This document shows positions 1 through 64,000 of a stretch of DNA of 64,000 nt, in pieces. This stretch comes from Branchiostoma floridae (taxonomy: Eukaryota > Chordata > Leptocardii > Amphioxiformes > Branchiostomatidae). Position 1 is the first letter of the stretch. Every line of letters begins with the position of its first letter. The notes beneath the pieces are model-generated. The model was not told where the DNA came from and searched no databases. It saw only the letters and a program-made list of their open reading frames with translations. The translations under genes and the position numbers were made by a program. Location: contig NC_049986.1 in assembly GCF_000003815.2 (NCBI RefSeq), forward strand, positions 19,538,692 to 19,602,691, in the 5' to 3' direction.

Positions 1-1531
1 TTCCTCTTGCCGTCGTATTGGCATCTACTAGTGCTGGTTGATAACTAATAATGGTCTTACCTGTGTTCTGACTTCGTTGGTAGATCGATAAAACCTTCAA
101 TAGTCTAGGAAATCGGCTTAGATAAATAAAAGACCCTCCTGTCGCATGACGCTGACCAAAATGGCTCAGGCGGGTCAGCACTTCCGGCGGTGAAAGGTCA
201 AAGTTTAGATACCTGATTACCCCACTTGAAAAAAATGCCGACAGCAGCATATGGCTTTTTCGAGTGTCCCTGTTGACTTTTGAATACTGTATTTCTCAAA
301 TATTGACATTGTACGCGTCTTTGGGTCATGGAGTGGTTTTTTGCACCTATTCGATACACCAAAAAGCTGTTAACGTTATATCCTAAATTAACATGTAGTT
401 CGTCATAGTGTTCTATTCACATGTCGTTGTGGAATTTATGATAGTGCTACCTGTATGCAGTCCCTTGGATTTAAAGCTTCCGTGTAAATGCTCAGGCCAG
501 AAACCGGCGGCCTCTGTTCCTCCCTTTGCTGTTTGCTAGTCAGTTTGGTTCTCAGCTACTTATGTGCGTCTCCTAGTGCGAGGCACGTCTATGAACATTG
601 ACATGATGAGCACAACAAGTTTAAACTTTAAAGTCTAGAATGAGGTAACGGTTAACCTGTTCTCCCAACTGAAGGAAATATAGAAATCTATCATTAAGAA
701 TCACGCTGTAACTTATATTAAAAACATCTTTCTAAATTTACATGGATGACGTTTACATATATGTTCATTACTGTCGAGTGTCGTAGTTTGAAGAAGACAA
801 CAATTGGCAGTGTTTTTACAGTTCTAAGCATTCAAAACTATGGGTCATCGATTTGTAACAAACTCGCATTCTATCAAAGTCAGATGGGAACAACAACGGC
901 TTTCCAGAACAGATGGTAAAAATAGCAATCAATAAGTTTTTTTTTTTCATTGCTTTATTTATAGAAGAGTTTATCTGCAAAATCACGGCCGAAGGCACAT
1001 ACAGTCTCAAAATAAGAGTAAGGTCATTCAGTACATAACATTGGTTTCTAATCTACTACAAGGTACTGTGTTTACTAGTGTAGGGTTTGACTTCTTCTTT
1101 GTAGGCAGTGGTTGATGAATTGTCCGACTTTCTGCAAATTGAGTGAGTTTGTGCTTGGAGTAACAATGTAGTCTTTTGCTGATCTCCTATGTTTAAAGTT
1201 CGGCTTTATTAGTATCTATATGTAAAGAATCATTCACAAAACTATACGTTAGTAAAACAAAGGGGATAAGTTTTGTAAACGACCAGAAGTTTCAGGTAGC
1301 ACCCACTGTCTTTCGCCAGTAATTTATAAAGATAACGGATGCCACAGTATCGGAAATGTCTGACAAATTACAAAACTTATCCACCTGCTGGTCAAGTTTT
1401 GTAGCTTTTGTATTGTCTACCCTATTACCTGGATGTCTAACCAGCATTGACGTGTAAAGGGTTATTGTTCTACTATATATGTTGGTAACGTAAATATTGT
1501 ACATATATTCGTTGTCAATAAGGACCTACGA
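1..1531. other. No gene recognised; downstream flank of gene A
   Basis: I see no exon-like coding segment with splice sites here. It is AT-rich sequence downstream of the gene A stop codon. Part may be the 3' UTR: on the minus strand AATAAA-like hexamers occur around 1205-1210 and 954-959, roughly 550-800 bases after the stop, but nothing decides between them. The short reading frames here have no recognisable protein features. Confidence 0.4.
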
Positions 1532-1686
1532 ATAGGATGTTGGAGTTTCTTTTTCATAACAAGCTGTAGTTAAGCCTCACCTGCTTACGTTTCGATGCCT
1601 ATCAGACATCAAAAACTCTGAGGCGTCGAAACGCAATCGCGTGAGATACATTACTGGCTGAGTAAAAGAAAACTCCAACATCCTAT
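1532..1686. repeat. Palindromic MITE-like element
   Basis: The two ends are inverted copies: ATAGGATGTTGGAGTTT on the left and its reverse complement, AAACTCCAACATCCTAT, on the right. A second inverted pair (CGTTTCGA / TCGAAACG) lies inside. No coding capacity is visible. The structure fits a small non-autonomous DNA transposon; the superfamily is not determinable. Confidence 0.6.
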
Positions 1687-1761
1687 GTTCATCCTATGTC
1701 ACAGGCCAGACGTGAGATGTAATTATCCTGGTCAAACGATAAAGCTAAGCTAAACTCAGAA

Positions 1762-4700
1762 TTATTTCCGGAAGACAATTTTCTCCAGCCCCAGAAGAGG
1801 CGCCTCCACCGTGACGGACACCAGGAACGCCAGGCCGTAGGACAGAACCAAGTTTCCCAGGAAGAAATAGATCTGGAATGAAATAAACCAATAGACGTAC
1901 AGTCGTAAGACGTTACAGAATTCATTTTAACACAATCCCTTAAAAATGACATCAACTTAAAGCAAACAAATGAATAAAACGAAAACAAAACTAGCAAAAG
2001 ACAGCCCCAAACCATGATTGTTACTGGCAGTGACTGTAGTACATGTACCTACGCCTGTAGGAGAGATGGGCACTATTGTCACATCTTAGGTAGGGTTAGG
2101 GGTACGTATGTGTACCTACCACAGTGAGAGTTGAGTAGTGTAGGGTGACCTCCCGGGTATAGAACGCCACGTAGCTGACTATGGTAGGGTTAGGGGTGTG
2201 GGTAGGGTTAGGGTTAGGGGTATGGGTAGGGGTACGATTAGTGTTAGGGGTACGGATGGGGTACGGGTAGGATTCGGGGTATGGGTAGGGTTAGCATATT
2301 ACATGTACCTACCACGGTGGGTGTGTTATAGTACATGTACCTACCACGGTAAGAGTTGAGTAGTGTAGGGTAACCTCCCGAGTGTAGAAAGCCACATAGA
2401 TGACCATGGGGTGCACCAGGTAGGCGCAGTACGTCAGCCGGCTCAGCGGCACCCACAGCTCCCACGATAGGAACGTGTTCACCAGTCCTGTAGGAGAGAT
2501 GGGCACTATTGTCATATCTTATGATCTTGTTTAATCCCAAATAATTTCAAGTATTGTTTGTGGTACGTCTGTCTGTCTGGACACATATAGTACGTCTGTA
2601 CGTCTCTGTCTGTTTCTCCCTGTCTCTCTGTATCTCTGTCTCTCTATCTCTCCCTCCCCCTCTCTCTCCCCCCTCTCTCTCTCCCTGTCTTGATCTAATA
2701 ATCTATATCTATTTATTTCTCCCTCCCTGTCTATATCTGTGCATAACCAATATGCACAACTCAGTGTTAGTGGTCGACAACCAGGCTACGCAGTAAAAGT
2801 CAAGTCACGATAAAATACAACTTCTTCCCAGCGAACTTTACCTAAACAAAAAGAACGCAACTCATACGACCTTGCATATTCGCATTCGTGTGACCAATCC
2901 CTAGTATGAGACAGGGACGGCCACATAGCAATATGAGTAATAAGGGTTCAACATGTCCAGTTTTCCTTATTACCTGGATGTCTACCCTTCATCGACGCGC
3001 TACAAAACAGTATTGACGAAAGCATTACCTCCATATCCGTAGAAGCAGGCTAGCACCATCCAGCCCAGCGCCATGCCCCACACGGCCCGGTGCACGCTGA
3101 GGTAGAACGCGTTCTCGGAGTTGGTCATGACGGTCCCGTGGTAGGTGCCGTACAGTCCGTACAGCACGGCTAGGGCAGTGGCGGTGGCGACCGCCCAGCC
3201 AACAGGAGCGACTATCATCATAGTCTGGAACAAAAGAAGAAATGAATGTGATAAGTCTTAAGTTTTAATGGACTAACTTATCAGTACCATATTCAGGCCT
3301 AATGGACTAACATGTCAATACCATGGTCATATCCAATGGACCAACATATCAGTACAACATACAGCACGGCTAGGGCAGTGGCGGTAGCGACGGCCCAGTC
3401 AAAAGGAGTGACGATCATCATAGTCTGGAACAAAAGAAATGGAGGTGATTAGTCAGATTTACGGTGCATGCTGAGGTAGAACGCGTTCTCGGAGTTGGCC
3501 ATGACGGTGCCGTGGTAGGTTCCATACAGCCCGTACAGCACGGCTAGGGCAGTGGCGGTGGCGACGGCCCAGCCAACGGGAGCAACAATCACCATAGTCT
3601 GGAACAAAAGAAATGATTAGTCAGATGTACGGTGCACAATGAGGTAGAACGCGTTCTCGGAGTTGGTCATGACGGTACCGCGGTAGGTTCCATACAGCCC
3701 GTACAGCACGGCTAGGGCAGTGGCGGTGGCGACCGCCAAGCCAACGGGTGTCTGGAACATATCATCATCATCAACACCATCATCAACGTCATCATCATCA
3801 TCATCATCTTTCATGGCAAAGGAACATGTTGTTATTAATACGTTACTCTTGTTGAGCCACCAGATAATGGCAACCGGTTAACCCGCTGTGCTCAGGAAAC
3901 GCCCCCGTCACCGATTTACTGTACGTTTAGTTATCCCTTGCCTGAGTGGAGCTAACCCTCCTCGCTCCGCTGTCTGCTCCGCCGTGCCGAACTTCGGATG
4001 CAGGTCGCCGAACTTCGGGTGCCTTCGCTCGGAACTCGCCGACGTTCAGCACCCGATCGGATGATCCCGAGGACTAGTACTTCATTTCGGGCTACACTCA
4101 AAACACCACCCCGGACAGTTAACAACAATTCCTTCGCCTACTGTCTATGAGTCTAATAAAGCGAACTTCGGTCCGACTGTATGAATGGCCATGCCAGGAA
4201 GTTCTGACTCACCTTTCGGTTGACAGAGCTTCCCTTGATCCTGACCATCAGCCACCCGACCGCCATGCCGACCAGGTACGGACCGATCCGGCACCACGGC
4301 TTCAGGTAGTAGTGCTCCATCCACTCCGGCCTGGACGGGAAAGTCAGGTTTGATATCTATTTATTCATCTTGGAAACCGTTTGGTTGTCCCCCAAGTCGT
4401 GCGATTGATTTTCAAGGGAGCCCAGCATGGATACGAAAAGGTAAACACACGTAGCTCCAAATTGTCGATGGCTATCAGTCCATCTTATTCATGGTGGGTG
4501 TGTTTACAATAACGTCAATGCGCATGTGCAAGTTTACGACAAAATCAGTACGTTTTGCGATAGGAGAAGACGCAAAAGATGCATTTTACGACATTAGTAT
4601 GGATTTTCGGCATATATTTGCTGGTATTGAAGCTGGTTTGAACGATGCTTGAAAACTTTTTTTTTTTTTGGAATCGGCCGAAAATTGGTGCGCACGCGGA

Positions 4701-7700
4701 TGTCATCCATGGAATCAAATCAACATGGCCTTATGGCATTAAAAAGCAGTCACTGCTTGATGAAAATTCTATTAACTGCGTACATACTAATGAATCTCTT
4801 TAACGAGGTAATACAAGTAAATCATAATTAATTCATAGTTAGCTTATATATATGCTCAATATACGGGCATTAAGAATAATGCAAAGGAACAAAATGCAAT
4901 CTTCTGGATCAAACACTTGCTGATTAGTCTAATTCAATGTTGAATTAGAAAACAACGAATGATCTAAGATGACAAAAATACTTGTTAAGTTCAATCACAA
5001 TACATCATATCACCAAAAGTACAAAAATACGTATTACATTAGGAAAGTATCAGGTCAGTGTAATAAAACATAATAAAGTGAAGATAGCCGTAGGAACATC
5101 CTCGACACAACAGCGACGTGTCATGAAAGAACGTAATGCTGAACGGATGATGAACGATAAAGACAAACATGTCTTACTGTGACATTCCGTAAATACTGGG
5201 GCTGAGTTTATCATGTAAGCAGATCACCGCTGTCGCGATGAAGCTCGAGAGAAGAAGAGCCAGCTTCAAGGCAAACCCAACAGGACGCCATCTGTTGAGG
5301 TTGGAACGTGTGTTAGTGACATCAGTTACATTTGTCAGTGCATCCATCTAACCTATATAAACAAAAGGAACGTGGCAAGGGTTTATCACGTTGAAAATAC
5401 GTCACGCATCGCAAACGTGCCCGTCTTTCCGTTCTGGGACGGAAATTTGCTTATTGGGACGGAAAGTAATTCTACCCCATCTGTCCCAAAAATTACATAA
5501 ACTGTTGAAAGGGTAATTTCATAAGCTTGAAATGACACATTTAACCAGGAAAATCAACAACATGGGCTCGCGCTCCCAAACAATGAGTGGGACGGAAAAA
5601 TATTCAAGCAAGAGGCAGCCCTGCTTAGTCAATGTGTATCTTACATTGAACTACTGTCAGTCAGGCCAGGATATCAGATACGCAATTAACATTTCATTTC
5701 GTGTATTAACTTACCTGAAAATCAGATATAGGAGAGGAACGCCGATGATGAAGAACTGCATGTCGTTCGCCAGGTACCAGGACCAGCCCATGCACTGGGG
5801 ACGGAAACGGCATTACATACGAAATTATTCATTTGTCTATTCATTCAACTCAAGACGGGTGGCAGCCCCTACAACTTTTGAAAGTTGATTTCCAAGGGTG
5901 GCAAAGCAATTATAGGCTTTTTGTATAGAATGTCCGGCACCTGTAATGACTTGAAGTAGTAAAGTTAATAAGTATTTATACCCAATGTATATGACCTCTC
6001 AAGTCGCCTTATCGTTAATGACACGTGAATTTTTTTTACGTTGTATGGGTTCAATATACATGTACGTTGCTGCGTGACAAGTTTTGTACTGTGATGTTTG
6101 TTGATGAGCTACAGTGGCGGGGCTATTAACCACTTAACTACGCACGCTAACTTGACAAGAATCATACCCCTCTCTCCGGATTGACGACGTTGTTGACGTA
6201 GAGGAGGTTTTTCCACCAGTCCGCCCCGTGACAGCCAGGGTCTAGCGCCTCGCCTGGCCAGAAGGGGCCGACGAACATGTACGGGTACACGCACAGCCAC
6301 ATCATCAGCACGAACGCGTAGGGCATCGTCAGTCTGGAAGAACATCGAATGTGTTAATGAAATAATTAGACATTATACAAGGGAAAGGGCTAGTAACATT
6401 CTTGTAAGAATGTATACCGTGCTACTGAAACAACAAGGAAAGATGCTACCCTGTACATGTGTAGCACAAGCAATTACATGGTGAGCAGCATCAGTTCAGT
6501 TCAGTTCAGTTCATCCTTATCTGGTGACGCTATGAAGTTCTTCCATACGACCCTGTCGCGCATGACAGACAGGAGAATTCTAATATTGAGGTAATAGTTT
6601 TTTCATGTAGCTAGAAGAGCGATGCTACGGCGAGGCTTTATATCAGACCCTGCTGTTCTCGAAAACTGTGTTTGGTTGTGTAACGAGCAAAGGTTGGCAC
6701 CTGAGGCCTTCAGACTGAAGGCTTACCGTCTCCTTTAAAGAATAAAGAAAAGTCTAAAGTGAAGTCATCACAATCCAGTACAATAACCCGAAACTTTTCA
6801 GTGCCTTAGAGCCTTGCTTTTTGATGAATCTGAAGTTGATAACAAATGATATAAAGCCCTTTATTTACCTCCAGTATCTGTGCACGTACATCATCCAGTA
6901 CGGGATGGACTGCCCCTTCTCCCTGCTCTTCTGCATCTGCTTCAGCAGCAGGTAGGCGGTCAGCAGGCCACTGGAAGTAGGGATCGCGGATTTTAGAAAG
7001 GGGCATTGCAAAATCCACGCAGTACATTTCATCGGAAACATGATTAATGAATCATATGACAAAAGAAATGCAAGGAAGTCTGAAATATGGCGTTTTTTCT
7101 TCGTGTTTTCCACATGTAATATTCTATGCCACCATATGGTCACTGAAAAATTTTCTCGATGGCAGGCAGCTTTCTATGTATCATCATGATACATTTGTAT
7201 TTGACAATTTCAGTATGAGAATCTCATGAACAACTGACATAAGTCTTATCAACAATTGCTCTCTCACCTTAGAAAGAAGAAGGAGTCGACCGATACGAAG
7301 GCGTTTCCGACAGCCTGAAACGTGAACTGTCCAATAACCTCCAGAGCCAGCGATCCGTTATCTGGGGAGAAGACAACACAATGTACATAGTTGATGTCTT
7401 GATGGCATGGTTCATATCATATCATTATTGTCAGCTGCTTTTTCATCGTGCAGTTTTTTTTTTTGTCTTCGAGAAAGTGGATTCGTCTCTCACAAAACCA
7501 GTTTCCTGTCCATCATCAACTTTTCCGCATTTTGAAAAAAAAACTAACTTTACCAACACGGACAATAGCTGGGATTTTCACAGACAGAATGGACCCTTCA
7601 ATTGCCGCTTCCGGAACGAGACTTTAGAGACACGTAACTTCAGAAACTGAACAGTGAAACTGAAAATGTGCCAGAAAATTGAACAGAGACGGGGGTTGAC

Positions 7701-10700
7701 ACAGGTTATCTGGAACCTACGACCCGTTGGTTCAGGCATGCTAGTTCATCTTTATCAATGGATTAACCTATAACCTAAACCACGGACTTTTTTCGTAATA
7801 TTTTCAAAATATTACAGAGTGAAACTATCGCCCATCGACTTGGCGATCCCAAAGTACCCTATTTGTAGATACAACGCATATGGGGCACCCCACAGATAAA
7901 GATGAACTAACGTTAGCAAACACCTACCAATGACAGGAGAAGTGACTACGTAGGTGCGACCCAGGATGACCCAGCTCATATTGGGGAAGCGGATGCTGTG
8001 GAGACATTTTAGATACAACGAATATGGGTTACCCCACGGATAAAGGTGAACTGACGTAACAAAGACCCACCAATGACAGGTTCGGCGAAGGCGTAGGTGT
8101 GCCCCAAGATGACCCAACTCATACTGAGGAAGCGGATGCCGTGGAGACACTTGATCGCTCCGGGAGCCTGACTGGTGCTTAGGAGCTTCCCGATGTTCGT
8201 GTAGAGGGAGAAGCACAGGAGGACACGACAGGACACATCTGGGGAAGAAGTTGATAAAATTGTGTCTTAAATGAAGATTAGAAGCATTCAATATGAATGA
8301 TGATGATTATCTTAAAATATGTTCCTGCCCACATGGAATAAATGCAATAATTCGATAGTGTGACATGGGATACTAATAGCTAAGTACTATTACATGTAGT
8401 GTGACAAATGAATGTTTGGATAAACAAATAATCTGGAGCTTTGCTATCACTATATCTATTGTTTACATGCCTCTTAAAGAGTTTCGTTTTGCACAACCGT
8501 TGCTTTATTTCCTCCAACGTTTCTGTGACAGTCTGTCACCTTCCTCTGGCCGGGGAAATGCTGAGAGGTTTGCATTTCACTGCAGGTTAGTAAGGTGTCG
8601 CTGCTAACAGACGCGGTCCCAAACATCCCAATTCCAATAAAAAGACATTTGTCATCTTCAAAGACAAATTTGTCAAAGTGACAAGAAGAGGCGAATTTAC
8701 TCTGAACAAAGGGCGGTACAATTGTTTTGCAATAAAGTAATCGGTTGTTCCAAAGAATATACAACGTTTCCTATTTTGATATACATGTCTGTCTTGTGCG
8801 GAACTTACTTTCTTCCTTTGTCGCCACTGCTTCTGTTTGTTTCTGTTCAGTCGAGTTGATGAGGTGGGTCCGCTCGTTCGGCTGCTCGCTGTCGACGTGC
8901 TGATGCGATAATCCACCGTTCCTTTCGTCTTTTGGGTCCTTTGACAGTAAACAAGAAATTCTTTTATAAAGCTGACCACGCAAGCTAACATGTAACAGTA
9001 GGGATGAAACGTTGACAGAAGATACTTTGTAAGTAAGATGAAAAGAACCATATTGGCACAGTGCCCAATCCTAGCAGAAAGGGAGAAGATCATGATAAAG
9101 CACAGCAGACACGACATCGCAGACGAGCCCAGTAGCCCTGTAGTAGCCTGCATGTCAAGTGCTACCTACCAACGTTATGCAACTCCTGTATTTTGCGCTA
9201 AACAGCCGCAGCTCATATCCCCCCCCCCCCCTCCAGACCAGGAAGCCGGTCAGTCGGGCACGATGTTTGTCAGATACAGTAAGCCCCCATATGACATGAT
9301 CATTTATGAAGTGATAACCTACGTCTTTGCTTATAATAAACATATCTTCCACTCTTCTTTCTGTCATGTCTGCTACATCCGAAAGACAGATGTGATAAAA
9401 AAAAAGAAGAATCAAATTTTCAAGTCAAATTAAAAGAAATAGTGTTTCAATTTTGTTTTGTTTTACTGAGACACATCTGTGCAGGTACCCGTGCAATGGC
9501 CAAGAATGTTAGTCGTGAGTATCAAGCCAAATCATACCAAAGACTTTAAAAATGGCACATGCTAATTTCTCTGCTTGTCACTCAGCACGTTAGAAAGAGA
9601 ATGGTAGTTAACCATTAACACTAACAGTGGAATACCACACTACTGTAGTGAACGCACAAAATGGCTACAGAAACAAAGATGGGCGCCGCCCGATGCACCA
9701 TTTGGTATGGGGAGGACTTTTTTCTGAGCTGTGACGCTGAAGGTAAAGGTCGCAGGGTTGGCAATGTTTCCTCAACCGTTACGGATCTTACACAAGCGAA
9801 AACAATAAACATGACCTTTGGAAAAAAAATCCATGAAAGGAAGCGTTGTCAAGTCTTTAGTACGAAGCATTAAGCATTAATGCCTCCAAGCGGCTCAGGT
9901 CTAGGTTCTTTGTATCCTTTCTCATGCAAGATCCTTTTTTCTCAGTTATGTAGTCTTCTATGAAATAAAGGAACCAGACAATCATTGCGAGCAACAAGAA
10001 CGTATTTCGGCTAAACAAACTTGTGATGAGAAGACGGCTGCTTGCGATGGACAACAACGTCTACAGAGAGGCCTGCAATGTCTACGACTCCTGCAACGAG
10101 GATGGCTCCAACGAATACGAGGAGGCCTGCAACGTTTACGATAACTGCAACGTGGATACTTGCAATGACGGGGAGGAGGCCTGTACGGTCTCTTCGTCGA
10201 GGAGTTCGGCAGAGAGGAGGGCCCCTGGCCTGAACACCGCCACCGGAGCATCAGACTTGCCAGGAGAGTCAGGTAAGGTACCGTGCAGTTTAGGAATATT
10301 CTAGAACCAAGGAACATCAGATAAAGGCACGATTTACCGAATACTTGCAGGCCACAGTGACGATATCAAGTTCTTCTCGTGAAAAACGCAATAAAGAGAT
10401 TTTCAACCACATACCTAGTTGTACCACAATAGAAATATTTCAAGAGTATCCCAGAGATTGAGATCATGAATTTATGCATTGACCATTTTTTTCTAATATT
10501 TCTTTGCGCAACAGAAATTATGATACGCAAAACTGAACACTGTAAATGACAAATAAAAATCTATACGTCCAACAGATTTGTCTAGTTCTCAGACTAACGA
10601 CAACCGTAACGCCACCGACACTGAACGCGCCTCAGATGGGACCGCAGAGTACATCCCGGGGGTCGGTATGAAGGGCCCTGGTCAGTCCCGGGTCTGGAAC

Positions 10701-13700
10701 AGCGCCGTGCTGAAGGTCGTCATTGTGGTTATCTTCGTTCTCATCTTCTGTCTGATGGGCACTGTTATCTTTCTGGGTGGGTGCGCAGTTTTTATGGAAA
10801 ATTTCTAGTAGGAATTGCAACATTCAGTGTGGCAAAAATGTGCCATAAAGTTATCATCCATGAATTACGTTTTTTTTAAGGTCAGACATTCACGTGAACA
10901 ATTTTTAAAGGCAATTCAGTATCTTCCACTTCAAATTGAAGAATTATTTTTCGCGTTGATTTTAATAATACTAACGGAGATTATGGATGTCACCCGAAAC
11001 GTACGGAAGTAATTTTTCGTTTGGTTGTAGAGATTGAATTGTCTTCAAATAAAGTTCTTCATCTATTCATTTATTCATTCTTTCATTAATACAGCCGACG
11101 AAATGTCGGATCTTAAACTGACAGTCAGCAAGCTAGATAAGATAACGGAGAAAGCTTTGCACGATGCTGCGGCCAGCGTGGTACAGCAGGACGACTCTGA
11201 AATAGGAAAAGGGAGGAAGACACGACATCGTCAGAAGACGCTTGAAAAAATCATGACAAATCTACAAGACAAACCGAAGGAAGAGTACGCTTCGACCCAC
11301 CTATTAGGTAAGAACAAACCGTTTGTAATATATTTAGTTAGACCCGTCTCCGCTACTTAAAGTGTGCCCTAGTGGCACACATGACTTTTCAAAAAAATAA
11401 AACAAAATCACTTGTTCATGTTTACATACGATACGGATGGTACCACATTGTTAAAGACGGTTACAAGAAGTATCGTGAAGTCTGCTACAAAGCCTTCGAT
11501 ACCGCGAAGAATTTCTCCAAAGCAGCCGACACCTGCCGGGCCGACGGAGGCACCCTCGCCATGCCCCGAGACGTCGAGATCGACGCCTTCCTCGTCTCCC
11601 TGAAGAATGCGGTAGACCCGGATTACTTCTTCTGGTTTGGCTTACATGATGAGGGACAAGAGGGCAAGTGGAAGTGGATAGACGGCACCGACCTGGGGAC
11701 CGGATATAGCAAGTGGGGTGACAGGGTGTTCATCTACAATTCAGAACTTAAGGACTGCGCCTTGTACAGGGTGAAGGACTGGCTCCCATGGCTTTGTGAC
11801 TGGGCTTTTCTCTTCATCTGCCAAGTCATGCCGTCAGGTTAGTATCTTCTCACGAGCTCATGCATTTAATTCACGAATAAAAACATCGCGCTGATTGCTG
11901 AATGATGTGAATTCTTTCCGTGGTGTGACAAATTCCTAGCGAGGAATTTCGAAAACCTGTTCAAGACGATACAGCTTAGGTCAGTCTCATGGAGATTTCG
12001 TCATTGTAGACATTCGGTAGTCCTTAACAATTTGTTCGTCACAACTATCTTCGGTGTTGGTTGTGTACCTGAGTTGACAGCTAAACCATGCAAACGTAAA
12101 CAAATGTCCTTTACTTTTGCAAAATTTTAGGAAAGCATTTGCTTTAAACATTATCAATATCTACATGTATGGTAAAATCATCACAGTAGTACTAGTAAAA
12201 AGAATCGAGACAATTCATTGAATTCGTATTTCTTTCAGCAGTTCCAGGCTAGTAACCATGTGCTCAACTATGCAAAGGGACATCGACTTCTGGTGTTCTG
12301 ACATCTGGATGTGAAGATGACTTAGATGTTGCTAAGTTATGTAGAGACAGTCAACGTCCATTATATGTTGCGCCAGGTTTGCTTAGAGAACAATACACCG
12401 GCGTGTGTCTGCTTATCTACTTATGCTATAGTCTCATTTCGAAAAATGGGACACTCCGGGGCAGTTTCTGCACTTTCGGGCGTGACCACAGGAGAACATT
12501 TTCTAGCAGTCGGAGAATACAAAATGCCGCATATAGTAGTATGATATTTGAATATTTTTTTATGTTAGGAAAGTGGTCATGAGCTGTGATAATGGAAATT
12601 TCTTTTTTATATCTGAGTCATTATTCAAATATGACTGATTCTTTAAACAGTACGTGTAAGCACTTATTTGTCGCTGTAATCGCCAAATGCAATCAAGATA
12701 CATTTTCAAACTGACTCAATTGTATCTTTGGCGATACCCCCTGAATATGCAACGAAATACAGAAGCCACATATTCACATGTGGTCAATTAATGCATCAAG
12801 CTTAGCCTTTTATGTTGTGGGATGATATTTTAATACGTGCCTGATTATAGAAATTTCAGGTACAGTGAAACCTGTCCGAGCAACCACCTGGCGCGGGCAA
12901 CCACCTGCCGTCAGAGGACACATTGAAACAGTCCCGTCCATTTTTACATAGTTAAGACCCCCTCCCAAGCAACCACCTGTCTTCCCCAACCGGCAACCAC
13001 TTTTTTACAGTCCCAAAGGGGCATTCAACCTGCCCCAACCAACCAAAATTGATTGACAGCAGCTAGCAGCCAGTTTATATGAAGAATTATGTACTAGGCA
13101 CAGTTACCCTGGACTTCTTTTCTTTATGTAAGGGAATATCAGTCAAGCATATTGACAATGTGCACCGTGCAAATTGATTATCAGTGAAAATTTTGACATC
13201 CTGGTAGAGAAATTGAAAGCACTTGTTTGGGCTGTTCAAGGAAACAGACAACTACAAAACAAACCATTTTTGATTGTTAGAACTCAGCTCTGATTGTTAA
13301 ACAATGGTTTCTTGACATAACAGCATGGGGATTGAAAACTGTGCATCTCTTGTAGATATGTTTCCTGACAACTAACTGAAAGGTGTATATCATGCGAACC
13401 GTATCATTTATTATTTTTGTTCGCCAACCAACTTGTCGGGAGCAACCACCTGTCCTCGGCAACCATTTTTGCTCGGTCCCTTGAGTGGTTGCTCAGGACA
13501 GGTTTGACTGTATATGTAAAATGAATACATTGAAACAGTCATTCACTGAGAAGAGCATACTTAGTCAGAAATGTCAATATGCACCAGAGGGTAGCATTTG
13601 TGAGCAATTGCTGGGTATTACCTATATTATAATAGCTATTCCCCACATTTGGTGCGGAAAGGAATTTAACCTCTAACTTTTTGTCTGAGCTGTGAAGCAG

Positions 13701-16700
13701 GAGGCACAGAGCGCAGGGTCAGCAATGTTTCCTAGATCCTCTACCGTTATGGATCTTAGGCTAACGTCACAATTCCACAAAGGGGCCCGGCCTGGCAGTT
13801 TGGGGGAAGGAAAAGTACGATATAAAAGACAAGAAATACACAAAAATGACCAAAACTAATTCAACACCATGCCTTGTGCATATTTATTGGCATAAACTTT
13901 AATTTTTAGTGTCCGCTAACAGTCCGGCCGGGCCACGGTTTGGAAATGTGACGTAGGCCTTACACAAACACAAATAATAAACATGACCTTTGGACAAAAT
14001 ACACGAAAGGCAGTGTTGTGAACTTGATTGGTCTGCGCGTGCCGTCGGTTACACTTGCCACGTCTTCGGTACGAATAGGTGTGTGTGTGTGACTAAATCT
14101 TAGATATACGAATGGGGGATTTAAAATCATAATTCAAAAGTCAAATTCAAAAATACTCTCTCAGTTTTGGAGACACATCTGGTCAAGTATCAGTGCAATG
14201 GCCAAGTGGGTAAAGTTTTCGCCTTGAGTTCTGCATCTAGCCGCGTCACACAAAAGACTTTAAAAATGATATATGCTACTTTCTCTGCTTAGCACTTTTC
14301 TCTACTTTCTCTGAACACACACACACCACTATCAGTAAACTAGCCCCCTGCTGTAGAGATTCTGCAAAGCTGAGTGGCCTAGGGGTTCAGAAATGGAGAT
14401 GGGCGCTACCCGATGCACCATTTGCCCACCGTGATGGAAATTACACAAACAAAACCAATAAACATGACCTTTGAAAAAAAACATGTACGACGGTGTTGTG
14501 AACTTGATTGGTCTGCGTATGACGTCAATGACACGTGCCACGTCTTGGGCAAGAAGGTGAGGGAAGTTGAATGAAACATTAAAGCCTTCGAGCGGCTGCC
14601 TTCAAGGCTCTTTGCATCTTATCCTCGTGCATAGACATGTTTTTTACAGCTGATTGAATTCATGTAACCTACTGGCAACGTAGGAACCAGACAATCACTG
14701 TGGGCGTAAGACATAACAGAGAAAAACAAGTTTTGAACGTTTAAAAGCTTACATTTCGGGTAAACAAGCTAGTTGTGGAAACACCGCTGCTTGCGATGGA
14801 CAACAACGTCTACAAAGAGGCCTGCAACGTGAATGTTTCCGATGTCTACAAGAAGGCCTGTAATGTCTACGACTCCTGCAACGAGGATGCCTGCAATGAA
14901 TATGAGGAGGCTTGCAACGTTTACGAAACCTGCAATAATCAGGGGGAGGAGGCCCGCACGGTCTCCCCGTCAGGGATTTCAGCAAAGAGGAGGGCCCCTG
15001 GCCAGAACCACCCCGCTACTGGACCATCAGACGTATCAGGAGAGCTAGGTGAGGTACCGAACCGTTAGGAATTTGTAAGAACAGAAACTTTGAATAAGAA
15101 TTTAAACCACGATTTCCTTGTAGGCGAAATTTAACCTTATTCAGACGAGATGGTGGGTTGTGTGGGGAGGGGGCGCCAACTTTCATGTCGCATAACGCTA
15201 AGACGGCTTATGCTAGAGACACAAAATTTGATAAGTTTTCCTTAAAGATTGTGAGCAACAATTTCACGAAGTTTGAAACATTTTCAATTTTGTTTCGTGC
15301 TGCCACGGTAACCATTTATTGACAGGCAGATTGGACAAAAAGCGCTAATTTCGGTTCTAACAAAATACCTTTATATTTTTGTAATATTTCTTAACGCAGC
15401 AGAAATTACGCAAAAATGGACACTGGATATGATATATTAATTTTTTCGTCCAGCAGGCTTGTCCAGTCCTCAGACTAACGACAACCGTCAAGCCAACGAC
15501 CCGGGACCTGCCTCAGCTGGGACCGCAGGGTACATCCCAGGGGTCGGTATGGGGAACCCTGGTATCCCAGGGGTCGGTATGGGGAACCCTGGCATCCCAG
15601 GGGTCGGTATGGGGAACCCTGGTCAGTCCCGAGTCTTCACCAGCGCCATGATAAAGACTATCGCGGTGGTGACCTTTGTTCTCATCTACTGTCTGCTGGG
15701 CACTGTTATCTTTCTGGGTGGGTTCGAATTTCAACATGTTTTGCTGTGGCCAAAAAATGTGCAATAAAGGTATCCATATAGAATACAACACGGTGTATTC
15801 CGTATCACCCGAGGCTTCAGCCCGACCGCGGGTCGGATCGCCCGACGGCCGAAGGCCGAGGGAGGGCTGAGATCGAGGGTGATGCCGTATACACCGTGTT
15901 GTATTTCATTTATGTCATACCCACCTGAGAAAACCCATGTATTGATTTGAAACGCGCCAGAAGTTGAACAGATTTGGTGCCCTCGAACAAAAAGTGTTGC
16001 AACAGCAATGTTCCAACGTTCGAATCAGGTATTCGTATTCGGCCCGCTTGAAACAGTTCGATTTATTCGAATGGAGCCTGTGTGATACACCTTTCGAACC
16101 GGTCTGATACGGAAGTTACGGCCCGGTCCGGAACACCCGTATCGAACGTTTTCGCGTCACAGGTATGGCATAAATACGTTTATGAAGGTTCGATATATTC
16201 AATCTCTTCAAATGGATGAAAGTCGGAGATTTACTTCCGGACGTTTCGAGTGGCACCCATCACTCTTTTTCACATGTTCATTAACCTTTTTTTTTCAGTT
16301 AGATGTATTTGTATTGAATTGTTCTGCTAGTTCATTCAAATAACTCCGAAGAAGAGTGATGAATGTCACTCGAAACGTCGGGAAGTAGATCCCCGATTTC
16401 TATGCAGTTGAAGAGATTGAATGTCGAACCTTCATAAACGTACGGATTCCTTTATTGCACATTTTTGTCTCACCAAAACATGTTCAAAACATGTTATTCT
16501 CGGATTTTATTCCAGTTGCAGAGATTGAGTTCAGTTCAATTAGAGATTGAATTGCATTCAAATAAAGCTTTATTTATTTATCTAATGATAGTCTTTATTA
16601 CATTATTACAGCTTTGGAAGTGACGGATCTAAAACTGACAGTCAGCAAGCTAGATTGGAATGACAGCGAGTTGACAGCTTTGCACGATGTTGTGTCTAGC

Positions 16701-19700
16701 TGTTCACCGCTGGACGACTCTGGGCTGGGGAAAGAGGAAAAGACCCCGAAACGCCCGAAGCTGGAAGACAAACCGGAGGAAGAGTCCGCTCCGACACACC
16801 TAGGAGGTAAGAACAAACCGTTTGTGATATATTTTCCTATACCCATCTACACTACTTATAGAGTGCTCTAGCGGCCCGATAGAGCACTCATGACTTCCCA
16901 AAAGCGAATAAAAAACTTAAATTAACGCCTAAAATACATAATTCACCTTTTTATGTCTTCGAAATGATACGGATGGTGTCATATTGTTGACAATCATTTT
17001 GGTACCCTGTTTTTCAGCTGCCTGCCTTGACGGTTACAAGAAGTATCGCGAAGTCTGCTACAAAGCCTTCAACACCGCGAAGAACTTCTCCGAAGCGGCC
17101 GAGACTTGCCGGGCTGACGGAGGCACCCTCGCCATGCCCCGAGATGACGGCATCGACGCCTTCCTCGTCTCCCTGAAGAACGCGGTAGACCCGAAACGCT
17201 ACTTCTGGTTCGGCTTACATGACGAGGGACAAGAAGGCAAGTGGGAGTGGATAGACGGCTCCGACCTGGGGGCCGGATATAGCAGGTGGGATGACGATGT
17301 GTCCGTCAAGAATCAGGAAAAGAAGGACTGCGCCTTGTACTGGAATGGGCTGGAGGAGTGGGTTGCCTGGTACTGTGACTGGGAGAATCTCTTCATCTGC
17401 CAAGTCCTACCGTCAGGTAAGTACCATTTTACAAGCTGATCAATGTTTTTGTTTCAGGAATAGAGAAGACATGCTGAATTTTATAGATATTCTGCATGGT
17501 GTTAACCTTATCTCGACCAGACTTTTGGAGCCTCTCTGAGACAACTTGAACGTTGACTAATTAGGCATCTTATCAATATCTAAGTCTGCCAAGTATTCTG
17601 TTGCAAATGACGACGGCACTGACGCCAATATGACGTCAGAAAATGTCCACCATCTTTAATTAGCAGGCTTGAATTTTGTAAAACACGTTTGTTTTCTACA
17701 TATATGTCCCCAAATCCTATGTAAGTCACTAAAAACGTTCACATATGAAGAGTAAACGACGTTGACGAAATTTGAGACAAGATGACATGGTCCGCGATCT
17801 TGGATTTTGACCAATGACAAGTTCGTTGTATAGTAAACTCATACCATCTTTAGTACGGGTAACTTAAAATGAAACATTATGTTACATCCACAAAATGAGC
17901 AGACAGCAGTAATTTTACTGCAGATGACCCTCAGGTCTACTAATTCAACCTCTTCGAATTCATATTTTCTTTAGCAGCTCCTGACAAGTAACCGTGTGCT
18001 CAAGTATGGAAAACGGGACCGGCTTCAGTCGTGTAACTGGTGTTCTGACACCTGGATGTGAAGATGACTTAGATGTTGCTAAGCCAAGTCAAGCTAAGCC
18101 TTCTGTGTTGGAGGATAATATTTTCAATAATTTATTGTAATTGCAGACACAAGTAAAATGAATACATTGAAACAGTCATTCACCGAAAAGAGCACTTAGT
18201 GAGAAATCTCAATATGAACCGGTAATATTTGTAAGCAAATGCTGCATATACCCTATTCCCACGTTATGTGCGTGAAGGAATTTTTTCTGAGCTGTGAAGC
18301 TGTAGGCAAAGATCGCAGGGATAGCAATGTTTCCTAAACCGGTATGTATCTTGCACAAGCAAAACAATAAACATGACCTTTGGAGAAAATCCATGAAAAA
18401 CAGTGTTGTGAACTTGATTGGTCTGCGTATGACGTCAGTGACACTTGCCACGACTTTGATACAGGGTGGGGGTAAGAATCGAATTCCTTAATCAAATTCA
18501 AACATACTCTTTTAATTTCTTTTTTTTTCTTTCTATTTTGGAGACACATCTGAGCAAGTACCAGTGCAATGACCGCAATGGGTAGAGTTTTCGCCTTCCG
18601 GTCGGTAGGTCTTGGGTTCTTTATTTAGCCGAGTGATACCATAGACTTCAAAAATGATACATGTTGTTTACTCTGTTTAGCACTCAGCATTTGGGAAAGA
18701 GTATAGAAGTTGAACACACACCACTACCAGTAGATAGCCCCCTGCTGAAGTGATCGCACAAAGCTTTGTGGGCAACGCAATGTTTCTTCTACGTTATGGA
18801 CCTCACTCAAGCAAAAATAATAAGCATGACCTTTGGACAAAATCCATCAAAGACAGTATTCTGAACCTGATTAGTCTGTGCGTCTTTGCTACAAAAGGAC
18901 GGGGTAGGGGAGCTTGTATTAAGCATTAATGCCTCCAAGCGGCTACCGTCTAGGTTCTTTGTATCTTTTCTGATTCAAGTATCCTTTTTTCTGAGTTGAT
19001 GTAAGTCATGTAGTCTTTCGGCAACGTAGGAACCAGACAATCATTGCGAGCGTAAAATATAACTCCCCCCCCCCCCCCCCCCAAAAAAACCAAGAGGTTT
19101 GTGTGCATTTCGGCTAAACAAACTTGTGGTGAGAAGACGGCTGCTTGCGATGGACAACAACGTCTACAGAGAGGCCTGTAATGTCTACCACTCTTGCAAC
19201 GAAAATGGCTCCAATGAATACGAGGAGGCCTGCGACGNNNNNNNNNNNNNNNNNNNNNNNNNNNNNNNNNNNNNNNNNNNNNNNNNNNNNNNNNNNNNNN
19301 NNNNNNNNNNNNNNNNNNNNNNNNNNNNNNNNNNNNNNNNNNNNNNNNNNNNNNNNNNNNNNNNNNNNNNNNNNNNNNNNNNNNNNNNNNNNNNNNNNNN
19401 NNNNNNNNNNNNNNNNNNNNNNNNNNNNNNNNNNNNNNNNNNNNNNNNNNNNNNNNNNNNNNNNNNNNNNNNNNNNNNNNNNNNNNNNNNNNNNNNNNNN
19501 NNNNNNNNNNNNNNNNNNNNNNNNNNNNNNNNNNNNNNNNNNNNNNNNNNNNNNNNNNNNNNNNNNNNNNNNNNNNNNNNNNNNNNNNNNNNNNNNNNNN
19601 NNNNNNNNNNNNNNNNNNNNNNNNNNNNNNNNNNNNNNNNNNNNNNNNNNNNNNNNNNNNNNNNNNNNNNNNNNNNNNNNNNNNNNNNNNNNNNGACTAC

Positions 19701-22700
19701 GACACCGTAACGCCGTCGACACTGAACGCGCCTCAGATGGGACCGCAGAGTACATCCCGGGGGTCGGTATGAAGGGCCCTGGTCAGTCCCGGGTCTGGAA
19801 CAGCGACGTACTGAAGGTCGTCGTTGTGGTGGCCTTCGTTCTGATCTTCTGTCTGATGGGCACTGTTATCTTTCTGGGTGGGTGCGCAGTTTTTATGGAA
19901 AATTGCCAGTAGGAATTTCAACATGTTTTGGTGTTGTAAAAATGTGCAATAAAAGTTTCATCCATAAATTACGTCTATGAAGAGGCCTATAACGTTTATG
20001 AAGGTTAGACATTCAGGTGAACATTATTCAAAGGTAATTCTATATCTTGAACTGGATGTGTTGCCCGTTCATTCTAATTAATGCCCGGTTGTAGAGATTG
20101 AATTGTCTTCAAGTAAAGCTACTCATCTGTTCATTTATTTTCTTTCATTAATACAGCCGAGGAAATGTCGGATCTAAAACTGGCAGTCAGCAAGCTAGAT
20201 ACGAAAACGGAGACAGCTTTGCACGATGTTGAAGCCATCGTGGCAAAGCTGGAAGACTCTGAGCTTGGGAAAGAGGAGAAGACACTGCATCGCCAGACGA
20301 ACCTGGAGAACAACACGACGAATCTACAAGACAAACTGGAGGAAGAGTACGCTCCGACCCACCTGCGAGGTAAGAACAAGACGTCAATTTTCCTAGACCC
20401 GTCTCCGCTGCTTTAAGGATGCTCCAGTGGCCTGTTACTAAAGTGTAAGAGCACACACTTACCAAAAACCAATGAAAAACTCAAATTAACGCCTAAAATA
20501 CATAATTCACGTTTCCATGTCTTCCATACGATCCGAATAGTGCCACATTGCTGAATACCATATTGGTCCTCTATTTTTCAGCAACCTGCCCGGACGGTTA
20601 CAAGAAGTATCGCGAAGTCTGCTATAAAGCCTTCAACACCGCGAAGAATTTCTCCGAAGCGGCCGAGACCTGTCAGGCCGACGGAGGCACACTCGCCATG
20701 CCCCGAGACGCCGGGATCGACGCCTTTCTGGTCTCCCTGAAGAACGCGGTAGACCCAAATCGCTTATTCTGGTTCGGCTTACGTTATAGGCGACAAGAAG
20801 GCAAGTGGGAGTGGATAGACGGCACCAGCCTGGGGACCAACTACAGCAGGTGGTCGGGTGGTGTGACCATCTACAATCCAGAACGTCGGCACCGCACGTG
20901 CACCTTGTACAGGGTGAGGAAGTGGCTCCCCTTGCACTGTGACGTTGCGTTCTTCTTCATCTGCCAAGTCCTGCCGCCAGGTTAGTACCATTTAACAAGC
21001 CAATGCATTTGTTTCAGGAATGAAGAAGACATGCTGAATGCTGTCAATTATTTGCATGGTGTTAAGATTTTCCTACCAAGGGTAACAAAATGTCGGCGAG
21101 GAATTTTGAACACTTGTACGTAATCGAGTCAATCCTTCTGAACCTTTGGTAATCCGTAAAATTCGTAAAAGTCCCAACTATCTTTAGTGTTGGATGGGCA
21201 ACTGAGTTCTCAGCTATGACATGTATATACAACCAAATGCCCCTCATTTTCGCAAAGTTTTGCAAATCATTGACACATTGTCAATATCTATTTCGTATTG
21301 AATACTTTCTATTTATTTATTTACATGTATTGATTAATACGTGTAGTTCTTGACAAGTTCGCTGTATGGTAAAATTCAGCCCACGTTTAGCAAGAGTAAA
21401 TCAAAATAAAACATTTTATCACATAAAAAACAAATAAGCAGACAATGTTGTTTTTTTTAATTAATAAACCTTAGGTTCATTAATTCAACCTCTTTGAATT
21501 CATATTTCTTTCAGCTGCTCCTGACAAGTAACCGTGTGCTCAAGTATGGAAAGCGGGACCGGCTTCAGTCGCTAAACTGGTGTTCTGACACCTGGATGTG
21601 AAGATGACTTAGATGTTGACAAATTATCACATTTAGAGACAGTCAAAGTCTATTTGATGTTGAGCCAGGTTGACGTAGAAAACAATGTACGTCAATAACT
21701 AATGCTATAGTAGTCCCACAAAGAAAAAAGGGCTCTTCCGAGTAGTTTATGACCTCTTTTTCTGCAATTTTCAGGCTTGTACCCTACGCGGTCCGGTCGG
21801 ACAGCCTGTGGCTATCGGGCTATTTTATGGCACGGTAGGGCCCAAAGCAATAGATGCCTTGACCTATGTCAAAGATGACCGATGCATTTAACAGTACAAG
21901 TACACATGTATTTGTCTATGTATGCGTATCGAGACGGATACAAAACATTGAGAAGCTACATAGATGCCACCCAAAGTCAAATGTAGTCAATATAGAGTTT
22001 TCTCCACTGTAAGCAAAAACAATAAACATGACCTTTGGGGAAAATGCACAGAAGACAGTGTTGTGAACTTGATTGGTCTGCGTGTGACGTCAGTGACACT
22101 TGGTACGAATGTCATTTCTTTGGTACGAGTGGGGTGTGACTAAATCTTAAAATTACGAGTCGGGGATTTAGAATTAAAGTTCCTAAGTCAAATTCAAAAA
22201 TACTATCTCAGTTTCTTTTTTTCCTGTTTTGGAGACACATCTGATCAAGTATCCGTGCAATGGGAGTTTTGATACCTTCCAGTTGGTAGGTTGTGAGTTC
22301 TGTATCCAGCCAAGTCATAGCAAGGACTTGCTGCTGTCTCTGCTTAGCACTTAGCATTTGCGACAGGGTATGGAAGCTGAAAACACACACCATTTCCAGT
22401 GAACTAGCCCCCTGCTGGAGTGATTGCACAAAGTTGTGTGACCCAGGGCTACAGAAACGGAGATGGGCTCTGCCCAATGTACTATTTTGTTTAGAAATGA
22501 CTTAAACATGTTGCCGTGAAGCTGTTAGCAAAAATCTCGGGGTAAGCAATGTTTCCTCAACCGTTATGGATTTTACATAAGCAAAAACAATAAACATGAC
22601 CTTTGAAAACTCCCTGTACGCCAGTGTTGTGAACTTGATTGGTCTGCGCGTGACGTCAGTGACACTTGGTACGAATGTCATGTCTTTGGTACGAATGGGG

Positions 22701-25700
22701 TGTGACTAAATCTTAGAATTTGAATTAAAATTCCTAAGTCAAATTCAGAAATACTCTCTCAGTTTCTTTTTTTTCTGTTTTGAGGACACATCTGATCAAG
22801 TACCAGCGCAATGACCAACTGGGTAGAGGTTTCGCTTTCCAGTCGGTAGGTCGTGAGTTCGTGTATCTAGCCGTGTATCTTGCCGCGTCACACCAAAGAC
22901 TTAAAAAATGGTACATGCTGCTTTCTCTGCTTAGCACTCAGCATTTGGGAGTTGGGAGTTGAAAAGACAACATTATCGGTGGACCAGCCCCCTGCTGCAG
23001 TGATCAAACAAATCTGTGTGGCCTAGGGGTATAGAAATGGAGATGGGGGCCACCCGATGCACTATTTGCCCACCGATGTGTATGTTATGACACAAACAAA
23101 ACCAATAAACATGACCTTTTAAAACCCCATGTAAGACAGTGTTGTGAACAGTTCAATTTGATTGGTCTGTGTGCGACGCGCGACGTGCCACGTCTTTGAC
23201 ATGAACGTGGGGACATGTTGAATAAAGCAAAAGCCCCCGAGCGGCTTCCTCCTGGGGTCTTTGCATCTTATCCTCGTGCAAAGACAGGGTTTTGTCATCT
23301 GATTAAATTCATGTAATCTTCTGACAACGTAGGAACCAGACAATCATTGTGGGCGTAAGACATAACAGAGGAAAAAGACAAGTGAAGTGGTGTTGAACGT
23401 TTGAAGTCTTAAATTTCGGCTAAACAAGCTAGCTGTGAAAACACCGCTGCTTGCGATGAACGAAAACGACTACAAAGAGGCCTGTAACGTCTATGATTCC
23501 TGCAACGAGGATGGCTCCAATGAATACGAGGGAGCCTGCAAGTGCAACGTTTACGAAAACGATGACCAGGGGGAGGTCTCCTCGGTCTCTCCGTCGAGGA
23601 TTTCAGAGGCGAGGAGGGCCCCTGGCCTGAACTCCGCCACGGGAACATCGGGCTTATCAGGAGAGCCAGGTAAGGCACCGTACAGTTTAGGAATATGGCA
23701 GAAGCAGCCATTAAGTATCAAAGAAAGGCACGATTTACCGAATACTGCAAATGCAGAAATGTTCGCGGTGGATTAATGTTCGCGGTTTTCGCGGCGGCCG
23801 CTTCACCGCGAATTTAAAACCACCGCGAACATTTTTCCATAACAGTAAGAGACTACAGTGCATAGTGCTACCGCGAAATTAAAACCACCGCGAAAAGTCC
23901 ATTTTCCCGCAACCGCGAAATTAAATCCCCACGAACTTAGATGCATTTACGTAGGCCACAGTGACGATACAAAGTTCTTCTCTTGAAAACGTAATAAAAA
24001 GGTTAAATATCCCTACCTTTTATCTAGTTGTACCACGGTAAGAAATATTACAAAATTATTACATGGACTCATAAACTGATGTTTTGACTTTTTTTCAATA
24101 TTTCTTTGAGCAGCAGAATTACGCAAAACTGGACACTGAATATAATTTTTTTTCGTCCAGCAGGCTTGTCCAGTTCTAAGACTGACGACAACCGTAATGC
24201 CGACGACCCAGGACCTTCCTCTGCTGGGACCGCAGGGTATCCCAGGGTCGGTATGGGGAACCCTGGTAAGTCCCGGGTCTTGACCGGCGCAATGGTGACG
24301 ATCATCACCGTGGTAACCTTCGCTATGATCTTCTGTCTGCTGGGCACTGTTATCTTTCTGGGTGGGTGCGCAGTTTTTATGGAAATTGCTAGTTGTAATT
24401 TCAGCATGCTTTTGTGTGGCAAAGACCTAAAATAAAGATCCATACGTTTCTGAAGGGAAGATATTCAGCTAAACAATATCAAAAGGCAACTCAAGCTCTT
24501 CAACTGGATAAACGTCGAATGTTTACTTCCGGATGTTTGAGTGACACCCATCACTCTTCTTCAGAGGTATTAGAATGAACTGACAGGTGGACATGTCCAA
24601 CCTTTTTTCAGTTAGCTGTATCTGTTTTTCATTGTTTTGCCAGTTCATTCTAATGATACTGAAGGAGAGTAATGGATGTCACTCGAAACGTCCGGATGTA
24701 AATCTTCGATTTTTATCCACTTGTACAGATGAAACTGTCTTGAAATAAACGTCGTGTTCATTTATTCTTTAATCCAGCTTTGGAAGTGTCCAATCTAAAG
24801 CAGACAGTCGGGAGCCTAGATACCAAGACAGCCGAAGGCAGCTGAATTTCAGGCAAACGTTTCTAGCTGGATGCAACAGGTAGGCCGAAAATCATCTCAT
24901 GAAACAACATTATGACAAGGTGGAAAGCTTTTAACAACTTTTAGATATACATAGGACAACCCTTTTTTTCTGGAATTATGGTAACCAGGAGTGCAGTGTA
25001 AAAATTAAGGAGATATTTGAAATTATGTGCACCGGACTGCTCAGGTACAGAAACTTATAAAAAAAATCTTTCAACATGTTTAAAGGATTTGACATATATT
25101 TTGCAGCCATAATTATGAAACAGGACACTTGATTTACAGGCCATGGGAACAACAGGTGACGATGTTGCAACCAGCGTGGCACATCAGGCCTACTCTGAGT
25201 TGGGGAAAGAGACGACGACACCACAACACCAAAAGGAGTTGGGAATCGACACGATGAATCAAGACAAACAGGACAAAGAGACCGGCGCTTTTGGGCTACA
25301 GTTATGACCCATATAAATAAATGCAGTGATCCATTTTTTCACCATATTCATGATACGAAATTTACAATCCACACAAAAATGTTTTGTCATGTCGTCCAAC
25401 AAGACGCTAAGCTAAGCTCACTATGTTGGAGGATAATACTGTAAATGCATTTAAGTTCGCGGGGATTCAATTTCGCGGTGGCGGGAAAAAAGGACTTTTC
25501 GCGGTGGTTCTAAGTTCGCGGTAGCGCCATAGTCTCTTACTGCCATGGAAAAAACATTAAACCCCCGCGAAAATTTCTGCATTTGCAGTAGTTTAATACG
25601 AGCCTGTTTATAGAAATTGCAGAAGCAAGTAAAACGAATACATTGAAACAGTCTTTAGCCAAGAGAATACTTCGATAATCAGAATATAGCAAATGCTGGA

Positions 25701-28700
25701 TCCCCCCTCCCCCATGAATGACCAGAGTGGACTATTCCGTATTTTTCTTGTTTGTTATTCTTCGGGTAATAAGACATTGCCTATTTTACCAATAATATAA
25801 GTTGATACTAGTAATTGATCGTCATACAAATATCAATCTTGTGATAGCAAGGCAGCATTAGTGAGCAAAACGTTATCTGAAGTACATGTTTGTACAATTA
25901 CAATCTTTATATGAAGGACACTTTGATCATCCTTGCATAGGACGTCAAAATATACCATTTTCAGTAGTAAAAATAAAACACGTGATGAGAATAATGGACT
26001 TTTTCTCACTATTCAATGGGTGTTTTTCAGGGCCACCACGTGTGTACCAGTATGAATAAATCTAGAAGTAATTATTTGATCCATTCATTATTAATTGAAT
26101 GAAGGTTGAAAATTGCACACTAGCCCGACATTTTTGGGGTGTGTGTGAAGAGATAGAGTTCGCTGCCAATCTTTCGAACGGTCGATTCATAATTGGGAGG
26201 AGGGGCAAGGTTTCACTTTCATTATAGACATTCTTTGCAAAAAAATCACACACCATGGCCAAGCGCACAGCAGCAAAGGTCAACAACTGTTCCACATTCC
26301 ACGAAAATAGGGGTGATTTTTTAAATGTTACATTGCCATCAAGAAAGTTAAATTATACAGAAGTGGATTGACGCGCGGGTACCGCCTAACCAAGTACCAA
26401 AGTATATGAAGATACGCAGAACCGATCGTGGGGTACAGAGGTGACTCTCCTTACCCGGAGGTAATAATCAGAATCATTGTGACGTAATTGTCAACATACC
26501 TTACTGCTCTTGATGGCGCCTAACCTCGGTTGGTAGATGATGACGTCATACGCGGTTCCCATGACGACCAGCATGAGGATGACGCTACAGACACAGCTGG
26601 AGGAAACAACAGTCAACTCATACGTCTGCCAAATAATAGTCTCTCAAGCAACTAGATATGATTTTGGAAACGGTCAGAGGTTGAAAACAAGTTAGCTGCC
26701 CCAAATCATACGATACAGTTTGGGAAATTTGGATATCGCTAACGTTTCTACAATTAATTGATTCTAGTGGCAAAATTGATGATGATGATTTACCATCAAA
26801 AAGTACCTGCTATTTACCATTAAAATTGTCTGTTCATGGTTCATTATACAAATTTAATATGAAAGCTATGTCATTCTGGACTAGAAACAGTAGAAATCCT
26901 TACATAGCAGCAATAGTCTTGCTGTGCATGGGGGCGGATTCTGGTGACGTGGCTGACGTCACCTGCAAGGTGCCTCTCTCAACCAGCAGCCGGAAGTACA
27001 GACCTGGAACGGAGAAGTGGCATGCGGTAAGTCGCGGGTTCCATCCCTAGACAAAGTCGTACCAAAAATTCAACTTGATGAGGATCAGAGCCTTTATTCA
27101 GAGGACTGATCAAAAGCTTGTTGGTGCGCGATGTATTTGATGTACGGATACGCATATAAAGTTTAAAATTGCAAAATGATGTTGATTACCGTAACAAATG
27201 AACTTACATTCTCGTACCAAAAATGTTAGAGTCACTGGCACATAGTGCTCCCCTACTCATCACTCATTACTTAGTGTGGAAAACGTGTGCTACCAGTGGA
27301 ACAGACGACTGTCACCATGGTTACATCGTTGCATGGCTACTGGTAATGTTTCAGACACCCAGTGCTGTTCCATTGCATAATGGGCGTTTCAGGTTAATAT
27401 TTTGCATAAAACAAGCCCCCCCCCCCCAAAAAAAAGAACAAGAATGTAGCAAGTGGCAGGACAGAGCTGGGGGAGCTAGCCACCACACACATACATATAT
27501 ACGACCTATGTGTGTGTGTATGTGTGTGTGTGTGTGTGTGTGTCTGTCTGTGTCTGCGTCTGTGTGTGTGTTTGACTAACAATGCAGAGAGCAGTATTTT
27601 GTTAGGCTAAGCCATGTGAAGGTAGAAATTATGTATTTTCTTGTAAATTTTACCTTTCTAGTGACCAAATGTCTCAAATAAAATTTGTATTGTTTTGACT
27701 CACTGTTGTCCAGTCTCTGTATGACGTCATCTGCAGTACAGGAGCTCGGGACGCAGACTCCCAGGTGTAGCGTGATCGCACCATACCCTGATGCCTGGGG
27801 AATAAGCATCCAAACATGCGAAGATCTGAAAACTTTGTATCAAACCAAATATGTATCGCTTTATATGTATAACCTAATATTTGTCACTACACATGTATAA
27901 CCTGATATGAATCACCTAACATGTAATAGTTTAATATTACCATCAGAAAAAGTGAGTCAAACGTCAATCATCTGTATCTGTATGGCAGGTATAACCGCTT
28001 TTAGGCATTACAAATCAGCTTTTTAACCTGTATCTTTATAGCTGGCATAGCCGACCTTTGGCATAACACACCAGCTTCTGTACCTGCATCTATAATGCCG
28101 TAACTGTTCTTCGGCATAACACACCAGCTTCTGTATCTGTATCTCTATAGCCGGTATAACCACCCTTCGGCGTAACACACCAGCTTCTGTATCTATATCT
28201 CTATAGCCGGTATGACTGTTCTTCGGCGTAACACACCAGCTTCTGTATCTGCATCTAAATTTATACAGCCGGCATAACTGTTCTTCGACGTAACACACCT
28301 GGTCCAGCTTCTGTATCAGTATCATTTTAGCGTAACTCGCCAGCATCGCAGGCAAACGGTGCAACACTGCAGCTTGTTCACTGAACGCCATGTCATACCT
28401 ATTTTTGCATCGAATTCTAGGTTCTGTTTGCATATCTAGTGAGGATTTATTTTTCCTTTCCTTTCAAGTTTCATCAACGTAAGATAGATATCTTCCCTCA
28501 CCTCCACAGACAGCTGTGCGGGTTTCGGGACAGGCACCAGTGTTGCTATGTAGTACTTGGCATCGAAGGTGCTTCCGAACCCCTTCTTGGTGACATTCAC
28601 ACATTGAGAGTAGCTCCCGAGCCAGTTGAAGTTCCCTTCTAGGATCCCACTGGGCGGCTTGCCACCGGCGTCCAACACTGTGCAGGGATGAGTTTGATGG

Positions 28701-30354
28701 TTTAGAAAACACTAGTTACATGTACACAAATGTACAGGGGTGCCAAAGCATTTTTACGAATTTTATGAAAAACACAGTATCTGGTGTCTTTGCAGGCAGT
28801 AGGTACCCAATGTTTTGAGTAATGACTAAATGAAGCTGATTTACGTGACCGGGTCACCTCCTCGAACACGGGACCCCCGTTTTACGTCCCTGATTACATA
28901 GGGGGAAAACATTGTTGAGCAACCACCTGACCTACGCTACCAGCAACAACTTTTTTTTATTTCCCAGGGAGGAGTATTTACATCCTACACAATGACCAAA
29001 CTGTATTGACAGCGGCCATTTAAAATAAAGAATTTCTGTTGTGGTGTGTGAATTGGGCCTATATTTCTAATACATGCTGTAACGTTAAACATCATAACAA
29101 TAGATTGTATATGAGCTTTGCACATGGAAGAATCTATCTAGATTCATCATATGACCATTTTCTGACCTAATTAATTACGTTCCCGAGACTACATTGCCGG
29201 CATCACAAAGAGGCGTTCTGGGTTAATTTTTAACTTAAAAGCAAACTAACGACGCATTGGAACCACCATCTTGGGGTCAACGTAGGGGTCACTCTAAGAA
29301 GTGGGTCGGTTTCAGAAAAGTCCGTAATAGTTGGGCCAAGTATAGACAAGACTTCATACCCAGACATTGAGCTTGTGGGGTAGATTTCACAGGACATCCC
29401 GAGACCTTTCGATGCAAAGGAAAGGATAAAGCGAAGGACACTCTTGCAAAAGACCACCACTTCCCTACAATAGGTTGCTTGTGAGGGTTGTGCTGACTGA
29501 CATGTCAGGTGCATTGACAAGTTTAATAGATCTGCTCAGTAGTAGCAACTTACATTGTTCCTCCATGAATCGATTAAATTCGTATAAGAAACTTTTTACG
29601 CAGCCAAATTCACTGCTAATGTGCCAGTTGTCCTCATGCTATGAATAACAGTGAGAAGTAGCTCCGAACATTATATAGCCATAGGAAAGTTTTATTTGGA
29701 CAACCCAAACGTTTTGAAATGTAGTACTTAATTCTCGCAACAGTACAGGTATATGTTTAGTATTGTAAACAGTCACAGAACGAAATGACAAATGTGGAAA
29801 AATTGGGTGTCATGCTACTGCGCTGTAAACTATACTTAAACTAGCTGTCGCAGAGGATGTAATTCTCCATGCGATCGTTGCCCCAGCTATACTTAAACGT
29901 CGATATTCATATTTTTGTAGGATAATCCATTTGCATCCACCTGTTTGTGTGATTAGTTGTAGAAGACCTTACGAAAGTCACTGTACTTTTATTGTTGTTA
30001 CATTTCGTAATTATCATTCAGAGCGTATATTTTGAATTACTACATATGTCTNNNNNNNNNNNNNNNNNNNNNNNNNNNNNNNNNNNNNNNNNNNNNNNNN
30101 NNNNNNNNNNNNNNNNNNNNNNNNNNNNNNNNNNNNNNNNNNNNNNNNNNNCCCTCTGACAGGATCTGTGCTGCTTGATGTTGTATGAAACTGTCTGACA
30201 AGACTTGGGTGGCCTGTTGCTGGATCAGACCTCGCGCTTGAAAACGGGTTGTCAGTAGCTCGATCTGACCCGGTAGGTTCAGAACACGCGCCAACTGACA
30301 GTTGGACAGAACAACGCTCACCGACCATAAACTAAGGCAAAGAACCAGCTTCAT
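1762..30354 (-). CDS. Gene A: NRF-6-like acyltransferase-3 membrane protein
   Basis: Multipass membrane acyltransferase with an N-terminal NRF domain (nose-resistant-to-fluoxetine family); the family is predicted to acylate lipid or other substrates. Exons in gene order: 30354-30152 (signal peptide MKLVLCLSLW, runs into a gap), 29612-29554, 28677-28502, 27794-27704, 27003-26904, 26596-26500, 8938-8809, 8238-8071, 7361-7268, 6970-6869, 6333-6168, 5794-5715, 5291-5178, 4330-4213, 3224-3029, 2487-2345, 1872-1762 (stop TAA). All junctions are GT-AG and phases join; exons 2-17 give 647 aa. Landmarks: HLGVCVPSSCTADDV (NRF domain), HGIRFLSMSWVILGHTY with the conserved Arg and His of acyltransferase-3 TM1, YLANDMQFF, WCRIGPYLVG, LTYCAYLVHPMV. 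The 17.6-kb intron 8939-26499 holds the lectin cluster. Exon 2 (59 nt) is weakly conserved but phase-consistent. Start and family are firm; the gap leaves the early coding sequence incomplete. Confidence 0.9.
2087..2300. repeat. Interstitial telomere-like TTAGGG-rich tract
   Basis: Degenerate repeats of GGGTTAGGG and GGGTATGGGTA run across 2087-2118 and 2190-2300 inside the last intron of gene A. They flank a truncated copy of exon 16. The motif matches the animal telomere hexamer but is imperfect and internal. Confidence 0.6.
2120..2187 (-). pseudogene. Truncated tandem copy of gene A exon 16 (3' half)
   Basis: The minus strand encodes YVAFYTREVTLHYSTLTV followed by a GTAGGTAC donor, almost identical to the 3' end of the real exon at 2345-2487. 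The 5' half and the acceptor are absent, so it cannot act as an internal exon. Flanking intron sequence (the TAGGAGAGATGGGCACTATTGTCA block) is duplicated too, at about 2059 and 2489. Confidence 0.8.
2565..2735. repeat. CT-rich microsatellite
   Basis: A pyrimidine-rich run of TCTG, TCTC and CCCTC units on the plus strand, in the intron between gene A exons 15 and 16. The short open frame across it is low-complexity Ser/Leu/Pro and is not a gene. Confidence 0.7.
3357..3751 (-). pseudogene. Three truncated tandem copies of gene A exon 15 (5' part)
   Basis: Copies lie at 3357-3424, 3463-3598 and 3630-3751, just 5' (in gene direction) of the intact exon 3224-3029. Each starts with a TTCCAG-type acceptor and encodes the beginning of the exon (for example PVGWAVATATALAVLYG). 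They stop after at most about 45 codons, near the SVHR motif, and have no donor. They are best read as duplicated exon edges rather than alternative exons. Confidence 0.8.
3766..3812. repeat. ATC trinucleotide microsatellite
   Basis: An imperfect (ATC)n run in a gene A intron, immediately upstream (in gene direction) of the outermost exon 15 fragment. Confidence 0.75.
7869..8015 (-). pseudogene. Truncated tandem copy of gene A exon 8
   Basis: A unit of about 147 bases repeats the 3' half of exon 8 (8238-8071) and the adjacent intron. The exon-like part, 8012-7928, encodes SIRFPNMSWVILGRTY and ends at a GTAGGTG donor. The catalytic His of the GHTY motif is Arg in this copy, and the 5' half of the exon is missing. 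It lies downstream of the real exon in gene direction. Confidence 0.75.
9969..10046 (+). promoter_or_regulatory. Conserved proximal 5' flank of lectin L1
   Basis: GGAACCAGACAATCA and TTTCGGCTAAACAA just before the start codon are conserved in front of all four lectin units (also near 14682, 19028 and 23332). This marks the proximal promoter or 5' UTR. No TATA box or transcription start can be placed. Confidence 0.4.
10047..12252 (+). CDS. Lectin L1: type II membrane CTLD protein, possibly impaired
   Basis: Five exons: 10047-10272 (cytoplasmic Cys/Tyr repeats such as EACNVYDSCNEDGSNEYEE), 10576-10776 (TM, VVIVVIFVLIFCLMGTVIF), 11095-11307 (stalk), CTLD exon ending at 11837, and 12239-12252 (stop TAG). 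There is no signal peptide, so the N-terminus should be cytoplasmic and the CTLD outside. The start is MDNNVY because this ATG is conserved in all units. In L2 and L3 the CTLD exon begins CxDGYKK after a strong acceptor. Here about 38 bases, including that acceptor and the first Cys, are missing. A weaker TTAAAG acceptor at 11457 would still join in frame as DGYKK. The CTLD has the WFGL and WIDG motifs but no EPN-type Ca2+ motif. Either a variant receptor or an early pseudogene. Confidence 0.75.
10844..10849 (+). terminator. Degenerate poly(A) signal (CATAAA) after L1 TM exon
   Basis: This is the position where L2, L3 and L4 have AATAAA, about 65-75 bases past the TM-exon donor. L1 has CATAAA. 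Reading through the donor adds GGCAVFMENF and stops, so this would end a short CTLD-less transcript. Confidence 0.35.
12253..12862. other. L1 3' flank, no gene seen
   Basis: The start of this stretch (to about 12335, including CTGGATGTGAAGATGACTTA) is conserved after the stop codons of L2 and L3, so it is probably L1 3' UTR. The rest has no coding signal. Confidence 0.5.
12863..13510. mobile_element. Tc1/mariner-like MITE flanked by TA
   Basis: The element starts CAGTGAAACCTGTCC and ends CAGGTTTGACTG (inverted termini), with TA on both sides (12861-12862 and 13511-13512). Internal GAGCAACCACCTG-type repeats occur near both ends in opposite orientation. There is no transposase, so it is non-autonomous. 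A diverged relative lies near 28900-29020. Confidence 0.7.
14520..14527. promoter_or_regulatory. CRE-like palindrome TGACGTCA
   Basis: A perfect cAMP-response-element core within the upstream repeat copy nearest L2. The same octamer at the same place occurs in three other copies (18430, 22085, 22651). Confidence 0.35.
14796..17991 (+). CDS. Lectin L2: type II membrane C-type lectin
   Basis: Intact five-exon gene: 14796-15048, 15457-15717, 16612-16806, 17018-17416, and 17975 (or 17978)-17991 ending in TAA. All junctions are GT-AG in phase 1. Order: Cys/Tyr-rich cytoplasmic tail (EACNV, DVYKKACNVYDSC, NEYEEACNVYETC), a PGVGMGNPGI repeat of about 33 bases present three times, one TM segment (VVTFVLIYCLLGTVIFL), a charged stalk, and a CTLD of about 130 aa. 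The CTLD shows six Cys of the long-form fold, WFGL and WIDG motifs. EPN/QPD and WND residues are absent, so canonical Ca2+-dependent sugar binding is not expected. Start MDNNVY is the first in-frame ATG. Role inferred: surface recognition receptor. Confidence 0.85.
15541..15630 (+). repeat. 33-base coding tandem repeat in L2
   Basis: Three near-identical copies of a 33-base unit encode IPGVGMGNPG-type decapeptides just before the TM segment. L1 and L3 have one diverged copy (IPGVGMKGPG) and L4 has one shortened copy. Confidence 0.85.
15763..15768 (+). terminator. Intronic poly(A) signal AATAAA after L2 TM exon
   Basis: A perfect AATAAA, 46 bases past the TM-exon donor, conserved in position in L3 and L4. 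Reading through the donor gives a short tail ending WPKNVQ, whose TAA stop overlaps the hexamer. This suggests an alternative membrane-anchored isoform without stalk or CTLD. Confidence 0.45.
15781..15906. mobile_element. Palindromic MITE with GC-rich centre
   Basis: Inverted ends: AATACAACACGGTGTAT on the left and ATACACCGTGTTGTATT on the right. The GC-rich middle itself contains inverted CCGACC/GGTCGG arms. It sits just after the L2 intronic poly(A) signal. Confidence 0.65.
16195..16445. repeat. Dispersed palindromic repeat (CACTCGAAACGT family)
   Basis: Inverted halves contain ATTTACTTCCGGACGTTTCGAGTG and its complement around an ATTCA-rich loop, ending in GAGATTGAAT. Related copies lie at about 24500-24765, 10960-11045 and 34438-34560. 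Three of them abut the 3' splice region of a lectin stalk exon. Confidence 0.6.
18430..18437. promoter_or_regulatory. CRE-like palindrome TGACGTCA
   Basis: The same octamer at the same place in an upstream-repeat copy, about 710 bases before the L3 start. Confidence 0.35.
19150..21531 (+). CDS. Lectin L3: type II membrane C-type lectin (gap in exons 1-2)
   Basis: Exons: 19150 to at least 19237 (interrupted by N), exon 2 ending 19877, 20157-20369, 20582-20980, 21515-21531 (TAA). Same plan as L2: MDNNVYREACN start, TM segment VVVVVAFVLIFCLMGTVIF, stalk, CTLD starting ATCPDGYKK with six Cys and WFGL/WIDG motifs. The EPN and WND positions are replaced, so no classical Ca2+ site. The bases just after the gap carry two one-base deletions relative to L1; these look like gap-edge sequence errors. 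The rest is open and correctly spliced, so I take L3 to be functional. Ligand unknown. Confidence 0.8.
19238..19694. other. Sequence gap (457 N)
   Basis: Hides the end of L3 exon 1, intron 1 and the start of exon 2. Confidence 0.99.
19948..19953 (+). terminator. Intronic poly(A) signal AATAAA after L3 TM exon
   Basis: A perfect hexamer 71 bases past the TM-exon donor. Donor read-through adds GGCAVFMENCQ and a stop at 19910-19912, giving the same short isoform layout as L1. Confidence 0.45.
22085..22092. promoter_or_regulatory. CRE-like palindrome TGACGTCA
   Basis: Third copy of the octamer, in the first of three upstream-repeat copies before L4. Confidence 0.35.
22651..22658. promoter_or_regulatory. 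CRE-like palindrome TGACGTCA
   Basis: Fourth copy, in the second upstream-repeat copy before L4. Confidence 0.35.
23745..23951. mobile_element. MITE with TA target duplication (CGCGAA-rich)
   Basis: Inserted in L4 intron 1. It is flanked by TA, with imperfect inverted ends CTGCAAATGCAGAAATGTTCG and CGTAAATGCATCTAAGTTCG (read inward). The equivalent L1 intron (near 10340-10355) reads across the site without the element, giving a paralogous empty site. Internal CCGCGAA repeats. Confidence 0.75.
24431..24436 (+). terminator. Intronic poly(A) signal AATAAA after L4 TM exon
   Basis: Conserved with L2 and L3. The read-through reading frame ends TAA just before or overlapping the hexamer. In L4 it may be the only usable transcript end. 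Confidence 0.4.
25439..25588. mobile_element. Second CGCGAA-rich MITE, opposite orientation
   Basis: Same family as 23745-23951 but inverted. Ends are CTGTAAATGCATTTAAGTTCG and its partner CTGCATTTGCAG, flanked by TA. L1 and L2 3' flanks show the empty site, so it inserted after the units separated. Confidence 0.75.
25600..26499. other. End of the lectin-bearing intron; no gene seen
   Basis: Apart from a block at 25630-25690 shared with the 3' flanks of L1 and L2 (GAATACATTGAAACAGTC), nothing coding is visible before gene A exon 6 at 26500. Confidence 0.5.
27505..27575. repeat. TG dinucleotide microsatellite
   Basis: (TG)n with TCTG interruptions, in the intron between gene A exons 4 and 5. 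Confidence 0.85.
27975..28330. repeat. Minisatellite, about 55-60 base unit, five to six copies
   Basis: Tandem units of the form CAGCTTCTGTATCTG...TATAGCCGGTAT...TTCTTCGGCATAACACAC lie in the gene A intron between exons 3 and 4. The long open frame across it simply follows the repeat. Confidence 0.85.
30052..30151. other. Sequence gap (100 N, likely unknown length)
   Basis: Directly follows gene A exon 1, which ends in a coding repeat (QQQATQVLSD / IQHQAAQILSE). A round 100-N run usually marks a gap of unknown size. Confidence 0.95.
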
Positions 30355-30720
30355 GCTTCTTGTTGTTCTACCAAGTACACTGTGAGAGACCACAACACAC
30401 CTGTTGATGGTAAGGAAGTCACAAGGTACTGGCGCTAGAATATGTGACGTAACGTTAGGCGTTTCGTCACCCTCATGCTGTCCTGAAGGACGATGACCTT
30501 TCATATGAGTGACCAGACATCGTCAGGTGAATGCCTCCGTTATACCCCTGTCACCTTATCCACGATCTTCATGCGTATCGATGAAAGATCAGCCATATTT
30601 AAGATCGACAAAGGGTTGCGCGTATTTTTCACCTGAAAACAGTCCCTGCCACATATAAGCCATACTTTGTACCTTGTACAATTGTTACCTCCATGACATT
30701 TCATGGAGATTATATTTTAC

Positions 30721-30940
30721 CCTGTGTTTGTCTGTGTGTCTGTGTGTCTGTCTGTCTGTCTGTGTGTAAACAAAATAACTCAAGAACGGCTTGGTGGATT
30801 GGTTTCATACTTGGTGTGTTGGTAGGGTGTGATGAAAGCTGGAAATGATTAGATTTTGGTCCCCCTAGCGGCTTCCCTTGGTACTGCAGCGCAACTTCCG
30901 GGTTTGCTATCTTGTGTTCTGAGCAAGCTATGGTCACGAT
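30721..30940. repeat. TG/TCTG microsatellite with attached dispersed repeat
   Basis: A (TCTG/TGTG) run is followed by CAAGAACGGCTTGGTGGATTG and related sequence. It lies upstream of the gene A start. It resembles a high-copy dispersed repeat carrying a microsatellite end; no coding signal. Confidence 0.45.
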
Positions 30941-30990
30941 TTTGAAGTTTTAAATAGCTCTTGTGCTCAGAAATAAGTGACATATCTTTG

Positions 30991-31752
30991 NNNNNNNNNN
31001 NNNNNNNNNNNNNNNNNNNNNNNNNNNNNNNNNNNNNNNNNNNNNNNNNNNNNNNNNNNNNNNNNNNNNNNNNNNNNNNNNNNNNNNNNNNNNNNNNNNN
31101 NNNNNNNNNNNNNNNNNNNNNNNNNNNNNNNNNNNNNNNNNNNNNNNNNNNNNNNNNNNNNNNNNNNNNNNNNNNNNNNNNNNNNNNNNNNNNNNNNNNN
31201 NNNNNNNNNNNNNNNNNNNNNNNNNNNNNNNNNNNNNNNNNNNNNNNNNNNNNNNNNNNNNNNNNNNNNNNNNNNNNNNNNNNNNNNNNNNNNNNNNNNN
31301 NNNNNNNNNNNNNNNNNNNNNNNNNNNNNNNNNNNNNNNNNNNNNNNNNNNNNNNNNNNNNNNNNNNNNNNNNNNNNNNNNNNNNNNNNNNNNNNNNNNN
31401 NNNNNNNNNNNNNNNNNNNNNNNNNNNNNNNNNNNNNNNNNNNNNNNNNNNNNNNNNNNNNNNNNNNNNNNNNNNNNNNNNNNNNNNNNNNNNNNNNNNN
31501 NNNNNNNNNNNNNNNNNNNNNNNNNNNNNNNNNNNNNNNNNNNNNNNNNNNNNNNNNNNNNNNNNNNNNNNNNNNNNNNNNNNNNNNNNNNNNNNNNNNN
31601 NNNNNNNNNNNNNNNNNNNNNNNNNNNNNNNNNNNNNNNNNNNNNNNNNNNNNNNNNNNNNNNNNNNNNNNNNNNNNNNNNNNNNNNNNNNNNNNNNNNN
31701 NNNNNNNNNNNNNNNNNNNNNNNNNNNNNNNNNNNNNNNNNNNNNNNNNNNN
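30991..31752. other. Sequence gap (762 N)
   Basis: Lies between the gene A 5' end and a palindromic repeat array; may hide more copies of that repeat. Confidence 0.99.
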
Positions 31753-32018
31753 GCCGAACTCTAGTTGTGCAATAAAGTTATCATAAGCGAGGCTCGGGCG
31801 ATTGCCGCAGAATCCTCGTCCGATCGATTTTCGCCAAACGTGACAGTGGTATTATACATGTAGCGAAAATCGATCGGACGAGGATTCTGCGGCATGAAAG
31901 TTACGAAAGCTCTAAATTTTCATGGAGGTATGAGGTCGCCGAACTCTAGTTGTGCAATAAAGTTATCATAAGCGAGGCTCGGGCGATTGCCGCAGAATCC
32001 TCGTCCGATCGACTTTCG
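31753..32018. repeat. Palindrome and direct-repeat array
   Basis: Arms at 31804-31834 and 31863-31893 are inverted copies (GCCGCAGAATCCTCGTCCGA and its complement). The block from GCCGAACTCTAGTTGTGCAA to that arm is then repeated directly at 31937-32018. The array abuts the gap, so further copies may be collapsed. Confidence 0.75.
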
Positions 32019-32019
32019 C

Positions 32020-33600
32020 TACATGTGACGGGGGTATAAGCAAAACTCAGGCGACTTTGTTTGTACTGTTTAGTTACTTTACTTTACTTGTTTGTATTGC
32101 ACACCCGGTAAACCGCTTCATATCATAACACACCAGGTTTGCACTTAAGTATACAAGCTGCGTATACAAATTGGCCGAATAAGTTGTAAAATGGGAATTA
32201 TAAGAACGCACTACATGTCCTTGCATCTTACAAAAAAAAAGTTAAGACGGCTGACACATATGTGCAAGTTCAAAACATTTTAATATGTATCTACATTGTG
32301 TGCAGCGATAGTGGCTTTACATGAAATGTCTACAGGAAGTTCATGAAATAAAACGTGTACCTTTGTAAGGAATATATTTAAAACCTTTCAACAACACTTA
32401 AGAGAACCAGTTATATACACATACTTTCCACACAAACTTGAAATATTCTTAAAGTATTTTCTTGTCTATAGGAATGTTTATATTGCAAAAACAAAGACAA
32501 AAATTTGCTCTAACAGCAAAACTTTACAGTGCATAGAGAGGTAAAAGTATATCAAAATATAGCTCTTTGTTAAAGTTAGGTAGAAATGTTGTGACAAAAT
32601 ATAAAGCTTCATGTAGCATTATGATTATCTCAAGAAAAAATCATAGCAAGAAAAATAGATTCTTTGTATAAAGCATTGAGATAAGAGAACATTATTATCA
32701 TTTTCTGAATGAAACATATGTAAACATAGCAATATTTTGTCCTTGAATATATAGCAGCATATTTTCATCAACATCAACGGTGTTGTTTGCAAATCGTACA
32801 AATCAAAAGCAATGCTCTAAAAACACCTAAAGTGTACAACAATAGGCATTAAAAATTGTGAGGCTTCAATGCCATTAAAAGTTTAAATCTATGTTAAAGT
32901 ATTCTACTGCAGTGCACAGACCTTTCACACATTTCAAAGTTGTAGGATGCTGATCTCCAAAAAGATAGCATCAAAAGATGGCCTAGGCGTATCATGATAT
33001 GCATGCTACCGGTGCCCTTTGGCAGGCTACACTCCTTGGCCAGCTTTGATACAGGTGATCTTATGGCACCGTAGGATCTGCTTGGATATTATAGGAATGC
33101 CACAGTGATATTATCACTTGATATGCATAATCGTTTTTAAGCAGCAGCCATTTAAGGTGAAGTGTTTCGTCCCCAAAGCCAAAGCATTATCATAATACTT
33201 TCACATACTATCAGCTAGTGGTATGATGTGGCCAGATATGGCCTTAATGCAGCTCCTATATCATCAGCCTTGCAGCCACAATCTCAATATATGAGTTGAG
33301 TTCTTTTATGTAGACAGGTTTGAAACCGCAAGCTCCCCCCTACAATGTTCTTCCCCATCCAAAAGGAAAAAATTCCTTTAAGAAACATATGTATTTAATT
33401 CACAACATACTTATTTCTTGTTTAGAAATGTTGCTGGGCTCCCATTTAGGAAAACACATTTTGAACTCATTTATAAAGTCTTAGACTAAGATACACTTTT
33501 AAAGCCTCACTCTTGTAGTTATTTGATTCACACATTCGCTCATTCATTCATCCATTCCCTATCCATCTATTAATTCATTACTCAAACCATCTGTAAACTC
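32020..33600. other. AT-rich spacer, no gene seen
   Basis: Between genes A and B, downstream of the gene B stop. Part could be gene B 3' UTR. A fragment of the CAGATCC / CTTGGAGAT palindrome family is visible near 33010-33095. No exons are supported. Confidence 0.45.
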
Positions 33601-34015
33601 AGTTAAAAAGGGATAAGAATAAATTCCAATTTTTAGTGTTTTACTGCATCAGTAAAACTGTCCCATTTATGCCAAGTAAAACCTTCTGTCCTTCCCTCCC
33701 TCCATCCATCCATCCATCCATCCCTCCCTCCATCCCTCTATCCATCCATCCATCCATCCATCCCTCCATCCATCCATCCATCCATCCCTCCCTCCCTCCC
33801 TCCCTCCCTCCCTCCCTCCCTCCCTCCCTTCCTCCCTCCGTCCCTCCCTCCCTCCATCCATCCATCCATCAAACCATCTGTATACTCTGTTAAAACTGAA
33901 TAAATCTCAGTGTTTTTCTGCATCAATTACTGTCCTGTTCATACAAGTAAAACATTGTGCTTCCATCCATCCCATCCTCCATCCATCCATCCATCCTGCC
34001 ATCTCACTGCAGTGG
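33590..34015. repeat. TCCA/TCCC microsatellite within a two-copy tandem unit
   Basis: Tetranucleotide runs at about 33690-33868 and again from about 33962. Each is preceded by a similar block (CTGTAAACTCAGTTAAAA... / CTGTATACTCTGTTAAAA...TACTGC/CTGCATCA...AAGTAAAAC), so the unit is duplicated. Pro/Ser-rich and Gly/Met-rich frames here are artefacts of the repeat. Confidence 0.8.
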
Positions 34016-34025
34016 CCATATGATC

Positions 34026-37000
34026 TCAGTTCTCTTGTTTCAGCACCAGTTTCTCCAGTTGTCTCATGGGAGCCTCTGCCATCATGCTCACAATGTAAGC
34101 CACGGCATAGGAGAACACCACATGCCCCACAAAATAGTACGTCTGGAAAATCACAGAAAATGGATTTAAAAACAGCACACAATACAAAAATTACATCTAC
34201 TTTAACCTCCACCAGGCCTTCCTATGGGGGTACAGGGATCGTAGAATATGTTCTCATGTTCCCCCCATGCCCCCTCCTGCCAACACTGCTCTGACTTGGG
34301 AAAAGGGAGGATACACACAGGATATCTCCTCTTCTGCTGGGCATGTTTCTCCTGTGTTTCCCCAGTGCTAATTGTCTATTGAATTGAGCTTTGGATGTGT
34401 TATAATCAAAAATGTGTAGGTACATATAATATACTTCTAGTGACGCAGTGATGGCTGTCACTCGAAATGTCCGGAAGTAAATCTCCATTTTTATCCAGTT
34501 GTAGAGATTAAATTGCATTTTAATATTGATTACCTGGATGTCTAACCTTCATAATCATGCTGTATTGTATGGATGAAAACAAAAAAAAATATTTAAGCCT
34601 TAGCCTTGCCCCTAGTGATTTACCCACCACTGTCTGTGTAATGCACAGGAGTCTCTCTCTGGTCCTGGTAGGTGTGTAGGTATGCAAGAAAAGGTAAATT
34701 TAAGCCTTAGCCATGCTTCTTATAATCTCCAAGCAGATGCTAAAATGATATTACCAAACCGGCCAAGGGGTGTAGTCAGCCAAAAGGTAGCGAAACACAC
34801 TCCTAAGCCAACTTCACTCCTCTGCCAGCTTTTAATACTATCTTATGCTACCGTACAATCTGCTTGGAGATTAGCCCCTAGTGATTTACCCACCAGCTCT
34901 ATGTCTGTGTAGTGTACAGGAGTCTCTCTCTGGTCCTGATAGGCGATGAAGATGACCATGGGGTGCACCAGGTAGGCACAGTAGGTCAGTCTGCTCAGGG
35001 GGATCCACGCTTTCCAGGACAGGATGGTGTTGATTATACCTGAGGCACACAGTTCACCATCATCATCATCTTCATAAGGCCACACCAATTTTAACTGTTG
35101 GTTCTCGGATTTTCAAAAATAATGCAATATTGAAATATCTACCTATTGCAATGAAATGTCTTATTATAATCTTTATAGAATTTGAAAATTTTGACCTTAA
35201 CATAAAGAAATCTGCTTGTTTTCCAGACAAAATTTGCTTTCCAAAACAAAGAACAGTACTAAGAAAAACAGAAGTCATGTATATCCATTTCAATTTTTCC
35301 AACATAATTGAAAAATGAACACAAAATGATTACAAAACAGTCACTGATCTACTTTCCTGAATATCACATTTTAATTCAGTAACACGTATCATCATCATAC
35401 AATTAGATGCAACAAAAATGCCTGAAAACTCCTCATTCCTCTCACCTCCATAGCCATTAACACAGGCAAACACAACCCAGGCCAGCGCCACTCCCCAGGC
35501 TGTGCGATGCACTGTGAGGTACATGACAGCCACAGGTCGGCTCAGTACCACACCCTCTGTCAGATGGTTGTACAGTCCGTACACGACACCCAGGCCAATT
35601 CCTGTAGCAGCTAGCCAGCCTAGTAAAGCTACAGCCTGTATAAGAAAAACAGATTTTAAACATTTTCATTCATCAGTTTGGTTGTCGCAGCTGTGACAGG
35701 TACAGGGTGGCCACAGGTTTGCTCAGAACCACACCCTGGGTCAGATGGTTGTACAGTCCATACACTAACACACAGGCACATTCCTGTAGCAGCCAGCCAG
35801 CCTAGCAGGGCTACTGCCTGTGTGAAGTACAACGGTTCTGCAGTCTGCAGCCTGCCAGCGAAACTAATGCCCATCAAAATGCGGAAAAATGACATTCTGG
35901 AGGGTCAAGATTTCAAAATTTTCCACTTCCCTGCCATGCCTCGCACCTTCCATAGGCACTCAAAATGCTGGAAATATGTTGGAGGTAACACCCTCAAAGA
36001 CTGAAACTGAAACACTTGGGTATTTTTTCACAGAAGTTGCCATTAAACTAGCTCAGAAACTGTAGATTATACTACTAGATACCTTGTGCATGCGGACCTG
36101 TCCCCTGGTCCTGTAGAGGAAATATCCCAGTATGGTGCCGACCAGGTACGGTCCAATCCTGCAGTACGGCTTCTGGTAGTACAGGTTCATCGCATCTGGG
36201 TTCTGTCTGGAAGTAGGAATAATGAAGGTTAGACATCCAGATACAAAAATACGCCAAAAAGCAGCTACTAGGCAACTAGATATGCTTTTGGAAACGGTAA
36301 GACGTTTCAGACAGCATCTGATTCACTATCTTTCATCATCACCACTGAAAAGATCAGGAAGAAACAGGTTCAATGAATTCAAAAGAGTTTTCTATTGTCC
36401 AATAACGTGAGACAAAGTCATTAGTCTGAAGACAATTTGTGGATTCCAATATGAAAGATAGGTAAGACAAAGTCAGGACAAAGTTGATGCAACTGAGTCA
36501 ATTAGCTCCAGGACCTGTTGTTTGAGTTGGGTTTCGAAAGCAATGATTTATTATGAAGGGTGTACACTAAGATCTTGGCACAATCTGAAAAGAAAAAGCT
36601 ACTAGAAATAAAATGCTTCATAACATTTCATCTTCCAAAGGTCTTCCAAAGGCCTGCAAATATACCAAATATCAAAACAGTCCATCCAGGTGTTCTCAAA
36701 TTATCTTGCGCAAAAACATCATTCAGACATACACGTACATTAGTCATTACAAGACAAAATTAGTTATATCCTAAGGCTTACAGTATTCAAATTGGCAAAA
36801 TTAATACTTTAGAGAGTAATTTTTTATCTACTACCAGCAAGTGTTGTTAAAACCTTGTAACTTTCTCATGTACTTAAAGCACTCTACCACCGGTATGCTA
36901 AGAATTTTTAAAAAACTAAAAAGTAAAAAGTTGCACCTTACCCCGGTGATGACATGGAAGGTTGGAGGTTGTAGTGTATGGCCAGGCCGATCGTCGCTCC

Positions 37001-40000
37001 AAAACTGGCCTGCAGCAAAACCGCCTGGGTGATCATGCCCACCAGGAAATACCTGGGAAAGAAAATAGATAAAGTTAAAGTTATCCCCCTGGTCCTTCCC
37101 ACACCAGATGTTGCAAAGGGTGGGGCCCATGCACTGAGCACTACAACGATATCTAATTATAGTTCCTGCACAGGCCAACTTTTTGTTGTTGTTGTTGGCA
37201 TCCATTTGTAGTGTCTCAGAAGACAATGGTAGGCAGACAGGGTGGGTTAGGTGAGTCTGCCTGACCTGCACATGATTTTTTAAGGTGAAGGATGGGCAAG
37301 CACTTCGAATATTCCTTCTCCACCCTGGTGTCTACTGGTACACTAAGTCCCACAAGAACAAGAACTGCATGCCACCTGTAAGACGGCCCCAGCAGATGCA
37401 GGTTTGTTATTTGGAGTTTCCGTCTTCTAGGAGGACTTCTGACCAATGATGCAAGGGGTTCCTCCTATGGTGCCTGATTCGTGTATAGCGGGTGTGCCAT
37501 GCCCGAACATGCGCCTAAGGCAGCCTGTCTAAATAAAGCTTAAAGTGGCCCTTCCACTGGTCAGGTCCCTAGAAGCTTGTTGTATACTTCATACCCCAAT
37601 CAAGTCAGTTAGTCCAACTTGCCTACGCTTGATGCTTCTGTTACTGCAGTGAGCTTGAGGGGTGTGGTCCATATGGCCTTGTACTGTAGCCTGGGTACCA
37701 TCCGGAAAGTAGTTCGCTCCGACGTTCATTATATACTATATACAGTCGCTTCTAGCTCTGACATTCATTATACACTATATACAGTCGCTTCTCTGTGTTT
37801 CCGTCTGGGAACGCAGACCATCTCAACGTCTGGAATCGTCCAAATTTTGGACGCAGACGCTGATTGGTCCCCAAATAGGAGCGAATTATGGAATGGGTTC
37901 AAATGATCGTTCGAACCGGTGTTCCAACACCGGAAAAGCCTCACGTCCCCTTGCTTGCGCATGTGGGCGCCGGCCTGTTGTCATCGAACGAGTGCTCTAG
38001 AACCCATTCCTTGATTCGCTCATCAACTGGCGTCACCACCAAACGGTTTGAATGCGCACGTCTCCAGACGGATAGCAGAAGTGAACATAGGAGCGAACTA
38101 CTATCCGGATGGTACCCAGGCTAGTTGTACTGAGCAAGCTCATAAAATAAAAATTAATTGGTGACCTTACCTGAATGTTAGCCAGATGAGAGGCACACTG
38201 ATGACAAAGAACTGCATGTCGTTAGCCAGGTACCAGGTCCAGCCCATGCACTGAAACGGGAATGTTGAAAGAGTAAATGCCGCAAAAATATGCCAAATAG
38301 CAAAAATGAATGTACCTGACAAAAGGTAATGAACATTCTGACCGTTTCCAACATCAGATCCAGTTGCTTGAGTAACAGTTCTTAGCATATCTAAAATATA
38401 TTCTCTACCTAGATGTCTAACCTTCATAGACAATACACCCTGACAGCGCAAAACTTTTCCACTGGGTATAAAGAAGATGAGTTACCCTGGTAATAAGCGG
38501 TATTATAGCAAATATTTGCAGAGAGTACAATAGAGACTCAGGAGCTATAATATGGCTAAATACCAGGCTAGCCTGCCTGCGTATTAAGCCAGGGACTGGC
38601 CCCTTGCTCCTCTCCATCAAGTACATGGTACAAGTACTTCTAGGTAAGTGCAAGCCTAAAGTTGAGTTGTGCTGCGATTATGATCTTTACAATTTCAATC
38701 AAAGGAAAAAACATACCTCTGTTCCTTTGACCATGTCCAGAAAGTTGTTGATGTAGAGGAAGTTGTACCACCAGTTGTTGGTGCAGCCCGGGTCAGGTGT
38801 GTTGGTGGCAGCGGGACCAGTCATGATGTAAGGGTACACCCACATATACAGCATCAATGTAAACGCATACACTGGAGTCAACCTGGAAGGTAGCAATGGC
38901 ATGTTATTATGTAGTAAGCACACTTAACATGGGAGTACAGAAATTGGGAATGGAATGGAACAAAATAGGAATGAAACAGAACGAAATACGAAGCAAATTG
39001 AAATAAAAAGTAAGGACTAACTTAAGGCTTCTCCCAAGATGGGAACACTGGAAATGATTTGTGATGGTAACTGATGGCTTTGGAAATCTGATAGGTGATG
39101 TGCTATTATATAATAGATAAATGAACTGCAGTGTCAGTTGCCTCGCCTAGAGAACACTTCTATCACAGTCCCAAAATCCGCCACCCCCTAAACAAAACCT
39201 CTGCATGGAGAATAGCCCAATGAGCCCACAAAGAGATTCTGTTACAGTATTAGTAACAGTTATTGCAGCAGCAAGTCATGTATGCACACTATCCCCACCT
39301 CCAGTAGCGGTGCACATACAGCAGCCGGTAGGGAAACCTGCGCTCCTCTCTCCTGTACTTATCCATGCAAGGCCCATTTACAGTTATAATTGTCTAGTTC
39401 GTTACTGAGACTGGGAGCATTGAAGAGACAGGAGCCCTGGGGTGGCGGTCGCAAGTTTAATGTTTACCGTTTTCAGTTGTGTACAAGGAATACAAGGAAA
39501 CCCGCCAAAAACTAGAAGGAAACCGCCAACACCCAGGGCCAAGAGGAGAAATAGGTGTAGGGGGGGACACTATTTTGCAAAAATGCAGTTTTTGATGAAA
39601 TACGCCCCTAGAAATATGGAGACGGTCCATCTGGATATGAAAATGTAAAAATTTTGTAAATCTTTGATTGCTAACCCCCCTGTACATACCCCCTGAAGTT
39701 TTTAAGTTGATAATGTACTTAACTAGCATAATGCTATATTACTAAACACGCTTACTGCCTTATAAATTGTACTTTGGCATCATTGGCAGAATATTTGACT
39801 TCAGGAGAGATCATTGTGGATATCTGAACCTTTAAATGTATTTCCCATGCAAATATGGACTATTCCAAATCACCCCCATGGCAAAAATGGACTGATCCAA
39901 ACTCAAAATTGGACGAAACGGGCTACAGGTATATTATATTATAGTCTGGAGTCATTTCTACCAATTTTTACACTCAATCGCACAGAGGCAGTTAGCCTTG

Positions 40001-43000
40001 TAGGATTTTAAAACGCCAGTGGTACTCAAATACTCTGCAAAACAGATTTCTTTGTAGCGAAATGGACCATTGTTTTGAGTATCACAAGTTTTCACATACT
40101 GAATCAGGTCCAGGTTCAGGTCCGGACCTCTGGACCTGAACCAGACCTGCATGAACCTGAATTTTCTGTACCGTTTACCCACCCCTATTAGGCACCCCTG
40201 TAGCTACATGTACATGTAACTTATGTTTTATCCTATCAAGAAATAAATACTTATGCATGTAGGTGGGGGAAAGTTGTGTTCCAACTGAAAAATTTTGCGC
40301 ACTGCGCTACCTGGATTTAGAATTACGACTTACGTTGCGCCAACCAAAATGCATTTTCAAGTGTGCAAGTGGGTATTTCGAGCACTGTTGCTGCAGGTTA
40401 AGGATGCAGCCTTTGGGTTTATCTCTGAGGAAATGTTCCAACAGACAAAGAAAGAAGAAGTCTGTAGTGCCATTGTCCAAGTGGTAACCACAATTACCAA
40501 TCTGAAGTTACAAGGGTACTGAAAAAGAGAATAGAACCTGGATCGTTTAGACAGTACAGTAGAGAAGGCAGGAAAGGAGGCAGGATACCAGAGATTCTAA
40601 TAGTTTGGAAGAGAAATGAAGAGGAGCTTAAGAAGCAAGGACTGAATGAGAAAGAGATTGCAAACATTGCTGTTGATTGGTAGAGAGACATATACTTACT
40701 AGTACAAACCATGTACTAGTACACGCCATCAATGAGTGTAAATTTGACTATGGTTCTTTTGATTCTGTTGTAAATAGATGTACCAATAAAACATTGTTGA
40801 AATTCAGTATCGCAGCAATTCGTAGGCATCTTGCTTACAATGAGAGATATCAGGGCTCGAAATACTACCTGCTTATGCAGGTTAGTGCAGGTACAATTGG
40901 AGCTGTGTAGGTATTTCTGGTGTCTACCTGCACCTAACCTTCACTGGTCCATGTACTGGGTATATACAGGTTAGTGCAGTTAAAATTTTTCTGGTGTCTA
41001 CCTGCATCTAGCCTGCACTGGTCCATGTACTGGGTATATACAGGTTAGCGCAGGTAAAATTGGAGCTGTGCAGGTATTTTTGATGTCTACCTGCACCTAA
41101 CCTGCACTGGTCCAAATACCTGTTTTTATACATCTAAGGGCAGATGATGTAGGTGTACTTGGATTGTTATTAGCATTGAATGTTACCACTACCACCTATA
41201 TTAAGTAATATTCTGTAGAAAAGAAAAAATAGCAATGGTTCCTGAACAATTTAGTAAGAGCTATACTTCCAAAATTCAGAGTGGTACAGGTAAAATTTGA
41301 CTGGTGCAGGCTATTTTCAAGGTGCAGGTATGCAGAAAAGGTATTTCGAGCCTTAGATATATTATGTACATGTACAAGAGAGCTTAGTAGTAGAGAGAAC
41401 AGTCAACTGTTGCTTTTCTGTACATATTTCACGACACATAAATTGTATACAAAAACACTGGTTTTAAGCTTGGCAAAAAACTGTGTTTTTGTAACCTTGA
41501 AACAATGTTTCTTTTTTAAGTTGCCCAATTCCGTGGCATCGAGTTTCTGAAAATTTTATCAATATTCTTGTGACACTCTGAAGTTGATTTAAGTGCTCTT
41601 TATTATTCTCAGCACTTGTCGAATTACTGCCCTATCGTGACTTCTGTGTTTTTGGCAAAATAATGGAAATTCGTCCCAATACTTGCTGCCCTGTTGTCAT
41701 GGCAACCAAGAATATTAAGCCAAAACTTGATAGAAAGGTATCTTGGAGTGTAATGTATCATTTAATTACACAAAATGTGCAAAAAGAACTGAAGTAATGC
41801 AGTCAGTGCTTGCAGACCTAAGCATCGTCACACAAGTACATGGCGAGGGGGGTATCCAAACTTCAGGGGGTATGTACAGGGGGGTTAGAGTTTTACAATT
41901 GCCTAATTTTTGTGATTTCTGTGTTTAGATAGATCATCTCCATATTTTAGGATGCGTATTTCAAAAAGTTTGTACTAATGTCCCCCCCTAATAGGTGGCA
42001 GATATGCGCAATCGGTTCAACGGAGGCGATAAGAGCGGACACCCCATGCAGTAAATCACTGCATCACTGAGAGCTAGAAGCTCCACATCCAGTCACGAGG
42101 TAGCACAGGACTGAACCATCCCAGGTGTGGGGGTGCATCTCATACAATTACACAGGATGTCCGCTCATCCTATTACAATTTCTAGCAGGTATTTCAGTAT
42201 GGTATCCTTACCTCCAGTAGCGGTGCACATACAGCAGCCAGTAGGGGAACCTGCGCCCCTCCCTCCGGTACTTATTCAGCTGGAGAAGCATCAGGTACGA
42301 CATCAGGACTCCACTGTATGGACAACATAGGAAAGGAAAAGAAGTTGTGAAATGACAATGGGACCAAAAGAGGGCTAATCAGAACCAAGATTTGGTGGTT
42401 ACAGTAGAGTCAAGCTAGTAGTCAAAACTCAAGAGTATGACCCAAGTGTAGTCAAGAGTATGACCCAAGTGTCATATGACAAGTTATCATCCAGTCCAGA
42501 ACACCAGTAGTGTATTGAATGTTATCATGGCCCAGGTTTGACATAAAGATAATGTATCTCAGCCCTTACCTGAGGAAAAAGAAGGAGTCCACAGACAGGA
42601 ATCCATTCAGGATCGGCTCAAAGCTGAAGCGTTTCATGATGCTAAGCCCATATAAGGGGTTGTCTGAAGAACAAACAAAAATGCATCAAGGCATTAGTAC
42701 AAATTTTCCAACAGATTTCGTGATGGTTTTCATGTTGGTCAGTTCAGCATTATCAAGAAAAATCTAAAATATCAACATTTATTGATGAAATTATGTGAAA
42801 TAATGTTGATATCATATGTAATGTGAATGATTACGAACAGCACCCTGTACATCTGTGGCCAGATACTTGAAATGTAAAAATTGTGAAGTGACTTTCTGTT
42901 CTTAGATCATTTTCATGGTTTTGTGGTGACCTCTCAGCCATGACTTCATAACACACCATGAACATGTGTTTCCAACTCATTTCTACTGCACAGCACTGTT

Positions 43001-46000
43001 TCACTGTAAACTTAAAACACTGAAAAAAACTTGGGGGTCTTTCCCATTCTTCTGAAGCCCCTGCAACAGTAAGTGTTACAATAAGCAAACCATGGCATGA
43101 AACCTCACCTAGACAGTATATAATGAAAGCAGAGGTGTGACCCAGGATGACTCATGAAGGTAACATATTCAAACTCTGCTTAAATGTAGCCTGTTTAAAT
43201 GTAGCCTGGATACCAGACCCCAGCCCGATCTAAAAAATATCTATCAATAAATATTTTGTGATCGGGCTGTGGGTTCTTGTATCCTGAGGCTAGTTTGTAT
43301 GTTGCCCAGATCAAGTGACAGAACACAACATGGGAAACCTCACCTACATAGTATTAATGAAAACGTAGGTGTATCTCAGGATGACCCAGGTCATGTAAGT
43401 TCAGAGTTGTCAAAGAATGGTTCTTGCCACTCAAAGGCTTCTCAAGCTTACACCTTTATGTCATGAGTATCAATCTCATTTTCTTACTTGATGTAAGTGA
43501 GAAACCTCACCTAAATAGTAGACAATGAACCCGAAGGTGTGACCCAGGATGACCCATGTCATGCTGATGAAGCGGATCCCGTGCAGACACCCCAGACTAT
43601 CGGCCGACTCTCGCGTCGACAGGAGCTTCCTGGTGTTGGTGCGCACAGAGAAGGCCAGCAGGAGCTTACACAATGGTCCTGATAAATAAACAAACAAACA
43701 AACAATGAAAAAACAATAATGATGGATCATGGATGGCTTATCTAAGGTAAAATTACTTGCAGCAAATGGCTGAATTGTGTTACTTTTTGTGGTTTGCATG
43801 GAGAAGGCCAGCAGGAACTTACGCAATGGTCCTGTCAAGTAATACAAACAAACAAGTCATGTTTTGTAGTTTGGATGGAGATGGCCAGGAGAAGTTTACA
43901 CAAAGGTCCTGTCAAACAAATTATCAATTAGAATCAGAATTAGAAATTATCAAACAAATAATTAAAGGTTAGATTATTACTTTCTTTAAATCAGCTATAC
44001 TTATCTTTTCTTCCTGAGTTAAATGTAACTACTTAATATGTTTTATCTTGTGAAGACATTGATACAAAATGTTATGCATGTATGATGTAGGTGGGGATAA
44101 AGCGATGTTCCAACTGCAAAACTTCAGGTTGCGCACTGCGCTACCTAGGTTTGAAATTAAGTTGCACCAAGCAAAATGTGGTTGCATTTGCAAAATGTGC
44201 AAATGGCTATTTGGAGCACTGCTTTAAGAAAATACCGGACTACTTAAGTATCAAAATGAAAGCTCATCTGTGTTGGTAGATTCCATATTGAAAAAAGTTA
44301 AAACTTTGTTCCAACACTAAAAGAAACTCACCATAAATTTTCGGCCGAACACTACGACCTTCTTCAAATGAAATGACTCGCTGCACTAATCCGGAAGTAG
44401 TCGTCGGCAGGTTTCGCCTTCCCGCCATTTATGATTCGCTGCTACCTGACGTCATCCGACGACTTCCGGATAAGTGCAGCGAGTCATTTCATCTGAAGAA
44501 GGTCGGAGTGTTCGGCCGAAAATTTATGGTGAGTTTCTTTTAGTGTTGGAACACAGTTTAAACTTTTTTCAATAATATTGGACTACTTAAGTGTACTCAC
44601 TTTCCTGTGGAGGAGACACGATCACCTTCTCAGCCTGCCTCACCGCTGAGACATCGTTGATTAGCGGAGTCGTCTCGTTAACTGCCCCATTTGCATACTC
44701 GCTGCTGATTGGCTGGTGGACCTTCCAGATTGGCGGAGATGCTGGGTTGGACTTGAAGACGTCGTAGAGCGTTCCGACGGCCATGAGGGCAACAATGATG
44801 CTCAAGATGCAGCTGGAAATATGGGTGGAGACATTTGGAGATTGGAAAATGTGTGTTTCTGTGTGTGTGTGTGTGATGGAGAATGTGACGTGTCACATAT
44901 CATTGTCAAGGGACACACACATACATAATCTCTCTCTAACACACACATAGACTCACACACACACACACATGCACACACAAATAACACACATATGTACACA
45001 CCCTCTCCCTCACACACGTACATGTGTACACACACACAAACTCTCACACAAGAAGTGCACACACAAACACGAATACATACACACAAACTCTCTCTCTTAC
45101 ACAGTGTCACACAGACTCACACACACACACACACACGACTTGCACACACATACCCTGACACACACACTAATACGTATACACTGTGAACCTTGCTGTCCCT
45201 ATACTCACATGGCAGCCATTGTAGTCCTGGGTAGTTTGTTTCCAACTTGCAGACTTTTTGCATCCACCACTGTGATACCCTCTCGTAGCAACAGCCTCAT
45301 CAAGATACCTGAGAGATATCCACAAAATGATATCAACCCATGGAGTCAAAAACCCTATGCTCATAAACTAAAAAGCTCATTGACTTGTAGGCAAAAGCTC
45401 GAATTTGCAAAGAAAATTATTCCTATCATGCTTTGATCTTGCCACACAAGAGAACCCGTCTTTTCTCAGTCACAAGTGAAAATTCATGAGTCAGTGAGTC
45501 ATTATTATCCCATATCGATAAATCATTTATCATAAATTGGTTCATTAGTGTCCTTTTTCGATTCAACTATTCACCATCATCAAGCATTGTTCCAGTAAAG
45601 CTACTTTACCTTTATCCGTGAGGTAACCTACATCGTTGCTCAGTATTTAGAAATACCAACTCGACAGACAGTGGTTTCAAACTGCAATATTTTGAATAGT
45701 CACTTGAAACCACAGTTCGTCAACTTGATCTGTTTTTAATACAACGGATATAGGCTACCCTGCAAATAGAGGTGAACTAGCTTTATATAAATAATTGCAT
45801 ATCACACAGAATTTTGACACTGATCATGATGTGCACAGTGGAATCATTACTTACTGCCATCTAACCATTCAATCACATCATCTCTGGTGCAGGTGTCAGG
45901 CACACAAACTCCCAGGTGCACAAAGAGCAGCGGCTGCAAGTTGGCATTTACATTGATTGAACAAGCAATGTACAAATCACATTTAAACATCATAATTGTG

Positions 46001-48433
46001 AATGGCATGTTACATTTATGATGTAGCTTGAATTTCAGACAATAATCATCAATAACATTCACAATTTGTATGTCATATTTAAGGCTTTTCTACATTAGAA
46101 ATATTGCATTTGAATTAAAGTTGATTGTATCCTTGCAGAAGAAGATGCAAGATGTACATGCAAAGCAAAAAGATCAAGGGGAATTATATTCAAGAACTCA
46201 ACACAGACAAGCCTTAGAACAAGCCAATGTTGCTAATCATGTCACTTAGCAATGAAAAATTCTGGCCTCTGAATGCAAATTTTAATGTAATACTGTACAA
46301 TAGATTTGTTAAGCAGCAGATTGTTACAATATTACAATTTCACCCCCTCCCTTTGTAAGTAATGGTGTACTTAGTGAATTATGAGAATAGGCTGCACTTG
46401 AAACTCTAAAACTAATACAGTCTCATCTTAAAAGAATATAGAATTTTCCATAACATTATCAGCAAATCAATATAAAAATTAACATTATAAAATAAACAAG
46501 CACATACCGAGAGAACTGGTCCGATGGTGGCAGTCCAGTACTTGGCATCGAAGTTGATGTTTTCCCCAGAAGCCTTGGCTGTGATGTTGGCACACTGGGT
46601 GTACAGGCCCCACCAGTTGAAGTTCCCCTCCAGAAAACCACTCGGCAACTTTCCTGCTGCATCGAACACTGAAAAACACAGACGACTGTTTGTTAGTTTG
46701 TGTTTGTAAACAAAACCCGTCTGGATGTTGTTATGCAAATCAAAACAATGGTCAAGACAAGGACTGTTGACTTTTTGTGTGCCTTACCCTTTGACATATT
46801 ACCTAGAATTTCTGTCACCGCACATGCGTCCTAATTGATGCGAGAAGGCTTAGGCCTAGGAAAAAAATGTTGTGTTTCCTGTTTCAGTCCTGAAAAAATT
46901 AGGGTCAGTAGGTAGGGATTATCTTTTTTTTTCTTGTATTCTTTTTTAGGCTGGCCAAAATTCTAGTGATACATATTTACAATACAGTTGTACAAAGTAA
47001 ACTGAAATGTATGATGACACTTGTCTTTCAATGTCAAACTTTAATTTTGTGCATGATAGATACATTTATCCTTCATTAGATGGGACAAGCAGTGTTTTAC
47101 TTCAATAGGAAGCAGCCTAAATAAAAATTCTAACTGGAAGCTTTGTGACTCCACTGCCCACCCCAAAAAAAAAAGTCTAGGGTCGGCAGGTTTTTTTTGG
47201 GTAGGTAGGAAAACAGGAAACACAACATTTTTTTCCTAGGCCTTATAATATAATGTAAACCATACCCAATACACACACAAACACACACCCTTCAACACAC
47301 CCCACCAACACAACCACCTTAGTCTCCACCAGACTCCGGGTCGCTGGAAAAACGTAGAATTGGAACAAATAGAGGAGTAAGCCGGCCAGAGGAACTCTTG
47401 TAGCCGGCCAGGGAACAGTTCATGACCTAAGAAGTCTGTGAGGGGTCGCTATCTTGACACGATATTAGATTAATCCACCAATTATTTGTACAAAGCAAGG
47501 ATGTTACATCATGTAACGTCCTTGTACATTTAAAGGAAGTAACTCAGTGCCGGAGATAATCTAAGTCATAAATCGACCAGCGCCGGCGGGCATGTGTACT
47601 AGGTGGACTGCTAGGACCGTGGAGTACGAGTCGGAAGGCAATAAAAGGGTTATTTAGCCACTTCGCACCTATCAGATAGCGATTGATTAGCGGACATCAA
47701 ACAAGATAGCGACCCCTCACAGACTCCGCAGGTCGCATACTGTTCGCTGGCCGGCTACACTCCTCTGGCCGGCATACTCCTCTATTTGTTCCATTTCTAC
47801 GGTTTTCCAGCGACCCGGAGTCTGTTAGAGACTAACCACCTGTTGTGGCCTAATACCTGGGACAAATACACCTGTTACAATCTTATATCTAGGGCAGGCA
47901 ACCGCAATATTACTTTGTATACTTAACGTGTGAAACATTTCACTCTTGTCAAGAAAAATTCCTATGATTGCAAAGAAATGTGCAACGTTGACGTTATATT
48001 CAAGAGAGAAAATATGACAGTGATGTGAGTCAAATATTAGAAAACGAAACATATTTGTTGCTGCGTTGCTGCGAGTTGGAGAATAGTGGGAGGGGGGCTC
48101 ACTTTGTAAGGCGTACATCTTCCCTGCTAGCATATCTTCTTGGCACCGGAAAGTCGCGTTCCTACAAGCTTCCGACACGTTGTAAGACGGGACGGCCATG
48201 TCTTCCGACGTTGACAGCTCATTGGCGGCATTGTAGGCAGCGATCGCCTTCTTCCAAGTCGCCTCCTTCCACACCCGCAGAGCTTCGGCAGTTTTCTGCG
48301 GCTCCAAACGGCGAGTTTCCCCGAGAAGGCGCATGGCCCCGGCAAAATTCGGCTGCTGGAACCAAACATCGTCCGATAGGGCTTCCCCAAGTACGAACAG
48401 GAAAGCAAAGATCGCTCCTCTGATGCTCAACAT
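34026..48433 (-). CDS. Gene B: NRF-6-like acyltransferase-3 membrane protein
   Basis: Complete paralog of gene A; 726 aa from 15 exons: 48433-48103, 46668-46508, 45933-45855, 45308-45209, 44812-44601, 43678-43511, 42663-42570, 42313-42212, 38882-38717, 38250-38171, 37052-36942, 36206-36083, 35635-35446, 35039-34894, 34142-34026 (TGA). Every junction is GT-AG and the frame closes exactly. Start MLSIRGAIFAFLF gives a signal peptide; an ATG 12 codons upstream is possible. NRF domain at about residues 75-220 (NVSEACRNAT, LPSGFLEGNFNWWG, HLGVCVPDTCTRDDV), then a TM and a polar linker. The acyltransferase-3 domain follows from about 315 (CLHGIRFISMTWVILGHTFG, conserved Arg330 and His341; YLANDMQFF; YCRIGPYLVG; LTYCAYLVHPMV). 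Exon phases match gene A, but exon 5 here is split by the lectin-bearing intron in gene A. Substrate unknown. Confidence 0.93.
34628..34670 (-). pseudogene. Truncated copy of gene B exon 14 (3' end)
   Basis: Repeats the end of exon 35039-34894 (CAGGACCAGAGAGAGACTCC on the minus strand) with its GTGGGTAAATC donor. It lies downstream of the real exon and lacks an acceptor, parallel to the exon 16 copy in gene A. Confidence 0.7.
34723..34873. mobile_element. Palindromic MITE (TAATCTCCAAGCAGAT family)
   Basis: Ends are inverted copies: TAATCTCCAAGCAGAT and ATCTGCTTGGAGATTA. Other copies lie at 49162-49343 and 49944-50052, with a partial one near 33010-33095. Confidence 0.75.
35703..35817 (-). 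pseudogene. Truncated copy of gene B exon 13 (5' part)
   Basis: Just upstream (in gene direction) of exon 35635-35446. It retains an acceptor and sequence like ALLGWLAATGMCL, carries a small deletion and insertion, and has no donor. Same class as the exon 15 fragments of gene A. Confidence 0.75.
37687..38124. mobile_element. hAT-like MITE with 8-base target duplication
   Basis: Inverted ends TAGCCTGGGTACCATCCGGA and TCCGGATGGTACCCAGGCTA are flanked by the perfect direct repeat TTGTACTG (37679-37686 and 38125-38132), as expected for hAT elements. 438 bases, no transposase. It lies in the gene B intron between exons 10 and 11. Confidence 0.85.
39299..39366 (-). pseudogene. Truncated copy of gene B exon 8 (3' end)
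   Basis: Minus-strand sequence repeats the LLYVHRYWR end of exon 42313-42212 with a GT donor, but lies about 2.8 kb further into the same intron and lacks the 5' part. Confidence 0.75.
39549..39712. repeat. Dispersed repeat, inverted partner at 41866-41993
   Basis: Shared blocks include CCCCCCTGTACATACCCCCTGAAGTTT and its complement, GGGGGACA..., and TATGGAGA.../...TCTCCATA. The two copies lie 2.3 kb apart in opposite orientation in one gene B intron. Confidence 0.6.
40258..40400. repeat. Dispersed repeat, second copy at 44088-44220
   Basis: Both copies share GTAGGTGGGG, TGTTCCAACTG, TTGCGCACTGCGCTACCT and a following GTGCAA.TGG.TATTT.GAGCACTG block. Intronic in gene B; origin unknown. Confidence 0.6.
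40380..40681 (+). pseudogene. Possible frameshifted protein-coding relic
   Basis: Two adjoining plus-strand frames read as complex protein. The first includes ALLLQVKDAAFGFISEE and ends at a TGA at 40520. The second (KRIEPGSFRQYSREGRKGG, then EELKKQGLNEKEIANIAVDW) is open to a TAG at 40679-40681. One frame change would join them. I do not recognise the family. It lies on the opposite strand in a gene B intron next to dispersed repeats, so a transposon-derived or retrocopied fragment is the likeliest reading. Confidence 0.3.
40860..41350. repeat. Tandem repeat of about 95-base units (GGTGTCTACCTGCA)
   Basis: Three or more units contain GCAGGTTAGTGCAGGT, GGTGTCTACCTGCACCTAACCTGCACTGGTCCATGTACTGGG; a diverged tail reaches 41350. 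Flanked by GGGCTCGAAATAC / TATTTCGAGCC, which are inverted, so the tandem array sits inside a palindromic element. Confidence 0.7.
43110..43400 (-). pseudogene. Two truncated copies of gene B exon 6 (3' part)
   Basis: Copies near 43398-43344 (encoding TWVIL, with GHT replaced by RYT) and 43153-43118 (frameshifted) repeat the end of exon 43678-43511 and its GTGAGG-type donor. Neither keeps the catalytic His motif in frame. Confidence 0.7.
43198..43298. mobile_element. Small palindromic element related to the 37687 MITE
   Basis: Starts TAGCCTGGATACCAGA and ends with the near-complement TCTTGTATCCTGAGGCTA. Inner arms are CCCGATC / GATCGGG. It resembles the hAT-like ends at 37687-38124. Confidence 0.5.
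43797..43915 (-). pseudogene. Two truncated copies of gene B exon 6 (5' part)
   Basis: Minus-strand copies near 43838-43797 and 43915-43873 repeat the acceptor and first codons (GPLCKLLLAFS-like) of the real exon 43678-43511, upstream of it. With the 3' copies at 43110-43400, the real exon is bracketed on both sides by its own fragments. Confidence 0.7.
44287..44574. mobile_element. Long palindromic MITE, arms about 120 bases
   Basis: Near-perfect inverted arms start TATTGAAAAAAGTT and run through ACACTAAAAGAAACTCACCA and AAATGACTCGCTGCACT. A 13-base direct repeat, GGACTACTTAAGT, lies outside it (about 44232 and 44580). The element ends about 27 bases from the donor of gene B exon 5. Confidence 0.8.
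44862..45180. repeat. CA/TG-rich microsatellite
   Basis: (CA)n with CACACT, CTCTCT and TG interruptions in the gene B intron between exons 4 and 5. The His/Thr-rich frames here are artefacts. Confidence 0.85.
46852..47243. mobile_element. Palindromic MITE (AGGCCTAGGAAAAAAATG ends)
   Basis: Both ends carry AGGCCTAGGAAAAAAATG / TGTTGTGTTTCCTGTTT as inverted repeats of about 34 bases. No coding capacity. In gene B intron 1. Confidence 0.8.
47319..47835. mobile_element. Palindromic DNA element with possible 5-base duplication
   Basis: Long inverted arms from TTAGTCTC / GAGACTAA through CCGGGTCGCTGGAAAA, GAGGAGTA-GCCGGCCAG and TGTGAGGGGTCGCTATCTTG. Flanks both read CCACC (47314-47318 and 47836-47840). 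No transposase visible. In gene B intron 1, close to exon 1. Confidence 0.75.
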
Positions 48434-49161
48434 CGCCGCCAAAATATTTGTTTCTCTTGCAGATGTCAATGATCAACTAGGAGTCGAGTCAAGCCAGGTC
48501 AACGTTCTATAGATCGCGAAATTATAACGATGCAGTCCTGGGTATCAGTCCAAGAATTTGTGTAAGGCTAAAGCGAAGAAGTTTTCCTAAGTTCTAAGTC
48601 CTAGCAAAAGACTCAAGATCATTCTATGAAAGATTTTTCTACATGGCCAGCCGAACTTGGAAGACTGCTTTCAGGCATTGCATGTGACCTCAATATGTAG
48701 AATGTTCTATTTCACTATTATTAAAAGGGGGTGTTAGGGTGGTTGAGGTAATTTTTCCCAAGGAGATAAAAAGTGAGCATTCTCACTAAATTGTGCATTT
48801 AGAAGTTGTTTTCCTAAGAATGTTGCCAAGGCCTCAGTATATAGTATTTTTAACTCCTTTTCAAAGTTCTAATTTTAATATATTTAACTGTTAATCCTAT
48901 ATTAAACGTTAATGTTATTATTGTCTCATAAAATTAAAGTGCAGAAAATGGTGTTTCAACTTATATACCAAGATGCCTTCTGTGACAAACCTGCTTAAGT
49001 ACAAATGACAAAAGTAAATCTACAACAAACTGTTTGTAATGGCCCGTCATGTATAGTGTACCTTTCCTTCCACTCCCTCCAACACCACTGTGATGGTACA
49101 CTCCAGTCACATGATGCTGAGTCATTCTCACCTGCAGTTCATGGCCATATCAGGTTTCATG

Positions 49162-49343
49162 TAATCTCCAAGCAGATCCTGCAATGGCATAAGATAAAAC
49201 CAACCTTGCCAAGGAGTGTAGTCTGCCAAAGGTGTTCATTTGCCTTGCCTTTGCCCCAGAGTGAAACACACTCCAAGGCCGGCTTCACTCCTCTGCCAGC
49301 TTTTGATACTATCTTCTGCTACCATAGGAGCTGCCTGGAGATA
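49162..49343. mobile_element. Palindromic MITE (TAATCTCCAAGCAGAT family)
   Basis: Inverted ends as in 34723-34873, with internal CACTCC...GCCAGCTTTTGATACTATCTT. Confidence 0.65.
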
Positions 49344-49943
49344 GGTTTCATACACACATGTACAGGATTCTCATGTTTCAGAATTAAGAAGAGAAAATAT
49401 TTCATTGTCACTTTCAGCAGCTAATGAATAAATAAGAGAGGGACTCACCATATAACTTCTCTATTTTATTTCTATGGTAGGAGTAACGTTACATGTGGAA
49501 GATAAAATTTCAGAATAATTCTGCTGAAATTCTTTTAAACATTTTCATTTTTCTACTCACATTGACAAATATGTTTGGCCAAGTTGAAAAAGGATGCTGT
49601 CCAAACCAACTACTTGTGTTAATACATACATTTGTATATTTATTTATATAAACAATATAGTCATTGCACATAGAGTATTCAGCTATTGGTGATGGCATGT
49701 GTTGATCTTGAAGTTGAACTTGAACTGACATGACCAGAATGGCTTTGATCTAAGCTTAAAATTACAATACAATTCCTTACAATAAATCCTTGATTATGTC
49801 CAACATTTCTTCATCAGTGATCTATAATATGTGATACAAATATTGCACATATGCCAAATGGCCCTACTCTCTTGTTATTCCCCAGGTATTAGAGACTTAT
49901 GTCCTGGTATGTATGCTTCTATACTTTCTGTACATCTACATTG

Positions 49944-50052
49944 TTCTCCAAGCAGATCCTGCAGTAGCCAATGCACACTCTTAATAGGCTGGCTAACTCC
50001 TCCTGCCAGCTTTTGATACTATCTTGTGGTACCGTAGGATCTGCTTGGAGAT
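49944..50052. mobile_element. Shorter palindromic MITE of the same family
   Basis: TTCTCCAAGCAGATCCTGCA at the left, GTAGGATCTGCTTGGAGAT at the right, with a shortened centre. Confidence 0.65.
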
Positions 50053-50140
50053 CACATCTATATCCCATTGCTAATTGCTAATTGCAGACAACTTGGATGG
50101 GTATATCATGAAATCATATCATGTACTAGTATATCATCTT

Positions 50141-50660
50141 ACTGTTGCTTCTTTTCCTGGTTTGATTTTGTGCTTGGTTCTTCAGAATTATTTATTAGTT
50201 TAAGTCCTAGCAGTGGACACCAATGCTAGCTAATGTTTCTTTTACTCCTGGCCTGATTTTATGCCTGGTTCTGTGTTCTGTTTTCTGAGATTGTCAGCAC
50301 AGCCCGTAGCTCTTATTGTTCTTGCTGACTGGACTGGATTACGCTCCATAACTCTGTAGGCTGACACAAAGCTAGCAGTGGTATAAGAAAGTATTATGTA
50401 CTTTGCTAGCAGATCTATGGCTTCAGCCTATTGCGTACCTCTGTTTCCCTACTCTCTCTTACTCTATATCAAATTGCTAACTGGAGGCTAAGACATTATT
50501 AGTAAGTTGGAAGGCTAGTATCTATGAGTGGATATTAATGTTACTTTTTCTTCTGCTCCTGGTCTGATTTTGTGTTCTGATCCATCTCCAGGGACTGCCT
50601 CTCTGCCTGTAGTTCCTGTTGTGCTTGCTGAGTGGACTGGAGAAGGATCCATAACTTGGT
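50141..50660 (-). pseudogene. Three decaying tandem copies of BBLN exon 2 (3' part)
   Basis: Copies near 50660-50540, 50357-50235 and 50215-50141 repeat the end of exon 51055-50841 (for example CAGTCCACTCAGCAAGCACA and the AAATCAG-CAGGA-AGAAG end). Divergence grows with distance from the gene. They lie downstream of the stop codon and lack the exon's 5' half. Confidence 0.7.
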
Positions 50661-50840
50661 AGACTAAAATAAAGCCAGAGCTAGAGGTGGTATAAAAAAA
50701 GTACTTTCCTAGCAGATTTACTGATACAGATACAGATACGGCTTCAGCCTATTGCGTACCTCTGTTTCCCTACTTTCCGTTTATCTACATCAAATTGCTA
50801 ACTGGAGTCTAAGACAATTTAGAAGGCTTGTATATCAGTG

Positions 50841-51803
50841 CTACTGTTTCTTCTGTTCCTGATCTGATTTTGTCTGGCTGGATTCTGTGTTCTGATCCGT
50901 CTCCAGGGACTGCCTCTCGGCCTGTAGCTCCTGCCGAGCCTGCTGGCTGGACTGGAGAAGGTCGCGTAACTTCGCGTTCAGCGAGTCGTTCTGTTCCTCC
51001 AGGGCGTCCAGGCAGGAGTCCAGCTTGTCCAGGGTGTTATTCAGCTCCACCATTTCTACAAGAGAAACATGTATTATGAAAACTCATATCAAAGTAAAAT
51101 GGAAGGGTGTGCAGAAAACTGTTATCTCACCTCACCTCACCAGTGAGGTGAGTGAGATGTAGGGTCATTTTTATTCGTCATTCTTATTCACTCACTCAAT
51201 TATAGTGATACATGCATCATTGCATAGTCATACACATATTTTTCAAGTTGTAACGCCACACACGCAGCCCCACCATACACACACACACACATACTGTGAC
51301 GCGCAAACACACGCGTGCACACACACACACGATCCACTGGCAGATACGCACACGCACATACATATGAGGGTCTGCATGGGGGTCTCGACAACAATTTACG
51401 CTGAATTCAGAAGAACCCCCTACGCTTAATCAAGGACGGCAATTACGCTGAAGTTGGTCGCCTCGCTACGAATTACGTACAGATAAGATGGTTTACCTTA
51501 AGAATTACGGGAAATAAAAATAGGCTGCGTAAACATTTTGTGAATCTGAATGACGACTCGTTCTTATGACTGAACAGCCTTGAAAGAACTTTTGTAGTCA
51601 ATAAGCGTTACAATTTCCCTTACAAACATCTGCTTGAAGATGTTCATATGGCATCATGTGATGCCAGGATGGGTTGGTAAAACCTGGGGTCAATCCTTCA
51701 AAATCCAACTTGTGTTCAAACGAAAATGCCGAAACGACCAACCTTCTTTTGTCTCATCTGGAATGCCTTCGAGCAGATCCACGTAGCCGTTAACGTTCGC
51801 CAT
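50841..51803 (-). CDS. BBLN: Bublin coiled-coil protein (UPF0184/C9orf16 family)
   Basis: Two exons: 51803-51743 (MANVNGYVDLLEGIPDETKE, donor GTTGGT) and 51055-50841 (stop TAG), about 91 aa, near the usual 80-90 aa of the family. The core LNNTLDKLDSCLDALEEQND, followed by LNAKLRDLLQSSQQARQE, matches the vertebrate BBLN coiled coil (SMLDQINSCLDHLEEKND in human, from memory). The C-terminal tail is longer, Gln/Ser/Lys-rich and low-complexity. BBLN is described as an intermediate-filament-associated factor in animals; that role is by homology only. Head-to-head with DDX39B, with about 630 bases between. The first exon rests on reading frame, phase and splice sites rather than on family similarity. 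Confidence 0.85.
51278..51360. repeat. CA microsatellite
   Basis: (CA)n-rich tract inside the BBLN intron. Confidence 0.8.
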
Positions 51804-52429
51804 GTAGATCATTCTCCGGAACGAAATATCTGACACGAAAACCTAGATTCTCTTCCAAACGCAATATTCTCCTGTGTGGTGAATGAACCTCTGTTCAACC
51901 CACTAGATCTGTCTCTGCAAGACGCTATGTCATTGGCCAATACGGAAGCAACCAGATTTCTCAAAGAACTTTTGGTTACAAAAACATGAATGTTTAGCAG
52001 AAGTTTTGTAATGCAATTTATTACACTTGGACTCTGATACCATCTAGAATAATCAGATACTTCGAATTTTGCGTAAAAATTCCAACGTAAGTCTGTGAGT
52101 TGTTTGAATTCCCCAAAGCCGTAAGCCAATCAGAGACAACGTATCATAAATGGTATGCAACTGGCAGATAAGTGACACGATATTGTGCAATCAACATTCG
52201 CATATTTATTTATCTCAATAGAAGAATTTTTGCGACAATAAACTCAATTTTTTGGAAAAATAGAGACTTTATAATATGTTTTCAAATATTTGTAGAAATA
52301 TTTATCCTGTTATGTCATTAAAACACCCATAGTAAAGTGAATGTATACGAATGTGATTGCTATGCTGAATGTCGTGCTAGTTTTGCATGTAAATTGATCC
52401 CCCGCCTAGTCTGAAAGCGTCACTGTTTA

Positions 52430-52440
<11 letters not shown>
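51804..52440. promoter_or_regulatory. Shared BBLN / DDX39B promoter region, YY1-like motif
   Basis: The interval between two divergent genes. GCCGCCATCTT at 52430-52440 is the reverse complement of the YY1 consensus AAGATGGCGGC, typical of housekeeping start sites. It lies at the head of the untranslated DDX39B exon that ends at the GTAAGG donor at 52504. Confidence 0.5.
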
Positions 52441-63197
<10,757 letters not shown>

Positions 63198-63430
63198 GAA
63201 GATCATTTGAAGACCCACACAAACAAGGACATATGCTTCTTATATTTCATAGCAATGGCATTGGTGATTATTGCATCATCTTTTATTTCTAGTAGTTATT
63301 GTAGTAGTAACTTTTTGAGCAGTATTGTAGCAAAAACAGTATATTTTAGCAGGAAAGTGTTGTTGCATTTTGTAGTTTTATTGTGTTGTTTCTCAGTGCT
63401 ACTAGTGTATAAATTTTGTTTTCAACCCAG

Positions 63431-63453
63431 GAATACAAGATGACATCAATTAA
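63431..63453 (+). other. Candidate alternative last DDX39B exon
   Basis: TTTTCAACCCAG is followed by seven in-phase codons (RIQDDIN) and TAA if joined to the donor at 63190. The residues do not match the usual IEQTR end of vertebrate UAP56, so this is only a possibility. Confidence 0.25.
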
Positions 63454-64000
63454 AATCTTAGCAATAAGGATTTTAGCAATAGGTTGCAAAATAGGGTTTG
63501 TTTTTTGTCAGCTTCCCTTGAAATGCAATTTCCTCTAGAGTGTGTGCCTAACTAGCAACTAGAGGCAAGAATTGTAGATTAAAAGAACATCTTTGAGGTA
63601 CATGGTGACAAGGTGCATGCTTGGAAGAAGAAAAGAGGACAACGAGAAACGGTTGTGGTAGAATTGCACTAGAGTGATTTGTTGATTTTTGGGCATCAAA
63701 TCACTTCAGTGCAGTTCTCTCACAGCTTGTACAAGTCATCCAGCGATGTTCAACATCTCACACAAGGTCTGCAATCAGGATATGAATTGAAAGTGCTTCA
63801 GAAATAAAGTTGCAGCTTAAACAGGGCTTGAAATACTGGGTGCATGTGCACCCAAAATTAGAACTGTGCACCCAATGTTTTTCAGTGGGTGCACAGGGTG
63901 CACCCAAATATTTTCTTCGGTTTATGTATGGAAAGATATCAAGTATACTAGTATACATCATATTATTGACAAGTGTTAGAAAGATAGTAAAAATGTTTTG
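63454..64000. other. No gene seen; GGGTGCAC repeat near the end
   Basis: Contains a repeat of GTGCACCC blocks at about 63830-63905 beginning GGGCTTGAAATACTGG, similar in opening to the element edge at 40853. Otherwise unremarkable. Confidence 0.5.

Follow-up and report, generated by a model that had tools for sequence, protein, structure and literature searches.

A cluster of antisense C-type lectin units nested in a single intron of an NRF-6-like acyltransferase gene of Branchiostoma floridae

The host gene and its nested lectin units

The window, a 64,000-nucleotide stretch of Branchiostoma floridae DNA (contig NC_049986.1, forward-strand positions 19,538,692 to 19,602,691), holds two related acyltransferase genes, A and B, on the minus strand, and a tandem family of C-type lectin units on the plus strand that lies between two coding exons of gene A. 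In window coordinates the features are:

28678-28502, 27794-27704, 27003-26904 and 26596-26500, minus strand: gene A exons 3-6, NRF domain and first transmembrane (TM) segment (Pfam PF20146, 62.2 bits)
8939-26499, minus strand: gene A intron 6, 17,561 nt, containing the lectin array
8809-8938, minus strand: gene A exon 7, polar linker (NERTHLINS), entering in phase 0 and leaving in phase 1
8238-8071, 7361-7268 and 6970-6869, minus strand: gene A exons 8-10, splice-scored chain (exons 8-17, 1762-8238, together: acyltransferase-3 domain)
6333-6168, 5794-5715, 5291-5178 and 4330-4213, minus strand: gene A exons 11-14, splice-scored chain
3224-3029, 2487-2345 and 1872-1762, minus strand: gene A exons 15-17, splice-scored chain, ending in the stop codon
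9407-12394, plus strand: lectin unit 1, extent approximate; N-terminal exon ~10026-10272, TM ~10576-10776, stalk ~11095-11303, C-type lectin-like domain (CTLD) ~11457-11842 with a weak acceptor
13958-18129, plus strand: lectin unit 2, all four exon types; N-terminal 14775-15048, TM 15457-15717, stalk 16612-16806, CTLD 17018-17439
18131-21686, plus strand: lectin unit 3; N-terminal exon entering an N run at 19238-19694, TM from 19695, stalk to 20369, CTLD 20582-20985
22010-25672, plus strand: lectin unit 4, extent approximate, lacking the CTLD; N-terminal exon 23435-23669, TM exon 24164-24361, stalk in pieces (from 24778; 25159-25280)
8949-9165, no strand assigned: dispersed repeat, with 76-78% identical copies on C156, C9 and C11; it stops 10 nt short of exon 7
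34000-46663, minus strand: paralog gene B, rebuilt as 14 exons without the N-terminus
44601-44812, minus strand: paralog B exon encoding TM and linker without an intron, the same protein segment as gene A exons 6-7

Gene A is an acyltransferase gene of the NRF-6 (nose resistant to fluoxetine) kind and, from exon 3 to the stop codon, looks intact. Its single rebuilt protein carries an Acyl_transf_3 domain (Pfam PF01757, 65.8 bits) C-terminal to the NRF domain, as in NRF-6-type acyltransferases generally, from which gene A differs only in the content of its intron. The model takes in 15 of the 17 exons of the original prediction; exons 1 and 2 were looked for, were not found and are left out. 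The proposed phase-0 join of exons 6 and 7 across ~17.6 kb is confirmed by the splice sites (donor AAG/GTATGT at 26500, acceptor TCAAAG/GACCC at 8938) and by colinearity with paralog B, to which the spliced protein aligns across the join at 47% identity; in the rebuilt frame both halves are open and in phase, with no internal stop. Complete lectin units, paralogs of one another and antisense to gene A, stand between these two exons, which confirms at the level of gene structure that one intron of an unrelated acyltransferase gene houses a lectin-family array on the other strand.

The expectation of four lectin units held in part. Four tandem antisense units are present, and Pfam Lectin_C (PF00059) recognizes the lectin domain in three of them, units 1-3 scoring 61.3, 71.8 and 63.1 bits against a curated cut-off of 22.6; in unit 4, exons for the N-terminus, TM segment and stalk are present, but a search of the stretch from 24.6 to 26.7 kb revealed no lectin domain. 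The lectin exon of unit 1 has lost its consensus acceptor, and by eye a downstream AAG preserves the frame. Phase-1 junctions recur across the units, and 12,339 of the 17,561 nt of intron 6 are repeated elsewhere within it. Type II membrane receptors, composed of a cytoplasmic tail, one TM segment, a stalk and a CTLD, are the most likely products of the units, and they may be located at the surface and bind ligands; the tails and stalks gave no convincing Pfam family. This layout is that of type II C-type lectin-like receptors of the NK-receptor style, which have an N-terminal tail, TM segment, stalk and one CTLD. PDB matches include NKG2-D; the best are to receptors with several CTLDs, namely the yolk sac IgY receptor and LY75, and so no orthology is claimed. 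Calcium-dependent sugar binding by C-type lectins goes with an EPN or QPD motif plus a WND-type site; this canonical motif is absent by eye from units 1-3, and QPD...EDC...WYD is present in a relative on C9, L040.

Age of the host intron

Comparison with paralog B bore out what had been predicted of its structure: exon 44812-44601 covers the protein segment that gene A divides between exons 6 and 7, with no intron there, and the boundaries shared by the two rebuilt models agree in phase at 13 of 13 junctions (one in paralog B, 46508/45933, is a second-ranked candidate picked by homology), gene A having one extra, in phase 0. The original prediction had offered two explanations, gain of the intron by gene A, perhaps together with the lectins, or its loss by paralog B. 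Among 18 other NRF places in the genome (further acyltransferase copies on C16 exist outside this list), 10 were fetched, of which seven gave an alignable TM exon and three offered none to test. A phase-0 AAG/GT donor occurs at gene A's codon in six of the seven (L032, L033, L034, L036 and L037, plus L035, whose weak donor was assigned by eye), and the seventh, L030, has a phase-0 donor two codons earlier. In five paralogs a short intron is followed by the linker exon, the intron measuring 299 nt in L032, 561 in L033, 306 in L034, 623 in L036 and 152 in L037; the L036 linker exon is a second-ranked candidate chosen by likeness to the other linkers, and L035 yielded no convincing linker exon candidate. 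The recurrence of this splice position in paralogs on other chromosomes indicates that the gene A junction is more than chance. Given these donors in the seven testable paralogs and the introns of 152-623 nt that follow them in five, gain of the intron by gene A is rejected. Intron 6 would be an old intron of the NRF gene family that was short at first, and loss from paralog B is the simplest account of the copy that lacks it.

Relatives and probable history of the nested lectins

A fifth copy, U5, lies at C8:19611530-19606217 on the minus strand, ~20 kb upstream of paralog B, and shares its 5' flank, exons and 3' flank with the nested units. It is their nearest relative by DNA, with 1,677 nt of its sequence matching intron 6, compared with 530 nt for L040 and 424 nt for L039 on C9. 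A search with the N-terminal and TM regions returned 13 matches (10 nested, one U5 and two on C9); judged on the TM exon only, position 17732101 on C9 equals U5 in nearness (65% over 43 residues and 60% over 42). There is no sign that U5 is itself nested, only genes A and B having matched NRF-gene queries within 100 kb on either side. Before U5, at ~63.0-63.2 kb of the window, lies what we take, from its motifs, to be the 3' end of a DEAD-box helicase gene. The CTLD of U5 is split over two exons; a lost lectin-domain intron was considered as a mark of nesting and dropped, because the C9 relative L040 also has its CTLD in one piece. Values of dS between U5 and the nested units (0.28-0.32) resemble those among the nested units (0.27-0.34), so copying may have run from the neighbor into the intron or the other way.

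Probably, a lectin-receptor gene was copied as DNA into the old short intron of gene A, antisense to the host, and was then tandemly duplicated. The source would have been a gene of the same chromosome neighborhood, copied with its introns included, and duplication inside intron 6 would have produced four units, one of which would later have lost its lectin domain. Retroposition is ruled out, since the units retain introns and flanks. The host primary transcript is predicted to have the 17.6 kb spliced out, and the lectin units, with their own exons on the other strand, would require their own promoters. This history needs no functional link between host and lectins.

It is quite unlikely that exons 1-6 and exons 7-17 now form two separate genes, with the lectins lying between them and not in a working intron. 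The exon 6/7 join is a prediction from sequence, its acceptor at 8938 is weak (score 2.5, against 5.5 for a rival in-frame acceptor at 9070 that sits in the dispersed repeat), and the intron is ~28-115 times as long as in the five paralogs; however, a separation into two genes would leave unexplained halves that remain open, in phase, free of stops and colinear with paralog B, and a donor and linker exon that are conserved in paralogs. The dispersed repeat overlaps the pyrimidine tract of the exon 7 acceptor, and this, together with the intronless paralog B, would suit a single insertion that brought in intron and lectin array and made its own splice sites. Such an event is extremely improbable in view of the seven testable paralogs, with their donors at or two codons from the same position and, in five, a short intron before the linker exon. 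The intron edges (8800-9500 compared with 25200-26650) have no 11-nt word in common, in either orientation, as target-site repeats.

Misplacement of the lectin block into gene A by assembly error is very improbable. The units are repeats, a class that is badly assembled, and the block contains an N run (19238-19694, within unit 3, the only one in intron 6). Against this, both host/lectin boundaries are N-free, the run is 457 nt long, the same as the spacing of the corresponding points in unit 1 (10135-10591), and the nearest DNA relative of the lectins is on the same chromosome, near gene B. Comparison of the two flanks of the intron (2.8 kb and 2.4 kb) with the assembly gave 3,074 and 2,048 candidates, respectively; among the 40 that were scored for each, the window itself was the one full-length match, and no second haplotype copy of the locus was seen. 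A functional role for the nesting, be it control of the antisense lectins by host transcription or co-expression of the two, is suggested by nothing beyond the geometry and is unlikely; at the TipE locus, the nested genes show correlation among themselves but a poor one with their host (PMC3240667).

Comparison with other nests and divergence of the lectin domain

The nesting in intron 6 is real and not unprecedented, and the architecture itself is not new: antisense multigene nests in one host intron have been published for insects (PMC1891103, PMC3240667). The GMC/Flo-2 cluster is likewise a tandem family, nearly all of its genes antisense, in one intron of an unrelated host. The Drosophila intron exceeds 83 kb and interrupts the host coding sequence close to its beginning, and the insect nest occurs in four species and its genes are enzymes (PMC1891103). 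The lancelet intron is 17.6 kb and lies mid coding region, and the genes of this B. floridae nest are receptor-like lectins. The TipE/Teh cluster of sodium-channel subunit genes, which occupies the last intron of CG18675, is also a family nested in one host intron; most of the insects that were compared have retained it, and in D. melanogaster it also contains VhaM9.7-c (PMC3240667). Our literature search, which had most subscription papers outside its reach, found no paper on this locus or on an intron-nested lectin cluster. The locus is a clear chordate case of a receptor-like family expanded inside one old intron, and the short state of the same intron, kept in several paralogs of the same genome, allows a direct before-and-after comparison.

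In two lancelets, genes that vary by presence or absence are enriched in C-type lectin domains (PMC12373286). By way of a speculation that we regard as rather doubtful, the array may therefore be missing, with a short intron in its place, from some haplotypes, and intron 6 could act as a harbour in which a diversifying receptor array is gained, lost and rearranged between individuals without harm to the host gene. The lectins, having dropped the sugar/calcium motif, would perhaps be NK-like receptors for self or microbes. The locus lends itself to testing the presence/absence variation that has been described for lancelet lectin genes.

All dN/dS values rest on few codons. Over the whole lectin domain, units 1-3 give 0.55-0.61, and the domain divides into two unlike halves: pairwise values are 0.05-0.17 for codons 1-54 and 0.82-1.15 for the later codons, the binding half, at similar pS (0.23-0.27 and 0.21-0.27). 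The contrast is limited to the nested units, the outside copy U5 giving 0.61-0.67 against them over codons 1-54. Among the nested copies the core of the domain would thus be conserved, and the ligand-binding part may be free to diversify.

The exon 6/7 join of the host gene

Gene A, the NRF-6-like acyltransferase that hosts the lectin units, was modeled on the minus strand over exons 3–17 using splice-site scores and homology anchors, and the protein encoded by its 15 rebuilt exons is open over 628 residues and scores 62.2 bits against NRF and 65.8 bits against Acyl_transf_3 in Pfam. Comparison with its paralog, gene B, involves the following features:

8939–26499, minus strand: intron 6 of gene A, 17,561 nt
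34000–46663, minus strand: gene B
44812–44601, minus strand: single exon of B that is the counterpart of the A exon 6/7 segment

The rebuilt A and B proteins are 47% identical over 638 columns in an alignment that spans the exon 6/7 join, and in the rebuilt models phases are identical at 13 of 13 shared junctions. Exon 6 of A (ending at 26500) and exon 7 (starting at 8938) meet at one extra junction, which is in phase 0. This colinearity with a single extra phase-0 junction upholds the original prediction that the cluster is nested across the join and that the shared exon boundaries of the two genes match.

The exon 7 acceptor at 8938 is weak (splice score 2.5) and is outscored by an in-frame alternative at 9070; the latter lies inside a dispersed repeat, and its use would append 44 residues to which nothing in B corresponds. 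The repeat (8949–9165) stops 10 nt short of exon 7, and the pyrimidine tract of the exon 7 acceptor appears to derive in part from it.

Age of the host intron

A search of the genome (513 Mb in 431 contigs), in which the window occupies C8:19538692–19602691, located 20 NRF places, A and B included. Introns were surveyed in 10 of the 18 others, the A-like copies on contig C16 lying outside this sample, and seven of the ten (all but L029, L031 and L038) have an alignable TM exon. Six of these seven testable paralogs carry a phase-0 AAG|GT at the codon where exon 6 of A ends; five of the six donors score above 1, and that of L035 is weak and was seen by eye. In the seventh paralog, L030, the phase-0 AAG|GT lies two codons earlier. 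The intron before the linker exon measures 299 nt in L032, 561 in L033, 306 in L034, 623 in L036 and 152 in L037. A paralog tree (11 rows, 97 columns) sets A, B and L032–L037 apart from L029, L031 and L038 with support of 100/100, and pairs B with L035 at 85/86, under the level regarded as reliable.

Gain of the intron by A and its loss from B had both been offered to explain the difference between the two genes. Since the same-codon donor recurs in six of seven paralogs, with short introns in five, gain by A is not sustained, and the simplest account is that intron 6 is ancestral to the group of A, B and L032–L037 and was lost from B. Judged by these comparisons, the intron is older than the presence of lectins in it.

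Gene clusters in a single host intron, as in A, are described for the insect GMC cluster, which lies within one flotillin-2 intron and whose members are nearly all on the strand opposite to the host (PMC1891103), and for the TipE cluster within one CG18675 intron, where host and nested genes are reported to be poorly correlated (PMC3240667). C-type lectin domains are reported to be over-represented in the presence/absence-variable genes of two lancelets (PMC12373286). The finding, though sound and neat, belongs to a known kind and is unsurprising in principle. Among the papers listed in our literature search none dealt with this lectin-nesting locus, whose value lies in the before/after contrast of one intron inside a single genome.

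Content, copying and constraint of the nested units

Of the 17,561 nt of intron 6, 12,339 belong to stretches that recur elsewhere within it. N-terminal, TM and stalk exons are repeated on the plus strand in units 1–4, with phase-1 junctions at corresponding places; a C-type lectin-like domain scores above the Pfam cut-off in units 1–3, which also have the lectin exon, and protein and DNA comparison found none in unit 4. In unit 1 the acceptor ahead of the lectin exon is lost and, by eye, a following AAG preserves the frame. Unit 3 is broken by 457 N, the length of the corresponding unit 1 stretch. The N-terminal exons (e.g. 14775–15048) have a pre-TM tail full of NVYDSC/NVYETC-like repeats, possibly tyrosine signalling motifs.

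Thirteen matches to the N-terminal/TM query were obtained genome-wide: 10 lie in the intron, one in U5 (a fifth copy, outside A) and two on contig C9 in opposite orientation (L039, C9:17723010, minus; L040, C9:17732101, plus). Searching 100 kb to either side located U5 (C8:19611530–19606217, minus strand), ~20 kb upstream of B. The match to the nested units extends over its exons and both its 5′ and 3′ flanks, which indicates copying at the DNA level. By DNA, 1,677 nt of U5 match the A intron (L040, 530; L039, 424), and the U5 lectin domain is 54–57% identical to those of units 1–3 (L040, 48–49%); for the TM exon alone, U5 (60%) and L040 (65%) are roughly equal. Values of dS are alike for U5 against the nested units (0.28–0.32) and for the nested units among themselves (0.27–0.34), so copying and tandem growth were probably close in time, in either order.

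Across the entire lectin domain of units 1–3 dN/dS is 0.55–0.61, and with three sequences and few codons it is 0.05–0.17 over codons 1–54 and 0.82–1.15 thereafter. Synonymous differences are similar in the two parts, and this contrast speaks against long-dead pseudogenes and against gene conversion having produced the conserved half. Against U5, codons 1–54 give 0.61–0.67, and constraint is thus visible only among the nested copies. The pattern fits receptors whose core is stable and whose ligand face is free. A QPD/EPN-type motif is the rule for calcium-dependent sugar binding; L040 has a QPD-type sugar motif and, by eye, the nested copies have none, so such binding is not expected of them. 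In a sequence comparison with the PDB, multi-domain receptors match best, with NKG2-D and tetranectin lower down, and the likeness to NK-type receptors is one of build only.

Repeated exons and further copies

Further A-like acyltransferase copies, 83–87% identical in DNA in one exon, form two small clusters on C16 near 1.49–1.52 Mb and 14.48–14.51 Mb. Duplication of exon pieces is common to A and B, and the repeated elements observed are:

3224–3029, minus strand: acyltransferase exon of A (GWAVATATALAVLYGLYGTY), with three partial tandem copies upstream (region 3003–3877), possibly alternative exons or exon remnants
7861–8153, minus strand: duplicated WVILGHT exon pieces of A, 143 nt period
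near 43151, 39292–39377 and 35676–35830, minus strand: duplicated pieces of the WVILGHT, YVHRYWR and GWLAATG exons of B
27970–28331: host-intron tandem array of 56-nt period, whose element has more than 100 genome matches
62832–63194, plus strand: an exon similar to the ARAGRFG exon of DEAD-box helicases, in three tandem copies, the last extending into an 11-residue stretch
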